Positions 1 to 64,000 of a stretch of 64,000 nt of DNA are shown here, in pieces. The position numbers and the translations under genes were made by a program. The notes beneath the pieces are model-generated. The model was not told the origin of the DNA, searched no databases, and saw only the letters and a list, made by a program, of their open reading frames with translations. The DNA is from Kaistella antarctica (lineage in GTDB: Bacteria; Bacteroidota; Bacteroidia; Flavobacteriales; Weeksellaceae). The stretch is from NCBI RefSeq assembly GCF_900109615.1, contig NZ_FOIX01000004.1, positions 372,001 through 436,000 on the forward strand, read 5' to 3'. The stretch's first letter is position 1. Each line of letters begins with the position of its first letter.

Positions 1-26
1 GATATGATTAAACTGCCTGCCATTTT

Positions 27-1061
27 TTATACGGTATCTGAATCTGAATAACTTAAATACCAGTTTTTTCTATCATTAATCATGTGGGCTAAGGATTCAT
101 CAAAAGCACGCACGCCAAAATGCAACTCTATTGGTTTGAATTTTTCGGGCATTGTAAAGAACCCTCGTTTACTAAATATTTTATAGTTAGGAGAATGTTC
201 CAGACACCAAACCAATATACAATCTGCGCCAGATTTTCGGATTATATTTAATGCATTTTTTAACAAAAATGAGGCCGCATCCTCGAATTCTAATTGATAC
301 ACTAACTCCATAATATAGGCTACTTTACCACCGTGTTTCTCTTTGATACAGTAAACGATATACCCTATGTATTTATTACCAGAATAAATATGATCAATCA
401 TATAATCTTCTGATGGTTTATTCAAATAACGCCAATCTAAATAAGCTTTATCCCTATGAACTGCAACCTTAATATCTTTTGAAAAATTATTCCAAATCTC
501 ATCAACAGCTGCTGGGAAAACTTTTTCATTTTTGATAATATAATTTTTACCCAAACCGTAACTTCTGGATAGACTGATATTAGGCAACCACGATAACATT
601 TTGATTTTATCGGTAAAGTACTTTGTTTTAAGTGGTTTTATTAAAAACGGTACCGGATCTAATACCTGCCATGATAACTTTTTCACAAATCCATGAATAG
701 AACTACCATTAGGAAACCCGTAGACTAATTTCAAACCATCACTATGTGCTTTTTGATAAACATCTGCAGCTAATTTTACAAAAAGCCCTTTACCTCTGTA
801 ATCTACATCTGTCATCGTATCTAAAGATTGGCAAGCCAAAACTTTTTTACGATCTATTTGAAAATGTACAGGAAAGACTGCATAGACCGCAGCTACTTTT
901 TCAGTCTCTTTATCAATAGCAATATCAACCAACTGTTTTTTTGAGGGAGTTTCTAAAAACTGCCAAATAATTTTCTCTATAGATTTGGAAGAACCGTTTG
1001 CATCAAAACATGATTTGAATAGAGGAGCAGTTTCTTTTGATATATTAAAAATATTATACAT
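27..1061 (-). CDS. GNAT-family N-acyltransferase, capsule locus
   Basis: This 344-residue protein is the last gene of the polysaccharide locus within the window. Residues 80-100 carry a GNAT motif A (DVDYRGKGLF, with the acyl-CoA-binding RGKGLF at 89-94), followed by a region typical of the long two-lobe GNAT proteins of bacterial glycan clusters. No signal peptide or membrane segment is seen, so it should act in the cytoplasm, probably acylating a sugar precursor or an amino sugar. The substrate cannot be read from sequence. It starts at an ATG 109 bases after the preceding glycosyltransferase gene, so it may have its own ribosome entry. It could also be a FemAB-like transferase, but the RGxG motif favours GNAT. 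Confidence 0.75.
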   Translation of the reverse strand: MYNIFNISKETAPLFKSCFDANGSSKSIEKIIWQFLETPSKKQLVDIAIDKETEKVAAVYAVFPVHFQIDRKKVLACQSLDTMTDVDYRGKGLFVKLAADVYQKAHSDGLKLVYGFPNGSSIHGFVKKLSWQVLDPVPFLIKPLKTKYFTDKIKMLSWLPNISLSRSYGLGKNYIIKNEKVFPAAVDEIWNNFSKDIKVAVHRDKAYLDWRYLNKPSEDYMIDHIYSGNKYIGYIVYCIKEKHGGKVAYIMELVYQLEFEDAASFLLKNALNIIRKSGADCILVWCLEHSPNYKIFSKRGFFTMPEKFKPIELHFGVRAFDESLAHMINDRKNWYLSYSDSDTV

Positions 1062-1170
1062 GATTTTTAATTTTAAAATTTAATAATAATTTTTCTTGAA
1101 CGATCTAAATTGACCATCCATTTTTACACTCGTATAAACATAGGAAATCGACATCATCCTTTTAGTAAAA

Positions 1171-2286
1171 TTATGAATTAAGAAGATTAAGATAAAACTC
1201 TTCCAGTTTGCAGGCATTTTCTTTTATATCGTAACCTTTTACTTTGATTTTCTCGATATTATCCTTCCGGTCATAAGGAATTGAAAATAAAATACGCGCA
1301 GCCCAATATTCTGCAGTTTTGGTGAGCGGTAAAAACTCTAAATCATTTGTCAACAATACTTCATTGGGAATTGTATCAGAAGCAAAAATTTTCAACCCAC
1401 TTGCTTGCGCTTCAATTAGCGAGATTCCTAAACCTTCATTATGTGAAGGGAATAGAAATACATCCATCACTTGATACATATTATACACATCTGAGCGAAG
1501 GCCTGTAAAAATAACAGCATTTTCAATACCAAGAGCTTTAATTCCTTCTTTGACATTTAAGTTATTCTTATAGTCGCCAACCAATAACAGTTTTGCGTCT
1601 ACTCTTTTTTTTAGTATTTCACTAAATACTTTAAGAATAAAAGGATAATTTTTAGGTTTTGAGAAATTACCAACATGCCCAATTACAAGAGAGTTGTAAA
1701 TATTTAAACTTGATTTTTGTTGTTCAGCATTTTTCTGATCGTAGCTAAACAGCGAAGTGTCAATTGCATTATTTACAACAGCGAAATCTTTATTTTTGCC
1801 AAACAACCATTCACCTGCTTTTGTACTACAAGCAAATCGATGTGTTGTTGGAGAATTAATTATTTGTCTTAGACAATAAATTAAAGGAACGCGGTATAAT
1901 TTATGATCCCAAATAGAATCATGAGTTTCATGCGAATGCGCTATGCGAGCGGGGATGTTATTTCTTTTTGCAGATTTCAAAATTAAATAACTCCATACCG
2001 ATATGTGTGAATGTACAATTTTATATTCCTTATGAGTGACAAAGAAATTATTCAATTGCTTTCGGTAAGCAAAGAGCTTAGAAATCGATAATGGCATTAT
2101 CTTAAAAACTCTACCACCTAACAATAATATTTCATCGTCAAAAAAACCTTTTTCTTCTCGTTGAACTAAGAAATCAAATTGAATTTTACTACGATCAATA
2201 TTACGATAGATAGTCATTAACATATTTTCTATACCACCTGCACCCATCTGGGTAACTACATGTAAAATTCTAATGGGATCTTTCAT
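1171..2286 (-). CDS. Glycosyltransferase family 4 (GT-B fold)
   Basis: A 371-residue GT-B glycosyltransferase. The N-terminal lobe begins ILHVVTQMGAGGIENML, the usual glycine-rich acceptor-side loop of GT4 enzymes. The C-terminal lobe carries NEGLGISLIEAQASGL (about residues 283-298), the E-x7-E nucleotide-sugar-binding motif of the family. It has no membrane segment and should work at the cytoplasmic face of the inner membrane, adding one sugar to the lipid-linked repeat unit. Its start overlaps the stop of the upstream ATP-grasp gene by four bases (ATGA), which suggests translational coupling. The donor and acceptor sugars are unknown. Confidence 0.88.
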   Translation of the reverse strand: MKDPIRILHVVTQMGAGGIENMLMTIYRNIDRSKIQFDFLVQREEKGFFDDEILLLGGRVFKIMPLSISKLFAYRKQLNNFFVTHKEYKIVHSHISVWSYLILKSAKRNNIPARIAHSHETHDSIWDHKLYRVPLIYCLRQIINSPTTHRFACSTKAGEWLFGKNKDFAVVNNAIDTSLFSYDQKNAEQQKSSLNIYNSLVIGHVGNFSKPKNYPFILKVFSEILKKRVDAKLLLVGDYKNNLNVKEGIKALGIENAVIFTGLRSDVYNMYQVMDVFLFPSHNEGLGISLIEAQASGLKIFASDTIPNEVLLTNDLEFLPLTKTAEYWAARILFSIPYDRKDNIEKIKVKGYDIKENACKLEEFYLNLLNS

Positions 2287-3401
2287 TTTAATAAATTTAA
2301 AATAGAAGTTATATGATTTCCAAATAGACTTTTTCCAGTTGTTATTTGATTAAACCACGCAGATTGACCTAAATAATTAGCTTCAATTAAAAGAGGTTCA
2401 TAATCATGATTAATCGTAAAATCCCACGAGATTATTCTAGTATTTGGAGTAAATTCGTGTAATCTTTTTGCAGCCGTAATTACTTTATCAAGGCCGGTTA
2501 TTTTAAAGTTTTCAAAAATGACATTGGTATCCGGATGTTTTAACATTATTGTCTTCGTATTGGTATAACCTAACTGATACGCTTTTTTCATTAAACAACC
2601 ATTATCTGTATCGACTCCTACCGTAATCCCACCCGCATGAATATTATCTAAAAAACTTCCACCACAACCAATTCTCAGACTTATTGGCGCTAATTGAACA
2701 CTATCATTAGCAATAAAGGTAATCACTCTGAAGGTATTGATTGATGTTGGATAAAGTTCATTTAATTCACCTGATTGTTCTATCTTTTTTTGAATAATAA
2801 AGTTTTTGTTCTCATCACTAAAAAAATCTAAAATATTGAAATTTTGATTAACATCAAGGCCTTCTTCATCTAAATTTGCTAAAATGATGCCCTTACCCGA
2901 ATTACCACCTACCGTCGGTTTAATTACAACAACTTGCTGTTTTTGTAATAACTGCTTTGCATCTTCCTGATTGATTATATGTCTATCTGCATTATAAAGA
3001 ATACCTTCAGAGTTAAGTATAACCGTCTCCGGTAGAAGTGCGCAAGACCTATGTTTATATAAGATATCTAAAAGAGCCTTGTCGCTGAATATTTTGGAGT
3101 AGTTATAAGAATTTAATTTTGATTCAATTTTAGTTGCAAATAAAAAATCAGATATATATTCTATGTTAAATTGATCATTAAACGCCTCATAAAATTTATT
3201 TCCTTTATTAGTTATTTTTTTATAGTTTGAAATCCAAAAAGTATCGAATGTCGATTGTTGTTCTTTTGTCCACTTTATAGTACTTATAAACTTCTCCTTA
3301 CCTCTCATTACATAGTGCTCTGCTACCCAAGTTTTAAAATAATGATTATCAGCTGGAAAATTTTCTAGGAATTGTATATATTTTCGATATAATTTTTTCA
3401 T
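2283..3401 (-). CDS. Sugar-transfer-associated ATP-grasp protein
   Basis: A 372-residue protein matching the ATP-grasp family found in polysaccharide clusters (sugar-transfer-associated ATP-grasp, formerly called hexapeptide transferase family). The central lobe has the nucleotide-binding lysine and glycine loop, VVVIKPTVGGNSGKGI at residues 157-172. The C-terminal lobe has LLIEANYLGQS, the acidic/Asn pair that binds magnesium in ATP-grasp folds. The family probably ligates a carboxylate on the glycan or an amino acid to an amine; this fits a cluster that makes uronic acids, but the substrate is inferred. It overlaps both neighbours by four bases, so three genes (1171-4282) are likely translated as a coupled set. 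Confidence 0.75.
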   Translation of the reverse strand: MKKLYRKYIQFLENFPADNHYFKTWVAEHYVMRGKEKFISTIKWTKEQQSTFDTFWISNYKKITNKGNKFYEAFNDQFNIEYISDFLFATKIESKLNSYNYSKIFSDKALLDILYKHRSCALLPETVILNSEGILYNADRHIINQEDAKQLLQKQQVVVIKPTVGGNSGKGIILANLDEEGLDVNQNFNILDFFSDENKNFIIQKKIEQSGELNELYPTSINTFRVITFIANDSVQLAPISLRIGCGGSFLDNIHAGGITVGVDTDNGCLMKKAYQLGYTNTKTIMLKHPDTNVIFENFKITGLDKVITAAKRLHEFTPNTRIISWDFTINHDYEPLLIEANYLGQSAWFNQITTGKSLFGNHITSILNLLK

Positions 3402-4282
3402 TTTATTTTTCTTTTGATGTAAAGATTAAGAAGAACAGCAAAAGGGAATGTCAGAAGATTTTGATACACTTTTGATCCTTTTAAAAGTAAAGAATAATCA
3501 CTTAAAAATATAGCTGAAGAGCCAAGATGAGTAGATTGGATTAAATTCTTAAAAAGACTTGGCGTATATTTCTTTCCAATCATTCTTGCGTAAGCAAAAC
3601 CTCGTGGCGACTGTCTATATTGTCTAAAAATAGTATTTGAAGAACCCTCTGCTTGATATTCAACAATACAATAAATTTCGTTGCTGTAAATAAAATCATA
3701 ATCTTGGCCGATCATCATATACAAAATTCCGAGTGGAACTAATTTCTCTCCTTTATACTCCGGGTAGGAAGGATACTGTCGCACTACGTCAGTTCTAATG
3801 ATCATTTTTTTATCTCCCGTAACCCCATGTTTGAAATACAAATCTGTTATAGAACCTTGCTGTACATTATCAGGAAGGCCTGACCCAATCAATTTGCCGT
3901 TTTCTTCAGCATCTAAACCAACTATACCAGCAATTTTCGTTTTGTCTTCTATATTTTCCCATTTTTTCAATATCAATTCTACCGCATTAGCTGGCATATA
4001 ATCGTCAGAATCTACACACACATTTAATTCGGTGTCTATTTTTTCATAGGCTAAGTTATGACCGGTGTGCATCCCTCCATTTTCTTTATAGAAATATCGA
4101 ATATCGATGGAAGCTTCTTGCTGCCAGCTTTTAATCAAATTTTCGGTATCGTCCGATGATCCATCGTCGACGATTAACCAACAAAAGTCCTCTGAGGTTT
4201 GACGACATAAACTTGCATATAACCGAGGTAATAAATGTGCACGGTTATAGGTTGGAGTAAATATTGTAAGTTTTTTAATCAT
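3398..4282 (-). CDS. Glycosyltransferase family 2 (GT-A fold)
   Basis: A 294-residue GT-A enzyme. The N-terminus has TIFTPTYNRAHLLPRL, followed by the nucleotide-binding VDDGSSDDT (residues 38-46) and the metal-binding DSDD (residues 91-94). The C-terminal half is less conserved, as usual for acceptor recognition. It should transfer one sugar of the repeat unit on the cytoplasmic side of the inner membrane. It overlaps the ATP-grasp gene downstream and the EpsG-like gene upstream by four bases each. Specificity is not visible. Confidence 0.88.
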   Translation of the reverse strand: MIKKLTIFTPTYNRAHLLPRLYASLCRQTSEDFCWLIVDDGSSDDTENLIKSWQQEASIDIRYFYKENGGMHTGHNLAYEKIDTELNVCVDSDDYMPANAVELILKKWENIEDKTKIAGIVGLDAEENGKLIGSGLPDNVQQGSITDLYFKHGVTGDKKMIIRTDVVRQYPSYPEYKGEKLVPLGILYMMIGQDYDFIYSNEIYCIVEYQAEGSSNTIFRQYRQSPRGFAYARMIGKKYTPSLFKNLIQSTHLGSSAIFLSDYSLLLKGSKVYQNLLTFPFAVLLNLYIKRKIK

Positions 4283-5370
4283 TTAATAACATTCATAAAA
4301 TAAGTAAACATAAAATAAGCAAACAGGATAATTCCGAAGACTTTATATTGGTTCTTCCAAATTTTATAACGAAACATTGGATAGGCAATAACTGGTGCGA
4401 TTAAAAACCAGGATAAATAGGCAAAACGATTGCTGAAAGCAGCCGTAATAACGAGAATCCAAAAAGCGTTCGCTATACAATACACGCCAAAAAGATGGAT
4501 ATAAAAAGAATCGGTAATTCTCTTTTTAAAAATAAAATAATAACCAAAGAATACTCCTGAAGCGCTGTACAATAAGAAATCCCAGCGGAAACCTGTTTGT
4601 GAGAACTGCTCGAGATTCCCTTCTGTATTGGTAAGATAACCTGCGGTACGATCTTCAAACCCTAATCCCCCAAAAAAACTTGCCCAGAAACTACCGCCAA
4701 CCAATGATAAAGGAATTGCGGCTAACCAGATGTACACATAAACTTTAGGATTTTTATAAATTCCTGACAATATAAAAGCTACAATTGGGATAAAAACTGA
4801 GGCATGCATAAAATAACCAGCCAAAAACCAAAAATACATCCAATATTTTTTGTCATACACAGCAAGTCCCATGATGAAGAAAGAAGTACCTAAACCATTT
4901 CGTAAGCCGTTGGTTCCTGCTGACCAAAACGAATAGGAACCGATGAACATAAACAGAGCAAAGAACCAATACCGACCAAAATATTTACGTGAAAATAATA
5001 AATAGGGTATCGTGTATAAAACACTAAGAAATAGAAAATAAACAGGACGGTTCATAAAACTACTACACCACTTGGTTAGATAGTTGAACATGTAATCTTT
5101 TTTAATTTGCACCGTTGCCCCCTCTTGCATTCCTTTGAATAACTTTGCATAACTGGAAGAATCACCAAAATAAATCCCGCTTGGTTGTCGTAATCCCATA
5201 TATATTATTAAAACAAATACTACAGCATAACCTAAAATATTGAAAAGTTGAATACTTTCGTTATCTTTCATGTCAAAATGGTAGGCATGAAATAAGATCA
5301 ACAAAGCAACCATCAACAGCACATGGTAATGAATAGCAGTATAATATTGTAAAGGAATCCAGTCGAACAA
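4279..5370 (-). CDS. EpsG/Wzy-like polysaccharide polymerase, multi-pass membrane protein
   Basis: A 363-residue, strongly hydrophobic protein with about ten membrane segments and the pattern of the EpsG family, including GLRQPSGIYFGDSSSYAKL after the second segment and SAGTNGLRNGLGTSFF in the middle. EpsG-type proteins are the proposed polymerases joining repeat units in Wzx/Wzy pathways, and no other polymerase candidate is present here. The reading frame opens with TTG directly after an in-frame TAA, so the start is either this TTG (5370) or the ATG at residue 20 (5313). Four tandem copies of the 7-mer TAGATGT lie six bases upstream of the TTG, so the translation start region is unusual. 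Confidence 0.75.
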   Translation of the reverse strand: MFDWIPLQYYTAIHYHVLLMVALLILFHAYHFDMKDNESIQLFNILGYAVVFVLIIYMGLRQPSGIYFGDSSSYAKLFKGMQEGATVQIKKDYMFNYLTKWCSSFMNRPVYFLFLSVLYTIPYLLFSRKYFGRYWFFALFMFIGSYSFWSAGTNGLRNGLGTSFFIMGLAVYDKKYWMYFWFLAGYFMHASVFIPIVAFILSGIYKNPKVYVYIWLAAIPLSLVGGSFWASFFGGLGFEDRTAGYLTNTEGNLEQFSQTGFRWDFLLYSASGVFFGYYFIFKKRITDSFYIHLFGVYCIANAFWILVITAAFSNRFAYLSWFLIAPVIAYPMFRYKIWKNQYKVFGIILFAYFMFTYFMNVIK

Positions 5371-5375
5371 TTAAA

Positions 5376-5403
5376 TAGATGTTAGATGTTAGATGTTAGA
5401 TGT
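5376..5403. repeat. Tandem 7-base repeat (TAGATGT x4)
   Basis: Four perfect head-to-tail copies of a 7-mer in the 63-base gap between two minus-strand genes, ending six bases before the EpsG-like start codon. It is one of several 7-base arrays in the window. A copy-number change would alter the distance between any ribosome-binding site and the start codon. Confidence 0.9.
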
Positions 5404-5433
5404 TATAAATATAATATTTACGTTTTTATAGAA

Positions 5434-6549
5434 TCAAGAAAGCAGTGATTTAAACAAATCTTTCCATTGATGCATTACTTTTTCAAGACTGAAACGCTGA
5501 ACATTTTCAAGGCCTTTTGTGCCCATTTGTTGGCGTAGATTTTCATTTTGCATCAGCTCTTTTAATCTAGCTGCAAAAATAGGTATATTTTTATCAGGGA
5601 TGAGAATAGAATCTTCACCGTTCGTTAGAATATTTCGAGGGCCATTTGGGCAATCGTAGGAAATGACAGGTAACCCAACGGAAAATGCTTCTAAAAGAAC
5701 CATGGGAAAACATTCTGTTTCGGAAGTCATGGCGTAAATACTATAATTGGTCATGGTTTCAGTTAGATTATCGACACTTCCTTTAAATTGAACTACAGCT
5801 TGCAATTGGAGTTTTTTTACCAATTCCTCCAGTTTTTTTTGAGTATCTAAATAATCCTGCCCATAAAAATGTAATTGCCAATCGGGAAAGTCTTTATTGA
5901 CCAATGACCAGACTTCAATTAACTGATCAAATGCTTTTACTGGCGAAATACGGCCGGCAGCGATCACCTGTTTCTGTGTTAAATCTGCCCTTAACAATGA
6001 TAATTCTGTGGGGTTTGGAATAACGACAGTATTATTTGTGTGTACGTAAGATTTCTCATCATTATTAAGAACTACAATACAATCGTATAATCCATCGATA
6101 TAATCATTAAAAGTGAATTTTAAACGCTTAACGAACGACGCATCTTTTCTCTGTTGGGTCTCAAAAAAGCGTGATCCGTGTCGCTCTTTAAGCACCTTTG
6201 CCTTATTTTTAATGAATGGCAGCCAGTAGTGATCAAAATTATAATTGGGAGAAATAATAAAATCAGGATTTAGCTCTTTGAATAATTTTCTTTGTCTTAT
6301 AAAATGCTGTTTTGCTTTGCCAAGATTTTCCTGCGAGAAATACGATTTGGCGCGGTTATAATTAATACCCAAATCGATCAAAATTATTTTTTGATCTAAA
6401 GGATAACAAGGAGGATTGCCAAGTTGTTCGGTCGTAACAATAAAGATTTTAACATCATTTTGGTTGGCCAAATAATTGGCTTTTGTTGCCATCACCTTTT
6501 CAATCCCACCGTGAAGAAAAATTTGATCGGTATTGAATACTATTTTCAT
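5434..6549 (-). CDS. Glycosyltransferase family 4 (GT-B fold)
   Basis: A 371-residue GT4 enzyme. The N-terminus shows IFLHGGIEKVMATKANYL, the glycine-rich loop of the acceptor lobe. The C-terminal lobe has AAGRISPVKAFDQLIEVW and then ECFPMVLLEAFSVGLPVIS, the donor-binding E-x7-E motif. It resembles GalNAc-alpha-GalNAc-diphosphoundecaprenol transferase-type annotations, but that specificity is only an inference. It overlaps the upstream GT4 gene by four bases (ATGA), and the two are about the same size and likely arose by duplication. Confidence 0.88.
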   Translation of the reverse strand: MKIVFNTDQIFLHGGIEKVMATKANYLANQNDVKIFIVTTEQLGNPPCYPLDQKIILIDLGINYNRAKSYFSQENLGKAKQHFIRQRKLFKELNPDFIISPNYNFDHYWLPFIKNKAKVLKERHGSRFFETQQRKDASFVKRLKFTFNDYIDGLYDCIVVLNNDEKSYVHTNNTVVIPNPTELSLLRADLTQKQVIAAGRISPVKAFDQLIEVWSLVNKDFPDWQLHFYGQDYLDTQKKLEELVKKLQLQAVVQFKGSVDNLTETMTNYSIYAMTSETECFPMVLLEAFSVGLPVISYDCPNGPRNILTNGEDSILIPDKNIPIFAARLKELMQNENLRQQMGTKGLENVQRFSLEKVMHQWKDLFKSLLS

Positions 6550-7631
6550 GCAGTTATTTCTTTAAATAATTGATCCCATTGCGAAACGATAACAGCAGGT
6601 GCAAATCTTCGGACATTTACTTTTGCTTTTTTTCCCATTGTCTTTCGCAACTCTTCCCTTTCAATTAATTGATTAATATGATTAGCTAAAGCATCAATTT
6701 CACCCTTTTCCACTAATAGACCATCTTCATTGTTTTCGATAATATCGGATGGACCATAATTACAATCAAAAGATATACATGGTACCCCGCAAGCCATCGC
6801 TTCAATCAACACCATCCCAAATCCCTCAAAACGAGACGACATCACATAAATGGAACTATTTAGATATTTTTCCAAAATATTTATTTCTGGCGGAAAGTGA
6901 TAAACGTTTATTCTTTTGAGATCTTCAGTATTCAAAAAGTTTTCGTTAGAAGTCCCATACAATTCCAACTTCCAATCTGGATGTTTATTCCAGACAAGAT
7001 TCCAAGCCTTCACTAGTACATCCTGTCCTTTTTGATAAGAAATCTTTCCAACACAAATTACTGTTTTCTGCGTAAGCGATGAAGATTCGGTTGGGTAGAA
7101 AGATAAAGGATTGGGGATCACTTCTAAATTAGTTAGAGACTTCCATTCGTTTATATTGCCTTCGGTTAAGACAATGAATCTTGAAAAATCTTGTCCAAGT
7201 TTTTCCATTAAAAACCACTTACCTCTAGTTAATAGACTTTTAATTAAACCTTGTCCTATTCTAGCCGCAATCAATTTCGACACGTGACGCTCATAAATCC
7301 ATTTTGCAGTGGTCCGAATCAATCTTGGCAGGAAAAAACCTTTTAAACCATCATCACAAACTAAAATAATATCGGGTTGAATTTGATTTACAATCTTTTG
7401 AATTCCATTTTTATATTGTGAGAAATACTGTACAGGGTTCCCGAAAACTGGAAAAGAATGTAGACTTACATTTGTTGAAAAGGTGTAAAAAGATTCTTTA
7501 TCCATTTCATTTAAAGTCAAAATATTGACTTCATAATCAAAATCGTCAGCAAGCAATGAAGCTTTTACGGATAAGACCCTTTCGAGGCCGCCGGGACCCG
7601 TTATTCCGTTGGTAATGTAGAGGAGTTTCAT
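6546..7631 (-). CDS. Glycosyltransferase family 4 (GT-B fold)
   Basis: A 361-residue GT4 enzyme, related to the next gene downstream. It has the N-terminal loop GITGPGGLERVLSVKASLL and the C-terminal pair VGKISYQKGQDVLVKAW and EGFGMVLIEAMACGVPCIS with the E-x7-E donor motif. It is cytoplasmic and predicted to extend the lipid-linked repeat unit. The start ATG is immediately downstream of the remains of the frameshifted acyltransferase gene (stop of the restored frame at 7651), so in the intact ancestor these genes were about 20 bases apart. Confidence 0.88.
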   Translation of the reverse strand: MKLLYITNGITGPGGLERVLSVKASLLADDFDYEVNILTLNEMDKESFYTFSTNVSLHSFPVFGNPVQYFSQYKNGIQKIVNQIQPDIILVCDDGLKGFFLPRLIRTTAKWIYERHVSKLIAARIGQGLIKSLLTRGKWFLMEKLGQDFSRFIVLTEGNINEWKSLTNLEVIPNPLSFYPTESSSLTQKTVICVGKISYQKGQDVLVKAWNLVWNKHPDWKLELYGTSNENFLNTEDLKRINVYHFPPEINILEKYLNSSIYVMSSRFEGFGMVLIEAMACGVPCISFDCNYGPSDIIENNEDGLLVEKGEIDALANHINQLIEREELRKTMGKKAKVNVRRFAPAVIVSQWDQLFKEITA

Positions 7632-7650
7632 AGATTGAGGTGTAGGAATT

Positions 7651-8683
7651 TTATTTTATATAGGAATACACTTTATTATAAATAGCATTGATTATGTAAG
7701 AAGCTACTATACACAAAAAGACCAACCAAACAAATATTAAAATGGGATATTGAGGTGCATAAATAAGGTCTTTAAAAGTAAATCAAATATAAGAACATAT
7801 GGACAAGCCATAAATTGGTTGCGTGGGGTGTAAAGAAATCCAAACTATTGTCGACTCGTTGACCAAACTTCAGTTGAAGAAAAAGAAAAATAAATCCGAC
7901 AGCAGTGAGAGGAGCAATGATAAGGTTAGGCATCAGGCCGTGGAACACAATGAGCAAAATAATTCCGAAAAGTACTATTGCGTTTTTATATTTAACAATA
8001 GCAAAAAGGCTTGTTACTTTTTTATGCCAGTTATATTTTAAAGCAAAAGCACCTACCATAAATTGAAACAGGGTACAAAAGTATAAGGCACTTTGCGAAT
8101 GCAACCAATGTGAATACACATTTTCAAACAGGTTGGATTTATAAACCCTAAAGTAGAAACCGACCAAATACAAGATTAATAATCCAACAAAATATAAATA
8201 GGGGTTCGCTCGATCGAGTAATTTAAACCAAAATTTAGAGGTAAAAACAAATAATATATAAGTAGTAAAAAACCACCATGCACCATTGTAAGAAGTTTGT
8301 AAACCGGTTAGGTTTAATACAAACTTTTGCCAAGTGCCAGGATAGCCATCTTTGTTTAGTAACCAACCTAAGAAAACCGCGAATAGCAAGAGAATTATCC
8401 AATATCTGACATACAATTTTTTCGTTCGTTCGGTATTTTTCTCAAGATAAGTCTCTTTATTATTAGAATAGCTAAAATATAAACCATATCCACTTACAAA
8501 GGCAAAAATGGGAACACAGACATCTGAAAATAAAGAAATATAATAGGATAACGGTTGATTTCCAATAAATAATAAAGGTTGAAATAAGCCATGGTAATTT
8601 TGATTGAATAGATGCAGACAGAGCATCATTAGGATAGCTATTGATTTGAGTTGATTGGATTTCTGGAGGGTAATTGGGATCAA
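7651..8683 (-). pseudogene. Acyltransferase-3 family protein, frameshifted near its 3' end
   Basis: The open frame runs 8683 to 7772 and gives 303 residues. It is a multi-pass acyltransferase-3 protein with the K13-x10-H24 catalytic motif, followed by the CVPIFAFVSGYGL segment. The frame ends within the last membrane region at LVHMFLYLIYF. In the +1 frame, translation continues without a break as KDLIYAPQYPILIFVWLV and on to a stop at 7651-7653, a membrane helix plus basic tail as in intact family members; the restored length is about 343 residues. The shift lies in the run TTTAAAA at 7771-7777, so one extra base explains it. The start codon is TTG; no ATG lies upstream in frame. Possible readings are a true loss-of-function mutation, slippage that switches O-acylation, or a sequencing error in a short homopolymer. 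Confidence 0.8.
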
Positions 8684-8719
8684 AATATTTTGATAATTTG
8701 GTAATATTCGTACTTTGTT

Positions 8720-10591
8720 TTACTTTCTTATTTTTTCAATAATTCGCTCTAATACAATTTTATCTAATACTTGGTCAGCACCATATGACGAGAAATGATT
8801 ACTATCGAACATATATGGCATCTCTTTATTTTGATCAAAATGGATAAGGTTGGATGAGCGATAAATATCAATGTAGTTCTCTGCAGGAACTATCTTTTTT
8901 AGAAAGATATTCATTTCTAAACCTTTTTCATTTACAAATTCATTTTCATTTCTACCTAAATTTTTAAGCATTACAATTCGTGGATAGTCCAAAGTATAGT
9001 ATTCCGTTTGGCCAATAATTAAATATTTTATCTTATTACGATTCAAAAAGGCAGTCGTTTGTAGAAGCTGTTGTTTTATTTCATCTAAAGTGTAATTTAG
9101 ATTAGCATTGTCTTTCATCAACCAATGAGCTGATATAATAACTAAATCAATTTTCTTACTATTTAGAGGTAAGAACTTTCCGTAAATATAGTTCATCAGT
9201 AGCTGTGAGTCTTTCTTACCTCTGGTCTCTATTAATGGGAAAGCATAGCCTGCACTTGCTTCCATAATATTATATTGCTTTAAATGCCGCAGACTTGCAG
9301 AAAATTGTGCTGCATGGCTATCTCCAAGCAATAGAACATTTGGCTTATTTGCATTAATTTCTAAACAATTGCTAAAATCGTACTCTTTCAATTCCTGATT
9401 ATTGGTAATAAAACAATTGCAAGGATTGAACTGCGCATCTTTAGAATTTTTGATATACTCGCCCTTAAAATTACCAATCTCGTAGTTTTTATTATTATAT
9501 AACGATATCTTTTGTGTTAGAAAATTAGATGGATATTTATAAAGAACTGCACATGTTGCTAATATAGCAACCATAGAAATTGAAATATATTTTAGTGTGG
9601 CAATTCTTTTATTATTTTCTACAAATCGGTACGATATAAACGCAGAAAAAACTGATAGTAAGATTAAAATAACTACGTATTTGCCAGAAGCATATCCGAA
9701 ATTATTTAGCAAGACATACCATACCCAATGCCATAGATAAAGTGAATAGGAGATGTTTCCCAAAAAATTAATGAATTTATTTTGGAAGATTTTAAGATCT
9801 GCATTTAATGTTAAGATAGCTACCGTTGCCAATACAGGTATTAATGTGTACCAAGAAGGCCACAATACTTTCTCTGAAATTAAATATACAGCACCTATCA
9901 AAATTACGATGGAACCAGCTACTAGATTATTTTTTACCGTTTTTGTTAAATTGATTTTTGAACTCGCTAAATAGGCACAGCCACCTACACTTAGTTCCCA
10001 GAAGCGTGTTGGTAACATATAAAAAGTAAAATTATTATCGCTTTTATACAAATACAACATCAAACACAATGAAAATAAGGTAACGCTGACTATTATACTT
10101 GAAAACAATTGTCTGCGTGTTTTAAAATAATTTTTCAGTAACAGTAGCAAAAGAGGATACAATAGGTAGAACTGCCATTCGACTCCCAAAGTCCAAGTGT
10201 GCAGTAAAATATTATCCCCAGAAGTAAAATAGTTAACATACTTCCAGAAATAAATATTCGAGACAAATACACTTGCTAAAGCACTATATTTAGCATTAAG
10301 CGCAATGTCAGGTTGTAAGAGCACAACCATAGATGCCAATAACACAAACCATAATAAGAACTGCAGTGCGGGTATAATTCGTAAAACTCTTTTTTTATAA
10401 AATTCCAGCACGGAAAAAGAATCAGTTTCAAATTTTCGTAAAACGATTTGCGTCATCAGAAAACCTGAAATTACGAAAAACACATCAACTCCAAGAAACC
10501 CACCTGTAAAAAATGGGATCTTAAAATGAAAGAACATCACTGCGATAACAGAGAATGCTCTTAGAAAACTAATGTCGTATCTGAATTTCAT
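8720..10591 (-). CDS. OafA/YrhL-type acyltransferase with C-terminal SGNH domain
   Basis: A 623-residue fusion. Residues 1 to about 350 form the acyltransferase-3 membrane domain, with the R11-x10-H22 catalytic motif and GGFLGVDVFFVISGFLM. From about 385 the chain is periplasmic and has an SGNH esterase/acyltransferase fold with LLLGDSHAAQF (catalytic Ser) and DSNHFSSYGA near the C-terminus (catalytic Asp/His). Such proteins move an acetyl group across the inner membrane and place it on O-antigen or capsule sugars. The gene ends 37 bases before the TTG start of the frameshifted acyltransferase, so the two probably acted at different positions of the same repeat unit. Confidence 0.9.
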   Translation of the reverse strand: MKFRYDISFLRAFSVIAVMFFHFKIPFFTGGFLGVDVFFVISGFLMTQIVLRKFETDSFSVLEFYKKRVLRIIPALQFLLWFVLLASMVVLLQPDIALNAKYSALASVFVSNIYFWKYVNYFTSGDNILLHTWTLGVEWQFYLLYPLLLLLLKNYFKTRRQLFSSIIVSVTLFSLCLMLYLYKSDNNFTFYMLPTRFWELSVGGCAYLASSKINLTKTVKNNLVAGSIVILIGAVYLISEKVLWPSWYTLIPVLATVAILTLNADLKIFQNKFINFLGNISYSLYLWHWVWYVLLNNFGYASGKYVVILILLSVFSAFISYRFVENNKRIATLKYISISMVAILATCAVLYKYPSNFLTQKISLYNNKNYEIGNFKGEYIKNSKDAQFNPCNCFITNNQELKEYDFSNCLEINANKPNVLLLGDSHAAQFSASLRHLKQYNIMEASAGYAFPLIETRGKKDSQLLMNYIYGKFLPLNSKKIDLVIISAHWLMKDNANLNYTLDEIKQQLLQTTAFLNRNKIKYLIIGQTEYYTLDYPRIVMLKNLGRNENEFVNEKGLEMNIFLKKIVPAENYIDIYRSSNLIHFDQNKEMPYMFDSNHFSSYGADQVLDKIVLERIIEKIRK

Positions 10592-10668
10592 AATTATTTA
10601 TTGCAGCAATGGCATCGTGTATATGAAAATTGATTTAAATTGAGTAGTATTTCGTAGAGCTCTCTGCA

Positions 10669-11745
10669 TTATCGAAACATAATTTTTTTTAATATCGTAC
10701 TAATTGGCTTTTCTAAAAATTTATATGAAAATATACCAAATAAGAAGAATAATCCAATTAAGACAACACCAATAATCCAGTTATAGTTACCCAAAATCCA
10801 TGAAAATTTATTTATCACTAAAACGCCAATGTGCCCATGTATAAGATAAACAGAATAAGAGACTACACCTAATTTACTAATGAATGTATTTCCTAAAAAT
10901 CTGATTTTATTTGGCTTGTAAATAAATAGCATAAGTAATGAGTATATAAAGACCAAAAAAAGAATATTTTGCACAGTATTTTGAATTAATATTATTTGTA
11001 AAACAAATACAATTGTAAAGTAAATATAATATCTTAACAATTTTTTGTGATATAGATTATATAGTATTATTCCTAATAGAAACCAATTAGAATAGGCTAC
11101 CAAATTCAACAATTTAATTATATTTTTTCCTGCTACAAATAATGACTCACCAATGATAGGACTTATTATATCTCCGCCTAATTTTGAAGTAAATAAGAAG
11201 TAAATTAACGTCAACAGTAGAGAAACTATCGAAAAGTTTTGTAGTAATTTATTCTTATTACAGAAATACACTATTCCGATTACAATATAAAAGTTTATTT
11301 CTACCCAAAGTGACCAGTAAGCGCCATCTATATAGTTATATTTAGTTTGAAATATATTATTAATTAATTCTGGACTTATGAAAGTGTTTGATAGTAAGAG
11401 ATTAGAAAAAGAATGAGATTTCGCGAAAAGTAAATTACTATCAAAAGTTCTCATTATTGCAAAAGTGATAATTGAACAGACAAGCATGGCCGGAATCAGT
11501 CGTAAAAATCGCTTTTTTAAAAATTCAACAAAATTAGAACACTTGGTTAAAGTTAACGAAATGACAAATCCAGAAATTATAAAGAAGAATTCAACACCTA
11601 GTTTTCCAAAAGAAAACAAATTTGTGAAGCCAAAATTGTACAGATATTTGTCATCTTGAAAAAAAGTATAAAAATGAAAGAGAAGTACTACTATAATAGC
11701 AATTACTCGAAAGCCATCTAAGATTGTTATTCTTTTATTATCCAT
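10669..11745 (-). CDS. Acyltransferase-3 family membrane protein
   Basis: A 358-residue membrane acyltransferase with the R13-x10-H24 motif and the FGKLGVEFFFIISGFVISL segment, and about ten hydrophobic helices. It lacks the SGNH domain of its neighbour. It should O-acylate the polysaccharide or a lipid-linked intermediate, with an acyl group taken from a cytoplasmic donor. It is the third acyltransferase of this family in a row, which points to multiple acylation sites. Its start codon shares one base with the stop of the GT2 gene upstream. Base composition is very AT-rich, more so than the sugar-nucleotide genes. Confidence 0.87.
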   Translation of the reverse strand: MDNKRITILDGFRVIAIIVVLLFHFYTFFQDDKYLYNFGFTNLFSFGKLGVEFFFIISGFVISLTLTKCSNFVEFLKKRFLRLIPAMLVCSIITFAIMRTFDSNLLFAKSHSFSNLLLSNTFISPELINNIFQTKYNYIDGAYWSLWVEINFYIVIGIVYFCNKNKLLQNFSIVSLLLTLIYFLFTSKLGGDIISPIIGESLFVAGKNIIKLLNLVAYSNWFLLGIILYNLYHKKLLRYYIYFTIVFVLQIILIQNTVQNILFLVFIYSLLMLFIYKPNKIRFLGNTFISKLGVVSYSVYLIHGHIGVLVINKFSWILGNYNWIIGVVLIGLFFLFGIFSYKFLEKPISTILKKIMFR

Positions 11746-12719
11746 TATTTTCGTAAAGTATCAATTATCTTTTTAGTCAGTATCGGAAAATGATTAAGTC
11801 CGATTTTTACCGCTTGTAGTTTTGTTGATGGCTTAAATTGCACTGGATAAAAACCATTTTTATTTAAATATGTTACGATAACTTTTAAATCTTTAGAAGA
11901 ATACTTAAAAAAGACAAGATGATTAAAGATAATCTGGTGTAAAGACTGCTGTTTATCTTGAATAGCTTTTGCTAAATCTGCATTATCATTCCGAATATTA
12001 TTTTTAAATTGTTCTAATGATTTATTTACAGTTACGATTGATTCAAAATAGCGGAATCGTTTCTTAAAATTGGTAACATTTGTAAAAGAGTTTGGATGCT
12101 GAACATAATTATACCCAATAATATCAATATACTTCACCGTAGAAGAATAATAAATAATCCTTGGAAAAATTTCTGAATCCTGCATATTAATCGAGGGCAT
12201 AAAAAGCAAGTTGTTTTCAATGAAAATTGACTTTTTAAATATATATTGCCACGTGTAACTATTTGCTTTAAATTTTTGGTAATATACTGTTGCAGGATAC
12301 ACCTCGGTATTCTTATCACTTGGATATGCGATGCTTGAAACTATACCGTCTTTGTTTGTAACATTATAGTTCATACACAAAATATCAAAATCATTGGTGT
12401 GCAATTCTTTTATTAACAAAGGTAATTTATTTGTGTCTATAAAATCATCGCCATCGATCATCCAAACATAGTCTCCTTTTGCTGCTGCAATTCCTGTGTT
12501 ACGTGCAGCTCCTAAACCTTCGTTTGTCTTGTTAATGAGATGAAGATTGGGTATTTCTGAAACCAATTGTTCAACTAGAGTTTGGGTGATATCAGTAGAA
12601 CCGTCATTCACTACAATGATTTCATAGTTAGAAGCTACTGCTTCATCGTAACAGGATTCAATGCATTTCTTTATATACAATTCTACATTGTAAGCGGCGA
12701 TTAGGATGGATAAACGCAT
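11745..12719 (-). CDS. Glycosyltransferase family 2 (GT-A fold)
   Basis: A 324-residue GT2 enzyme with the N-terminal LSILIAAYNVELYIKKCIES, the nucleotide-binding VVNDGSTDIT (about residues 36-45) and the metal-binding MIDGDDFID (about 90-98). The segment GLGAARNTGIAAAKGDY between them is the usual GT2 signature. The C-terminal 130 residues are specific to the acceptor and do not reveal it. It has no membrane segment and should act on the inner face of the inner membrane in building the repeat unit. Confidence 0.88.
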   Translation of the reverse strand: MRLSILIAAYNVELYIKKCIESCYDEAVASNYEIIVVNDGSTDITQTLVEQLVSEIPNLHLINKTNEGLGAARNTGIAAAKGDYVWMIDGDDFIDTNKLPLLIKELHTNDFDILCMNYNVTNKDGIVSSIAYPSDKNTEVYPATVYYQKFKANSYTWQYIFKKSIFIENNLLFMPSINMQDSEIFPRIIYYSSTVKYIDIIGYNYVQHPNSFTNVTNFKKRFRYFESIVTVNKSLEQFKNNIRNDNADLAKAIQDKQQSLHQIIFNHLVFFKYSSKDLKVIVTYLNKNGFYPVQFKPSTKLQAVKIGLNHFPILTKKIIDTLRK

Positions 12720-12778
12720 TCTGTTATTTTATATAATTTTAATAAAAAGTAGTGTTTTATAATTTAAGAGATATTCTT

Positions 12779-13738
12779 TTATTTTACTAAAAATATACCA
12801 GCAGACAACTTTGGATATGTAGTTAAAAGTATTCTAAGTTTCATCATTAACTTTTTCGCACCTTTTAACGTATAGTATTGTTGTGCAAGACGGTAAAATT
12901 TCATGCTCGATAAACATACTTTTTTAATTTTTCTCTTACTTTTTTTATCTACTAATTTGGAATAATTGGTATCTTTAATTACTTGTGAGAATATTGAGTG
13001 TGCATTTTTACATTTAAATAATCTAAACTCAGTTTCATTTGTTATTGAAGAGGTCACACCATTCCCAACTCTATAAAGTACAGTTGGAATATTTAAATAT
13101 AATATCTCACCTAAAATCTTTGCTCGTATGGCAAGGTTTCTATCCTCTATATTGTTAATTTCTAAAGATGGGAATTCGTTAAATACCTCACGACTGTACG
13201 CAAACGTGCATCCTGCTCCACCCATTAAGAATCGGATGAAATAACTCAATTCATTCGTGTCTAAAGAGCTGAGACTTTCATCAAAATCTTGGATTGGAAT
13301 AGAATCTTTAATAGAATTTAAATTCTCAAATTTAATGAATTTGGTAGTTATTAGTTTTGGTTTTCTTTCATAATGATTCCATGCTTCATAAATAACTTTC
13401 ACTCTGTTTTTAAGCGCTATATCATCTCCGGCTCCTACAATGATAAGTTCTCCTTTAGAAATATTTTTGACCACATGTTCAACATGTTTAACAAGCCCTA
13501 AATTCTTTTCATTTCTATTAAGAATAATTTTATGATTAGCTAGTAATTTATGTGTTGCTACATAATTTTCTATGACTTTAAAAGAGTTATCTGTTGAGCA
13601 ATCGTCCGAAATAATTATCTCTAAATTAGGATATTCTTGCAGATAAACTCCATCTAAACTTTCTGTAATTAAATCTTGTTGGTTGTAAACAAAAATAATT
13701 AACGATAATAACGGATACTTTTTTTCACTACTTGTCAA
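12779..13738 (-). CDS. Glycosyltransferase family 2 (GT-A fold)
   Basis: A 319-residue GT2 enzyme with LLSLIIFVYNQQDLITESL, IISDDCSTDNS and VGAGDDIA as the three GT-A landmarks. The frame begins with TTG at 13738, a few bases after the flippase stop, and no ATG lies upstream in frame, so TTG is the likely start. The gene lies between the flippase and the second GT2 gene, in the middle of the assembly operon. The acceptor and donor are unknown. Confidence 0.85.
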   Translation of the reverse strand: MTSSEKKYPLLSLIIFVYNQQDLITESLDGVYLQEYPNLEIIISDDCSTDNSFKVIENYVATHKLLANHKIILNRNEKNLGLVKHVEHVVKNISKGELIIVGAGDDIALKNRVKVIYEAWNHYERKPKLITTKFIKFENLNSIKDSIPIQDFDESLSSLDTNELSYFIRFLMGGAGCTFAYSREVFNEFPSLEINNIEDRNLAIRAKILGEILYLNIPTVLYRVGNGVTSSITNETEFRLFKCKNAHSIFSQVIKDTNYSKLVDKKSKRKIKKVCLSSMKFYRLAQQYYTLKGAKKLMMKLRILLTTYPKLSAGIFLVK

Positions 13739-13744
13739 AACTTC

Positions 13745-15232
13745 TTATTTTTTAAATTTGGTTTTTAAACTCACTAAAACGGATTGAACATCCATTCTTT
13801 TATCCAATTCGTTGAAAGAATACCAAGTTGAGATTACTATCAAAATCGCGCCCACTCCATATGCCCAATATATTGTCAAAAATTGCATACTCAGATAACA
13901 CATCATAGCAAGAATCACTTGAACACTAAATATTCTTATAAAACCTATGTCAAATGAAAATTCAAACTTCACTTTTGCTACCCAATATACTTGGATAAAA
14001 TAAAGCAGATAACCCACTAAAAAGGACAAACCTAATCCGGTTAATCCTAACAAATAATACCCTAAAAGATTTAATCCTAATAAATAGATGTTCGCAATCA
14101 ATTCGTTCCAAAAAAAGAGTTGACTTTTTCCTTTCGCCAAAAATATAAATCCGATGGACCAACTTCCAGCTTTGAAAAGCATTCCCAAAGCCGCCCAGTA
14201 AAGCATATCTGTGACAGGTAAAAACTGTTTGGAGTACAACAATATTACTACCCAATTGATAAAAACCAAAAAGACAATTATAATGGGTGCGATAATAAGC
14301 AAGGAGATTTCAGCTTGTTGATTAATGACTCCTTTACTGTCTGAATTGCTATTTGAGACCGCAGATAGTCTGGGATAATAATCGGCGGCCATAGCTGTGA
14401 AAATCATTCCGACATAAGAATTGATAATCGCAAATCCTGCTGTGTAAAGTCCTACTTGCTCGATGCCACCTTGATTGCTAATGAACACACGTACAATGTA
14501 GGACGCACCAACGGTTATTAATCCGCTCAAACTAATCATAAAACCCATTTTAAGCATTCCTTTGCCTTCGGTAAGAGTTTCCGATTTGGAAACGAATATG
14601 GGTTTGATATTCAATTTTCTAGCAAAATACCATGTAAGTACTAATGAGGTGATTGCGGAAATAATAATAGCTGGGACAATACCTTTTATTCCATAAATGT
14701 AGTATAATGGAATCGTAGTAAATAGACCAATTACACTTCCTATCATGCTTGATTTAGCCATGTAGCCAATCTTTCGCATACCACGTAACATTACGCCTTG
14801 TCCCGAACTAATTTGATTTAGTAAGAGTGTAACAGAAATCCAAATGAAAGCAAACGTATATTTTCGGTTTCCAAAAGTAAGTTCACTTAACCACGGAGAT
14901 AAGGCAGCGGTTAAAATGGCACCGACTAATCCCGTGACCCAAACCCAGCGTTTGAAAACGGTTGAAACGGTACGTAAACGTTCTTCATCTCCAGAATTAT
15001 GTGCTTCGGCTATGTCTTTTACTGCACTTGTAGAAAGGCCAAAATTAGTTAAAGCAGCTATAAAACCGATGGTTGTTGTTAATAAACCAGCAATTCCCAT
15101 ACCCAAAGGACCTAATAAAACCGCAATGAATTTGGAGCGAATAATTCCAATTATTATTAGAAAAACCTGCGCTCCGCCAAAAATAGAAGTGGCTTTCATT
15201 ACTTGCCTATAAGATGACTGCTGTTCTTTCAT
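13745..15232 (-). CDS. wzx: O-antigen/capsule flippase, Wzx family
   Basis: A 495-residue polytopic protein with about 12-14 membrane helices, of the MOP/PST superfamily and closest in layout to the O-antigen translocase (WzxE-like) group. It opens with a charged cytoplasmic tail and then ATSIFGGAQVFLIIIGIIRSK. In the Wzx/Wzy pathway it moves the undecaprenyl-linked repeat unit from the cytoplasmic to the periplasmic face. It is followed by the GT2 genes and preceded, seven bases away, by the aminotransferase gene. That placement joins amino-sugar synthesis with export in one operon. Confidence 0.88.
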   Translation of the reverse strand: MKEQQSSYRQVMKATSIFGGAQVFLIIIGIIRSKFIAVLLGPLGMGIAGLLTTTIGFIAALTNFGLSTSAVKDIAEAHNSGDEERLRTVSTVFKRWVWVTGLVGAILTAALSPWLSELTFGNRKYTFAFIWISVTLLLNQISSGQGVMLRGMRKIGYMAKSSMIGSVIGLFTTIPLYYIYGIKGIVPAIIISAITSLVLTWYFARKLNIKPIFVSKSETLTEGKGMLKMGFMISLSGLITVGASYIVRVFISNQGGIEQVGLYTAGFAIINSYVGMIFTAMAADYYPRLSAVSNSNSDSKGVINQQAEISLLIIAPIIIVFLVFINWVVILLYSKQFLPVTDMLYWAALGMLFKAGSWSIGFIFLAKGKSQLFFWNELIANIYLLGLNLLGYYLLGLTGLGLSFLVGYLLYFIQVYWVAKVKFEFSFDIGFIRIFSVQVILAMMCYLSMQFLTIYWAYGVGAILIVISTWYSFNELDKRMDVQSVLVSLKTKFKK

Positions 15233-15239
15233 CTACTAT

Positions 15240-16340
15240 TTATAATGAATTTATAGCTTTTACAATTGCAGTTATATCATATTCGTCCATAACCGGGCTT
15301 ATCGGCAAGCTTAACACTTCGCGATGAATTTCTTCTGTAATAGGAAAATTTAGGTGATTGTAATATTTATAAGCTTTCTGTTTATGTGGAGGAATAGGAT
15401 AATGAATTAAAGTCTGTACGCCATTTTCTAAAAGATATTTTTGAAGTTCATCTCTTTTTTCTGTTCTGATTACGAAGAGATGCCAAACATGATTTTCTGA
15501 TTGCTCAGGAAATTTTGGCAAGATGATTTTAGGGTTAGTGATTTCTGAACTATACTTCTCTGCGATTTGCCGTCTTTTGTCATTATCCGCATCAATATAT
15601 TTTAATTTTACAGCCAATACCGCGCCTTGTATTTCATCTAAACGGCTATTTAATCCTTGATACTTATTGATATATTTTTCTTCTGAACCATAATTGGCTA
15701 AGGTTCTAATTGTTTTTGCTAAAAGGGCATCTTTACAAGTTACCGCACCGCCATCTCCTAAGGCTCCTAAGTTTTTACCGGGATAAAAACTAAATCCAGC
15801 GGCATCACCAAGATTTCCAGATCTGATACCGTTCCATTCTGCACCGATGGACTGGGCATTATCTTCGATAATTTTCAGATTGTATTTTTTCGCCAAAGCT
15901 TCAAGATCTTTAGACCAGCAAATCTGCCCATATAGATGAACCACCATAATAGCTTTGGTTTTTGATGTAATCAAGGCTTCCAATTTAGAAATATCCAAAT
16001 TGTAATTTCCGATTTCAGGCTCAGCAAAAACGGGTTTTAAGCGATTATCAGTGATGGCTAAAATTGAAGCGATATAGGTATTGGCAGGAACAATTACTTC
16101 ATCTCCTACTTTTAACTGACCCAACTCTAAGTAAGCTTTGAAAATTAATCGAAGTGCATCCAAACCATTAGCAACTCCGATTGCATTAGGAGAGCCAATA
16201 TAATTGGCTAGATTGCTTTCAAAATTTTTCACTTCACTACCCAGAAGATACCAACCACTGCGGAAGACTTCAAGTAGTTTCTCTTCAATTTCCTGCTGAT
16301 GGGCTATATTAATTTTCTGTAAATCTAAAAACTTAATCAT
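15240..16340 (-). CDS. PLP sugar aminotransferase, FdtB/QdtB type (DegT/DnrJ/EryC1 family)
   Basis: A 366-residue PLP enzyme of the DegT/DnrJ/EryC1/StrS family. The Schiff-base lysine is in [16 protein letters not shown] (K189), and VVHLYGQ and [13 protein letters not shown] provide the cofactor-binding aspartate region. The N-terminus [19 protein letters not shown] matches FdtB/QdtB, which convert a dTDP-3-keto-6-deoxyhexose to the 3-amino sugar. It overlaps the FdtC-type gene by four bases, and two FdtA-type cupin genes lie just upstream. This supports synthesis of dTDP-3-acetamido-3,6-dideoxy-hexose (Fuc3NAc or Qui3NAc). Which isomer is made depends on the cupins and cannot be decided here. 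Confidence 0.88.
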
Positions 16341-16801
16341 TTTTCTATATTTCTAATTTTGCGGGCAGGATTACCCACCCATAATTCATTTGAAGGCACG
16401 TCTTTAGTCACAACACTTCCTGCTCCGACAAGCGCATTTTCACCAATTGTTAGTCCACCTAAAATGGTTGCGTTAGCGCCAATACTTGCGCCTTTTTTAA
16501 TAATTGTTTGTTGAAATTCATCAGGATATTGTTTTGAACGAGGATATCGATCGTTGGTAAAGGTAACATTAGGACCAATAAAAACATGGTCTTCAATTCG
16601 TAAACCATCCCAAATCTGCACGCCTGGTTTTACAGTTACGTTATCGCCAATAATGACGTCGTTTTCAATAAAAACCTGACAGTTAATATTGCAATTGCCA
16701 CCAATCACTGCTTCTTTTAAGATAACGGTGTATTGCCAAACAAAAGTGTCTTTGCCAATATTTTGACTCTGGACATCGGACAAAGGATGAATCTTACTCA
16801 T
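16337..16801 (-). CDS. Left-handed beta-helix acetyltransferase, FdtC/QdtC type
   Basis: A 154-residue protein built almost entirely of hexapeptide (LbH) repeats, e.g. [20 protein letters not shown] and [20 protein letters not shown], with the C-terminal [17 protein letters not shown] typical of sugar O/N-acetyltransferases. FdtC/QdtC acetylate the 3-amino group of dTDP-3-amino-3,6-dideoxyhexose from acetyl-CoA. Its place between the FdtB-type aminotransferase (4-base overlap) and the FdtA-type cupin (8-base overlap) agrees with that job. The active form is expected to be a cytoplasmic trimer. Confidence 0.87.
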
Positions 16802-17213
16802 TGATATAATTTAAAAAATCATCATATTCTCTAATATAATCCGCTTCATTATAAGTATGAGAAGCTAACACCAAGCAAATTGCACCTGAAGAAAAGTTAA
16901 CTTCCGAAGCCCACACGCCAGGTGGTATATGCAATCCCATATCTGGTCGGTTCAAAAAAATCTGACGCTTAAATTCACCATCATTCAAAGAAACTTCAAA
17001 ACTGCCAGACGCGGCAATAAGAAACTGGTGGCATTCTTTATGGGCATGTGCGCCACGGCTTTCACCACCGGCAATATCGTATAAATAAAATACCCGCTTT
17101 ACCTTAAAAGGAAATTGGGAATTATTTTCAATAACAGTGAGATTACCTTCACTGAAATTTATTTTGCCCAAATCTACGACGGAACATTCAAAAACGTTGG
17201 GTTTATTTTTCAT
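16794..17213 (-). CDS. fdtA: dTDP-4-keto-6-deoxyhexose 3,4-ketoisomerase-type cupin, FdtA/WxcM-like
   Basis: A 139-residue single cupin of the WxcM-like family. I take the ATG at 17213, not the open frame's first codon at 17282, because homology begins at [15 protein letters not shown] and the earlier start would run deep into the gene upstream. The motif [20 protein letters not shown] carries both active-site histidines expected for FdtA (here H56 and H58). The enzyme moves the keto group of dTDP-4-keto-6-deoxyglucose from C4 to C3 before amination by the aminotransferase encoded two genes downstream. It overlaps the FdtC-type gene and the second cupin by 8 and 11 bases. Confidence 0.85.
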
Positions 17214-17604
17214 TTCTAAGATTTTTAAATTCCTCAAAATCTCTGATATAATCATTACCGTCATAGCTTTTATCAGAAACAATCAATGCTAATGAGTTGG
17301 TAGAAAAATTTTCTAAAGTCCTCCACAACATCTTCGGGATATACAAACCGTAGTAAGAACGGTTTAAGGTAAATTTCTGTTCATTTTGGCCATCGTGCAG
17401 AACTACATCAAAACTTCCGGAGAGGGCAATAATAAATTCTTGCTGCTCTTTAAAAGCATGACTTCCTCTACGCTCGCCCCCAGGAACATCATAAATCCAG
17501 TACGTTCTAGCAATCTCGAAAGGAAGCTGATTGGGATGCTCAAAAAATGACAGATTTCCTCGTGGATCTATTATTTTAGGTAGATTTATTATTTTTGCTC
17601 GCAT
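17203..17604 (-). CDS. Second WxcM/FdtA-like cupin, lacking one of the paired histidines
   Basis: A 133-residue WxcM-like cupin, a paralogue of the next gene. The start is placed at the ATG at 17604 (MRAKIINLPKIIDP); the open frame extends further back but into the epimerase gene. The motif reads ERRGSHAFKEQQEFIIALSG: the first histidine is kept (H49) but the second is phenylalanine (F51), and the CH before QFL in the paralogue is QE. It may therefore have changed stereochemistry, act as a non-catalytic partner, or form a heteromer with the canonical cupin. Paired WxcM genes are seen in other Bacteroidota glycan clusters (general knowledge). It begins 10 bases after the stop of the UDP-glucuronate epimerase gene. 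Confidence 0.8.
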   Translation of the reverse strand: MRAKIINLPKIIDPRGNLSFFEHPNQLPFEIARTYWIYDVPGGERRGSHAFKEQQEFIIALSGSFDVVLHDGQNEQKFTLNRSYYGLYIPKMLWRTLENFSTNSLALIVSDKSYDGNDYIRDFEEFKNLRNEK

Positions 17605-17614
17605 TTCAATATGT

Positions 17615-18631
17615 TTAATTGATTTTATAAAATTCCTTATACCAGGCAACAAATTCTCTTACACCAACTGTTATATTCGTATTCGGTAAATAGTTGTAAT
17701 CCCTTTTTAATCCTTCCACATCAGCAAAAGTGTTTTCTACATCGCCTGGCTGCATAGGCATCATTATACGGTCTGCCTGTTTTCCTGTTACCGCTTCTAT
17801 TTCTGTAATAAAGTCATTTAACTTTACTGGATTACCATTTCCTATATTATAGAGTTTATAAAAAGCATTATCCTTACTTCCTTCTTCAATGGTTTTTACA
17901 ACTCCATTTACAATATCATGAATATAGGTAAAGTCCCGGGATAAGTTCCCCTCGTTAAATACTTTGATCGGCTTGTCATGTAAGATCGCATCTGTAAATA
18001 AAAACATGGCCATATCGGGTCGACCCCAAGGTCCATATACCGTGAAAAATCGTAAACCAATTGTTTCTATGCCGAATAAATGGCTGTAAGTATGCGCCAT
18101 TAATTCATTGCTTTTTTTGGTGGCTGCATACATGCTGATTGGTTGGTCTACATTGTCACCAGTAGAGAAAGGCACTTTATCATTCAAGCCATAAACACTT
18201 GAACTACTGGCATATACTAGTTTTTTTACGTTGTAGTTTCTAGTGCATTCCAGTAAATTAACAAAACCGATAATATTGCTTTCTATATATTTCATTGGTT
18301 GCTCGATGCTGTAGCGAACTCCAGCTTGAGCGGCCAAATTGCAAACGACTTCAAAATCATGTGCTGCAAAAAGAAGGGGTAGGTTTTCCTGATCTTCTAA
18401 ATTCATTTTGATGAATTCGAATTGCTGCCCATGAAGGGAACTTTCAATAACTTTATTATAAGAAATATCGTTCTTTGAGATTCCTAACTTGTTCAGTCGG
18501 GCAAACTTCAAATTGACGTCATAATAATCATTAATATTATCTAGTCCTATCACGGTATGTCCTAACGCAATTAATTTTTCACATAAGTGATACCCGATAA
18601 AACCTGCTGCACCTGTTACTAATATTTTCAT
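17615..18631 (-). CDS. UDP-glucuronate 4-epimerase-like extended SDR (CapI/LpsL type)
   Basis: A 338-residue extended short-chain dehydrogenase. It has the NAD-binding TGAAGFIGYHLCEKL at the N-terminus, then the CapI/UGAE-type segment GLDNINDYYDVNLKFARL, the catalytic Ser in YASSSSVYGLND and the catalytic YAATK. The NINDYYD signature separates UDP-glucuronate 4-epimerases from GalE, so the predicted reaction is UDP-GlcA to UDP-GalA. The Ugd gene directly upstream (73 bases away) supplies UDP-GlcA. Cytoplasmic. Activity on another UDP-uronic acid is possible. Confidence 0.87.
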   Translation of the reverse strand: MKILVTGAAGFIGYHLCEKLIALGHTVIGLDNINDYYDVNLKFARLNKLGISKNDISYNKVIESSLHGQQFEFIKMNLEDQENLPLLFAAHDFEVVCNLAAQAGVRYSIEQPMKYIESNIIGFVNLLECTRNYNVKKLVYASSSSVYGLNDKVPFSTGDNVDQPISMYAATKKSNELMAHTYSHLFGIETIGLRFFTVYGPWGRPDMAMFLFTDAILHDKPIKVFNEGNLSRDFTYIHDIVNGVVKTIEEGSKDNAFYKLYNIGNGNPVKLNDFITEIEAVTGKQADRIMMPMQPGDVENTFADVEGLKRDYNYLPNTNITVGVREFVAWYKEFYKIN

Positions 18632-18704
18632 TTTCTTTTTTATGACTTAACTTCCATTAAAACTCTTTCAAGTCTTATTTTCTATTGATAATGGGAAATA
18701 ATTT

Positions 18705-19871
18705 TTAATCACTTCCAAATAAATCGCGCGTATATACTTTATCCTTGACCTCTTCTAAATCTGGGGTGGAGCGATTCGTAATAATGATGTCACATTCGCT
18801 TTTAAATAATTCCAGATCTTTTTCTACCCTCGACCCAAAGAACAGTTCTTCTTCTAAAACGGGTTCATAAACGACTACTTCTACCCCTTTGGCTTTCAGC
18901 CGTTTCATAATTCCCTGCATCGCTGAAGCTCTAAAATTATCTGAGCCCGACTTCATAATGAGTCGGTACACTCCTACTTTCTTCGGATTTTTCGCCAATA
19001 TCGAATCGGCAATAAAATCTTTCCGGGTACGGTTCGCATCGACAATCGCCCGGATAATATTATTAGGAACGGTATCGTAATTTGCCAATAACTGCTTGGT
19101 ATCTTTTGGCAAACAATAGCCGCCATAACCAAAAGAAGGGTTATTATAGTGTGAACCTATGCGAGGATCGAGACTTACCCCTTCAATAATTTGCTTACTA
19201 TCCAATTCATGAATTTGAGCATAAGAATCTAATTCATTAAAATAAGCAACTCGCATGGCCAGATAGGTATTGGAGAAAAGCTTAATGGCTTCCGCTTCCG
19301 TAGTATTGGTAAATAAAGTTTCAATATCCTTCTTTATCGCTCCTTCTTTTAATAAGTCGGCAAATACTTCTGCACGTTCGCTTTGTTCGCCAATAATAAT
19401 TCTGGAAGGATACAAATTGTCGTAAAGTGCTTTTCCCTCTCTTAAAAATTCTGGAGAGAAAATAATATTTTGAAAATTGAATTTCTTTTTCAATGACTCT
19501 GTAAATCCAACGGGCACAGTGGATTTAATCACCACCACTGCGTCGGGATTAATCTCCTTGACTGAAAGAACAACAGACTCTACGGTTTCGGTATTAAAAT
19601 AATTGGTCGTTGGATCATAATCAGTCGGTGTGGCAACAATCACATAAGCTGCATTTCGAAAAGCATTTTGTTGATCAAGAGTCGCTCGAAAGTTTAATTC
19701 CTTATGTGCTAAGAAATCAATAATTTCTACATCCTCAATGGGAGATTTTTTTTGGTTAAGCATATTGACCTTTTCAGGTACAATATCCAAGGCAACCACC
19801 TCATTGTGTTGTGCCAATAATACTGCATTCGATAATCCGACATATCCAGTTCCAACAATTGCGATTTTCAT
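18705..19871 (-). CDS. ugd: UDP-glucose 6-dehydrogenase
   Basis: A 388-residue UDP-sugar dehydrogenase. The NAD-binding motif is [15 protein letters not shown] at residues 5-19. The hexose-binding region holds [15 protein letters not shown]. The catalytic cysteine is C253 in [13 protein letters not shown]. The length and the [10 protein letters not shown] form match the short single-chain Ugd of Gram-negative bacteria. It oxidises UDP-glucose twice at C6, yielding UDP-glucuronate for the epimerase next to it. The gene starts eight bases after the stop of tviB, so both are likely on one transcript. Confidence 0.92.
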
Positions 19872-19878
19872 ATTTTAA

Positions 19879-21159
19879 TTATAGTTTAGAATCACTATAT
19901 TCAAGTATGCCTTTCACGTCGTAAACAATTGCTTGGTCGTTTTTAAGCGGCTCTAAATCCAACTCTAAAAACTCTTTATGCGCAACGCCTAAAACAATGG
20001 CGTCAAATTTATCGGTCGGGATCTCTGAAGTGCTTACAATACCATATTCACGATGTACTTCCGAGGTATTTGCCCAGGGATCATAAACCATTACATTCGT
20101 CCCATAATCTTCCAAAGCAGAAATCACATCTACAATTTTCGTATTGCGAACATCGGGGCAATTTTCTTTAAAAGTAATTCCCAGCATTAAGATCTTGGCA
20201 TTATTAACCGCAATGTCTTTTTTAATCATGGTTTTAATCACTTGGGAAGCCACATATTGACCCATCGAATCATTGAGCCTACGCCCAGCCAATATAATTT
20301 CGGGATGGTAGCCATATTCCTGGGCTTTTTGAGCCAGATAGTAAGGATCTACGCCGATGCAGTGTCCACCCACCAAACCTGGCTTGAAAGGAAGAAAATT
20401 CCATTTCGTACCAGCTGCTTCTAAGACATCGTGGGTATCGATATCCATTAAGTTAAAGATCTTAGCCAGTTCATTCACAAAGGCAATATTGATATCTCGC
20501 TGCGAGTTTTCAATGACTTTCGCCGCTTCGGCTACTTTGATGGTTGGCGCTAAATGCGTTCCAGCCGTAATGACGGCTTTATAAATATCGTTCACCACGA
20601 TTCCAATTTCAGGCGTTGAACCTGAGGTCACTTTTAGAATTTTTTCTACGGTATGTTCTTTATCTCCTGGATTAATTCGTTCGGGGGAATAACCGGCAAA
20701 GAAATCAACATTGAATTTTAAGCCTGAAACTTTTTCCACAACGGGAATACAATCTTCCTCAGTAGCTCCCGGATAAACGGTAGATTCGTAAATGACGATA
20801 TCTCCTTTTTTCAATACTTTCCCAACCGTTTCACTCGCTTTAATTAAAGGAGTCAAAACAGGACGGTTGTTTTTGTCGACTGGTGTAGGTACGGTGATGA
20901 TGTAGATATTTGAATCTGCAATGTCTTGAAGCTCATAAGAGCAGTACAGCCCTTTCTCCTCTCTGGTAGGATTGGTCGTAACGAGGGCAGATTTTAAGAG
21001 GTCATCTGATACTTCTAAGGTATCATCATGTCCGTTTGTTAATTCCTGAACCCGCGCTTGGTTGATATCAAAACCAACGACTGGAAATTGGGTCGCGAAT
21101 AATCGTGCGAGTGGTAATCCCACATAACCTAATCCTAATACTGTAATTTTATGCTGCAT
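19879..21159 (-). CDS. tviB: UDP-N-acetylhexosamine 6-dehydrogenase (TviB/WbpO type)
   Basis: A 426-residue nucleotide-sugar dehydrogenase. The NAD motif is [17 protein letters not shown], followed by [34 protein letters not shown] and [16 protein letters not shown]. The catalytic cysteine is C267 in [19 protein letters not shown]. The pattern is close to Salmonella TviB and Pseudomonas WbpO, which oxidise UDP-GlcNAc or UDP-GalNAc to the uronic acid. The partner epimerase TviC lies upstream but is separated by 3 kb of repeats. The gene has its own promoter-like box (21262-21269) and heads the run of genes down to base 27. Confidence 0.9.
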
Positions 21160-21261
21160 ACTATAAAGGCATAGAAGCCTGATTTAAAGGTCTATCTGAA
21201 AAGCATAATGATGATTTCTGTTTAGAGTCAGGATTTTATCTTCTGCTTTATTATCGATTTG

Positions 21262-21269
21262 CAAAAGTA
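21262..21269 (-). promoter_or_regulatory. Candidate -7 promoter box upstream of tviB
   Basis: On the minus strand the sequence reads TACTTTTG, a full match to the Bacteroidota -7 consensus TAnnTTTG, about 100 bases before the tviB start. No clear -33 TTG is visible at the usual distance. It would give the downstream capsule operon a promoter independent of tviC, wzc and wza. Confidence 0.45.
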
Positions 21270-21436
21270 CTGAAACTTAATGGGATGGTTTTTATTATTT
21301 TGAGTTCTTTTTGGATGGGGGTTATTTTGTTCGGGTTTTAGAGGGGTTTGGGGTGGTTGGTTGGTTGGTTGGTTGAGCTTGAGGATGGTGATTGAGCCTG
21401 TCGAAATCACTTTTAGAAAATATTTTCTTTATTCTT

Positions 21437-21667
21437 TTACTTTTTGTCTTGACACAAAAAGTAACAAAAAGGTCAAGACTGGATCCTTTTGCTAAAAAAT
21501 GATAATTTCTTCTGAGAAAATCCCCAAACTTGCGCGGAAATGTAGATTACGCTTCGATTATGGATTTTTGCCGCGCTTCAAACACTGGGGATTTTTAGGC
21601 GTTGCTAGTTGATAAATTTGGTTGGGAAGAAATAATCATTTTTTTTAACGCAAAAGACTCCTAAGTC
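21437..21667 (+). repeat. Structured element copy 1 (type B hairpin)
   Basis: The 5' hairpin arms are TTACTTTTTGT and ACAAAAAGTAA (11 paired bases) with loop CTTGAC. The loop is complementary to GTCAAG at 21472-21477. The inner stem is of the GCGCGG/CCGCGC type, and the outer stem is CCTTTTGC/GCAAAAGA with one mismatch. It ends in CTCCTAAGTC, as all copies do. Strand is given as the sense in which the 5' hairpin comes first; the transcribed strand is unknown. Confidence 0.88.
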
Positions 21668-21777
21668 ATATAAATATATTTAATTATTTAGCTCACTTCA
21701 AAAAAAATCTGATTCACTCCCTCTAGGTTTGGGGAATATGAAGCAGATTTTTTTTTAACGCAAAATGCTCCTAAGTC
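21668..21777 (+). repeat. Degenerate mini-copy of the structured element
   Basis: Arms AAAAATCTGATTCA (21703-21716) and TGAAGCAGATTTTT (21739-21752) pair with one mismatch around a CTCCC/GGGGA core. The unit ends with the same 3' tail as the full copies (GCTCCTAAGTC). The 5' hairpin is missing. A sister piece without the tail follows copy 7. Confidence 0.6.
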
Positions 21778-21907
21778 AATAGGTACTTTCACTTTAATTT
21801 CCAAAGCGAGCTTGTCGTTGGTGATTGAAATTGATTATTGGCAGTGGAGATGGTGATTGAGCCTGTCGAAATCACGGTTGCATATAATATTCTTTTATTG
21901 TGTTTAA

Positions 21908-22137
21908 GTTCTTTTGCCTTGATGCAAAAGAACCAAAAAATCAAGACTGGATCATTTTGCTAAAAAATGATTATTTCTTCCGAGAAAATCCCCAAAACTC
22001 GGGCGGAAATGGAAAGTGGTTATAAGAATATCTGTTTTTGCCGCCACTCAAACAGTGGGGATTTTTAGGAGTCGCTAGTTGGCAACTATGGTTAGGAAGA
22101 AATAACCATTTTTCTGAACGCAAAATGCTCCTAAGTC
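21908..22137 (+). repeat. Structured element copy 2 (type A hairpin)
   Basis: Hairpin GTTCTTTTGC/GCAAAAGAAC with loop CTTGAT, complementary to ATCAAG at 21940-21945. The outer stem is CATTTTGC/GCAAAATG, a compensated C-to-A / G-to-T change relative to copy 4. Inner stem GGCGG/CCGCC. Confidence 0.9.
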
Positions 22138-22263
22138 AAAAGTGATTTATTTTTTGATAAATGAAACTGGGTGATTGAGCCTGGAGATGGTGATTGAGAA
22201 TGGAGATGGTGATTGAGCTTGTCGAAATCACGGGTAGAAATGAAATTCTTTTATTGTGCTTAA

Positions 22264-22493
22264 GTTCTTTTGCCTTGATGCAAAAGAACCAAAAAATCAA
22301 GACTGGATCCTTTTGCTAAAAAATAGTTATTTCTTCTGAGAAAATCCCCAAAACTCGGGCGGAAATGGAAAGTGGTCATAAGAATATCTGTTTTTGCCGC
22401 CACTCAAACAGTGGGATTTTTAGGCGTTGCAAGTTGATAAATTTGGCTGGGAAGAAATAATCATTTTTTCTTAGCGCAAAAGGCTCCTAGGTC
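22264..22493 (+). repeat. Structured element copy 3 (type A)
   Basis: Same 5' hairpin and loop complement as copy 2. Outer stem CCTTTTGC/GCAAAAGG. The end reads CCTAGGTC instead of CCTAAGTC, and the GGGG arm is shortened to GGG. Block 22430-22780, which includes its 3' end, is nearly repeated 730 bases downstream. Confidence 0.88.
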
Positions 22494-22618
22494 AAAAGTG
22501 ATTTCTTTTTTGATAAATGAAGCTGGTTGATTGAGTCTGGAGATGGTGCTTGAGGATGGAGATGGTGATTGAGCCTGTCGAAATCACGGGTACAAATGAA
22601 ATGCTTGTATTCTTTTAA

Positions 22619-22848
22619 GTTCTTTTGCCTTGATGCAAAAGAACCAAAAAATCAAGACTGGATCCTTTTGCTAAAAAATGGTTATTTCTTCTGAGAAAAT
22701 CCCCAGAACTCGGGCGGAATTGGAGATTACTTCGAAGAACAACTATCTTTGCCGCCACTCAAACAGTGGGGATTTTTAAGCGTTGCAAGTTGGTATAGTG
22801 GGTTGGGAAGAAATAACCATTTTTCTTAACGCAAAAGGCTCCTAAGTC
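22619..22848 (+). repeat. Structured element copy 4 (type A, best-paired copy)
   Basis: All stems are intact: hairpin GTTCTTTTGC/GCAAAAGAAC; outer stem CCTTTTGC/GCAAAAGG; long stem ATGGTTATTTCTTC/GAAGAAATAACCAT (14 pairs); AAAATCCCC/GGGGATTTT; and GGCGG/CCGCC. It is nearly identical to copy 6. Confidence 0.92.
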
Positions 22849-22993
22849 GAGTGGAATTTCTTTTAGATATTTGATGTCTCAGTGATTGAATCCGTCGATG
22901 GTGATTAAGCCTGGGGATGGTGATTGAGGATGGAGATGGTGATTGAGCTTGTCGAAATCACGGTTATAAATGAAAGTCTTTGATTTTGCGTAA

Positions 22994-23223
22994 GTTCTTT
23001 TGCCTTGATGCAAAAGAACCAAAAAATCAAGACTGGATCCTTTCGCTAAAAAATGGTAATTTCTTCTAAGAAAACCCCCAAAACTCGGGCGGAATTATAG
23101 GTTGTTTCTGAGAATAACAATTATTGCCGCCACTCAGACAGTGGGGATTTTTAGGCGTTGCAAGTTGATAAATTTGGCTGGGAAGAAATAATCATTTTTC
23201 TTAACGCGAAAGGCTCCTAAGTC
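22994..23223 (+). repeat. Structured element copy 5 (type A, compensated outer stem)
   Basis: The outer stem reads CCTTTCGC/GCGAAAGG: a T-to-C change in the left arm is matched by A-to-G in the right arm, keeping all eight pairs. The other stems are as in copy 4 with minor mismatches. Confidence 0.9.
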
Positions 23224-23348
23224 AAAAGTGATTTCTTTTTTGATAAATGAAGCTGGGTGATTGAGGATGGAGATGGTGCTTGAGGATGGAGATGGTGATT
23301 GAGCCTGTCGAAATCACGGGTACAAATGAAATGCTTGTATTCTTTTAA

Positions 23349-23578
23349 GTTCTTTTGCCTTGATGCAAAAGAACCAAAAAATCAAGACTGGATCCTTTTG
23401 CTAAAAAATGGTTATTTCTTCTAAGAAAATCCCCAGAACTCGGGCGGAATTGGAGATTACTTCGAAGAACAACTATCTTTGCCGCCACTCAAACAGTGGG
23501 GATTTTTAAGCGTTGCTAGGTGATAAATTTGGCTGGGAAGAAATATCCATTTTTCTTAACGCAAAAGGCTCCTAAGTC
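23349..23578 (+). repeat. Structured element copy 6 (type A)
   Basis: Nearly identical to copy 4, including the central loop between the GGCGG and CCGCC arms and the left flank. One mismatch in the long stem (right arm GAAGAAATATCCAT). It indicates recent duplication or gene conversion within the array. Confidence 0.9.
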
Positions 23579-23714
23579 GAATAATTTCTTTTAGATAATA
23601 GATGCCTTGGTGATTGAGTCTGTCGATGGTAATTGAGTCTGTTGATGGTGATTGAGATTGGCGATGGTGATTGAGCCTGTCGAAATCACTATTAGCAAGA
23701 CTTTTTTTTATATT

Positions 23715-23971
23715 TTACTTTTTGTCTTAACACAAAAAGTAACAAAAAGGTCAAGACTGGATCATTTTGCTAAAAAATGGTAATTTCTTCTGAGAAAATC
23801 TCCAATTATTTATCTCGTCCTCAAGACGAGACTCGGGCGGAATAATAAATTATTTCTTCGATTCGTTATTTTGGCCGCGCTTCAAACACTGGGGATTTTT
23901 CGGAGTGGCAAGTTGATAAATTTGGCTGGGAAGAAATAATCATTTTTTTTAACGCAAAAGGCTCCTAAGTC
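23715..23971 (+). repeat. Structured element copy 7 (type B, with hairpin insert)
   Basis: Hairpin TTACTTTTTGT/ACAAAAAGTAA with a variant loop CTTAAC. An extra ~25 bases lie between the AAAATC arm and the GGCGG arm and contain their own hairpin CTCGTC-CTCAA-GACGAG (23814-23830). The inner arms are mixed (GGGCGG left, CCGCGC right), as if two subtypes had recombined. Confidence 0.87.
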
Positions 23972-24080
23972 ATATAAATATATTTAATTATTTAGCTCAC
24001 TTCAAAAAAATCTGATTCACTCCCTTTTTTATGCTGAGCATGTCGAAGTTAGGGTTGGGGAAAATGAAGCAGATTTTCTT
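23972..24080 (+). repeat. Degenerate mini-copy after copy 7
   Basis: The first ~55 bases match the right flank of copy 1 almost exactly. Arms AAAAATCTGATTCA (near 24005) and TGAAGCAGATTTT (near 24065) can pair, with a longer and unrelated loop. The conserved 3' tail is absent. Confidence 0.5.
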
Positions 24081-24159
24081 GAAGCATGTAGCTTCGACAA
24101 GCTCAGCCACCAGGATCATCAAGCTCAGCCACCAGGATTATCAAGTATTCGGCAAGAAG

Positions 24160-25128
24160 TTATTTCAAATTTGCCCAGTACCATTCGACGGCTTCTTGGA
24201 GGCCTTTTTTGATGTCGTGGGAGGGTTTGTAGTTTAAAAGATTTTTTGCCTTATCGATGGAAGCTAAGGAATGAGGAATATCGCCCGATCGTTGAGGGCC
24301 GTGAATGATTTCGATATTTTTTATTTCGGGATCGTAATCGGAAAGGTATTCTTTAAGGTATGCTACGAGGAGATTAAGGGTGGTTCGGTCCCCTACGGCC
24401 GTATTGTAAACGGTATTGATGGCATCGATATTATCAGAGAGCATTGCCTTTTCGTTCATTTGAAGGACATTGTCGATATAGGTGAAATCGCGAGAGTAAT
24501 CACCCGTTCCATTGATAATAGGGCTCTCATGATTCATTAACTGAATGACGAATTTCGGAATGACGGCGGCGTAGGCTCCATTGGGCGTTTGTCGTCGGCC
24601 GAAGACGTTGAAATACCGCAAACCGATACATTCCAACCCGTACGTTTTACTGAAGACGTCGGCATACAGTTCATTAACGTATTTGGTAATGGCATAGGGT
24701 GATAGCGGTTTTCCGATGACCTCTTCTACTTTTGGCAAGGCTGCTGAATCTCCATAGGTTGAGGAGCTGGCAGCATAAATGAATCGTTTGACCTTGGCAT
24801 CGCGTGCAGCGACAAGCATGTTTAAAAAGCCCCCGACATTAACATCATTGCTGGTAATAGGATCATTAATGGATCGTGGAACGGATCCCAAAGCCGCTTG
24901 GTGCAATATATAGTCTTGTCCGTGACAGGCTTGATGACAGGTTTCTAAATCGCGAATATCTCCTTCGATCAGATTGAAGTTGGGATGATTGATCAGGTGG
25001 TCGATGTTATGTTTGAAGCCGATGGCAAAATTATCTAAGACTGTGACGTGGTCGCCTTTGTCGATGAAGTGGTCGCAGAGGTTGGAGCCGATAAAGCCTG
25101 CGCCGCCGGTTATTAATATTTTGTTCAT
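24160..25128 (-). CDS. tviC: UDP-N-acetylglucosamine C4-epimerase (TviC/WbpP type)
   Basis: A 322-residue extended SDR. It has the NAD motif ITGGAGFIGSNLCDHFIDKG, then YILHQAALGSVPRSINDP, the Ser site YAASSSTYGD and the catalytic Tyr/Lys in LSPYAITKYVNELYADVF, and ends with EAVEWYWANLK. This sequence run is that of TviC/WbpP, which interconvert UDP-GlcNAc and UDP-GalNAc (or the acids). With tviB it should supply UDP-GalNAcA. It is isolated between repeat arrays I and II, away from every other gene of the locus, and has a candidate promoter at 25263-25270. The stop lies close to the degenerate end of array I. Confidence 0.9.
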   Translation of the reverse strand: MNKILITGGAGFIGSNLCDHFIDKGDHVTVLDNFAIGFKHNIDHLINHPNFNLIEGDIRDLETCHQACHGQDYILHQAALGSVPRSINDPITSNDVNVGGFLNMLVAARDAKVKRFIYAASSSTYGDSAALPKVEEVIGKPLSPYAITKYVNELYADVFSKTYGLECIGLRYFNVFGRRQTPNGAYAAVIPKFVIQLMNHESPIINGTGDYSRDFTYIDNVLQMNEKAMLSDNIDAINTVYNTAVGDRTTLNLLVAYLKEYLSDYDPEIKNIEIIHGPQRSGDIPHSLASIDKAKNLLNYKPSHDIKKGLQEAVEWYWANLK

Positions 25129-25262
25129 TTTTTATATTTTAATTGTGAGGTTAGAAGAACATCTTCGTTCGAAAGGGATGGTTTAATCACTTCAGTTGTT
25201 TCCTCTAGCTTTTTATAATTATTCAAAAAAAGATTAGCTTTCGCTGTTCTTTTTTATTGGTG

Positions 25263-25270
25263 CAAAAGTA
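25263..25270 (-). promoter_or_regulatory. Candidate -7 promoter box upstream of tviC
   Basis: TACTTTTG on the minus strand, a full match to TAnnTTTG and the same octamer as the box before tviB. It lies 135 bases before the tviC start. It is followed by CA, as at the box before ribBA. No convincing -33 element is seen. Confidence 0.45.
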
Positions 25271-25464
25271 AGGAAAGTTAACGCCATCGTTTTTCTTTTT
25301 TGTAAAATCTTTTGAATTGTTGTTTTGAGTGCTTGCTTATCTTTTATTGGAATGTGAGGGAAGTAGAGATTAATCGAAATTTCTTTAAAGTTGTCTTTAA
25401 TGAAGGTTACTGATATCAGGTATATTTTTAGTATGGTACAACTATGTGTAGTTTATTAAATTAA

Positions 25465-25729
25465 GTTCTTTTGCCTTGATGCAAAAGAACCAAAAAATCA
25501 AGACTGGATCCTTTCGCTAAAAAATGGTTATTTCTTCTGAGAAAATCCCCCGAATTGACTCCCTGAGGTCGTCGAACCACTACGTTAGGTTTCGGGCGGA
25601 AATGGAAAGTGGTTATAAGAATACTGTTTTTGCCGCCACTCAAACAATGGGGATTTTTAGACGTTGCTAGTTGATGAATTCGGTTGGGAAGAAATAGTCA
25701 TTTTTTTTAACGCAAAAGGCTCCTAAGTC
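25465..25729 (+). repeat. Structured element copy 8 (type A, with 36-base insert)
   Basis: Hairpin GTTCTTTTGC/GCAAAAGAAC. Outer stem CCTTTCGC/GCAAAAGG with one unpaired position. A 36-base insert (about 25555-25590) sits between the AAAATCCCC arm and the GGCGG arm and contains GAACC and GGTT words that can pair. The 336 bases before it, back to the tviC start, show nothing but the candidate promoter. Confidence 0.9.
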
Positions 25730-25847
25730 GAATAATTTCTTTTAGATAGTAGATGTCTCGGCGATTGAGACTGGAGATGGTGATTGAGCCTAGAGATGGT
25801 GATTGAGCCTGTCGAAATCACGGTTATATTGAAGTTCTTTTATCTAA

Positions 25848-26111
25848 GTTCTTTTGCCTTGATGCAAAAGAACCAAAAAATCAAGACTGGATCATTTTGC
25901 TGAAAAATGGTGATTTCTTCTTAAAAAATCCCCAGAATTGACTCCCTGCGGTCGTCGAACCACTACGTTAGGTTTCGGGCGGAAATGCAAAGTGGTTATA
26001 AGAATATCTGTTTTTGCCGCCACTCAAACAGTGGGGATTTATGGATGTTGCAAGTTGAGAAAGATAGTGCGAAGAAATCACCATTTTTCTTTACGCAAAA
26101 TGCTCCTAAGT
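25848..26111 (+). repeat. Structured element copy 9 (type A, two compensated stems, 36-base insert)
   Basis: The outer stem is CATTTTGC/GCAAAATG and the long stem is ATGGTGATTTCTTC/GAAGAAATCACCAT. Both differ from copy 4 by changes in the two arms that keep the pairing complete. It carries the 36-base insert (about 25938-25973), one base different from that in copy 8 in the CTGAGG/CTGCGG word. Confidence 0.92.
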
Positions 26112-26216
26112 CGGATAATTTCTTTTAGATAGTAGATGTCTCGGCGATTGAGAATGGAGATGGTGATTGAGCCTAGAGATGGTGATTGAGCCTGTCGAAA
26201 TCACGGTTATATTGAA

Positions 26217-26444
26217 GTTCTTTTGCCTTGATGCAAAAGAACCAAAAAATCAAGACTGGATCATTTTGCTAAAAAATGGTAATTTCTTCTTAGAAAATCC
26301 CCAAACTTGCGCGGAAATATAGATTACGCTTCGATTATCGATTTTGGCCGCGCTTCAAACACTGGGGATTTTTAAGCGTTGCAAGTTGATGAATTCGGTT
26401 GGGAAGAAATAACCATTTTTCTTTACGCAAAAGGCTCCTAAGTC
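26217..26444 (+). repeat. Structured element copy 10 (type A hairpin, type B inner stem)
   Basis: The 5' hairpin and loop are type A, but the inner part has the GCGCGG/CCGCGC arms and the ATTACGCTTCGATTAT loop of copy 1. Outer stem CATTTTGC/GCAAAAGG is imperfect. It is a chimera, so the sub-domains exchange as blocks. Confidence 0.88.
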
Positions 26445-26499
26445 GAGTTGGATTTCTTTTTTGACAGGTGGTATTGTGGGTGACTGGGTCGATTCGATG

Positions 26500-27440
26500 G
26501 TGATTTCGATAGGCACAATCACCGAGGTGAAAAGTGACGGGTGATTAAGGTTGGCAGTTGTGATTTCGACATGCTCAATCACCGGGTTGCAAGTTGCTAG
26601 GTGAAAGGTTACGGGAGACAGGCTTAATCAACGAGGTGGAAAGTGACAGGTGGTTAAGATTAGCTGATGTGATTTCGACAGGCTCAATCACCGGGTTGCA
26701 AGTTGCTAGGTGAAAGGTTACAGGAGACAGGCTCAATCACCGAGGTGGAAAGTGATGGGTTATTAAGATTAGCTGATGTGATATAGACAGGCTCAATCAC
26801 CGAGGAGGAAAATGACGGGTGATTAAGATTAGCTGAGGTAATTTAGACAGGCTCAATCACCGGGTTGCAAGTTGCTAGGTGAGAGGTTACAAGAGACAGG
26901 CTCAATCACCGAGGTGGAAAGTGATGGGTTATTAAGATTAGCTGATGTGATTTCGATAGGCTCAATCACCGAGGTGAAAAGTGATGGATGATTAAGATTA
27001 GCTGAGGTGATTTCGACAGGCTCAATCACCGGGTTGCAAGTTGCTAGGTGAGAGGTTACAGCAGACAGGCTCAATCACCGAGGTGGAAAGTGATGGGTGA
27101 TTAAGGTTGGCAAATTGTGATTTCGACAGGCTCAATCACCGAGGTGAAAAGTGATTGGTGATTAAGATTAGCTGATGTGATTTCGACAGGCTCAATCACC
27201 GGGTTGCAAGTTGCTAGGTGAAAGGTTACAGGAGACAGGCTCAATCACCGAGGTGAAAGTGACAGGTGATTAAGATTAGCTGAGGTGATTTCGATAGGCT
27301 CAATCACCGAGGAGGAAAATGACGGGTGATTAAGGTTGGCTCAGGTGATTTCGACAGGCGCAATCACCGAGGTGGAAAGTGACGGGAGATTATGCTTAGC
27401 AAATGTGATTTCGACAGGCTCAATCACCGGGTTGTGCAAG
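26500..27440. repeat. Hairpin repeat array (about 17 GTGATT...AATCAC-type units)
   Basis: About 17 occurrences of the word AGGCTCAATCACC (with variants) at alternating spacings of roughly 50 and 60 bases. Many are preceded by GTGATTTCGAC, giving GTGATT-(11 bases)-AATCAC hairpins. The 54-110-base higher unit contains GCAAGTTGCTAGGTGA and TTAAGATTAGCTGA. The same hairpin occurs singly, in the opposite orientation, before each structured element of arrays I and II. The minus strand is open in long stretches and encodes repetitive peptides, but I see no start, composition or homology that supports a protein. Confidence 0.88.
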
Positions 27441-27593
27441 TTGCAAGGTCACAAGTGTAGTGCAAGGTGAGAGTTGTTGGGTGCAAGGGAAAAGGCGCCT
27501 GGTAACAGGTAAAGGGTGTACTGAGTGTGGTGCATAGTGCATGGTATATGGTACCTGGTCTCTGGTGCGAGGTAGGATTATCTACTTATTTGA
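27441..27593. repeat. Degenerate 7-base-period repeat before wzc 3' end
   Basis: A GT-rich stretch in which GTNNNNG words recur every seven bases (GTGCATA, GTGCATG, GTATATG, GTACCTG, GTCTCTG, GTGCGAG). It lies directly downstream of the wzc stop codon on the minus strand. It looks like a diverged heptamer array. Confidence 0.65.
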
Positions 27594-29915
27594 TCAAACG
27601 AAGCGTTTCCACCATTTGGGTTTTTCGTCGTGGGTGTAGGAGTAGTATCCGTAGCCGTATTTTTTGCCGTAGCGGGTGTTTTCGGGTTTGACGCCGTTGA
27701 GAATGAAGGTCATGGTTTTGATGCCGTTTTCCTGTTGGAAGCCAGCGGCGAAATCGATCATTTCTTTTTCAGTAACGTCGGATTTTACAACGTATAACAC
27801 CACGTCGGCGTTTTCGACTAAATGTAAGGTATCACTGACCAGCATCACGGGAGCAGAATCTAAAACGATATATTCATACTTGGTTTTCAAGTAGGCGATA
27901 AGATCATCGAACTTTTGCATATCGAGTAGATCATTTGGGTTAGGTGCAAGTTGACCCCCAAACATAACGTCTAAATTTGGATTGATCTGAGAAGGAATAA
28001 TAAAAGAATCTGGCAAAGTGTCATCAGAAATTAAATAATCGGTTAAACCAATATTTTTTCCCGTCACAAAACGATGCAACTGTGCGTTGCGAATATCTGC
28101 GCCAACAATAATGACTTTATTTTTCCCCGCTAAGGTTAAGGCAGTATTCATGGAGATGGTAGTCTTACCTTCGCCTTTTACAGAGGAAGTGACTAATATC
28201 ACTCCTCCATGGACAACTTCTTTGGCTTTGAGCAGGTATTTAAGGTTGGAACTTAAAATGCGAAAGGATTCGGCAAAGACGGAAAAATCGCTAGACTGTA
28301 TCAAGGGAGTCTGATCCTGATTTACTGGAATTTCAGCCAAGACTGAAGCCTCTGGAACCTGAGAAAGAATATGCTGTTTCGTATGTACTTTGGTATCTAA
28401 GGTTTGCCAGCCAATAAAGAAAATTAAGGGCAATAAAAAACCAGCAGCCAAAGCGCCGTAAATGACTTGATCTTTGTTGGGTTTTACAACACCTGTGGTG
28501 TAGGCTGGATTAATAATTTTTGCTTTGGGCGCTGTAACAGCCAAAGTAATAGCGTTTTCTTCGCGTTTTTGGAGTAGGTATAAATAGAGTTGTTCTTTGA
28601 GTGTCTGTTGACGATCAATACTTCGGAACATTTTTTCCTGCGTGGGAAACTTGCTGATATTTCCCTTGGCTACATTCAACTGCCCCGTTGCTTGGGCAAC
28701 TTGTAGTTGAAGGGTTTCTCGGGATTCCAGTAGATTTTTACGGATTAAGTTCTTCAAAGACGCAATCTGTTTGTTCATTTCAATGACGGCAGGGTTTTCC
28801 CCGGTCGCTTGTTTCAGAACCCGGTTTCGAGTTAGCATTAAGCTATTGTATTCGGCAATGGCTGTTTCAGCGCCAGTCGGCAAACCCATGCCACTTGGCA
28901 ATAACTGATCGGTTGCGCTAGTGGCCAGCACGGAATTCACCAAATTTAACTGCATCGATTGTTTAAGAATGGTTTTGGTATTTTCGTCAGCGTTAGCCAA
29001 TGATATACTGGCTTGCGCTTCAAGATTGGTTATTTGATTGGTGCGTTTGAATCGTTCTTTCTCGCCTTCAATGCCCGAGAGGTCATCTGTAATAATTTCT
29101 AAACGCTCATTGATAAAGTTCTGAGTGTTCTGCGCTTCTAAATTTTTATCATTCACGCCATCGATGAGATATTGTTTCGACAGTTCATCAAGGATATTCT
29201 CCGATTTTTTTGGCACGGGACCAACTAAAGACAGATCCATGAGCAAACCTTTTTCTGGAGGCAAGCTTACCTTGATCCGACTCTCTAAGCCTGCAACCAC
29301 GCTACCTATAGAACGAAAAACCACCTTGACTGGAGATTTTAGGGTCAATCCCGGTTTAGCATCAATCTGTACGGTACCAAAAGGGAATTTAGCTGGAAGT
29401 CCAAAACGATGGACCGTTTTTGAGTTTTCTAAAGTATAAGAATTATTACCAGTTGGATTGATAATATACGTTGCAGAGGAAAATCGATCTGAGTTGAAAA
29501 CTTCGATGATCTTTCCCGTTAATGGAGAGTCAGCATACAGTTCGACTTCTTTTATCGTACCGACACTATAGAAGCTAACGTCTAAATTTAATTTTTTGGC
29601 CACCGCTCCTAAGATTGGCTTTGAGACGATGATTTGAGTCTCGCCCTGCAATTCATTATCACCACTAACGCCAACGCCAAGATTTTTTAAATCACTGAGG
29701 GCGGCGGAATTGGTACTTTTGGATTCCTGTAGTTTTAGGGAAGTTTTGGTAAAATATTGCGGTTCTGCATAGCGCAAATAAATTCTGGCAGCAGTATAAA
29801 ACAAAGCCAAACTCAATAAAAACCAAGGCCATTTCTTGAGGTATCTACCGATTTCTTTTTTGAGGTTGACGGGTTGTGCCCTCTTCACCGGCACTGAATT
29901 TTCTAACAGTTCCAT
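27594..29915 (-). CDS. wzc: Wzc-type polysaccharide co-polymerase / tyrosine autokinase
   Basis: A 773-residue inner-membrane protein. Residues 15-100 form the Wzz-type N-terminus with a membrane segment at about 31-48. A long periplasmic coiled-coil region follows (about 250-450), then a second membrane segment at 484-503. The cytoplasmic BY-kinase has Walker A TSSVKGEGKTT (576-586), Walker A' VIIVGADIR (601-609) and Walker B YIVLDSAP (682-689). The C-terminal tail has six tyrosines between 749 and 760 (the autophosphorylation cluster). It controls chain length and export together with Wza, which is encoded seven bases upstream. The phosphotyrosine phosphatase that usually resets Wzc is not in the window. 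Confidence 0.93.
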   Translation of the reverse strand: MELLENSVPVKRAQPVNLKKEIGRYLKKWPWFLLSLALFYTAARIYLRYAEPQYFTKTSLKLQESKSTNSAALSDLKNLGVGVSGDNELQGETQIIVSKPILGAVAKKLNLDVSFYSVGTIKEVELYADSPLTGKIIEVFNSDRFSSATYIINPTGNNSYTLENSKTVHRFGLPAKFPFGTVQIDAKPGLTLKSPVKVVFRSIGSVVAGLESRIKVSLPPEKGLLMDLSLVGPVPKKSENILDELSKQYLIDGVNDKNLEAQNTQNFINERLEIITDDLSGIEGEKERFKRTNQITNLEAQASISLANADENTKTILKQSMQLNLVNSVLATSATDQLLPSGMGLPTGAETAIAEYNSLMLTRNRVLKQATGENPAVIEMNKQIASLKNLIRKNLLESRETLQLQVAQATGQLNVAKGNISKFPTQEKMFRSIDRQQTLKEQLYLYLLQKREENAITLAVTAPKAKIINPAYTTGVVKPNKDQVIYGALAAGFLLPLIFFIGWQTLDTKVHTKQHILSQVPEASVLAEIPVNQDQTPLIQSSDFSVFAESFRILSSNLKYLLKAKEVVHGGVILVTSSVKGEGKTTISMNTALTLAGKNKVIIVGADIRNAQLHRFVTGKNIGLTDYLISDDTLPDSFIIPSQINPNLDVMFGGQLAPNPNDLLDMQKFDDLIAYLKTKYEYIVLDSAPVMLVSDTLHLVENADVVLYVVKSDVTEKEMIDFAAGFQQENGIKTMTFILNGVKPENTRYGKKYGYGYYSYTHDEKPKWWKRFV

Positions 29916-29921
29916 GCAGGC

Positions 29922-30725
29922 TTATTTTCGGGTTAAGGTAAAAATTAAGGTCAATAAGCCTAAGCCTACTCCGCCATATTTAATCCATTGATCCACATTG
30001 GAATTGGTATTGACGCCAACTTGCTTATTACGGTCGGGCTCTACATACAGAATATCATTCTGTTGGAGGTAATAGTAGGGAGAATTGACAATAGAAGCTT
30101 CTGATAAGTCCAAAGAAACTACTTTATCTTTACCCTGTTCGTCGGAATAGCGTATCAGTTTGACACTGGTTTTATTGCCATCGTAGGTGGTATCTCCGGC
30201 TAAGGCTAAGGCTTGAAAGAGATTTAATCTTTCGGTCGTACTTGTTTTTTGACCTGGACTTTTAACTTCTCCCAAGACGCTAAAATTAAAATTCGCAAGG
30301 GTGACGGTAACCATAGGGTCCGTCAAGTATCGCATTAAACGGCTTTCGATTTCCTTTTTCAGTTGCACTTTCGTCATCCCTTTGCAATAAATACTTCCTA
30401 AGACTGGGAAGATGATGGTGCCGTCTGAATTAACAAGATAATCACTGGGAACGGCGGTGGAAATGTTATTTGAACTTGTACTATTATCGCCAGCTGAACC
30501 AGTTCGGGCCATGCTGGGTATATTAAAAGGGCGAACCGCAATTTCGTCAAAAGCGGAAACTAAAATCTGCAAACGATCCCCTTCCTGAATATGAAGACCT
30601 AGGTATTTGGCTTGGGAGACTTCCTGTTCAAAGTTATTGTTGGATAAGTAAACAACATTGGCCTTTGGTTTACAGGCTAGAAAAGCAAGCGATATAAAAA
30701 TGAGTAGAAGAATTTTATTTCTCAT
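29922..30725 (-). CDS. wza: Wza-like polysaccharide export lipoprotein
   Basis: A 267-residue outer-membrane lipoprotein. The start is set at the ATG at 30725 (MRNKILLLIFISLAFLACKP) because it gives a clean lipoprotein signal peptide with the lipobox cysteine at LAC; the open frame extends 31 codons further without homology. The Poly_export domain (GLHIQEGDRLQILVSAFDE, then YLVNSDGTIIFPVLGSIYC) is followed by SLBB-type segments and a C-terminal hydrophobic helix VGLGLLTLIFTLTRK. It forms the translocon for the polysaccharide across the outer membrane. Confidence 0.92.
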   Translation of the reverse strand: MRNKILLLIFISLAFLACKPKANVVYLSNNNFEQEVSQAKYLGLHIQEGDRLQILVSAFDEIAVRPFNIPSMARTGSAGDNSTSSNNISTAVPSDYLVNSDGTIIFPVLGSIYCKGMTKVQLKKEIESRLMRYLTDPMVTVTLANFNFSVLGEVKSPGQKTSTTERLNLFQALALAGDTTYDGNKTSVKLIRYSDEQGKDKVVSLDLSEASIVNSPYYYLQQNDILYVEPDRNKQVGVNTNSNVDQWIKYGGVGLGLLTLIFTLTRK

Positions 30726-30786
30726 GATGTTTGATACGGGTTTACTAAATAATGATTTGACATCAATATAGTCCCCCGATTTTGTA

Positions 30787-31422
30787 CTAGAAACTATTAA
30801 AATAATAGTTGACCCCAACTGCTAATTGATGGTTATAGGTATTACGCATGGTATTATCGGGATAGACTTTGGTAAAGCCGCGGTCATATCTTAAAAAGCC
30901 TTCTAAGTTTTCGCCAACTTTCGCTCCAACTCCTACCGAAACACCAATACCAAAATCATTTAAAGTGCTATCCATATTATATTTATAATACACTAAATCG
31001 TAAGCTGGATCTACCTGGCGATCTTCGCGCACCAAAAACTCTACGCGTGGTCCAGCAAATAAAAAGAAGTTAGAGATATCATAATTGCGTTTGAAGAAAT
31101 ACTTTAGGTATAGTTGTGCGGCAACATAATCGTGGTTAAACTTCTGAACACCAAACTTATTTTGTTCCGCTTTGGCATGTTCGCCCTGCATACTGTACTC
31201 TACTTGTGGCACCAGAAAAAGCCAACCTGTGCCGGAAATATCGCCTTCCGCGAGTGTAAATTCAGCAAGTGCACCAATAGAGGCACCAAATTTTCCTTTC
31301 GAAACATCATGAACTCCCAATATAGATCCCTGATGGAAATTACCAGTTACCCCGTATCTCACTTCCTGACTATTCACCATTGTTAAAAGGAAAATGGCGA
31401 TAAATGTATTAATTTTCTTCAT
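30787..31422 (-). CDS. Outer-membrane beta-barrel protein (PorT/OmpX-like)
   Basis: A 211-residue protein with a Sec signal peptide (MKKINTFIAIFLLTMVNSQ) and alternating-hydrophobicity strands ending in an aromatic-rich C-terminus (HQLAVGVNYYFNSF), as in outer-membrane beta-barrel (b-brl) domains. The internal motif FFLFAGPRVEFLVRED is typical of this group in flavobacteria. The gene opens the capsule transcription unit, 61 bases before wza. Its function is unknown; it may assist export or anchor the machinery, but this is inferred from position only. Confidence 0.8.
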   Translation of the reverse strand: MKKINTFIAIFLLTMVNSQEVRYGVTGNFHQGSILGVHDVSKGKFGASIGALAEFTLAEGDISGTGWLFLVPQVEYSMQGEHAKAEQNKFGVQKFNHDYVAAQLYLKYFFKRNYDISNFFLFAGPRVEFLVREDRQVDPAYDLVYYKYNMDSTLNDFGIGVSVGVGAKVGENLEGFLRYDRGFTKVYPDNTMRNTYNHQLAVGVNYYFNSF

Positions 31423-31925
31423 CTAATTTATAATCGACAGTTATGAATCTTTAGTTTAAAAAGATTATTGTGCAAATTACTTAAAATTATTTCAATTATA
31501 CCCTATAGTTTTGAAAGTAGTGTGTTTGTGGGCTGGGTGATGGGTGATGGATGATGGGTGATGGATCCTGGATGATGGATGATGGATGATAAAAGATAAG
31601 TGATGAGTAATGAGTAATGAGTAATGAGAAATGAGAAATGAGAAATGAGAAATGTAAGTATATTTAAGTTATAGAGATTTATTGGAAGTGCTATGTAGAC
31701 ATTTATTTATTCGTCATTTTTGCCAACAAACTTGCTTTCTACTTAATTCTGACCTTTTACTGTTTATTTTTGCATCCATTTATTTCTTATAAAACCTCCT
31801 ATGAATTTTTAATAGGTTGACCGAAATTAACCATTGTTTGCTGAGTATTAACCGTCGATAATAAGAAATCGCCCCATTATTACCCATTACTCATTTTTCA
31901 TTACTCATTAACTCTTAAACCTAAT
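31423..31925. repeat. Gap with 7-base tandem repeats
   Basis: No gene is seen. At 31535-31590 eight successive 7-mers of the form GGRTGAT (one variant GGATCCT) occur. At about 31600-31652 follow three TGAGTAA-type and four TGAGAAA-type 7-mers. At 31884-31910, just past the recX stop, four more 7-mers (TAATGAG, TAATGAA, AAATGAG, TAATGGG on the minus strand) occur. The arrays are intergenic, so copy number changes would not alter proteins. Confidence 0.85.
31472..31479 (-). promoter_or_regulatory. Candidate -7 box at the head of the wza-wzc operon
   Basis: TAATTTGC on the minus strand, a near match to TAnnTTTG, about 50 bases before the beta-barrel gene start. TTG occurs about 15 bases upstream of it. 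Weak evidence. Confidence 0.3.
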
Positions 31926-32408
31926 TCATTCTCGCTCTTCTGCAGTGTCTGTGATGACTTGGGTGATTTCTTCATATTCAAATCCCTTGGACAATAAATA
32001 TTTGATGGTTTTGGAATTTTTCTGATAAAGCTGTAAACCCTTGATTTTTGAAATGTAGTTGTGGTAAAGTTTGGAGAGGGTTTTGTGATAATCTTGGTCA
32101 TCAATTTCGTCAAAACATCTATTAATCAATTTCTCGGGAACTTCTTTAAATTTTAAGTGATTTCTTATTTTATTTCGTCCCCACGATTTCATGTAGAATT
32201 TTCCGCGGATATAGCTTCGGGTAAATCGTTCTTCATTGAGGTAATTTTCCTTCATTAAGAATAGAAGAATTTCGTCTTTGGCTTCCGGAATCAATAAGAA
32301 ATCCCACATCTTCTGTTCGACCTCTTTATGGCAGCGGTCTTGATAGACGCAGTAATTGGCCATCTTTTGTTTGATTTCGAGAAAGGTATAGGATTTTTTT
32401 TGATCCAC
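31926..32408 (-). CDS. recX: RecX family regulator of RecA
   Basis: A 160-residue protein with the three-helix repeats of RecX. Landmarks are FLEIKQKMANYCVYQDRCHKE, then NYLNEERFTRSYIRGKFYMK (the conserved L-N-D/E-E-R-F segment), and KGFEYEEITQVI near the C-terminus. RecX binds inside the RecA filament groove and limits recombinase activity. The start is a GTG at 32408. Array III lies directly upstream, so any element there would be next to the promoter of a gene controlling recombination; this may be chance. Confidence 0.88.
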   Translation of the reverse strand: MDQKKSYTFLEIKQKMANYCVYQDRCHKEVEQKMWDFLLIPEAKDEILLFLMKENYLNEERFTRSYIRGKFYMKSWGRNKIRNHLKFKEVPEKLINRCFDEIDDQDYHKTLSKLYHNYISKIKGLQLYQKNSKTIKYLLSKGFEYEEITQVITDTAEERE

Positions 32409-32525
32409 GACTTGGTAATTTATGATGGGTGAAATATATTAAGAGTACGAATTTAAAAAAATTCAATTAATGTCATGTTTTCTATAAAAGGCTGGTGTCT
32501 CTAAATAAATTATTTCTTTTATCTT

Positions 32526-32751
32526 TTACTTTTGCCTTGATGCAAAAGTAACAAAAGATCAAGACTGGATTTATTTGCTAAAAAAAGAAAATTTCATCTG
32601 ATAAAATTCCTAAACTTGCGCGGAAATGAAAGTTTCGCTTCGATTATGAAGTTTTGCCGCGCTTCGGACAAAAGGAATTTTTATGTTTGCTAGTTGAAAT
32701 GCTTGGTTGGAAGAAATTTACTTTTTTCTTAACGCAAATAACTCCTAAGTC
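32526..32751 (+). repeat. Structured element copy 11 (type C)
   Basis: Hairpin TTACTTTTGC/GCAAAAGTAA with loop CTTGAT, complementary to ATCAAG. Outer stem TTATTTGC/GCAAATAA (eight pairs, all different in both arms from CCTTTTGC/GCAAAAGG at three positions). Stem AAAATTCC/GGAATTTT replaces AAAATCCCC/GGGGATTTT. Inner stem GCGCGG/CCGCGC. Confidence 0.9.
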
Positions 32752-32948
32752 AGTTTTGATTGACGTTTCTGTCAATGGCTGCGTAGGTTGTCATTCTGAC
32801 GAAGGAAGAATCTCATCTTTAAAATAAAATTCGATTTTTCTTTCTTAATTACTTTTGCCTTGATGTCTCTTTCATTGGCTACGGAAGTTGTCATTCTGAC
32901 GAAGGAAGAATCTCATCTTTTAAATTAAAGTCGATTTTTCTTTCTTAA

Positions 32949-33174
32949 TTACTTTTGCCTTGATGCAAAAGTAACAAAAGATCAAGACTGGATTTATTTA
33001 CTAAAAAAAGAAAATTTCTTCTAAGAAAATTCCTAAACTTGCGCGGAAATGAAAGTTTCGCTTCGATTATGAAGTTTTGCCGCGCTTCGGACAAAAGGAA
33101 TTTTTATAATTGCTAGTTGAATGGTTTGGTTGGAAGAAATTTACTTTTTTCTTAACGCAAATAACTCCTAAGTC
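32949..33174 (+). repeat. Structured element copy 12 (type C)
   Basis: As copy 11, with one mismatch in the outer stem (TTATTTAC against GCAAATAA) and a long stem GAAAATTTCTTC/GAAGAAATTTAC with one mismatch. Confidence 0.9.
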
Positions 33175-33370
33175 AGTTTTGATTGATGTTTCTTTCATTG
33201 CCTGCTGAGTTGTCATTCTGACGAAGGAAGAATCTCATCTTTAAAATAAAATTTAATTTTTCTTTCTTAATTACTTTTGCCTTGATGTTTCTTTCATTGG
33301 CTGCGGAGTTTGTAATTCTGACGAAGGAAGAGTCTCATCCTTAAAATAAACTCTGATATTTTTTTCTTAA

Positions 33371-33690
33371 TTACTTTTTGTCTTGACACAAAAAGTAACA
33401 AAAAGGTCAAGACTGGATTTATTTGCTTCATCTCCTTTTATGGGTTTCAGCTGAATCAGCGAAACTCCTTCGTCGTTTTGCTAAAAAAAGAAAATTTCTT
33501 CTGACAAAATTGAGTCGCTGCGCTCGTCGAACCACTTCGTTAGGTTCCCTAAACTAGCGCGGAAATGAAAGTATCACTTTGATTATAAAGTTTTGCCGCG
33601 CTTCGGACAAAAGGAATTTTTATGTTTGCTGGTTGAAGTTTTTGGTTGGAAGAAATTTACTTTTTTCTTAACGCAAATAACTCCTAAGTC
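33371..33690 (+). repeat. Structured element copy 13 (type B hairpin, type C body, two inserts)
   Basis: The 5' hairpin is TTACTTTTTGT/ACAAAAAGTAA with loop CTTGAC and complement GTCAAG, but the body is type C. A ~55-base insert at about 33428-33482 splits the left arm of the outer stem and can form GTTTC-A-GCTGA / TCAGC-GAAAC. A 36-base insert at about 33511-33546 sits at the same internal site as in copies 8 and 9 and is related to them. Confidence 0.88.
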
Positions 33691-33807
33691 AAGGTCACTT
33701 TGAAATTCGTTTTTATTAGGTTATAAATTCATCTTTGATATAAATAACTTCTAATTCAATTTTACAATAATTTTGCGCTTAAATAAGTTCATTTCAAAAT
33801 TAGCAGA

Positions 33808-33842
33808 ACAAAAAAAACGGGCTGATAAAGCCCATTTTTTAA
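33808..33842 (-). terminator. Terminator downstream of glyA
   Basis: Hairpin GGGCT-(5 bases)-AGCCC at 33819-33833. On the minus strand it is followed by a run of eight T. The plus strand also has a T run after it, so it can work in both directions. Confidence 0.75.
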
Positions 33843-33871
33843 AGTTTTAAATATTATTTATTGTCGAACCT

Positions 33872-35137
33872 TTAATAATTAAACAACGCTTTTCCTTCCA
33901 TCATTTGATTGACTTTTTTGCGGACTGCAGTTAATTTGCTATCATCATTAATGTTAACGACGACATCATTGATTAAGCCAGCAAGAACTTCCATGTCAGC
34001 TTCTTTTAAACCTCTAGTGGTGATGGCGGCAGTGCCTAGACGAATACCTGAAGTGGTGAAGGCAGATTTGTCGTCAAAGGGAACCATGTTTTTGTTGCAC
34101 GTGATATCGGCTTTGACTAAGGCTTTTTCGGTTTCTTTACCATTGACATTTTTGTTGCGAAGATCAACCAACATTAAGTGATTATCGGTGCCACCACTGA
34201 CGATATCAAATCCTTGGGTCATCATGGCTTTGGCTAAAGCACGGGCATTGGCAATCACTTGCTTGGCATAGACTTCAAATTTTTGATCAATAGCTTCAGC
34301 AAAAGCAACGGCTTTTCCAGCAATGACATGCTCTAGTGGTCCACCTTGAATTCCTGGGAAGACAGAACCATTGAGCACTTGACTCATCATTTTAATTTCT
34401 CCTTTCAGTGTTTTGTGACCGTAGGTATTTTCGAAATCTTTACCCATCATAATAAGTCCACCTCTTGGTCCACGCAAAGTTTTATGAGTGGTGGTAGAAA
34501 CAACGTGGCAATGCTCAAAAGGAGAGCTTAATAAACCTTTGGCAATTAATCCTGCTGGATGTGCAATATCTGCCCATAGGGTGGCTCCAACTTCATCAGC
34601 CACCTCACGAAACTTTTTAAAATCGATATCTCTTGAATAAGCAGAATAACCAGCGATTAACATTTTAGGTTTTACTTCCAAAGCTTTTTGACGCATCGCT
34701 TCATAATCAATGAGGCCACTTTCACGATCCACGCCATAGAAATTGGCATCGTACTGAATCCCCGAAAAGTTGACGAAAGAACCGTGGGTTAAATGTCCGC
34801 CCATCGATAAATCCAGGCCTAAGATCTTATCACCTGGCTTTAAAATAGATAGATAAATTGCTGCATTGGCTTGCGATCCTGAATGGGGCTGAACGTTGGC
34901 GTAATCTACTCCAAATAATTCTTTGGCGCGGTCGATGGCTAAAGTTTCGACTTCATCTACGACTTCGCAACCGCCGTAATATCTTTTGCCGGGATAGCCT
35001 TCTGCATATTTATTGGTCAAGACACTTCCGACCGCTTTCATGACATTGTCTGAAACAAAATTTTCAGAAGCGATGAGTTCGATGCCGTGTGTCTGTCTTT
35101 GTCTTTCCTGTTCGATAAGGTCAAAAATTGGATCCAT
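33872..35137 (-). CDS. glyA: Serine hydroxymethyltransferase
   Basis: A 421-residue PLP enzyme of full family length. The N-terminus has [20 protein letters not shown] and [15 protein letters not shown]. The PLP lysine is in [16 protein letters not shown]. The C-terminus has [19 protein letters not shown]. It converts serine and tetrahydrofolate to glycine and methylene-THF in the cytoplasm. A full-match -7 box lies 42 bases upstream, a terminator follows, and it is transcribed alone. Confidence 0.96.
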
Positions 35138-35178
35138 AATGTATATTGATGTTTTTTAATTCAGATAAATAGAGAATT

Positions 35179-35186
35179 CAAATTTA
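35179..35186 (-). promoter_or_regulatory. Candidate -7 promoter box of glyA
   Basis: TAAATTTG on the minus strand, a full match to TAnnTTTG, 42 bases before the ATG. The rest of the 298-base gap up to the Smr gene holds short GATGGATGATTG-type repeats and nothing else recognisable. Confidence 0.5.
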
Positions 35187-35435
35187 TGGAAATTTTTGGG
35201 AAGAGGTTGAGGGTGGGGAGGAAATGTTGGGGGAAGGTTGAGTGATGGATGATTGCCAATGATGATTGATGGATGAAAGTGGGACTGCGGTCTGAAAATT
35301 TGTGGACTGTAACAATCGAAATAATAGTATTTAATAAGCTTCTTAGGTATTTATTTTGGTATTTAGAATTTAAACCGTGGGAATATGTAGCACAACTTCT
35401 TTCAAATTCCTTATTTTCGCCACATAAGACAGAGC

Positions 35436-35930
35436 ATGAAAATAGGCGATTCAGTATCAGTAATTGATGAGCAACTGAAAGGAACAGTCATTTCAATCAA
35501 AGGAAAAAAAGTGACCATTGAAGATGAGCACGGTTTTCCCTATGAATACGACGCCACAGAATTGGTAGTGCAGCAAGCAGAAATTTATGAGCAAATAAAA
35601 ACGGTGCGGAAAGAAGAATTGGCAAAACCAATTTCAAAAAAGCATGATAAGAAACCTTTTGTGCTGGATTTGCATTTCGAAAAGCTCGTAAAAAACACAA
35701 GCGATTACAATTCGTTCGAAAGACTATTTCGCCAAAAAGAGAAACTCATCACCACGATTGATTATTGTCGGAAAAACAATCTGAAGAAACTGGAAATCAT
35801 CCACGGCATCGGCGATGGCGTTTTACAACAAATGGTACACGACGTTTTAGAAAGTCAGACCAATATTGAGTTTCAAAATAAAGAAATACTGCACCATCAG
35901 TCGGGGACGGTTTTGGTTTATTTCAGGTGA
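35436..35930 (+). CDS. Smr-domain protein (MutS2 C-terminus-like)
   Basis: A 164-residue protein. The N-terminal ~50 residues resemble a small beta-barrel (MKIGDSVSVIDEQLKGTVIS), as in the KOW-like part of MutS2. The C-terminal Smr domain has the conserved FVLDLHFEKL and LEIIHGIGDGVLQQMV, and ends TVLVYFR. Smr domains act as nickases or RNA endonucleases, so a nucleic-acid role is inferred. The stop codon TGA is itself the start of a 7-base tandem array. It is widespread in Bacteroidota as a stand-alone protein. Confidence 0.85.
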   Translation: MKIGDSVSVIDEQLKGTVISIKGKKVTIEDEHGFPYEYDATELVVQQAEIYEQIKTVRKEELAKPISKKHDKKPFVLDLHFEKLVKNTSDYNSFERLFRQKEKLITTIDYCRKNNLKKLEIIHGIGDGVLQQMVHDVLESQTNIEFQNKEILHHQSGTVLVYFR

Positions 35931-35982
35931 TAGGTGATAGTTGATTGTTGATAGTTGATAGTTGATAGTTGATAGTTGCTAG
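35927..35982. repeat. Tandem 7-base repeat overlapping the Smr gene stop
   Basis: Successive 7-mers GTGATAG x2, TTGATTG, TTGATAG x4 and TTGCTAG, starting at 35927, so the stop codon (35928-35930) is the first TGA of the array. The plus strand continues with TATTACCTATTACC-like words. Confidence 0.88.
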
Positions 35983-36043
35983 TTGCAAAATTAAAAAATT
36001 CACTGCTTACTATTTCTTATTGCCTATTACCTATTACCTAAAA

Positions 36044-36346
36044 CTACTCTACATACTTAAAACTGGTTGCGTAGAATTTTCCTTTTTTGATTTCGCCGCT
36101 GACGAGGGCTTTTTTCATTATTTTGCAATAGCCATTTGCGGAGTGCATTTCGCCAAATTCTTTTTTATCGATGCCTTCAACGAGGTAGACTTTACTATCA
36201 ATTTTTACGGCCATGGCGCAACCTTTGTCCGTTTTCATTTTGAATTGACACATAGCGCAAGCGGCGTCTACCGTTTGGTTTTGAATTTTCTGGGCAAAAA
36301 TACTTATTGAAACTAATAGTACAAAGGCGAATAAGATTCTTTTCAT
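36044..36346 (-). CDS. Secreted DUF6370-type protein, cysteine-rich
   Basis: A 100-residue protein with a signal peptide (MKRILFAFVLLVSISIFAQ). The mature part has AACAMCQFKM (a CxxC pair) and two more cysteines at KGCAMAV and GYCKIM, and ends FYATSFKYVE. This is the pattern of DUF6370. The paired cysteines suggest metal binding or a disulfide in the periplasm, but no function is established. It stands alone on the minus strand between plus-strand genes. Confidence 0.75.
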   Translation of the reverse strand: MKRILFAFVLLVSISIFAQKIQNQTVDAACAMCQFKMKTDKGCAMAVKIDSKVYLVEGIDKKEFGEMHSANGYCKIMKKALVSGEIKKGKFYATSFKYVE

Positions 36347-36508
36347 AATGAATAAACTTTAAAATTAGTTGTAAAAGAAATTTCTATTTTGGGTTTAAAA
36401 TCTTAAATAAATACCAATGTAAAAATAGGAATTACCCCTGAGATCTGCGAATGACTTTGCTCATACGTGGTCAAAAATAAGAAAATTTTAAAAGCCGATT
36501 AATTTTAA

Positions 36509-36516
36509 TAAATTTG
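36509..36516 (+). promoter_or_regulatory. Candidate -7 promoter box of the DUF3822 gene
   Basis: TAAATTTG, a full match to TAnnTTTG, 12 bases before the ATG at 36529. It gives a very short leader. Confidence 0.5.
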
Positions 36517-36528
36517 CGCCTGTAAAGC

Positions 36529-37251
36529 ATGGAACAACTCAAATTACTTTTTACCAAAGACGGCGTACATTATCAGATTTCCAAGAACAAAACTGTTTCG
36601 GAGGAAAACTCTTTTTTCGTCACGGACGAATCTCCGGAAAATGAACTTTCTGCAAAGATGGCGACTCTTTTAACCCAAAAGAAATACAAGGAGATTTCGG
36701 TTATTTCTGCTTTGAATCATTTTACCTTGATGCCTGAAGGATTTACGAAACACGATTTAGGCTACGACCTCATCGCCTACAATGCTCCTGTTGATGACAA
36801 TGCGGAGGAGTTAATGCTGTCGGTGAATAAGAAATTTGGCGTTCAGTTTTATTATACTTTTCCAAAATCGACCTATCAAAAAATAAAGGATTTAGCCGTT
36901 CCGACGAAGTTCAATTTTTCGGGTGAACAGTTTTTAAATCAAATTTCAGCCAAAAACCAAAAGGAAATTCATATCAATCTCTACCATCAGCAATGTGAGT
37001 TTTTTGCCTTAGATCATAAGAAAGTGATTCTTTATAATAACTTAGATGTGACGTCGGAAGTTGATTTCCTCTATTTCATCATGTTTACTTTAAGCAAGAT
37101 TGGCTTTGGAATCAGCGACACCCAGTTTTTTGTGTACGGAGAAACAACTGAAAATGAAACCTTTATTTCAGAGTTAAAGAAGTTTGTGAAGAATCTGAAA
37201 ATCGTTTACGATAATATTCCGGGGAAGAACTTTCTTTTGAATGGGAGATGA
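36529..37251 (+). CDS. DUF3822 family protein
   Basis: A 240-residue protein of the DUF3822 family, found almost only in Bacteroidota and usually next to rsmD, as here. No signal peptide or membrane segment is seen. The middle HINLYHQQCEFFALDHKKVI and the Y-N-N-L-D motif resemble the actin-like ATPase (type IV pilus PilM) fold in general layout, but this is a guess. It may help rsmD or a cell-envelope process. The function is not known. Confidence 0.8.
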   Translation: MEQLKLLFTKDGVHYQISKNKTVSEENSFFVTDESPENELSAKMATLLTQKKYKEISVISALNHFTLMPEGFTKHDLGYDLIAYNAPVDDNAEELMLSVNKKFGVQFYYTFPKSTYQKIKDLAVPTKFNFSGEQFLNQISAKNQKEIHINLYHQQCEFFALDHKKVILYNNLDVTSEVDFLYFIMFTLSKIGFGISDTQFFVYGETTENETFISELKKFVKNLKIVYDNIPGKNFLLNGR

Positions 37252-37267
37252 GGGAGATAAGGGAAAT

Positions 37268-37298
37268 AAGAGCCAAGGAAAAAGTAAAAAGAGCCAAG
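37268..37298. repeat. 31-base dispersed repeat, copy 1
   Basis: The segment begins AAGAGCCAAGGAAAAAGT and ends AGAGCCAAG. A second identical copy lies at 40547-40577. Both are intergenic. Confidence 0.8.
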
Positions 37299-37453
37299 TT
37301 GGTAAACTGTTAAGAAAAGCCTTCACCACAAAAATCAATTACTCATCGACCAAAAGAATAAAAATAAGACAATTAAGACAATTAAGAGCTTAACCTTTCT
37401 ATTCTCCTGCATAAAAATCTACAGCCTAGCATCCATCACCTAAAACCTACACC

Positions 37454-38074
37454 ATGTACAGAATAATCAGTGGCCAGTGGAAAGCCAAAAGAATTTCCGC
37501 TCCGAAAAGTTTCGACGTCAGACCCACGACTGATTTTGCCAAAGAAGCTTTGTTCAGTATTATCGAAAACCGCTACCGATTTGATTACACCTCTATTTCG
37601 GTGCTCGATCTGTTCGCTGGAATTGGATCAATTTCCCTAGAGTTCGCATCCCGAGGTTGCAAAGATGTGACGTCCATTGAAATGAATGCCCGCCATGCCG
37701 GTTTCATCAACGCTACCGCGACAGAACTTGAAATGAATACCCAAGTGAACGCACAGCGCGGCGATGTTTTTGAATATTTAAAGAAAAATAGAAATCGCAA
37801 AACTTATGAGATTATCGTGGCAGATCCGCCCTTTGAGATGGAAGTCGCGAAATATGAGGAATTGATTTCTTTTGTTTTAAAGAATAATTATCTGAAAGAA
37901 AATGGCGTCTTTATTTTGGAACATCAAAGCCGGACTAAGCTGCAACATCCGAATATTATCGACACCAGAAAATATGGAAATGTTAGTTTTTCTTTTTTGA
38001 AGCCGAATGAGCCAGAAGTTGAAGAGACTGTAGAAGCAGTCGAAGAGGCGGAAGACGAAAAGATAATAGACTGA
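37454..38074 (+). CDS. rsmD: 16S rRNA (guanine966-N2)-methyltransferase
   Basis: A 206-residue Rossmann methyltransferase. It has RIISGQWKAKRI and RPTTDFAKEALFSII at the N-terminus, the SAM motif VLDLFAGIGSISLEFASRG, and the catalytic IIVADPPFEMEVAKYEEL (DPPF). It methylates N2 of G966 in 16S rRNA. Beyond the usual end there is a ~20-residue acidic tail (VEETVEAVEEAEDEKIID), which is unusual for RsmD and may be disordered. The DUF3822 gene lies upstream on the same strand. Confidence 0.93.
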   Translation: MYRIISGQWKAKRISAPKSFDVRPTTDFAKEALFSIIENRYRFDYTSISVLDLFAGIGSISLEFASRGCKDVTSIEMNARHAGFINATATELEMNTQVNAQRGDVFEYLKKNRNRKTYEIIVADPPFEMEVAKYEELISFVLKNNYLKENGVFILEHQSRTKLQHPNIIDTRKYGNVSFSFLKPNEPEVEETVEAVEEAEDEKIID

Positions 38075-38260
38075 TAGATCATAGACTTAATATTAATAGA
38101 ATTAGTTGATGGGTAAAATGTCAACTTATTTTTTTTAAGTTTGATCACTTTTATAATAAGGTACAATTAAGTAAAGCGCGGAATCGTTTTTGGTTTTCTG
38201 CTATTGTTTAAGTCATCACTGATCAAGTAGAACATTTCTTTAAGGAGAAGGTCTTTGTTT

Positions 38261-38293
38261 AACCTTGTCAAGGTTCCCAACCTTGACAAGGTT
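38261..38293. repeat. Palindromic repeat unit (15-base arms)
   Basis: AACCTTGTCAAGGTT, then CCC, then AACCTTGACAAGGTT. The arms are exact reverse complements, and each is also nearly palindromic in itself. The form is that of REP-like units. A relative (TTTGTCAAAG ... CTTTGACAAA) follows nadA at 47222-47248. Confidence 0.85.
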
Positions 38294-38306
38294 AGTTCGC
38301 AACTCA

Positions 38307-38405
38307 TCATTTGTTTTCGAGGTAAATAGTATCTTCCGCTACTTCTAAATTTTCAAAACCTCGTCTGATCATAAAAACTTTTGTGTATTTGATGGTTTGA
38401 AGAAT
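38307..38405 (-). pseudogene. Possible gene remnant, unknown family
   Basis: On the minus strand, codons after an in-frame stop read ILQTIKYTKVFMIRRGFE and continue to a stop at 38307-38309, about 32 residues with a coding-like composition. An internal ATG would give only about 21 residues. It lies next to the palindromic repeat, which may mark the event that truncated it. It could also be chance, so confidence is low. Confidence 0.3.
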
Positions 38406-38415
38406 TCACAGAAAC

Positions 38416-39246
38416 TTACAGTACTTTCAATTCCAGATCGATGCTTTTCCCAAAGAATTTCTTCGAGATTTTCTCAAAGTTTTTTGTAATATCTGAAAGG
38501 TAGAAATGATAAGAAGATTTTGATTTTTGCTCATTGAGTAAATGATGTTTTTCCAAAATCATCTTGAGTTGATTGGCCACAATCGTGGGCGAATCGATGA
38601 CTCGCACGCGGTTCCCATAATATTGTTTGATTTCATTCAGTAAAAGCGGATAGTGCGTACAACCCAAAATTAAAGTTTCAATATTTTTTAATTTATTGTT
38701 GCTCAGATAATGGTAAATAATCGAATTTGTAATCGGATGATTTCTGATACCTTCTTCAATCGCCGGCACGAGAAGCGGCGTTGCCAATTCATCCACCTTG
38801 ATAAATTTGTTATGTTTTCGTATTGATTTTTTGTAAAGGCCCGAATTCACCGTCGCCTTGGTCGCAATTACTCCCACGTTATTGTGAATCTCATAAGCCA
38901 CTTTCTCAGCTACTGGATTAATAACATCGATAACGGGAATTTTATGATCGACCAATTCCAAGACTTCTTTTAAAGCATTGGCTGTGGCAGAATTACAGGC
39001 AATCACAATCGCCTTGCAATTTTTCTCTAATAAAAATTCGCTGATTTTAAGACAGTAGCCAATAATAGCCTCTCGAGATTTTTCACCGTAGGGAAGGTGT
39101 TTCGTATCGCCGAAATAAATTAAATCTTCGTTGGGCAGCAATCTTTTAATCTCTTTCGCAACGGTTAAGCCGCCGACGCCAGAATCGAAAATCCCAATAG
39201 GTTGGTTGGCAGAAAGGTGGCTGAAATCAGGTTTTTTATTTTTCAA
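38416..39246 (-). CDS. murI: Glutamate racemase
   Basis: A 276-residue racemase with IGIFDSGVGGLTVAKEI, the first active cysteine in VIACNSATANAL and the second in LILGCTHYPLL. It makes D-glutamate for peptidoglycan in the cytoplasm. The start is unusual: the open frame reaches a TTG at 39264, but that TTG is inside a perfect -7 promoter box (39262-39269). I therefore prefer the TTG at 39246, where homologues begin KNKKPDFSHL. No ATG lies in between. The gene starts with TTG and has a leader of about ten bases. Confidence 0.9.
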   Translation of the reverse strand: MKNKKPDFSHLSANQPIGIFDSGVGGLTVAKEIKRLLPNEDLIYFGDTKHLPYGEKSREAIIGYCLKISEFLLEKNCKAIVIACNSATANALKEVLELVDHKIPVIDVINPVAEKVAYEIHNNVGVIATKATVNSGLYKKSIRKHNKFIKVDELATPLLVPAIEEGIRNHPITNSIIYHYLSNNKLKNIETLILGCTHYPLLLNEIKQYYGNRVRVIDSPTIVANQLKMILEKHHLLNEQKSKSSYHFYLSDITKNFEKISKKFFGKSIDLELKVL

Positions 39247-39261
39247 AGGACTGAATTTGTG

Positions 39262-39269
39262 CAAAAATA
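39262..39269 (-). promoter_or_regulatory. Candidate -7 promoter box of murI
   Basis: TATTTTTG on the minus strand, a full match to TAnnTTTG, 16 bases before the TTG start chosen for murI. It argues against the longer reading frame. Confidence 0.5.
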
Positions 39270-39387
39270 CGAATTAGTGGTGAGAAGGTAGATATTAGAA
39301 ATGGGAAGTTAGACTTTAGAACCTATACGCTACGGTTGCGTTGCGATCGTATTTAAAACCTAAGACCTTTCTCCAAGTACCTACGAC

Positions 39388-40512
39388 CTAAACCATAAAC
39401 AAGTCCGACGCAATTCCATCTGCCAAAAACCAGTGTTTTTCAGGAATCATTAAATGATTATTTTCAATAATTAATAATCCATCTTCGAGTTTGGTTTTGA
39501 TTTCCTGGTGAAAATACTCCAGAAGTTCGGTACTGAATTTCTCTTTTAAAGAAGCCAAGTCGACGCCCCAACTGGTACGCAAACCGATCATCAGCATTTC
39601 ATTGAACTGCTCTTTCTCAGCTAATACTTCGGTTTCTTTAGGTAAAGAATTTTGATTTAAAGAATTGATATACAACTGATTATTGGCAATATTCCAACTG
39701 CGCTCATTACGTCCATTGTAGGAATGTGCTGAAGGACCAATGCCTAAATATTCCTGAGCTTTCCAGTAGGCTGAATTGTGTTTCGAATGAAAACCAGGCT
39801 TCCCAAAATTAGAAATTTCATAATGATCAAAACCTTTCTCTTTTAAAAAATCAGTCATATAGAAAAACTCTTCACGCTGTTCTGCTTCCTTGGGAGCTGC
39901 AATTTTTCCTTGAGAAATCCAGGCGTTTAACATGGTTTTAGGCTCAATGGTTAACGCATAAGAAGAAACATGTGGAACTTGAAGTTCAATTGTTTTATCT
40001 AAATTCTCCTTCCAGATTTCGAAGTTGGAACTGGGCGAACCGTAAATTAAATCAATGCTGATATTTTCAAATCCAAAATCCTGAGCCCTTTTGATGGAAC
40101 TCTCCGCTTCACCCGAATTGTGAGCACGGTTCATCAATTTTAAATCTTCATCAAAAAAACTCTGAGTACCAATGGATAAACGGTTGAAGGGTGTTTTTGA
40201 TAGTTCCTTTAAAAAAGTTTTATCTAAATCATCAGGATTGGCTTCGAGCGTAATTTCGATATTAGGGTCAAAGGAAAAATGTTTTAAAACCTCATCTAAA
40301 ATAGATTGAAGTTCGTCAACTTTAAGAATAGAAGGCGTACCACCGCCGAAATAAAGCGATTTTAAAGTCTTGCTTTCCAGTTCATCCTTACGCAAACCAA
40401 TTTCTTTTTTAATGGCCGAAACCATCTCTTCTTTATATTTTAAAGAAGTCGAAAAATGGAAATTACAGTAACTGCATTTTTGCTTGCAGAAAGGAATATG
40501 CAGGTAAATCAT
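39388..40512 (-). CDS. hemW: Heme chaperone HemW (radical SAM)
   Basis: A 374-residue radical SAM protein with MIYLHIPFCKQKCSYCNFHF (the CxxxCxxC 4Fe-4S motif), FGGGTPSIL, EANPDDLDK, and RLSIGTQSF. The form and the CNFHF variant match HemW rather than oxygen-independent coproporphyrinogen oxidase HemN, which it is often confused with. It is thought to deliver heme to targets, with SAM as cofactor. It is transcribed alone on the minus strand. Confidence 0.9.
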   Translation of the reverse strand: MIYLHIPFCKQKCSYCNFHFSTSLKYKEEMVSAIKKEIGLRKDELESKTLKSLYFGGGTPSILKVDELQSILDEVLKHFSFDPNIEITLEANPDDLDKTFLKELSKTPFNRLSIGTQSFFDEDLKLMNRAHNSGEAESSIKRAQDFGFENISIDLIYGSPSSNFEIWKENLDKTIELQVPHVSSYALTIEPKTMLNAWISQGKIAAPKEAEQREEFFYMTDFLKEKGFDHYEISNFGKPGFHSKHNSAYWKAQEYLGIGPSAHSYNGRNERSWNIANNQLYINSLNQNSLPKETEVLAEKEQFNEMLMIGLRTSWGVDLASLKEKFSTELLEYFHQEIKTKLEDGLLIIENNHLMIPEKHWFLADGIASDLFMV

Positions 40513-40546
40513 TTTAAATAAAAGCTGGGTTTAATAGGCCAAGGTA

Positions 40547-40577
40547 AAGAGCCAAGGAAAAAGTAAAAAGAGCCAAG
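40547..40577. repeat. 31-base dispersed repeat, copy 2
   Basis: Identical to 37268-37298 over 31 bases. It is intergenic between porP and hemW. Confidence 0.8.
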
Positions 40578-40603
40578 GTTAAGAGTGAGGAAGTGCATTC
40601 AAA

Positions 40604-40631
40604 ATTCACCATTCACAATTCACCATTCACC
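40604..40631. repeat. Tandem 7-base repeat (ATTCACC-type x4)
   Basis: ATTCACC, ATTCACA, ATTCACC, ATTCACC. On the coding (minus) strand it lies six bases after the stop of the PorP-like gene. Confidence 0.88.
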
Positions 40632-40637
40632 AAAATA

Positions 40638-41582
40638 CTAATATCTAAAACCTCGCTGATTGATAAAGTTTTCAATCCGGTAACCGATACTCAGCATAAA
40701 ACTGCTGCCGGCGTATTCTTGAATATCTGACAGTCCAAAATTGTAAGTCGCACCAAAGGAGAAGTTATTTACAGAAGCTTTTATGACGGGAGAAATTCCT
40801 AAATTTTGATTGCCAAACTTGTTGCTGGCCGTTCTTAAACTTGCGCCGGCAGCGAACGAACTTTGTTCTCCAGCAAAGGTTGCCATTAAGTTTAAATCGA
40901 TTAGTTTCGAGGAATTGGTATTAAAATTCGCCAGCACTGAAGGGGTGACATAAAATTCTTCAGTCACGTAATAATTATATCCTGTATGAAGAATAAACTT
41001 AGTCGGCTCTGGCTCAATCCCGTTCACAATAGGAATGTCATTCGTTATCGCAATATCATTGACAGAAACTCCAGCGAAAAAATTACGATACGTTACCGCC
41101 ATTCCCAGATTTGCATAGACTAAAAATAGGGACTCAGCACTTAGCAACGGATCGCCTGGCTCCTGTGGATTCAGCATCCCCAAGTCGATGTTCATATTAT
41201 AGAAATTCACATTGGTCCCAAAAGAGAACTGACTTTTTCGCTCGCCGTCATCATCAATGGGAATAAAATACGAAGCTCCAGCTGAGATACCGTTAGAAGA
41301 AATCGGCCCGTTTTGATCTCTGAAAAAAGACAAGCCTGCTCCTACCCGATCAAAAATATTGGCATGCAGTCCAATCGACTGAACGTTTGGAGATTGATCG
41401 AAATTAGAAAATTGTTTCTGGTAATTCAGATTCAACACCACATCATCCGTACTTCCATACAGCGCGGGGTTAAAAAGAAATTCGCCATCGAGTAAATACT
41501 GTTGGTAAAAAGGAAGTGTTTCCTGGCTTTTATAGCTTCCGAGAAAGACCACCACGAAAAATAACGTATATATTCTTCTCAT
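40638..41582 (-). CDS. PorP/SprF family type IX secretion membrane protein
   Basis: A 314-residue outer-membrane protein. The start is put at the ATG at 41582 (MRRIYTLFFVVVFLGSYKSQ, a signal peptide). A codon at 41609 is also open, but it falls in a -7 promoter box (41607-41614). After the signal come QQYLLDGEFLFNPALYGS and beta-barrel strands, the PorP/SprF signature (PF11751). Proteins of this family are linked to type IX secretion and to gliding-related substrates in Bacteroidota. It is a single gene here, without the usual large partner. Confidence 0.87.
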   Translation of the reverse strand: MRRIYTLFFVVVFLGSYKSQETLPFYQQYLLDGEFLFNPALYGSTDDVVLNLNYQKQFSNFDQSPNVQSIGLHANIFDRVGAGLSFFRDQNGPISSNGISAGASYFIPIDDDGERKSQFSFGTNVNFYNMNIDLGMLNPQEPGDPLLSAESLFLVYANLGMAVTYRNFFAGVSVNDIAITNDIPIVNGIEPEPTKFILHTGYNYYVTEEFYVTPSVLANFNTNSSKLIDLNLMATFAGEQSSFAAGASLRTASNKFGNQNLGISPVIKASVNNFSFGATYNFGLSDIQEYAGSSFMLSIGYRIENFINQRGFRY

Positions 41583-41606
41583 AATTAGAGTTGCGTGAAT
41601 TTTCAG

Positions 41607-41614
41607 CAAAGATA
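41607..41614 (-). promoter_or_regulatory. Candidate -7 promoter box of the PorP-like gene
   Basis: TATCTTTG on the minus strand, a full match to TAnnTTTG, 25 bases before the ATG at 41582. Confidence 0.5.
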
Positions 41615-41630
41615 AAAAGTTTTTACTGAA

Positions 41631-42707
41631 CTAAGATTCTAAATATTTCCTCCACTTTTTAATAGCTTCGTCCATATCTTTCGGCATTGGACTTTCAAAA
41701 TACATTTCTTTTTTGGTGGTTGGATGAACAAACCCAATGGTATGTGCATGCAAGGCCTGACGAGGTAATATTTCAAAAACATTTTTAATAAACTGCTTGT
41801 ACTTCGGCATATTTACCCCTTTTAAAATCTGATTTCCTTCATAGCGCTCATCATTAAATAAAGTATGACCGATATGTTTAAAATGGGCGCGAATCTGATG
41901 GGTTCGACCCGTTTCCAATCTGCATTCCACCCAAGTGATGTAACGCAACCGTTCGATGACTTTGTAATGCGTTACGGCATGTTTACCCAAACTTTCATCT
42001 TCGAAAACTGCCATCTGCATTCTGTTTTTTAAATGTCTGCCGATATTTCCACGAATCGTTCCAGCTTCCTCTTCTATATTTCCCCAAGCAAAAGCCCAGT
42101 ATAATCTCTTGGTTTCTCGGTCAAAAAATTGCTTGGCCAGATAACTTAAAGCATATTCGTTTTTCGCAACGACCAGTAGCCCGGAGGTATCTTTATCAAT
42201 TCGATGCACCAAACCTACGCGATCTAAGTCTGATTTCTGTCCGTTTTTTTCGAAGTGAAAAGCCAAAGCGTTGATTAAAGTTCCATCGTAATTGCCATGA
42301 CCAGGATGAACAACCATGCCAGCTTCTTTATCAACGACCACCACATCGTCATCTTCATAAACGATGTTAATTGGAATATCTTGCGGAATGATGAGATTTT
42401 GTCTGGGCGGTTTTGTGAGCAACACCGAAATTTCGTCACCAGGTTTTACGCGATAATTCTGTTTCACGGGAGCGCCATTCACGACAACATTGCCAGCTCG
42501 ACAGGTTTGCGAGATTTTATTACGCGTAGAATTCTGGCGGAAATTAAGCAGATACTTGTCGATCCGCAGCAGTTCCTGACCTTTATCTACTTTAATAAAA
42601 AAATGTTCAAAAAGCTCCTCCGACTCAGATTCAGTTGAGTCGTGAGATTCGTGAGATTCTTGTTGTAGAAGCTCTTCTTCTGAAAAATTATCGTGTTCGT
42701 CTGCCAT
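41631..42707 (-). CDS. rluD: RluD-family 23S rRNA pseudouridine synthase
   Basis: A 358-residue enzyme. After a ~30-residue acidic N-terminal tail there is an S4 RNA-binding domain (RIDKYLLNFRQNSTRNKISQ, CRAGNVVVNG). The catalytic domain then has VGLVHRIDKDTSGLLVVAKN with the catalytic aspartate, LETGRTHQIRAHFKHIGH and ALHAHTIGF. It converts uridines in 23S rRNA (helix 69 in RluD) to pseudouridine. The exact target sites are inferred. It shares the minus strand with the PASTA gene, 64 bases upstream. Confidence 0.88.
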   Translation of the reverse strand: MADEHDNFSEEELLQQESHESHDSTESESEELFEHFFIKVDKGQELLRIDKYLLNFRQNSTRNKISQTCRAGNVVVNGAPVKQNYRVKPGDEISVLLTKPPRQNLIIPQDIPINIVYEDDDVVVVDKEAGMVVHPGHGNYDGTLINALAFHFEKNGQKSDLDRVGLVHRIDKDTSGLLVVAKNEYALSYLAKQFFDRETKRLYWAFAWGNIEEEAGTIRGNIGRHLKNRMQMAVFEDESLGKHAVTHYKVIERLRYITWVECRLETGRTHQIRAHFKHIGHTLFNDERYEGNQILKGVNMPKYKQFIKNVFEILPRQALHAHTIGFVHPTTKKEMYFESPMPKDMDEAIKKWRKYLES

Positions 42708-42771
42708 TCTATTTTTGAAAGATAAAGCTCCAACATTTCGGTTGAAGCTTTAGATTTTTGTTCTTTAAAAA

Positions 42772-43854
42772 CTACTCAACAATGACCCTTTTAGCTTTTG
42801 GCTTTTCTTCGGTCTTAGTAGGAGTTGTTTTCGGCGTTACCGTAGTCGGTTTTGGTTTCGTTTCCACGGGTTTTGCTTTTTGCTCAGTCGGCGTCTTCGG
42901 CGTTTCCTGCTTTTTTACTTCTGGTTTTGGAGTTTCAACAGATGGAGTTACCGGTCTTGGTACTTCTTCTAGGGGTTCTCTACGACTTGGAGCTGGCTGT
43001 CTGTAAACCGGCGGCTCATCTTCATAGTAGGATTGATCTGGAACACTGTAATCCATTTTTATGCGATAAATCGAATTGAGTTGTGAGATTTTCCCACCCA
43101 TTTCGGCTGGTGTCTTTTTACTGGCCCAAATGTCAATCTGCATTCCTTGATCCCGAACATCAAAGGCTGCTGGATCTTGGTAATAAACGATATCTGATTG
43201 ATCCGCACCGCCATCTTCATGCTCCACCAAACCAATCTCAAATAGGTTTTGAGCGATAATTAATTTTGCTTCCTGAACGGTTAAGCCGACAAGATTCGGT
43301 ACGCTGATATTTCTTCTAGGTCCGGCGCCAATTACCAAATCGATGGTGGAGAATCTAGGCAACAAAGCTCCAGGTCTCAGGGTGGCACCATTAAACATCA
43401 TTCGCAAAACGGCATCACGTTGGATACTCGGTTCAAAAATGGTATCACCAACTTTCAACCCAACTTGCTCGAGTTGTCTAAAAGCTAAACCTTTATATCG
43501 ATCTAAAACATCCGGAACGGAAACTTGCGCATACGTTCTTGGATTTACGCGTAAAACTATTGTTCTTCCATCTTTCACTCGAGAACCTGGTGAAGGGTAG
43601 ATTTGTAAAACTTGAAAAGGTTTGAATTTCGGCTCGTATTTACCGCTGTCGACTTCATAACCCAAGCCTGAATCATCTAAAATCTTGATGGCATCGTGGA
43701 CCGATTTATTCATCACATTGGGTACTGCAATTTCTTTTCCGTGATTCGTATGCATTTCTAACCAACGAAAAGTCAACCAGAGCGCACCAACGAAAACGGC
43801 ACCCGCTAAAAGTATATTTACTAAAACTTTCCAATGGAAAAGCGATTTAAGCAT
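42772..43854 (-). CDS. PASTA-domain membrane protein
   Basis: A 360-residue protein. It has an N-terminal membrane anchor (about residues 10-30, LVNILLAGAVFVGALWLTF), then three PASTA domains (about 40-105, 112-180 and 185-250) with VPNVMNKSVHDAIKIL, VSVPDVLDRYKGLAFRQL and SVPNLVGLTVQEAKLII. A proline/lysine/glutamate-rich C-terminal tail of ~80 residues is probably disordered. No kinase domain is attached, unlike in Gram-positive PASTA proteins. It may sense or bind cell-wall fragments in the periplasm. A -7 box lies at 43877-43884 on the minus strand. Confidence 0.85.
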   Translation of the reverse strand: MLKSLFHWKVLVNILLAGAVFVGALWLTFRWLEMHTNHGKEIAVPNVMNKSVHDAIKILDDSGLGYEVDSGKYEPKFKPFQVLQIYPSPGSRVKDGRTIVLRVNPRTYAQVSVPDVLDRYKGLAFRQLEQVGLKVGDTIFEPSIQRDAVLRMMFNGATLRPGALLPRFSTIDLVIGAGPRRNISVPNLVGLTVQEAKLIIAQNLFEIGLVEHEDGGADQSDIVYYQDPAAFDVRDQGMQIDIWASKKTPAEMGGKISQLNSIYRIKMDYSVPDQSYYEDEPPVYRQPAPSRREPLEEVPRPVTPSVETPKPEVKKQETPKTPTEQKAKPVETKPKPTTVTPKTTPTKTEEKPKAKRVIVE

Positions 43855-43876
43855 ATTTCTAAATCTTTTATTAAGT

Positions 43877-43884
43877 GCAAATAT
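43877..43884 (-). promoter_or_regulatory. Candidate -7 promoter box of the PASTA gene
   Basis: TATATTTG on the minus strand, a full match to TAnnTTTG, 23 bases before the ATG. It is divergent from the yicC box. Confidence 0.5.
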
Positions 43885-43956
43885 ATAAAATAATCCTTTC
43901 TGTAATTAGCGAAAATTATACTCTTGCTTTTTTAAGCCTAAAAGTTTTTAAATAAT

Positions 43957-43964
43957 TATCTTTG
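43957..43964 (+). promoter_or_regulatory. Candidate -7 promoter box of yicC
   Basis: TATCTTTG, a full match to TAnnTTTG, 17 bases before the yicC ATG. It would serve the yicC-gmk-NAD-binding-nadA run. Confidence 0.55.
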
Positions 43965-43981
43965 TGAGATAAAGCAAATAC

Positions 43982-44839
43982 ATGATTTTATCTATGACCG
44001 GCTTCGGAAGAAGCGAAGGAGTTTTCGACGGCAAGAAATTAACCATCGATATTAAATCTCTCAACAGCAAATCATTTGATTTGAACATCAAAATTCCTTT
44101 ACGATACAAAGAAAAAGAATTTGAGATTCGCAAACTGCTGAATGATCGAGTTTTGCGTGGCAAAGTAGATTGTTATGTGAATTTCGAATCGCTTAACAAT
44201 GCGAGTGACGTGGCAATAAATCATGATTTGGTAACCGCTTATATGCAGGAACTGAAAAAAGTTTCTGGCGACGGTCCTGACTTCGAATATCTGAAAATGG
44301 CGATTAGAATGCCAGACGCGATTTCTACAAAAAGTGATGAACTCGATGAAAATGAATGGATTTTCTTAATCGAATTGCTGGAAGAAACCATCACTAAGTT
44401 TGAAAATTTCAGACGTACTGAAGGAGAAATTCTGCAACAGGAACTGAGCCGTAACATTAAAAAAATTGAGTCCTACTTAACTCAGGTAGAACCTTACGAA
44501 GAAGTGCGAATGGAAGGTGTGAAAGACCGCTATCGCAAATCGCTAAACGAATTTGATCAAATTGATGAAACCCGTTTCTATCAGGAAATGGCCTATTATA
44601 CTGAGAAATTAGATATTGCAGAAGAGAAAGTTCGACTGACGCAACATTTAAAATATTATTTGGAAGTGATGGTCAACGAAGACTTTAATGGCAAAAAACT
44701 TGGCTTTATCTCTCAGGAAATTGGTCGGGAAATCAATACTTTGGGTTCTAAAGCCAATCACGCCGAAATTCAAAAACTGGTCGTGATGATGAAAGACGAC
44801 TTGGAAAAAGTGAAGGAACAAACATTGAACGTTTTATAA
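43982..44839 (+). CDS. yicC: YicC family endoribonuclease
   Basis: A 285-residue YicC protein with the diagnostic N-terminus MILSMTGFGRSEGVFDGKK and KSLNSKSFDLNIKIP. The C-terminal DUF1732 part has FYQEMAYYTEKLDIAEEKVR and LGSKANHAEIQKLVV. Bacterial YicC is a manganese-dependent RNA endonuclease. It is followed by gmk, an arrangement conserved across many bacteria. Cytoplasmic. Confidence 0.93.
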   Translation: MILSMTGFGRSEGVFDGKKLTIDIKSLNSKSFDLNIKIPLRYKEKEFEIRKLLNDRVLRGKVDCYVNFESLNNASDVAINHDLVTAYMQELKKVSGDGPDFEYLKMAIRMPDAISTKSDELDENEWIFLIELLEETITKFENFRRTEGEILQQELSRNIKKIESYLTQVEPYEEVRMEGVKDRYRKSLNEFDQIDETRFYQEMAYYTEKLDIAEEKVRLTQHLKYYLEVMVNEDFNGKKLGFISQEIGREINTLGSKANHAEIQKLVVMMKDDLEKVKEQTLNVL

Positions 44840-44911
44840 TTAATGGTTGATTATTAATCATTAATTGTATTTGTCATCAATTATAAACCATCATCAATCA
44901 ACTATCATTTT

Positions 44912-45475
44912 ATGCAAAAAGTTATCATATTCTCAGCGCCTTCCGGAAGTGGAAAAACCACTTTGGTTAAACATTGTTTGGAACATTTCACTGAACTGGA
45001 ATTTTCGATTTCATGTACGACCAGAAAAGCACGTGGAGCGGAAGTGCATGGAATTGATTATCACTTTATCTCGCCTGAAGAATTTCGTGAAAAGATTTCA
45101 AAAGACGGCTTTGTTGAATATGAAGAAGTGTATACAGATAAATATTACGGAACCTTAAAATCCGAGGTCGACCGAATCTGGGCCGCCGGAAAAGTAGTCA
45201 TATTCGATGTTGATGTTCAGGGTGGAATTGCTTTAAAAAAATATTTCGGCGATCAGGCTTTATCGATTTTTATTATGCCGCCATCTGTGGCTGCTTTAGA
45301 ATTGCGATTAATTGCCCGAGGAACTGATGATTTGGAAACGATTCACACTCGCGTGGCGAAAGCGACGGAAGAAATTTCCTTTAAAAATGACTTCGACGAA
45401 ATTGTAGTGAACGATCAACTAGAAGCTGCACAAATAGAAATAGAAACTTTAATTCAAAATTTTTTAAAACCATGA
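44912..45475 (+). CDS. gmk: Guanylate kinase
   Basis: A 187-residue kinase of usual length. The P-loop is FSAPSGSGKTTLVKHCL. The GMP-binding ISCTTRKARGAEVHGIDYHF and the lid VIFDVDVQGGIALKKYF follow. It phosphorylates GMP to GDP. It overlaps the next gene by four bases (ATGA). The 72-base gap to yicC has short ATTAATCATTAAT palindromes. Confidence 0.95.
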   Translation: MQKVIIFSAPSGSGKTTLVKHCLEHFTELEFSISCTTRKARGAEVHGIDYHFISPEEFREKISKDGFVEYEEVYTDKYYGTLKSEVDRIWAAGKVVIFDVDVQGGIALKKYFGDQALSIFIMPPSVAALELRLIARGTDDLETIHTRVAKATEEISFKNDFDEIVVNDQLEAAQIEIETLIQNFLKP

Positions 45476-46191
45476 GAGTTGCCATTATCGGTTGCGGTTG
45501 GGTCGGTGAAAAATTGTCCAAATATTTACGAAATTTAGACCATCATGTAATCGCTACAACCACTTCACCGGAGAAAATAATTCCTTTGCAAAACGTGGCC
45601 TCTGAAGTTCATTTGTTAGATTTTAGCTCAACGATTGATTTTAGTTTTTTAGAAATGGTGGATGTCGCTATCTTCAGCATGCCGATTTCCCGTAATACTT
45701 GGCATCAAGGCTTTGAAAAGCTAAAACTCGAATTTCCGAAAACCATCCTTTTTAGCTCAACCGGAGTTTATCCGCAGGAAGATCATATTTTCACGGAAGA
45801 CGATACCGATAATTTAAGAACGGATATTCTAACTTCAGAAAACTTGGTCAGAAAATCTTATCCGCAAACAAATATTCTGCGGTTCGGCGGTTTGATGGGC
45901 GATGACCGTTCTCTCCAGAATATGTTTAAAAACAGAACGCCAGAAAACCCAGGAAAACTAACGAACTATATTCATTATGAAGACATTCTGCCGATTGTTG
46001 ATTTGTTCCTCAAGTCAGAAATTCAGGCTGAAACTTATAACATCGTGGCGCCCGAACATCCTTCTATTGCCGAAGTTCTCAATTTAAAGGTTGAAAATAC
46101 GAGCGACCAAAAACAGAGAGTCATTTCTTCCGAGAAACTGATTCGAGATTTTAATTATACCTTTAAACATCCCAATCCTAAAGATTTTTAA
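45472..46191 (+). CDS. NAD(P)-binding Rossmann protein (YeeZ-like SDR)
   Basis: A 239-residue protein with an N-terminal Rossmann motif (VAIIGCGWVGEKLSKYL). Further on are SSTGVYPQEDHIFTEDD (a Ser/Tyr-type SDR site with Y shifted as in atypical SDRs), ILRFGGLMG, and IHYEDILPIVDLFL. This layout matches the YeeZ-type nucleoside-diphosphate-sugar epimerase-like group. The reaction is unknown. It sits between gmk and nadA with near-zero spacing, so it is part of that operon. Confidence 0.75.
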   Translation: MRVAIIGCGWVGEKLSKYLRNLDHHVIATTTSPEKIIPLQNVASEVHLLDFSSTIDFSFLEMVDVAIFSMPISRNTWHQGFEKLKLEFPKTILFSSTGVYPQEDHIFTEDDTDNLRTDILTSENLVRKSYPQTNILRFGGLMGDDRSLQNMFKNRTPENPGKLTNYIHYEDILPIVDLFLKSEIQAETYNIVAPEHPSIAEVLNLKVENTSDQKQRVISSEKLIRDFNYTFKHPNPKDF

Positions 46192-46194
46192 AAC

Positions 46195-47214
46195 ATGAGC
46201 ACAGAAAAATTCGATAAAGCAAAATCGAACCTTCCCGTAAGAGGGTTTTTGAAAATAGATGACCTCATCATTCCTCAAGGCGAAGCTTTGGTTCAGGCCA
46301 TTCTTGATTTGAAAAAAGAAAAAAATGCCGTTATTTTGGCGCATTATTATCAGCCACCAGCCATTCAGGATATCGCAGATTATTTAGGCGATTCCCTACA
46401 ACTGGCACGGGCTGCAAAAGATACAGATGCTGATATGATCGCTTTTTGTGGCGTTCATTTTATGGCAGAAGCTGCGAAGATTTTGAATCCTTCGAAAAAA
46501 GTAGTTCTTCCGGATACTCAAGCTGGCTGCTCCTTGGCAGACGGTTGTAGTGGCGAAGGTTTGCGGGCAATGCGTGCGAAACATCCAGGCGCTTTAATTG
46601 CGACCTACATCAACTGTAACGCCGAAACAAAAGCAGAATCTGATATTATCGTGACCAGTTCCAACGCCGAAACAATTATTCGATCTCTGCCAGAAGACCG
46701 TCCGATTATCTTTGCACCGGACAAAAATTTAGGAGCTTATTTGATGAAGAAAACCGGACGAGATATGATTCTTTGGGACGGAACCTGTATCGTTCATGAA
46801 GCCTTCTCTATGGAAAGAATCGCTCAGCAACTGGCAGCCAATCCTCAGGCAAAACTCATCGCGCATCCCGAAAGTGAAGCGGCTGTTTTGGATCTGGCGC
46901 ATTATGTGGGATCTACGTCTGGACTTTTAAATTTTGTAGAGAAAGATGACGCTCAAAAATTTATAGTGGCGACTGAAGAAGGAATTTTGCACGAAATGCA
47001 AAAACGCGCACCTCATAAAAAGTTAATTCCCGCCTTGGTTTTCGATGAATCTTGCAATTGCTCCGAATGTTTTTACATGAAGAGAAACACGCTGGAAAAA
47101 TTATACTTGTGTATGAAGTATGAATTACCAGAAATTTTAATGGATGAAGAATTGCGCTTGAAAGCTTTGAAACCGATTGAAGCAATGCTGGAATTATCGA
47201 CCACGATCAAGTAA
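46195..47214 (+). CDS. nadA: Quinolinate synthase A
   Basis: A 339-residue enzyme with AVILAHYYQPPAIQDIADYLG at the N-terminus. It has three cysteines placed as the 4Fe-4S ligands: in MIAFCGVHFMAE, in CIVHEAFS, and in LVFDESCNCSECFYM. It condenses iminoaspartate and dihydroxyacetone phosphate to quinolinate in NAD synthesis. nadB and nadC are not in the window. A palindromic repeat directly follows the stop. Confidence 0.95.
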   Translation: MSTEKFDKAKSNLPVRGFLKIDDLIIPQGEALVQAILDLKKEKNAVILAHYYQPPAIQDIADYLGDSLQLARAAKDTDADMIAFCGVHFMAEAAKILNPSKKVVLPDTQAGCSLADGCSGEGLRAMRAKHPGALIATYINCNAETKAESDIIVTSSNAETIIRSLPEDRPIIFAPDKNLGAYLMKKTGRDMILWDGTCIVHEAFSMERIAQQLAANPQAKLIAHPESEAAVLDLAHYVGSTSGLLNFVEKDDAQKFIVATEEGILHEMQKRAPHKKLIPALVFDESCNCSECFYMKRNTLEKLYLCMKYELPEILMDEELRLKALKPIEAMLELSTTIK

Positions 47215-47221
47215 AATTTAC

Positions 47222-47248
47222 TTTGTCAAAGATCTGAACTTTGACAAA
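47222..47248 (+). terminator. Palindromic hairpin after nadA, possible terminator
   Basis: Arms TTTGTCAAAG (47222-47231) and CTTTGACAAA (47239-47248), then ATTTTAATATTTTTT. The T-rich tract makes it a possible terminator, but the arms resemble the REP-like unit at 38261. Confidence 0.5.
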
Positions 47249-47477
47249 ATTTTAATATTTTTTGGGCAATCTTTTTTGCCAGCGCATTGGCCAAAACAAA
47301 AAAAGCCGGGCTGTCCGTTGCAATTCCTCACGCCAATGCTTTGCCAACGCCTGTTCCGGGATTTCCACTTCCATCCCTATTGCGGGAAATGATTTGATGA
47401 TGTGTTGATGTGATAATGTGACAATTCAGAGAAAGAAAGAAAGAATAAGATTAGAGTAAAGCACATACATCAATAGG

Positions 47478-47529
47478 AACGGGCTTTAGCCCGTTTAATA
47501 AATAAAAAAAATCAGTTGGCTTTAGCCAA
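47478..47529. repeat. Twin TTTA-loop hairpins
   Basis: Two adjacent hairpins with the same TTTA loop: AACGGGC/GCCCGTT and TTGGC/GCCAA, separated by an A-rich spacer. The pair looks like a repeated intergenic unit. Confidence 0.7.
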
Positions 47530-47618
47530 AACTTAGATGTACCTTTTTTTAACATTAAGATATTAAGGAGAATTAAGATGTAAATCAATATTATCCTATC
47601 CAAAACACGAATAAAATA

Positions 47619-47978
47619 ATGACCTCAAAAATAATTATAGAAGACCTCAAAATCTACGCGTACCACGGGGCTCTTCCCGAAGAAACCCTGATCGGAACCT
47701 ACTATCTTTTGAATGTAGAAGTTCACACGGATTACTGGAAAGCAGTGGAAACTGATGATTTAAATGACACCATCAACTACGCTGAAATCAATGAAATCAT
47801 TCATCAAGAAATGAAGATTCCGTCCAAGCTGATGGAAAATGTGGCAGGTAGAATTTTGAAAAGCATCAAACTAAAATTTCCTCAGATTTCTTTTATTAAA
47901 ATCAGAATCACCAAAACCAGTCCACCCATGACGGGCGAAATGCGCGGGGTAAGTGTGGAAATTGAAAATCAGTTTTAG
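47619..47978 (+). CDS. folB: Dihydroneopterin aldolase
   Basis: A 119-residue FolB. It has IIIEDLKIYAYHGALPEETLIG (with the catalytic-pocket YHG), TDDLNDTINYAEI, MENVAGRILKSI, and TKTSPPMTGEMRGVSVEI. It cleaves dihydroneopterin to 6-hydroxymethyl-dihydropterin in folate synthesis. It is transcribed alone on the plus strand, after the repeat-rich gap. Confidence 0.92.
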   Translation: MTSKIIIEDLKIYAYHGALPEETLIGTYYLLNVEVHTDYWKAVETDDLNDTINYAEINEIIHQEMKIPSKLMENVAGRILKSIKLKFPQISFIKIRITKTSPPMTGEMRGVSVEIENQF

Positions 47979-48087
47979 GGATTTTCCAGAACCATACAAT
48001 CTTCTTAATTGCGAAATGCCATTGTCTTTCTAAACAGAGAAAAGCGAAGTGAAGAACCTCACCACTAAAACTCAAAGGCAAAATTCT

Positions 48088-48095
48088 TAACTTTG
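48088..48095 (+). promoter_or_regulatory. Candidate -7 promoter box of lnt
   Basis: TAACTTTG, a full match to TAnnTTTG, 26 bases before the lnt ATG. Confidence 0.5.
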
Positions 48096-48121
48096 AAAAT
48101 TAAATACGTTTTAAACAACCT

Positions 48122-49783
48122 ATGAAATATATTATTCTTTCTTTGCTCTCAGCGGTTTTGTTGAGTATCTCTTGGCCCACGTACGGAATTCCGTTTTTTA
48201 TATTTTTTGCCCTTGTTCCTCTACTAATTCTCGAACACGACATTTCAAATTTCTCTAAAATTAAAAGAAAAGGTTGGACAATTTTCGGTCTCACCTATCT
48301 CTGTTTCGTGATTTGGAATATCGTCACAACCGGTTGGTTATACGGAGCGAGAAATCCAGATGGTTCGCACTCGCTTTTTGCAGTTGTTTTTCCCGTTTTA
48401 TTTAATTCCTTTTTCTACGCTATTGTTTTCCAATGCTACCATTGGTACAAAAAAGCACAGGGAACTTATTTTGGATTGGTCTTCTTCGTCGCCATTTGGA
48501 TGGTTTGGGAAAAACTTCATTTAAGTTGGGAATTCACTTGGCCGTGGTTGAATTTAGGAAACGTCTTCGCTGATTACCCGCAATTTATTCAGTGGTATGA
48601 TACTCTTGGCTCGACTGGCGGTAGTTTCTGGATTTTACTGGTTAATGTTTTCGCTTTCTACACCTTACGAATTTGGGAGGCGGGCAGAAAAAGAAAATCT
48701 TTAATCATTAACTCTTCAGTATTAGTGGCTGGCATCGCTTTACCAATGTTGATCTCTGTCGGACAATACAAAAACTTCGATTTGAAACCGACAGGAACAG
48801 TTAATGTGTTAATGCTGCAGCCGGAACTCAATCCTTACACCGAAAAATATTCTAAAGACAGTCTGACTATTTTAAATGACTTGCTGACTTTAGCCGAAGA
48901 AAATTCAAAAGGTCAAATCGATTATTATATTGGTCCAGAAACTTCACTTCCTGGTTTCGGGTCGATTTCTGAAACGGGGTTTGAAGAAAGTGAACTTTTA
49001 AATAAGACGAAAAACTTTTTAAGCAAACACCCGAAATCGGTTTTAGTAACTGGAATTTCTTCGCATCGATTTTATCCGAACGAAAATGAAAAATCGAAAA
49101 CCGCCTATCAGACGTCGCAAGGTATTTTTGTGGACAGTTATAACTCGGCTGTTCAGATTATACCCAATCAAAAAGTAGAAGTCTATCACAAAGGGAAATT
49201 GGTTCCTGGCGTTGAGATTTTTCCGTATATCAGTGTGTTGAAACCACTGCTTGGAAACGCTATGTTGAACCTTGGTGGCACAACTGCTTCGCTGGGCATT
49301 GACGAAAAAAGAAAAGTATTCACCAACACTTTCAACAAAGGAAAAATGGCACCCATCATTTGTTATGAAAGTATTTACGGAGAGTTCGTGACCGATTACG
49401 TAAAAGAGGGCGCCAACTTTTTAGGAATTATGACCAATGACTCGTGGTGGGGCGTTACGCAAGGTCACAAACAGTTGATGGCTTATGCCAGAATGCGCGC
49501 CATAGAAACACGACGCGAAATCGCACGGTCTGCGAACAGTGGAATTTCCGCGCACATTGATGCAAGAGGTGATGTTTTAGGAGATACCTTTTATGGTGAT
49601 AAAACTACGTTATTCGCGAAAGTTAATCTGTATGAACATCAAACTTTCTATACGCGAACCGGTGATTTATTGTCCCGCATTTCCATCTTCATCTTTGGCT
49701 TCTTGGTATTTTATAACTGGATTAAAAAATACCAGAATAGAAAACCTGTTGAACCTATGAAAAAGATTGTGATTAAAAGATAA
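48122..49783 (+). CDS. lnt: Apolipoprotein N-acyltransferase
   Basis: A 553-residue inner-membrane protein. The N-terminal ~220 residues form about six membrane helices and a C-terminal helix is seen near residue 525. The periplasmic nitrilase-like domain has E273 in YIGPETSLPG, K359 in YHKGKLVPG and C414 in PIICYESIYGE, the catalytic triad of Lnt. It N-acylates the N-terminal cysteine of lipoproteins such as Wza. The domain order and length are normal. Confidence 0.93.
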   Translation: MKYIILSLLSAVLLSISWPTYGIPFFIFFALVPLLILEHDISNFSKIKRKGWTIFGLTYLCFVIWNIVTTGWLYGARNPDGSHSLFAVVFPVLFNSFFYAIVFQCYHWYKKAQGTYFGLVFFVAIWMVWEKLHLSWEFTWPWLNLGNVFADYPQFIQWYDTLGSTGGSFWILLVNVFAFYTLRIWEAGRKRKSLIINSSVLVAGIALPMLISVGQYKNFDLKPTGTVNVLMLQPELNPYTEKYSKDSLTILNDLLTLAEENSKGQIDYYIGPETSLPGFGSISETGFEESELLNKTKNFLSKHPKSVLVTGISSHRFYPNENEKSKTAYQTSQGIFVDSYNSAVQIIPNQKVEVYHKGKLVPGVEIFPYISVLKPLLGNAMLNLGGTTASLGIDEKRKVFTNTFNKGKMAPIICYESIYGEFVTDYVKEGANFLGIMTNDSWWGVTQGHKQLMAYARMRAIETRREIARSANSGISAHIDARGDVLGDTFYGDKTTLFAKVNLYEHQTFYTRTGDLLSRISIFIFGFLVFYNWIKKYQNRKPVEPMKKIVIKR

Positions 49784-49804
49784 AGGAGTTTAATCAATAA
49801 AGTT

Positions 49805-49836
49805 AAAAGTCACAAAAGAATCTTTTTGTGACTTTT
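49805..49836. terminator. Bidirectional terminator between lnt and the helicase gene
   Basis: Arms AAAAGTCACAAAA and TTTTGTGACTTTT (13 pairs) with loop GAATCT, flanked by A and T runs on both sides. It sits between two convergent genes and can serve both. Confidence 0.85.
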
Positions 49837-49857
49837 TTAGTTTCAGGAAGTTAACAA

Positions 49858-51987
49858 TTACTTTTCCGTCTTCGACTTTTTATGATTGAAGTGGTTCAGC
49901 AACAAACGGATTTCATTGAATTCAAAATCATTTGGCAATTCTCTTTTCCAATCGTTTAAGGTTTCGTGGGAACTTTTCTTAAATTCTTTTTCGAAGGTTT
50001 TAATCTTTTGTTTGTCGAAGATTCTGGCTATATCCAGTAAACCTTGCTCTGCAAATTTTGCCAGATGTCCGAAAATAGTTTCGGAAACCAAACCTCTTTC
50101 TTTGGCGATTTCGGGAATGGTTTTACCTTCTTCAAACAATTGAAAACTTAAAATATGAGATGGAATCTTCGCCACCTTGGTCGAAATAGAAATATTATTA
50201 TCCGTATTGAAAAGCGGAATTTCCAACAGATAAACTTTCTTGAGATCATTCAGATAATCTTCTAAATCATCTAGAAAAACCCGGAAATCTTCGTTGTATT
50301 CTTTCAGTCCTTTGGTTCCTTTATTTTCAGCATAGAAATCGAGTAAAGGTTGGAAGACTTCCAAATTTATTTTAGTAAAAAAGAAATTGACCGCCCCTTT
50401 GGCTTTGGTTTCAATCTCGCTCCATTCTTCATTTCCATTAATGAATTTATGGGTTTTCTGCAGCATTATTTTTTCAAACTTCTGATAAACCTGACCAAAG
50501 TTTTCAATCTTCGGTTTTAAATTTTGATATAAATGCTGCGCTTTATTTTTATCGAGTGCCTTGCTGGTTTTGGTTGAATTAAACCATTTCTCCAGTGAAA
50601 ATTTGAACCACAGACAATCCAATCGGCTGACGACTTTCTTAATGCTGTAATCGTATTTTTCGACTTCCAGGATTTCATCAATCTTAGCGTTGGCATTGGT
50701 TTCATCTTGAAATTTGGAAACGCGTCGATCAGCAAAAATTACATTAGGCGTAATCTTCGATTTTAAAACAATTCCTTCCAAAGTTCGGCACCGGGAAAGC
50801 GCCACATAAACCTGTCCGGACGCAAAAGATTTCCCGGCGTCAATAATCAACCGATCAAATGTCAAACCTTGCGATTTATGAATGGTCACCGCCCAAGCCA
50901 GGCGAATTGGATACTGCTGAAAACTGCCCAAGACATCTTCGGTAATATTTTTATCGGCATCTAAACCATATCTTTTCTGCTCCCATGTTTCTTTTTTAAT
51001 TTTAAAAACTTCATCATCACCATCGATGAGCACGGTAATTTCTTTGTCATCCAGATTCATGACTTCAGCAAGTTTACCGTTGAAATATCTTTTCTCGGAA
51101 CTGGCGTCGTTGCGAATAAACATCACTTGCGCGCCGACTTTCAACTGCAGTTCCTCTTCGTTTGGATATTGATTTTCATTAAAATTACCTACGATATCTG
51201 CCGAATAGAAATATGGTTTCCCTTTCAAAGCCGCAATTTTCTTCTGGTTGATTTCGTCGGCCATTCGGTTATGCGACGTTAAATAAACGTAGGCTTCATA
51301 AGTTGGTTCAAAGTCTGGAATATATCTTTCGTTCAACGTTTCAAAATCGATATCGCCGACTGCGCCATCCCGAATATCATTCAGAATATCCAGAAATTTC
51401 TCATCGGTTTGCCGATAAACCGTCGTGAGTTCAAGCGTAATTAAAGGCATTTCCTTTAAAGCATAACTCTCGAAGAAAAAAGGGGATTTGTAATATTGAC
51501 CTAAAAAATGTTCATCACGAACAACTGGTGGCAATTGGTACAAATCGCCAATAAATAACATTTGAACGCCGCCGAATTTCTGCTGATTCCGACGAACGAA
51601 ACGTAAAGAGAAATCCATCATATCTAAAACATCGGCGCGAAGCATGGAAACCTCATCGATGATAATGATTTCAATTTCACGCAATAACTTTAGCTTGTCT
51701 TTTCGGTATTTGAAATGCTGCATTAAGTCGGAAATATTATTTCCTAAGTTGCTGTCGATTCTATCTGTTGTGGGGATGAAGGTTCTTAAAGGAAGTCCGA
51801 ACATGGAGTGAATGGTCACGCCACCAGCGTTGATCGCGGCAATTCCAGTCGGAGCAACCACGATGTGTTTTTTTTTGGTTTTCTTGACGAACTCGTTCAG
51901 GAAAGTGGTTTTTCCGGTGCCGGCTTTTCCGGTGAGAAAAATACTGCGGTTGGTATGTTCGGTTAAATTAAAGAGAGATTGGTCCAT
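49858..51987 (-). CDS. PIF1-like helicase with C-terminal helix-turn-helix
   Basis: A 709-residue helicase. The Walker A is GKAGTGKTTFL (19-30) in FLTGKAGTGKTTFLNEFV, and a DEAD-like IIIDEVSMLRADVLDMM follows. AWAVTIHKSQGLTFDRLIID and YVALSRCRTLEGIVL are the UvrD/Pif1 C-terminal signatures. The last ~150 residues carry an HTH_40-like segment (FEEGKTIPEIAKERGL). Such proteins unwind DNA, probably at G-quadruplex or stalled replication structures. A TAAATTTG box lies four bases upstream of the ATG (51992-51999), so the mRNA may be leaderless. Confidence 0.85.
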   Translation of the reverse strand: MDQSLFNLTEHTNRSIFLTGKAGTGKTTFLNEFVKKTKKKHIVVAPTGIAAINAGGVTIHSMFGLPLRTFIPTTDRIDSNLGNNISDLMQHFKYRKDKLKLLREIEIIIIDEVSMLRADVLDMMDFSLRFVRRNQQKFGGVQMLFIGDLYQLPPVVRDEHFLGQYYKSPFFFESYALKEMPLITLELTTVYRQTDEKFLDILNDIRDGAVGDIDFETLNERYIPDFEPTYEAYVYLTSHNRMADEINQKKIAALKGKPYFYSADIVGNFNENQYPNEEELQLKVGAQVMFIRNDASSEKRYFNGKLAEVMNLDDKEITVLIDGDDEVFKIKKETWEQKRYGLDADKNITEDVLGSFQQYPIRLAWAVTIHKSQGLTFDRLIIDAGKSFASGQVYVALSRCRTLEGIVLKSKITPNVIFADRRVSKFQDETNANAKIDEILEVEKYDYSIKKVVSRLDCLWFKFSLEKWFNSTKTSKALDKNKAQHLYQNLKPKIENFGQVYQKFEKIMLQKTHKFINGNEEWSEIETKAKGAVNFFFTKINLEVFQPLLDFYAENKGTKGLKEYNEDFRVFLDDLEDYLNDLKKVYLLEIPLFNTDNNISISTKVAKIPSHILSFQLFEEGKTIPEIAKERGLVSETIFGHLAKFAEQGLLDIARIFDKQKIKTFEKEFKKSSHETLNDWKRELPNDFEFNEIRLLLNHFNHKKSKTEK

Positions 51988-51991
51988 TGGT

Positions 51992-51999
51992 CAAATTTA
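51992..51999 (-). promoter_or_regulatory. Candidate -7 promoter box of the helicase gene
   Basis: TAAATTTG on the minus strand, ending four bases before the ATG. Transcription would begin at or near the start codon. Confidence 0.45.
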
Positions 52000-52212
52000 A
52001 GGAAATTGAGTTGAATGAAATGAGCGAAATCACCATTCATTGATTTGAGTTGGGATTTTAATCTTTCTCTAAAATGGATTAAGAAAAGCAGTTGGTTATT
52101 AAATATGACTAATCTTAACTATTTTGCAGAAAGGAACAGGAAATATTCTTTAAACCAGAAGTAAAGCAAACGCCAAGGAGAGAAATAAATTGGGTTGAAA
52201 GGCAGAGTTGCG

Positions 52213-52220
52213 TATATTTG
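52213..52220 (+). promoter_or_regulatory. Candidate -7 promoter box of the 52279 gene
   Basis: TATATTTG, a full match, with TTG starting about 18 bases upstream. It falls inside the longer open frame, so the start at 52279 is preferred. Confidence 0.45.
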
Positions 52221-52278
52221 GGTGGTGTGCGATATGCTAAACCAACATTCGTCAGAAAATGAAACGATAAAAAAACAG

Positions 52279-53013
52279 ATGAAAATAATACTCAAACTTT
52301 TAATGCTCTCTTTCGCTTTACAATCTTGTGAGAACAAAACAAGTGAAAGTAAACAAAAAGTTACAATCCAAGACACTTTAAAAAGTACATCAATAAAAGC
52401 TGATGAAAATCAAATTAAAGAAAAAACACCTAAAATTTTCACAGATCCCTTTGAATTTGTATACTATAATGATAATGGAGATTATAGGTGGTTGTATGCA
52501 AAAAAAGGAAAAGACACCTATAGTTTTGTGAATGACAATAATGATCAAAGAAACTTACGAAGAGGTGACATTTGTGAAATTAAATGGAAAAAAGACACCA
52601 TATACATTGCTGGAGATGGAGAAACACCACAAATAGAAGATTGGCTAATCGCTATTAAGAAAACTCAAGATGGAAAAGTGTCTAAATTTAGAAAAGAATA
52701 TAAAAAAGAATTAAAATACCACTATTCTGACGATATTTATTCAAAAAGTGGATTAGATGATTTATATGTTTTAGCTGAATTCTATATAGCAAACTCAAAA
52801 AACAAATTAATACAATCCGCTATTCAAAAAAAAGAACAATTAGAGTATTCTATTGAGAGTAGAACAGAAAATAACAAATATTATCAAGTTTTGGGCATTG
52901 GCTATACTTTTGAGCACCGATTTACGATCATGCAATGGATTTATATAGATATTGAAACACAAAAAATATATGAGTATGATATAGCAAATGAAAAGTTAAT
53001 TGAATTTAAATAA
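52279..53013 (+). CDS. Hypothetical lipoprotein-like protein
   Basis: A 244-residue protein of unknown family. The start is the ATG at 52279 (MKIILKLLMLSFALQSCENK) because it gives a short signal peptide with a lipobox-like LQSC and follows the promoter box. The mature part is lysine-rich and polar, with no recognised domain. Its base composition is AT-rich, like the next gene but unlike the lnt side. It lies in a small accessory patch with the 92-base repeats. It could be a surface lipoprotein, but no function can be given. Confidence 0.6.
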   Translation: MKIILKLLMLSFALQSCENKTSESKQKVTIQDTLKSTSIKADENQIKEKTPKIFTDPFEFVYYNDNGDYRWLYAKKGKDTYSFVNDNNDQRNLRRGDICEIKWKKDTIYIAGDGETPQIEDWLIAIKKTQDGKVSKFRKEYKKELKYHYSDDIYSKSGLDDLYVLAEFYIANSKNKLIQSAIQKKEQLEYSIESRTENNKYYQVLGIGYTFEHRFTIMQWIYIDIETQKIYEYDIANEKLIEFK

Positions 53014-53040
53014 AGAGCACCATCGCACAACACCAGTAAG

Positions 53041-53132
53041 TATTTCTATTAGCGCGTCGGAAGTTCCTATCATTAAGCTTTTCGCTAATTATTCAATTTA
53101 TTATATTTACAAAAACTTGTAATAAAAGTCCC
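53041..53132. repeat. 92-base direct repeat, copy 1
   Basis: About 86 percent identical, without gaps, to 53931-54022. It starts TATTTCTATTAGC and ends ATAAAAGTCC. It contains TTATATTTAC, close to the TAnnTTTG -7 box, 80-90 bases before the next gene start. Confidence 0.85.
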
Positions 53133-53189
53133 CACCATGGCAAAGTCCCAAAACGTCACACTTCATATTAAACAAAACTCTCGCTAATA

Positions 53190-53858
53190 ATGAATTTTTT
53201 CAAAGACATACTTGGTTCGAATAAAAATGAATCAAACGTAGAATTCTACAAAAATGAAAACGGATTGCATACTTTAGGTGGTACTTTTCCAGCTGATTTT
53301 ACCGTTCCAGAAAATAAATTTTTAAGCGGATTTCAATATGTTGGATTTATAAATAGTAGTGATAAGTACTTCAATTGGCTTCCATTTGATGTTCATTTAA
53401 TTTGCCCAATTTATTTAGATATTGAAAATGTATATTTGGATTACTCCAATCCAAATGCACCAAAGATACTTGCACCAGAAGATTCAAGCGAAATAACTTC
53501 GGCATTTGATGAATTGAAAAAAGATTCAATTATTCAATTCAAACAAAGTAAACTTTCTCTTCGTGAATTTGAAGGTTTAACAGACGAAAATGAACTTACC
53601 ATCTTAGGAATTGCCGGAAAACCAAATTTATTACAAGATGATGATGTTCCAATTTGCCCAAAGAGTGGAAAAAAAATGAAATTTCTTTGTCAATTTTCAA
53701 CGTGGAACCAGATTGAAACAGAATTTACCAACGTAGAATGTGAAGATAAATTCATGCAACAATATTTTGAACGTATGAATTTTTGGTGTGATGGAAGTTT
53801 ATATGTTTTTATAGAACCTGAAAGTAAAACTGTTTGTTACTATATTCAAAACACGTAA
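53190..53858 (+). CDS. Hypothetical protein with a DUF1963/YwqG-like C-terminus
   Basis: A 222-residue protein, no signal peptide. The C-terminal third has GIAGKPNLLQDDDVPICPKS and KKMKFLCQF, the spacing of YwqG-type (DUF1963) proteins, which keep a G-x-P, a C-P and an FL-Q motif. I infer a distant relationship only. YwqG-like proteins often act as immunity proteins next to polymorphic toxins, but no toxin gene is beside it. It is enclosed between two 92-base direct repeats, which makes it look like a movable cassette. Confidence 0.45.
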   Translation: MNFFKDILGSNKNESNVEFYKNENGLHTLGGTFPADFTVPENKFLSGFQYVGFINSSDKYFNWLPFDVHLICPIYLDIENVYLDYSNPNAPKILAPEDSSEITSAFDELKKDSIIQFKQSKLSLREFEGLTDENELTILGIAGKPNLLQDDDVPICPKSGKKMKFLCQFSTWNQIETEFTNVECEDKFMQQYFERMNFWCDGSLYVFIEPESKTVCYYIQNT

Positions 53859-53930
53859 TAAAGACGTAGGACACCACCTCTATCTTGTTTATTTAAAGGT
53901 ATTAATTTTATGATTATAGAGTAAAGACGG

Positions 53931-54022
53931 TATTTCTATTAGCCTGTCGGAAGTGCCTATCCTTAAAGTTTTTACTAATTGTTTAATTTGTTATATTTAC
54001 AAAGACTTGTTATAAAAGTCCA
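53931..54022. repeat. 92-base direct repeat, copy 2
   Basis: Direct repeat of 53041-53132 with about 13 differences and no indels. After it the sequence changes at once to the tail of a truncated gene. Confidence 0.85.
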
Positions 54023-54028
54023 CCCCGA

Positions 54029-54145
54029 CCTGCAGAAATACCTGAGCGTTACCAGAAAATTTATGAAAAAAACTTCATCTTGAAGCGATCTAACTTTAAA
54101 AAGTGTTTACTCGAAAGCTCAGAAGACAAAGTTTTTTTATCTTGA
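54029..54145 (+). pseudogene. Gene remnant (3' end of an unknown gene)
   Basis: A 38-residue open tail reads PAEIPERYQKIYEKNFILKR and then lysine-rich residues to a stop (TGA, 54143-54145). It has protein-like composition but no start codon. It begins just at the edge of 92-base repeat copy 2, as if the 5' part had been lost by recombination at the repeat. The family is not recognised. Confidence 0.4.
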
Positions 54146-54201
54146 TGTTTCTAAATTAAGGTGGTAAAGTTCGCCAGGACATTCGTAATTAAAATGACAA
54201 A

Positions 54202-54233
54202 AAATCCCGATTCAAATGAATGAATCGGGATTT
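54202..54233. terminator. Strong hairpin, possible terminator
   Basis: Arms AAATCCCGATTCA and TGAATCGGGATTT (13 perfect pairs) with loop AATGAA. The minus-strand side is followed by a T run, and the plus-strand side by TATATTTG. It closes the accessory patch. Confidence 0.65.
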
Positions 54234-54280
54234 ATATTTGAAAAAGGCCGTATTATTGTAAAATAGTAGAAAATATAAAA

Positions 54281-54739
54281 ATGAAACATCTCCTAATTAT
54301 TTTAATATCCGCTTCAACAGTAGCGTCCTGCTCCTTAAGAAAAGTAAAAATTGATGAAGACACGCTACCGAAAGATATTTCTGAAAAGCCACACAATCAT
54401 TTCACGCAAGAAGAGGAGCAACTGCAAATGAAGAAATTGATTAAAGAAATTGATTCTATAGTCGCTACCGAATCTTGCACCGATCCAGCCGATTGGAAAT
54501 TTACGGCTATCGGATCCAAAGCGTGTGGCGGACCAAGTTCTTATATCGCTTATCCCTTAAAACTAGAGGATCAAGTTTTACCAAAAGTAACGCAGTTCAC
54601 GTCTATGCAAAGTGCTTTTAATACCAAGTACGGTTTAGTGTCGGATTGTGCCTTGGTGATGCCGCCTTTGGAAATTAAATGTGAAAATGGAAAACCAGTT
54701 TTGATTGGTGATCGTTTAGAAAAAGAAGTAGTAGAATAA
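54281..54739 (+). CDS. Small lipoprotein of unknown function
   Basis: A 152-residue protein with a lipoprotein signal peptide (LLIILISASTVASCSLRK; the cysteine follows AS). The mature part has SCTDPADWKFTAIGSKACGG and ALVMPPLEIKC, so at least four cysteines probably form disulfides. This is a recurrent small envelope protein in flavobacteria (general impression, not a named family). It is likely periplasmic or outer-membrane attached. Confidence 0.6.
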   Translation: MKHLLIILISASTVASCSLRKVKIDEDTLPKDISEKPHNHFTQEEEQLQMKKLIKEIDSIVATESCTDPADWKFTAIGSKACGGPSSYIAYPLKLEDQVLPKVTQFTSMQSAFNTKYGLVSDCALVMPPLEIKCENGKPVLIGDRLEKEVVE

Positions 54740-54775
54740 ATCCTACTACTTTTGCACGATATATCTAAAAAGCAA

Positions 54776-55291
54776 TTAATCTTTATACCAAGATGAATAT
54801 TTCACATAATTATTGGCGATTCTATTCACCTCGCCTTCCAGTAGTTCTGCAGAGGTATCTTTAATTTTTCGAGCTGGTGTTCCGGCCCAAACTTCACCAG
54901 ATTTGATGTGCGTGCCTTGAATCACGACTGAGCCTGCGCCAACAATTGAGTTGCTCTCAACCAAACAATCATCCATCACAATTGCGCCCATTCCAATGAG
55001 AACATTGTCTTGAATCGTGCAGCCATGAACAATGGCGTTATGTCCGATCGAGACATTATCACCAATGATTAAAGGGAATTTTTCATACGTACAGTGCAGC
55101 ATCACATTATCTTGCACATTGACTTTATTTCCTAATTTAATGTAATTCACATCGCCGCGAATCACGGCGTTATACCAAATACTGCATTCTGTGCCCGTCG
55201 TAACATCACCAATAATGGTAGCGGTTTCTGCGAGAAAGGTATCGGTTCCGATTTGTGGAGTTTTTCCTAAAAGTTCTTTTATAAGTGCCAT
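54776..55291 (-). CDS. Gamma-carbonic anhydrase-like protein (left-handed beta-helix)
   Basis: A 171-residue LbH protein with hexapeptide repeats from about residue 10, such as AVIRGDVNYIKLGNKVNVQDN. The metal histidines are in VMLHCTYEKF and SIGHNAIVHGC. The C-terminus WAGTPARKIKD is shared with the family. Gamma-CA-type proteins hydrate CO2, but many PaaY/YrdA-type members are of unproven activity. It is alone on the minus strand between plus-strand genes. Confidence 0.87.
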   Translation of the reverse strand: MALIKELLGKTPQIGTDTFLAETATIIGDVTTGTECSIWYNAVIRGDVNYIKLGNKVNVQDNVMLHCTYEKFPLIIGDNVSIGHNAIVHGCTIQDNVLIGMGAIVMDDCLVESNSIVGAGSVVIQGTHIKSGEVWAGTPARKIKDTSAELLEGEVNRIANNYVKYSSWYKD

Positions 55292-55471
55292 AATTTTTAT
55301 TTAAAGATGATAAGATAATAGAAAAAAGATAAAAGACAAATCCCATTTGCTTCACATTTTTTAATTTTAAAGTCTACAAGTTTTAGTATTTCGAAAATTT
55401 TTCTATTTTTTGCTGATTAAACTCATTGATAGGGTCTAAAACGTCCGTAATGAAATCTAAATTGTTATCCG

Positions 55472-55479
55472 TATTTTTG
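55472..55479 (+). promoter_or_regulatory. Candidate -7 promoter box of the NifU-type gene
   Basis: TATTTTTG, a full match to TAnnTTTG, 22 bases before the ATG. Confidence 0.5.
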
Positions 55480-55501
55480 TACTCAAATTTAGTGAAATAA
55501 A

Positions 55502-56380
55502 ATGAGACAAATAATTATAGAGCCAACCGAAAACCCAAAAGTGATGAAGTTCGTAGCCGACTACAACTTGATTCCGGGCTCTTTGGAATTGGATCGAAAT
55601 TCTGATATTAAAGAAATTCCTCTAGCTCAAGAACTTTTCAAATATCCTTTCGTAGAACGGGTTTTTATTACGGCCAACTTTATTGCCGTAGCAAAACAAG
55701 ATGGTATCGATTGGGAAAACGTGATTGAACCTTTAAAGGGAATTATCCAAGAAGAATTGTCAGCAAATCCACGAATTTATCTTCAGAAAAAAAATGAAGA
55801 ACATATGATTTATGCTGAAATGACGCCCAATCCGATGGTGATGAAATTCGTTTCAAATACTTCACTGCTTAATGGGTTTATCGAAGTAAAATCCCGTGAA
55901 GAAGCAAGTGATGTTCCTTTAGCTCAAGCGATTTTTGAGGAATATGACTTTGCTAAAGAAGTTTTCATTTCTGACAATTTCGTGGCCGTTACTAAAAATG
56001 TGTCTGTAGAATGGCATGAAGTAATGGTGAAGATGCGAACTTTTGTAGCAGACTATTTACAAAATGGCGGTGTTGTTTCTAATGCAACCGCACAGAAACA
56101 TGAAAGTCCAGCAGCAGCGATCATGAATAGAGAATATACCGAAACGGAACAAAAAATTTCGGATATCTTAACTGAATATGTTGCACCAGCCGTAGAAAGC
56201 GATGGCGGAAAAATCTCCTTAATGGAATATGATGCCGAAACGAAAACTGCAAAAATGTTATTGCAAGGTGCGTGTTCAGGTTGCCCAAGTTCAACAGCTA
56301 CTTTGAAAGGTGGAATTGAAAATCTACTGAAACAGTTTGTGCCAGAATTGGTAGAACATGTGGAAGCGGTGAACGGTTGA
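55502..56380 (+). CDS. NifU-type iron-sulfur scaffold with duplicated N-domain
   Basis: A 292-residue protein. Residues 1-100 and 101-190 are two copies of the NFU-N domain (IEPTENPKVMKFVADYN and AEMTPNPMVMKFVSNTS). The C-terminal NFU domain has SDGGKISLMEYDAE and the iron-binding GACSGCPSSTATL (CxxC). It should carry iron-sulfur clusters to targets. The duplicated N-domain is usual in Bacteroidota NifU-type proteins. The stop is followed at once by a short TTGATAG heptamer pair. Confidence 0.88.
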   Translation: MRQIIIEPTENPKVMKFVADYNLIPGSLELDRNSDIKEIPLAQELFKYPFVERVFITANFIAVAKQDGIDWENVIEPLKGIIQEELSANPRIYLQKKNEEHMIYAEMTPNPMVMKFVSNTSLLNGFIEVKSREEASDVPLAQAIFEEYDFAKEVFISDNFVAVTKNVSVEWHEVMVKMRTFVADYLQNGGVVSNATAQKHESPAAAIMNREYTETEQKISDILTEYVAPAVESDGGKISLMEYDAETKTAKMLLQGACSGCPSSTATLKGGIENLLKQFVPELVEHVEAVNG

Positions 56381-56397
56381 TAGTTGATAGTTGAAGA
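56377..56397. repeat. Short 7-base repeat overlapping the NifU-type stop
   Basis: TTGATAG twice plus a partial copy, beginning at the stop codon of the NifU-type gene. It is the same heptamer that follows the Smr gene. Confidence 0.7.
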
Positions 56398-56456
56398 TAA
56401 ATGTAATTTTCAATAATTTGCTGTCATTTTAAAAATATAACAGGGTTGCGCCCCGA

Positions 56457-56475
56457 CTTGAACGGAGCTCTTTTT
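56457..56475. repeat. Inverted-pair repeat, copy 1
   Basis: Contains TTGAACGGAGCTCTTTTT. An inverted copy with one mismatch over 24 bases lies at 60815-60838. The two flank a 4.3-kb segment from hemH to ribBA. Confidence 0.7.
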
Positions 56476-56579
56476 AATTGATGACTGAGCTTGTCTTGGT
56501 GGTTGAGCATGCCGAAACTAAGGCAGCAATTAAAAAAGCGGGAGTGGAAGGCGGAAATTGGCGCCCAAATAAAAAATAC

Positions 56580-57608
56580 ATGTCGAAAAAAGGAATTTTA
56601 TTAGTTAATCTCGGGTCACCAAGATCGACGAAAACGGAGGATGTCAGAGAATATCTGGATGAGTTTTTAATGGACGAAAAAGTGATTGATTATCGCTGGT
56701 TCTTCCGGTCTTTGCTGGTGCAGGGAATTATCCTCAATACGCGTCCCAAGAAATCTGCAGAAGCGTATAAAACGGTTTGGACTGAGGAAGGTTCGCCCCT
56801 TATTTTCATCACGGAAAGAATTAAGACGAAGCTTCAAAAGATCGTTGATGTTCCCGTAGAAATCGGAATGCGGTACGCTGAACCGAGTATCGAAACTGGA
56901 ATTAGAAAACTGACCGATCAAGGCGTTACGGAAATTGTACTTTTTCCATTGTATCCTCAATATGCGATGAGCACAACGGAAACGGTGATTGACAAAGCAG
57001 AAGATGTTCGTAAGAAACATTTCCCAGATATTAAAATTAATTACGTTCAACCGTTCTACAATCGTGAAATTTATATCGACTGTTTGGCTGAAAGTATTCG
57101 CGAAAAACTTCCTGAAACGTTTGATGCGTTACAGTTTTCTTATCACGGCGTTCCGGAAAGACACATCTTCAAAACTGATCCGACCAACACTTGTAATTTA
57201 AACGATTGCTGCTCAAGAGATGACAATCCGAGTCATCAGTTTTGCTACAGACATCAGTGTTTTAAAGTCACAGAACAGGTTATTAAGAAATTAGGTTTGC
57301 CGAAAGAAAAAGTGATGGTGACTTTTCAATCCCGTCTCGGAAACGACAAATGGATGGAACCGTACACGGATACTACTCTGGAGAATTTAGGCAAGAAAGG
57401 AATTAAAAATCTTGCGATTGTTTGTCCGGCTTTTGTATCTGATTGTTTAGAAACTTTGGAAGAAATTTCAGTTGAAGGGAAAGAGCAGTTTGAGCATGGC
57501 GGTGGAGAAGTCTACAATTACATTCCTTGTTTGAATGATGAGGACCGCTGGATTGACGTGGTCAAGATTTTGTGCGAAGAGAAGTTGCACGAATTTTATT
57601 TGATTTAA
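56580..57608 (+). CDS. hemH: Ferrochelatase
   Basis: A 342-residue ferrochelatase. The start is the ATG at 56580 (MSKKGILLVNLGSPRSTKTE); the open frame begins further upstream, but that part reads through a repeat. Catalytic His is in LQFSYHGVPERHI. A cysteine-rich insert (CNLNDCCSRDD, then FCYRHQCF) lies about residues 200-225. It inserts iron into protoporphyrin IX at the membrane or in the cytoplasm. Strong terminator right after the stop. Confidence 0.92.
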   Translation: MSKKGILLVNLGSPRSTKTEDVREYLDEFLMDEKVIDYRWFFRSLLVQGIILNTRPKKSAEAYKTVWTEEGSPLIFITERIKTKLQKIVDVPVEIGMRYAEPSIETGIRKLTDQGVTEIVLFPLYPQYAMSTTETVIDKAEDVRKKHFPDIKINYVQPFYNREIYIDCLAESIREKLPETFDALQFSYHGVPERHIFKTDPTNTCNLNDCCSRDDNPSHQFCYRHQCFKVTEQVIKKLGLPKEKVMVTFQSRLGNDKWMEPYTDTTLENLGKKGIKNLAIVCPAFVSDCLETLEEISVEGKEQFEHGGGEVYNYIPCLNDEDRWIDVVKILCEEKLHEFYLI

Positions 57609-57615
57609 AAATATT

Positions 57616-57646
57616 GACCTTCAGAGAAATCTGAAGGTCTTTTTTT
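57616..57646 (+). terminator. Terminator of hemH
   Basis: Arms GACCTTCAGA (57616-57625) and TCTGAAGGTC (57630-57639) with a GAAA loop, then seven T. Confidence 0.9.
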
Positions 57647-57661
57647 ATTAATTGTTTTTAT

Positions 57662-57669
57662 TAACTTTG
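57662..57669 (+). promoter_or_regulatory. Candidate -7 promoter box of the antitoxin gene
   Basis: TAACTTTG, a full match, ending five bases before the antitoxin ATG. The transcript would begin at or close to the start codon. Confidence 0.45.
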
Positions 57670-57674
57670 ATTCT

Positions 57675-57911
57675 ATGAATGTCACTATTGAACAACTTAC
57701 TGAAAAACTACAAGCGCTTCCTGAAAATTTATTAGAAAGAGTTTGGGATTATATTGATGGTCTATCAGAAGATAAAATCGATCTCGAAATTCCAGAGTGG
57801 CAGAAGAATGAAGTGAGAGAAAGGATAGAAGAATACAAGAGAAATCCCGATTGTCTCATAGATATAGATGATGTCTTTTCTGAAATTGATAGAGAATTGG
57901 ATGAAAATTAA
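57675..57911 (+). CDS. Antitoxin of a RelE/ParE-type addiction module
   Basis: A 78-residue acidic protein (NVTIEQLTEKLQALPENLLE, ending FSEIDRELDEN), with no clear DNA-binding motif but the size and charge of antitoxins. It overlaps the downstream toxin gene by 11 bases. It should bind and neutralise the toxin and, with it, repress its own promoter. Confidence 0.75.
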   Translation: MNVTIEQLTEKLQALPENLLERVWDYIDGLSEDKIDLEIPEWQKNEVRERIEEYKRNPDCLIDIDDVFSEIDRELDEN

Positions 57912-58182
57912 ATTTTCATTTAGAGCAAACGAGGAATTTCTAGATTCTGCAAAATTCTACGAAGGTAGAGTTGTTGGTTTGGGAAAGAGATTTAAAAAAG
58001 AAATTAGAAAGCAAGTCGATTTAATTCAAACCCATCCAAAATCAGCACCGTTAAAATATAAAGATATTAGAGTTTTAGCAATTAAAACTTTCCCGTTCAC
58101 CATACATTACAAAATTGAAAAAGAATTTATTGTAATTGTGGCAATTTTTCATACTTCTCAAAATCCTGACAAACTAGGATAA
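57901..58182 (+). CDS. RelE/ParE-type toxin
   Basis: A 93-residue basic protein. I start at the ATG at 57901 (MKIKFSFRANEEFLDSAKFY), which overlaps the antitoxin end. It has the alpha-beta pattern of ParE (EEFLDSAKFYEGRVVGLGKR, then PLKYKDIRVLAIKTFPFTIHYK). It may cut mRNA at the ribosome or inhibit gyrase; I cannot decide. It is convergent with the DUF5103 gene, eight bases away. Confidence 0.82.
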   Translation: MKIKFSFRANEEFLDSAKFYEGRVVGLGKRFKKEIRKQVDLIQTHPKSAPLKYKDIRVLAIKTFPFTIHYKIEKEFIVIVAIFHTSQNPDKLG

Positions 58183-58190
58183 AATAAAAT

Positions 58191-59402
58191 CTATCTCACC
58201 GGCGTTCTAAACTCGCCATAACCCAACAATCCATCGTAACTTCTACCAAAAGGCTGGTAGTATAAAAATGCCTGATACAGATTTTCGGTCTGCCAAAAAT
58301 TACCGTTTATTTCACCGAGATTCAATGTTCCGTCTGGATTTTTAGTAGCTAAAATATAGTTGTAAAAACCTTGTTTCAAATAAATATTTGCGATGTACTT
58401 TTTTAATGTTTCATCGTAGATCATTTGATTTTCTTTGGTTGCTAGAAAATCGTTAAAACCACCAACGACATAAATTTCTTTATTGGTTTCTTCAGAATCT
58501 AAAGCGAAGTAAACCCAGGAATAATCAGCTTCACGCTCTGAATTTCTTTCTATTCCTAAATCATTTCTCCGGAAATAAAAAGCACCATTCACATCTGGTT
58601 GGTATTGATAATTGAGCGGAAAAGCCCAAACTGAATGCAGATAAGTGTAATTAATGCCATCGATATTTTCTGCCTGCGCAACCATATCAAAGGGCTGATT
58701 CATATTTTTATTATCGAAATAATAAAATTCATTGTTCCCTGGAAACACCAGATTCATTTGTTGGAAAAGAATTTTATTTCCCAGCGACGAACTCTGTTTT
58801 TGATTGTAAACTCCTAGATTCCAGTTGTTATTTTGAATGACATTTAAAGTCAACGAATTAAGATTGGAACTCATGGTCGACCCGTTGCCAATCGCCTGCA
58901 CTTCTACTCTTTGATTAATTTGTGGATTTCTTGCATCCGAAGTTCTGGAAACATTCACAGCCACATTTGCACCGTCTTCAACCACGGCAAATCTCCTAGT
59001 AAAAAGTGGTTTGCTGGCAGAATCCTGATAAACAACAATCTCGAAATTCCCAGAAATCTTGGGTTGAATTTTATCGTTGGGGAAAGTTAAAGTATAATTA
59101 GTGTACGCTTGCAAAGTATTGAAGGAATACTGAAATCGATCAATCATTCCAGTCAAACTACCGTTCGCATATTCGGTAAAAAACAAACCATCGTCATTCC
59201 AATTCCGATCAAAATGTTTCAGTGTGTAACGGTAAATCGTACTGGAATTCGACAAATCATCGAAGCGCAAAATCAGCTGTTCATTAAAACCAATCACCGG
59301 CGTTTCATCATTGGTTTGTGGATTGAACAATTGTACGCTGCGAATATCTTGTGAAAAGAAAAACGCACTGAAAAATAAAAGAAAAGTTTGTAAATATTTC
59401 AT
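58191..59402 (-). CDS. DUF5103 family (type IX secretion plug-like) protein
   Basis: A 403-residue secreted protein. The start is the ATG at 59402 (MKYLQTFLLFFSAFFFSQDI), which gives a signal peptide; the longer frame does not. The mature chain has RSVQLFNPQTNDETPVIGFN and IFRFDDLSNSSTIYRY-like beta strands. The family (DUF5103, PorV-associated plug in Bacteroidota) is linked to type IX secretion by general knowledge. It probably sits in the periplasm or outer membrane. It ends eight bases from the toxin gene. Confidence 0.85.
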   Translation of the reverse strand: MKYLQTFLLFFSAFFFSQDIRSVQLFNPQTNDETPVIGFNEQLILRFDDLSNSSTIYRYTLKHFDRNWNDDGLFFTEYANGSLTGMIDRFQYSFNTLQAYTNYTLTFPNDKIQPKISGNFEIVVYQDSASKPLFTRRFAVVEDGANVAVNVSRTSDARNPQINQRVEVQAIGNGSTMSSNLNSLTLNVIQNNNWNLGVYNQKQSSSLGNKILFQQMNLVFPGNNEFYYFDNKNMNQPFDMVAQAENIDGINYTYLHSVWAFPLNYQYQPDVNGAFYFRRNDLGIERNSEREADYSWVYFALDSEETNKEIYVVGGFNDFLATKENQMIYDETLKKYIANIYLKQGFYNYILATKNPDGTLNLGEINGNFWQTENLYQAFLYYQPFGRSYDGLLGYGEFRTPVR

Positions 59403-59460
59403 TGAGACGAAGATAACAATTTTTGGTGAGGTGATGTTTTGCTTTACCATTTTAAACAAA

Positions 59461-59490
59461 AATTGTCAGCATGATATTATGCTGACAACT
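59461..59490 (-). terminator. Terminator of ribBA
   Basis: Arms TTGTCAGCAT (59463-59472) and ATGCTGACAA (59479-59488) with a GATATT loop. On the minus strand it is followed by TTTTTGTTT. Confidence 0.8.
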
Positions 59491-59537
59491 ATTTTTATAA
59501 CGAATTTATCGAGGTTGAAAACTCGCTTTCATTAATA

Positions 59538-60659
59538 CTAAAGTGCAACCATTTCGGTCACCTCAACATCATAACCGCCTACGACAGGTTTTAGGCTCGT
59601 ATCCTGCGTAATAACTCTGAATTTATTAATACCTAAATTTTTCAAAATCTGGGTTCCAATGCCGTAATCATGGAAGTTCGAAGATAAAGTCGCCCGTTTT
59701 TCCTGACCATCTTGGAAATCTAAAAACTGCTGCAATTTTCGCATTGTATTTTCAGAATTCGAAACATTATTAATAAAAATAATCGCTCCTTTTCCTTCTT
59801 CATTGATCATTTTGGTTACTTTTTCGAGCAATGGTTTTTCACCAGTGGTCAATCTACTCAAAACATCGAAATAAGAATTCGACGCCTGAACTCTTACCAA
59901 AATAGGTTCGTTGGTAGACCAATGTCCTTTCGTTAAAGCAAAATGAATTTGGTCAGTACTGGTTTCTTTAAAAGCGAAAAAATCATAATCTCCGTAGTGA
60001 GTCTTAACTTTTCTTTCTTCCAATCGTTCGATCAAATCTCCTTTTCGTAATTGGTACTCAATTAAATCTTCAATCGAAATTAACTTTAAATCATGTTTCT
60101 TTGCTAACAGATACAACTCAGGAAGTCGCGCCATCGAACCGTCATCATTCATGATTTCGCAAATTACACCACCTTCTTGCAAGCCCGCCAATTTAGTTAA
60201 ATCGATTGCCGCTTCAGTATGTCCAGCTCTTTTCAAAACACCACCTTTCTTCGCTCTCAACGGAAAAATATGGCCCGGACGCATGAAATCTGCGGGTTTG
60301 GTATTTTTATCCATCAAAGCCAAAATCGTTTTGCTTCGATCGCTCGCCGAAATTCCGGTAGAAACGCCTTCGCCTAAAAGATCAATGGAAACCGTAAAAG
60401 CTGTTTCTTTCGGATCGCTGCTTCGGGTAACCATAATATCAAGTCCTAATTCGTCGCAACGTTTTTCAGGAAGTGGCGTACAAATCAAGCCACGACCGTG
60501 AATGGTCATAAAATTAATAATTTCCGGCGTAGTTAATTCCGCCGCAGAAAGAAAATCTCCCTCATTTTCCCGATTTTCATCATCAACTACGATGATTACT
60601 TTTCCGTTTTTAAGATCCTCAATCGCTTCAGGAATCGTATTAAGTTGAATATCTGACAT
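59538..60659 (-). CDS. ribB: RibBA with functional DHBP synthase and degenerate GTP cyclohydrolase II
   Basis: A 373-residue fusion, starting at the ATG at 60659 (MSDIQLNTIPEAIEDLKNGK). The N-terminal half is RibB: VVDDENRENEGDFLSAAEL, DLLGEGVSTGISASDRSKT, MRPGHIFPLRAKKGGVLKR and GHTEAAIDLTKLAG. The C-terminal half is positioned as RibA, but the zinc-binding segment (normally R-V-H-S-E-C-x-T-G-D-x-x-G-S-x-R-C-x-C) reads RVQASNSYFDVLSRLTTGE, so the cysteines are lost. It should make dihydroxybutanone phosphate but not open GTP. A TACCTTTG promoter box (60678-60685) lies 19 bases upstream. Confidence 0.88.
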   Translation of the reverse strand: MSDIQLNTIPEAIEDLKNGKVIIVVDDENRENEGDFLSAAELTTPEIINFMTIHGRGLICTPLPEKRCDELGLDIMVTRSSDPKETAFTVSIDLLGEGVSTGISASDRSKTILALMDKNTKPADFMRPGHIFPLRAKKGGVLKRAGHTEAAIDLTKLAGLQEGGVICEIMNDDGSMARLPELYLLAKKHDLKLISIEDLIEYQLRKGDLIERLEERKVKTHYGDYDFFAFKETSTDQIHFALTKGHWSTNEPILVRVQASNSYFDVLSRLTTGEKPLLEKVTKMINEEGKGAIIFINNVSNSENTMRKLQQFLDFQDGQEKRATLSSNFHDYGIGTQILKNLGINKFRVITQDTSLKPVVGGYDVEVTEMVAL

Positions 60660-60677
60660 TTTACTTTTAGATTTTTG

Positions 60678-60685
60678 CAAAGGTA
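60678..60685 (-). promoter_or_regulatory. Candidate -7 promoter box of ribBA
   Basis: TACCTTTG on the minus strand, a full match to TAnnTTTG, 19 bases before the chosen ATG. No FMN riboswitch-like structure is seen between box and start. Confidence 0.5.
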
Positions 60686-60814
60686 CTGAGATTTAGAGGA
60701 ACAGACAATTCTTATTTGGAAGTCTACTTCCGTTCGAATTTATCCTGAGCTTGTCGAAGGGCTACCGCTTTTTTTGATTTCCTGCCTCGGCCCGCCCATT
60801 TCTACGCAAACCAA

Positions 60815-60838
60815 AAAAGAGCTCCGTTCAAGCCGGGA
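60815..60838. repeat. Inverted-pair repeat, copy 2
   Basis: Inverse complement of 56452-56475 with one mismatch. It lies in the 213-base gap between the luciferase-like gene and ribBA. The rest of the gap holds the common CCTGAGCTTGTCGAAGGG-type word. Confidence 0.7.
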
Positions 60839-60872
60839 CACAAGTCAGGATACGATTTAAGTTTCAGAATAA

Positions 60873-61889
60873 CTAAGCCACTGTACTAATCATATTCAAT
60901 TCGTCAACTGCTTTTCTTATAATGGCATACGAATTAATTCTTGCTTCCTGCTCGTAAATGGGCGAAGTGATCATCATTTCATTCACTTGAAACCTTTTAT
61001 GAAATTCTTTCATTTGATTTTTGACTGTTTCTTCACTTCCGACAAAACTGTATTTGAGCATCTTCTCCACATGCGCCTTTTCCATTGGGTTCCAGATTTC
61101 ATCCATATCATCAACTGGTGGAGCATAAAATTTCCTGTCGTTTCTAATCAGATTCACGAACGCTTGATAAAGTGTAGTTGAAAGTTTTTTTGCTTCTTGA
61201 TCGGTTTCTGCGGCAATTCCATTCACACAAGCAATCGTATACGGTTCTGGAAATCCTTTGCTCGGTTGATAATTTTGATGGTAAATTTCAAATGCAGTTT
61301 CCATCATTTGAGGCGCAAAATGTCCGGCGAAAGCATAAGGCAATCCCATTTCTGCCGCGAGCCAAGCACTATCTGTACTAGAACCTAATATATAAATGGG
61401 AATGTCGCAACCTTCACCTGGAATTGCTCTAACCAAACTTCCGGAATTTTCTATGGAGAAATATCTTTGTAATTCTTGAATCTGCTGCGGGAAATGCTGA
61501 TTGATATTCATAGGATTTCTTCCCAACGCTTTCGCAGTTACGCCATCAGTTCCGGGAGCTCGGCCAACTCCTAAATCAATTCTGTTGGGAAATAAACTTT
61601 CTAAGGTTCCAAACTGTTCAGCGATGACGAGCGAGCTGTGATTAGGTAACATTATTCCGCCAGAACCAACTCGGATATTTTCAGTTCCATTGGCAATAAA
61701 TCCGATTAAAACTGAAGTTGCCGAACTTGCGATGCTGGCAATATTATGATGTTCGGCCAGCCAAAATCTCTTGTAATCTAATTTTTCTACAGCTCTAGCT
61801 AATTCTAAACTGTCAATAAAAGTATCGTGAATGGTTTTATTTTGTTTAACTGGCGCTAAATCCAGGACTGAAATTTCAAATTTTTTCAT
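60873..61889 (-). CDS. Luciferase-like flavin-dependent monooxygenase
   Basis: A 338-residue LLM-family protein with FEISVLDLAPVKQNKTIHD at the N-terminus, and FWLAEHHNIASIASSATSV and RVGSGGIMLPNHSSLVIAEQFG as family hallmarks, plus FPNRIDLGVGRAPGTDG. The pattern agrees with the MsnO8-type group, which binds FMN and oxidises an unknown substrate. There is no signal peptide. It is transcribed alone on the minus strand. Confidence 0.85.
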   Translation of the reverse strand: MKKFEISVLDLAPVKQNKTIHDTFIDSLELARAVEKLDYKRFWLAEHHNIASIASSATSVLIGFIANGTENIRVGSGGIMLPNHSSLVIAEQFGTLESLFPNRIDLGVGRAPGTDGVTAKALGRNPMNINQHFPQQIQELQRYFSIENSGSLVRAIPGEGCDIPIYILGSSTDSAWLAAEMGLPYAFAGHFAPQMMETAFEIYHQNYQPSKGFPEPYTIACVNGIAAETDQEAKKLSTTLYQAFVNLIRNDRKFYAPPVDDMDEIWNPMEKAHVEKMLKYSFVGSEETVKNQMKEFHKRFQVNEMMITSPIYEQEARINSYAIIRKAVDELNMISTVA

Positions 61890-62048
61890 GTCAACAAGTT
61901 ACGAAAATGAGTGCTAATTTTCTCGAGATTATACCTATCGATGCAATTGCTTGTTGTAGTAAAATATTTTTAATAGCAATTTTTCATCTTACTTATAATT
62001 TGGTTATCTAAATTTTATGCAAATTTGCGTTAGATAGAAAATTAAAAA

Positions 62049-63425
62049 ATGCGACACCTACTTTTGCTCATCACGCTACTTTTTGGATTGAACTTATTTT
62101 CGCAGCATGCTGGGGAATTCTCATCAGTACCCATTTATAATTTTCCCAAGATAAAATCATCGATCACGATGCCTGTGAAAATCCCGTTGGCTGAAATCGG
62201 AAATATCATCAATAATTCGGTGCCGACTTTAATTTTTGAAGACAATTCTTTTACTGATAACGACAATGACCAGTTTAAAGTAAAGGTTTGGAAAACGCGT
62301 CCGATCCGATTAGTTGGTGGAACAAAGCAGAATCTCCTCATCGAAGTTCCTTTAAAAATATGGGCCGAAAAAGGAATTGGAACTCTGGGTCTTTACAATT
62401 ATCAGAACACCACATTCGAGACCGTGATGTATTTTAACACCCAACTCCTCTTTAATAATAATTGGACGATGGTAACAAAAACATCGCCGATGGGTTACAA
62501 ATGGGTAACCAAGCCAGTGCTCGATTACGGCCGAATTAAAGTTCCCATAACCTCTCTCATTGAATCGAATTTAAAAAAACAACAAGCCGATTTTAGTAAG
62601 AAAATCGATGATATGATGTTGGAGCAACTCAATTTTCAGCAGTACGCGATTATGGCGTGGAATCAGTTTTCGGAACCACTCCAAGTTTCTGAAGAATACA
62701 ATACCTGGTTGAAAATAACCCCGATAAGCGTCAACATCACGCCTCTTATTTTTCATGGAAATCGAATTGATGCGAATATTGGAATCGAGACCTATTCCGA
62801 AACTTTCACTGGAAGAAAACCCACTTCTTCCCCTTTAATAAAGACCATTACCAATTTTAATTATGTGCAGCAACTTCCGCAAACCTTTTTATTACAAACG
62901 ACAGTTAACATCCCATTTACGGAAGCAACTAGCATTGCGGAAAGAACATTTCTAGGAAAAGAATTTGATTTCCGGGAAGGGAAATCAAAAGTGAAAATCA
63001 CTTCAATAAAGGTGTATGGAGAAGAGGATCGAATTATGATTGCAGCCGAAACTGAAGGAGCGATCGAAGGAACCTCTTACATCACGGGAATTCCAGTTTA
63101 TGATGAAGTTAAGAGAAAAATCGTTTTAACAGACACCAAATTTAAATTAAAAACGAAAAATATTTTATACAAAACTGCGACGTTTTTATTTCAGGGAAAA
63201 ATCGTCAAGATGATTGAAGACGAATATGGAATTCCGCTTGCCGATCTGGAAAACGCGTCGAAGAAAAGTATTGAAGAAACCTTTAACAAAGAATATTATA
63301 AAGGTTTGAAAATGAATGGAAAAGTCTTTAAATTGAAACCTTCGAAAATAGTTTTAAATCCGGTCGGAATTACAGCAATCATCGATACGCAGGCACAATT
63401 AGAACTTTTGATAAAAGGAATGTAA
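62049..63425 (+). CDS. DUF4403 family protein
   Basis: A 458-residue secreted protein with a signal peptide (MRHLLLLITLLFGLNLFSQ). The mature chain is two repeated beta-rich halves. KIKSSITMPVKIPLAEIGNI begins the first, and the C-terminal part has KIVLNPVGITAIIDTQAQLELLIKGM. DUF4403 proteins are mostly from Bacteroidota and are lipid-transfer-like (BPI/Mce-type) by general fold resemblance, which is an inference. The RDD gene starts 27 bases after it. Confidence 0.82.
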   Translation: MRHLLLLITLLFGLNLFSQHAGEFSSVPIYNFPKIKSSITMPVKIPLAEIGNIINNSVPTLIFEDNSFTDNDNDQFKVKVWKTRPIRLVGGTKQNLLIEVPLKIWAEKGIGTLGLYNYQNTTFETVMYFNTQLLFNNNWTMVTKTSPMGYKWVTKPVLDYGRIKVPITSLIESNLKKQQADFSKKIDDMMLEQLNFQQYAIMAWNQFSEPLQVSEEYNTWLKITPISVNITPLIFHGNRIDANIGIETYSETFTGRKPTSSPLIKTITNFNYVQQLPQTFLLQTTVNIPFTEATSIAERTFLGKEFDFREGKSKVKITSIKVYGEEDRIMIAAETEGAIEGTSYITGIPVYDEVKRKIVLTDTKFKLKTKNILYKTATFLFQGKIVKMIEDEYGIPLADLENASKKSIEETFNKEYYKGLKMNGKVFKLKPSKIVLNPVGITAIIDTQAQLELLIKGM

Positions 63426-63452
63426 TTAAAACAATAAATTGAATTAAAAAAT

Positions 63453-63962
63453 ATGGCAAGAATTTTACAAGTGGTCGAGCGAAACAAAGCAGAAAAAGGT
63501 TACCGATTCCTTAATTACCTCATCGATTTTGGATTTTCGGTGGTGGTGATTGTGGTTTTAGCATTCATTTATGTTATCGCACAATATTTTATAACGGGCA
63601 AAGATATGGATGAAGCAATCGATGAAATCACAAATATGAATCCGTTACTCGATCGCATCGGAACCTTATTATTGTACGGATTGATCATGTTTTTAATGGA
63701 AAAATTCAGCAACGGAAGAAGTCTCGGCAAATTAATAACTGGAACCAAGGTGGTAAAAGCTGATGGCAGCGAGCTGACAACGGATGATTTGCTAAAGCGA
63801 AACTTTACGCGCGCGGTTCCTTTTGATCAACTTACATTTCTCGGGAACACTGGCTGGCACGATGGCTGGTCGAACACCAGAGTGGTAAGAGTTAAGGATT
63901 ATGATCGGGCTCGAGCGGCACAAAATGATATCGAAAGCTTGGGTGCAAAAGAAAATCTTTAA
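63453..63962 (+). CDS. RDD family membrane protein
   Basis: A 169-residue protein with RFLNYLIDFGFSVVVIVVLAF (first helix, with the R and D of the RDD motif) and two more hydrophobic segments. It then has GRSLGKLITGTKVVKADG and FTRAVPFDQLTFLGN. RDD proteins sit in the inner membrane, and their roles vary (some are ion antiporters). It is likely cotranscribed with the DUF4403 gene. The window ends 38 bases after the stop. Confidence 0.85.
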   Translation: MARILQVVERNKAEKGYRFLNYLIDFGFSVVVIVVLAFIYVIAQYFITGKDMDEAIDEITNMNPLLDRIGTLLLYGLIMFLMEKFSNGRSLGKLITGTKVVKADGSELTTDDLLKRNFTRAVPFDQLTFLGNTGWHDGWSNTRVVRVKDYDRARAAQNDIESLGAKENL

Positions 63963-64000
63963 TTAAATTTTTTCCAAAAAATAAAAAGGCCTATATTTGC

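Follow-up and report, generated by a model that had tools for sequence, protein, structure and literature searches.

What does selection act upon in a block of repeats that encodes no protein? The question is raised by a 64,000-nucleotide stretch of the Kaistella antarctica genome (the window), in which copies of a structured element lie between positions 21439 and 33691, and it concerns both the molecule that folds, RNA or single-stranded DNA, and the way in which the copies came to their sites. The reading developed here, to which we assign a probability of about one half, is that the copies belong to a family of dispersed, non-coding miniature mobile elements, about 160-260 bp long, which are selected for the fold of one of their DNA strands.

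The thirteen copies counted in the original prediction, all with the same direction, were recovered: a pattern for the start of the element, with at most two mismatches allowed, matches thirteen times in the window and always on the plus strand, while shuffled sequences lead one to expect 0.02 matches, and the copies, once extracted and aligned, were placed by a covariance model (R1) at 21439-33691. Copy 1 (21439..21668; 234.6 bits in R1; aligned) and copy 10 (26218..26445; 244.4 bits) are of a GCGCGG subtype. Copies 2 (21909..22138; 243.4 bits), 3 (22265..22494; 227.4 bits), 4 (22620..22849; 246 bits, the window maximum, with its fold computed), 5 (22995..23224; 245.8 bits) and 6 (23350..23579; 245.6 bits) form a tandem series with a period of roughly 355 bases. 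The alignment reveals a small palindrome inserted close to the apical stem of copy 7 (23717..23972; 169.8 bits), a REP-like insert close to the apical stem of copy 8 (25466..25730; 189.6 bits), an insert much like it in copy 9 (25849..26113; 180.3 bits) and two inserts in copy 13 (33373..33691; 82.9 bits). Together with copies 11 (32527..32752; 220.2 bits), which has TTATTTGC/GCAAATAA, and 12 (32950..33175; 219.4 bits), copy 13 belongs to a single subtype. A remnant at 21749..21777, also on the plus strand, corresponds to the 3' end of an additional copy (repeat family D12; blastn, 93% over 29 bases, G000:C2:393749-393777). In the organism's own genome blastn gives 16 matches, several of which may belong to the same copy as fragments, all on the plus strand within one 38-kb stretch and one of them outside the window; weak mirror matches on the minus strand stem from the element's own palindromy. 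Tandem copies 1-7 have no gene cassettes between them, and the array looks like a product of tandem duplication. Every element of the window is on the plus strand and the large flanking genes are on the minus strand. Polysaccharide (sugar-coat) genes adjoin the array.

Paired changes between these copies had been put forward as evidence of selection. Within the window alone they represent few inherited events, so that the strength of the covariation case must come from other genomes, and there the argument holds. In a MAFFT alignment, which was not fitted to any structure and in which 88 of 147 sequences were kept after size and redundancy filters, 30 column pairs were significant against a phylogenetic null of 30 simulated alignments, and 18 of these are pairs of the proposed fold. 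The remaining 12 link columns within the 5' module or the GGCGG region; RNAalifold alone, applied to the same larger alignment, gives only 10 pairs. Counted by pairs, 95.4% of the cells are paired, compared with 86.8% in shuffles, and 171 cells are changed on both sides, compared with 45 in shuffles and 7 to 45 in slid controls. The changes are compensatory, as had been claimed, and selection on the fold of one single strand is supported.

When RNAalifold is applied to 33 sequences, seven of which are window copies, the outer stem, the long stem, AAAATCCCC/GGGGATTTT and GGCGG/CCGCC are all recovered. These stems were part of the original prediction; a pseudoknot at the 5' end was missing from it. 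In the 5' module of copy 4 (22620..22659, plus strand), for example, TTCTTTTGC and GCAAAAGAA form a hairpin, the loop of which, CTTGAT, pairs with ATCAAG. More generally, the loop CTTGAN pairs with a downstream NTCAAG, which gives an H-type pseudoknot, and a pair within it, 14-31, is the top covarying pair of the alignment. The motif is present in 28 of 29 members from outside the genus, and its variable bases pair in 28 of 28. The outer stem joins the 5' and 3' parts of the element and leaves the 5' module outside; in five Ilyobacter copies this module is repeated, inverted, at the far end. Several motifs remain constant while the stems vary, from the genus of the window through to Fusobacteriota, and unpaired motifs, asymmetric bulges and internal loops recur alongside the changing stems.

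The family occurs in 31 of 36 genomes of the same genus and, in a phylum-wide sample of 345 genomes, in 91. Its range takes in Bacteroidota, Balneolaceae and Fusobacteriota, a plasmid of the last (Ilyobacter) being among the carriers. The full element has no match among 50,697 records of phages and 72,556 of plasmids, and the exact element pattern has none in viral contigs; the idea of phage or plasmid cargo was rejected. A 58-base query with the 5' module matched no phage; it found the plasmids of Ilyobacter and Parabacteroides and two weak, chance-like matches. On genome maps the copies are mostly intergenic, with overlaps that are mostly to short mechanical open reading frames, and in annotated records they lie between genes, with one overlapping a 41-codon hypothetical gene. 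All copies are on a single strand in 31 of the 36 multi-copy loci tabulated, and the orientation relative to adjacent genes varies between loci. That the element is non-coding and without a named family agrees with Rfam, which gives no match in the whole window at curated scores; for copy 4 and the Ilyobacter and Parabacteroides members the best E value is 0.16, far under gathering scores, and a weak match to BTncRNA_FopS (E 4.7) was dropped as chance, so that a known RNA family is rejected. Polysaccharide genes or mobile islands are found near elements.

The copies also behave like a dispersed mobile repeat, which goes beyond what had been proposed. When unlinked copies within a genome are compared, among the 12 best pairs shown for each genome and with neighbors less than 400 bases apart dropped (self-alignment at 100%), the match is often confined to the element. 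One such pair in genome G017 is 91% identical over 238 bases, and its match extends 11 bases beyond the 5' end and breaks off 1 base before the 3' end is reached; a pair in G029, at 88%, matches 13 and 4 bases beyond the ends; and in twelve pairs of G022 the match reaches between -2 and 28 bases beyond the 5' end and between -2 and 6 beyond the 3' end. The ends are sharp in many, though not all, pairs, and some have 75 to 380 bases of flank in common. Once copies whose 3' end deviates are excluded, a purine directly follows the 3' AGTC in 109 of 111 distinct contexts. In one clear instance a copy that is intergenic is missing from the matching site in two relatives: the aligned flanks of the copy in G029 are about 390 bases apart, and their counterparts in G008 about 34, and in the same comparison with G022 the gaps are about 402 and 38. 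In two Parabacteroides plasmids the element occupies different gaps of the same HU/smalltalk/amidase neighborhood in opposite relative orientation. No clean target-site duplication was seen at the copies. The orientation of copies agrees with local GC skew at 37 of 52 loci (p 0.003), after exclusion of 20 of 72 loci that had no two-way skew or no copies. In G017 the agreement extends to 14 of the 15 copies listed, but G029 and G022 do not follow the skew, and since these are two of the three genomes with sampled skew, a replication-strand bias is only suggestive.

A cycle of the following kind could produce such a distribution. One strand would be exposed as single-stranded DNA during replication, repair or DNA transfer and would then fold into a pseudoknotted hairpin and a long hairpin whose internal loops are conserved. 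A putative DNA enzyme, acting in trans, would recognize the fold with its loops and carry the unit to new intergenic sites, where inserted copies would multiply locally by tandem duplication and thereby give rise to one-strand arrays.

Which strand folds, and as which molecule, can be approached from the wobble pairs, and a wobble count with RNase P as control provides a simple test of both. On the strand as drawn, the 18 covarying pairs contain 416 alternative Watson-Crick cells, 13 G.T cells and 48 A.C cells, and the covarying pairs of the 33-row alignment contain 139, 8 and 26. The corresponding numbers for the covarying pairs of RNase P RNA are 374 alternative Watson-Crick, 119 G.U and 6 A.C; within the bacterial family concerned, G.U intermediates outnumber A.C in RNase P by a factor of 20 to 25. 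When all pairs of the element are counted on the drawn strand, G.U and A.C are about equally common, and at covarying pairs G.U is the scarcer of the two. Because these counts are unlike those of RNase P RNA, an RNA of the drawn strand is unlikely; of the original alternative, folded RNA or single-stranded DNA, the folded single strand is supported and an RNA of this strand is not. When the complementary strand is considered, the counts become 48 G.T and 13 A.C beside 416, and 26 and 8 beside 139. With a fold computed for that strand itself, the covarying pairs contain 42 and 13 beside 138, and 43 of all 73 G.T cells are located in four extra pairs. When two pairs are omitted, the wobble favors the complementary strand by 98 to 60, and RNAalifold finds it slightly better (-47.2 to -44.8). 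The wobble counts, then, point to the complement of the drawn strand as the one that folds. Covariation is usually read as proof of RNA structure; here it may mark selection on DNA.

The same preference (48 to 13; 26 to 8 or 42 to 13; 98 to 60) would also be expected of a structured RNA, a regulatory UTR or small RNA, made from the complement of the drawn strand, on which the neighboring polysaccharide genes of the window also lie, and spread by any route. This is a possible reading, clearly less probable than ours, that gains from the opposition in the window between elements on plus and large flanking genes on minus, and from the pseudoknot and conserved internal loops, which are usual in RNA. 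It must, however, accommodate A.C pairs (13/416, 8/139) that are commoner than in RNase P (6/374), G.U pairs that in the larger set are rarer (relative to alternative Watson-Crick cells, 0.12 against 0.32), an orientation to adjacent genes that is inconstant across loci, a copy that is missing at the matching site of two relatives, and the lack of any Rfam match. If it were correct, the family would be a widespread structured RNA not in Rfam. A quite different origin of the arm-to-arm similarity is that template switching at replication keeps the arms of passive palindromes alike, with no selection on the fold. Tandem copies, nearly perfect arms and changes that are mostly Watson-Crick are what one would see in this case, but unpaired motifs and asymmetric bulges recur while the stems change, and arm-to-arm correction would erase both; moreover, the pairs of the pseudoknot are not arms of one hairpin. 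We therefore regard passive palindromes as the least probable of the explanations weighed.

If a folded DNA strand is accepted, the enzyme that moves it may be sought among known ones. An HUH transposase (Y1/RAYT) of the IS200/IS605 group, acting on a REP-like or MITE-like element, would suit the single-strand fold, the T-rich 5' flank (judged by eye) and the lack of an obvious target duplication, and Y1 genes are found in 30 of the 36 genus genomes. Yet G004, G034 and G015, with 29, 20 and 6 model matches, are without Y1, and among the listed places only one weak Y1 match is close to a copy (about 300 bases, in G005), which makes this reading unlikely. More improbable still is an attC-like recombination site, integron-like or used by a tyrosine recombinase, that gathers genes and aids the exchange of surface-polysaccharide loci. 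The one-strand arrays, the preference of the wobble for the complementary strand, the nearby polysaccharide genes or mobile islands and the tyrosine recombinases that adjoin elements in G179, G028 and G012 are in its favor; against it are the window arrays, which resemble tandem duplication, the integron integrase model (TIGR02249), which scores above its cut-off in 0 of 36 genomes, and the attC box symmetry, which was not recognized.

How, then, does the element compare with known repeats? ERIC, Correia and similar sequences are long intergenic imperfect palindromes of 100-250 bp, with many copies, internal insertions and no protein, and their families are not known to extend beyond narrower groups. 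By description rather than sequence, the element is like them: a long imperfect palindrome, intergenic, multi-copy, non-coding and with internal insertions. It differs by its H-type pseudoknot, its recurring internal loops and its range of a phylum and beyond. Integron attC sites are likewise imperfect palindromes in one-strand arrays, recognized as folded single strands, and share these arrays with the element, which lacks an integron integrase above cut-off in the 36 genomes and has no cassettes between copies 1-7. HEARO/omega RNA and other Rfam families are structured, repeated and linked to mobile DNA, but the element scores at chance level in Rfam and the wobble of its drawn strand is not RNA-like. 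REPs, described as intergenic palindromes that measure 20-40 bp, end in GTAG or CGTC and are thought to be mobilized by IS200/IS605-type enzymes (PMC3733652), resemble the element, as do BIMEs, in being intergenic palindromes; by that description they differ from its roughly 230 bp, its 3' AGTC with purine and its not being seen to flank Y1 genes. Small non-autonomous repeats of the same phylum are MITECca01 of Cardinium, 240 bp long, IS982-derived, mostly intergenic and stated to be strain-specific (PMC9769881), as well as BrickBuilt from Porphyromonas (PMC5771137). The parts of these accounts used here ascribe a pseudoknotted, phylum-wide fold to neither, and it is by these descriptions that the element is set apart. 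As a discrete unit at unlinked sites, present or absent between relatives, it behaves as a MITE would, and we would place it among structured repeats of the MITE kind.

A bolder extension, which we consider doubtful, is that of an ancient class of mobile DNA, shared by Bacteroidota, Balneolaceae and Fusobacteriota, the identity of which would lie in a single-stranded DNA pseudoknot and looped hairpin, with an undescribed enzyme in trans and with one-strand arrays at which loci for capsule and surface polysaccharides would recombine. If the pseudoknot kept across phyla is the recognition signal of a mobile element, one would expect as its partner a recombinase or transposase of a new type that acts on single-stranded DNA, and part of the capsule-locus reshuffling in Bacteroidota could be explained by the arrays.

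Nothing among the recurrent neighboring genes examined suggests a known transposon end, which the original prediction had named as a refutation: no transposase was recognized among the 30 most recurrent neighbor ORF clusters, drawn from 40 stretches of 14.5-20 kb and 30 kb of the window. Near the arrays there is a group of three genes, for a protein of about 250 amino acids starting MARQKG, a DUF5675 protein and a small membrane protein. In single-contig genomes, at least four of seven genes are within 2 kb of an element among the matches listed (0.05 expected). For relatives in Pfam DUF6266 the proximity is only weak, with 2 of 10 inside a 10-kb distance of a listed element (0.28 expected) and 0 of 10 within 2 kb, and some genomes that carry the element, G000 and G013 for instance, have no MARQKG gene; the group is therefore rejected as obligate partner and regarded as a neighbor only. 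Neither the MARQKG protein nor the DUF6266 relative has a phage match, although the DUF5675 neighbor matches a phage family without known function; one plasmid relative is found, in Marivirga.

The ~230-base repeat, whose 13 copies lie at window positions 21439-33691, is a real, widespread and covarying element, and the best reading is of a mobile palindrome of DNA that includes a pseudoknot and moves by a mechanism that we infer. The outer stem, the long stem, the third stem (AAAATCCCC/GGGGATTTT) and the apical GGCGG/CCGCC stem of the original prediction were recovered by extraction, alignment and single-sequence folds, and a consensus fold computed for 33 sequences, taken from the window and from genomes related to it, has the same stems. 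The fold also has a pseudoknot, in which CTTGAN, the loop of the 5' hairpin, has its complement, NTCAAG, about 20 bases further downstream. Its variable pair is T-A in 17, A-T in 8 and C-G in 7 of the 33 sequences, with one mismatch. From outside the genus, 29 members were compared, 27 found with R1, a covariance search model built without the pseudoknot, and two found by blastn with the 5' module (hairpin and pseudoknot). The motif is present in 28 of these 29 and the variable base is paired in 28 of 28; the route of discovery favours presence of the motif, but not pairing of the variable base.

In the 33-row alignment, 95.4% of the cells are paired, and both sides have changed in 171 cells, compared with 45 in shuffles and 7-45 in slid controls. 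The test of covariation against a phylogenetic null, which the original prediction had named as its check, gave 30 column pairs at E <0.05, and 18 of these are proposed pairs: two in the hairpin, one in the pseudoknot, three in the outer stem, seven in the long stem, four in the third stem and one in the apical stem. The pseudoknot pair has the top score of all column pairs. The test used 88 non-redundant sequences of 180-250 bases out of 147, a MAFFT alignment, a FastTree tree and 30 null alignments, where columns evolve independently, each with its own composition and rate; the statistic was a G-test with average-product correction. Since RNAalifold alone found only 10 pairs on the 88-sequence alignment, the structure tested was the consensus fold of the 33-sequence set. 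The remaining 12 significant pairs have columns in the 5' module or in the switch between GGCGG and GCGCGG; they resemble linked markers of subtypes.

The original prediction left the choice between a folded RNA and single-stranded DNA. Selection on an RNA strand should leave G.U intermediates common and A.C rare. This is the pattern of the control, RNase P RNA of the same family of bacteria, for which 26 of the 28 sequences above the Rfam cut-off were used, the orientation of the other two not being clear: G.T, A.C and alternative Watson-Crick cells number 200, 8 and 386 over all pairs, and 119, 6 and 374 over covarying pairs. For the element on the strand originally drawn, the corresponding counts in 33 rows are 41, 32 and 155 over all pairs, with 28 of the 41 G.T cells concentrated in two columns, and 8, 26 and 139 over covarying pairs. 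A 106-row model-fitted alignment gives 150 G.T, of which two pairs supply 90, and 98 A.C. All these counts are to be read as effect sizes, without p-values, because the cells are not independent. Over the 18 significant pairs there are 13 G.T and 48 A.C beside 416 alternative Watson-Crick cells. On these counts an RNA of the drawn strand is unlikely.

A serious rival is that the element acts as an RNA read from the complementary strand. On that strand the cells of covarying pairs have G.T in excess of A.C, by 26 to 8 in the 33 rows and by 48 to 13 in the 18 pairs, and in the strand's own fold the excess is 42 to 13 over covarying pairs (138 alternative Watson-Crick) and 73 to 18 over all pairs (155), where four extra pairs hold 43 of the 73. 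The complementary-strand wobble is intermediate between RNase P and what DNA would give. A.C remains more frequent than in RNase P and, in the larger set, G.U less frequent; for these reasons a fold selected as DNA is kept as the better reading.

In the window, the element-start pattern occurs 13 times, against 0.02 expected, and every time on the + strand, so that all copies point one way as originally claimed. In the 3.1-Mb assembly, 16 of 16 blastn matches are on +, all within 38 kb. Copies 2-6 form a series spaced by 355-375 bases, an array expanded through tandem duplication, because the spacers repeat along with the element. The surrounding polysaccharide locus encodes UDP-sugar dehydrogenases, an epimerase and one large protein with weak, below cut-off matches to Wzz, GNVR and AAA_31. 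A palindrome, GTGATTTCGACAGGCTCAATCACC, forms a tandem-like array at 26448-27470 (spacing about 49/60 bases) and also stands before many element copies. Copies 8, 9 and 13 have a REP-like palindrome (GTCGAACCAC..CGTTAGG) inserted close to the apical stem (about 25552-25591, 25936-25975 and 33510-33550), and the element of stretch L137 has a similar insert. Short 14-base tandem repeats of GATGGGTGATGGAT type lie at 31519-31610.

Comparison of genomes points to mobility. A copy in G029 sits between two genes, and about 390 bases separate the aligned flanks there, compared with about 34 in G008; against G022 the figures are 402 and 38. In G029 the insert has terminator-like CTTTGCCAA on either side, and G008 has this sequence once. 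Both relatives may instead have lost the copy. In G033 and G025, copies lie in opposite orientation beside the same gene, which we take to be of lipoate-ligase type. Among the best 12 pairs per genome, the match between unlinked copies is often limited to the element; longer flanks are shared by L047/L048 (75 bases), two L047 copies (161), L230/L131 (192) and L218/L060 (328 and 380). AGTC forms the 3' end, and the base after it is G or A in 109 of 111 contexts. In G014, foreign DNA lies within the 5' hairpin of the element.

Of 149 relatives, 70 have blastn matches to copy 4; R1 matches are present in 31 of the 36 genus genomes and in 91 of 345 sampled across the phylum, where stricter filters lose weak matches. 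The exact 5'-module pattern occurs in 13 stretches of named genomes (Chryseobacterium, Sphingobacterium, Eudoraea, Saprospiraceae, Balneolaceae, Aliifodinibius), some of which may lack the full fold. No earlier description was found in the open-access literature searched, PMC3733652, PMC6429828, PMC9769881 and PMC5771137 included; one may exist elsewhere in print. Motifs besides the pseudoknot are less universal among the 29 outside members (in brackets, the number expected from shuffles): GCTAA occurs in 19 (1.6), CTTAACGC with at most two changes in 23 (7.3), AACTCG..CTCRRACA in 13 (0.04) and terminal GRC/RAGRC-type ends in 15 (0.01). Three Saprospiraceae members (L142, L145, L147) have CTTAACGC or CTTCACGC in the 5' arm and CTAAAA in the 3' arm, whereas the other members have the opposite arrangement; their inner arms are thus swapped with respect to the 5' module.

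A 58-base query matches Parabacteroides plasmids and Ilyobacter polytropus (Fusobacteriota), whose plasmid has 37 blastn matches, a figure that counts some copies in pieces. The Ilyobacter members keep GCTAAA, CTTAACGC and AACTCG..CTCAGACAGT on differing stems. In five copies (L303, L304, L305, L308, L309) the 5' pseudoknot module is repeated inverted about 400 bases downstream, as if it served several element types; the inverted module comes after another, unlike sequence that has a palindrome of its own. Copies at NC_014633.1 885006-885455 and 902452-902715 (L333) flank a polysaccharide gene cluster, which may be chance, given so many copies.

Among 30 ORF clusters listed from 40 stretches of 14.5-20 kb and 30 kb of the window, no transposase was recognised. 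A Y1 transposase and an integron integrase were tested as partner enzyme, and neither fitted. The most recurrent cluster is a ~250-aa MARQKG-type family (nine stretches), followed by DUF5675 (seven); when the search was widened to 53 stretches, including some picked for containing the family, it gave 24 MARQKG-type ORFs, fragments counted. The two form a conserved, previously undescribed group, in some cases with a small membrane protein, in L047, L048, L052, L057, L058, L059 and L062 and at 18454-19885 of plasmid L298; members of the window's genus share it with a plasmid of Marivirga. In single-contig genomes the group is nearer to arrays than by chance, and it is not in every element-bearing genome. 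The Parabacteroides element has an HU/smalltalk/amidase/DUF3987 neighbourhood, in one case adjoining a capsule locus, and in G179 elements adjoin integrase and prim-pol genes, while one element is flanked by a peptidase gene and a holin-like gene. Such neighbourhoods resemble variable islands where the element accumulates. An IS110-family transposase gene (L048, 11847-12890) lies near an element array.
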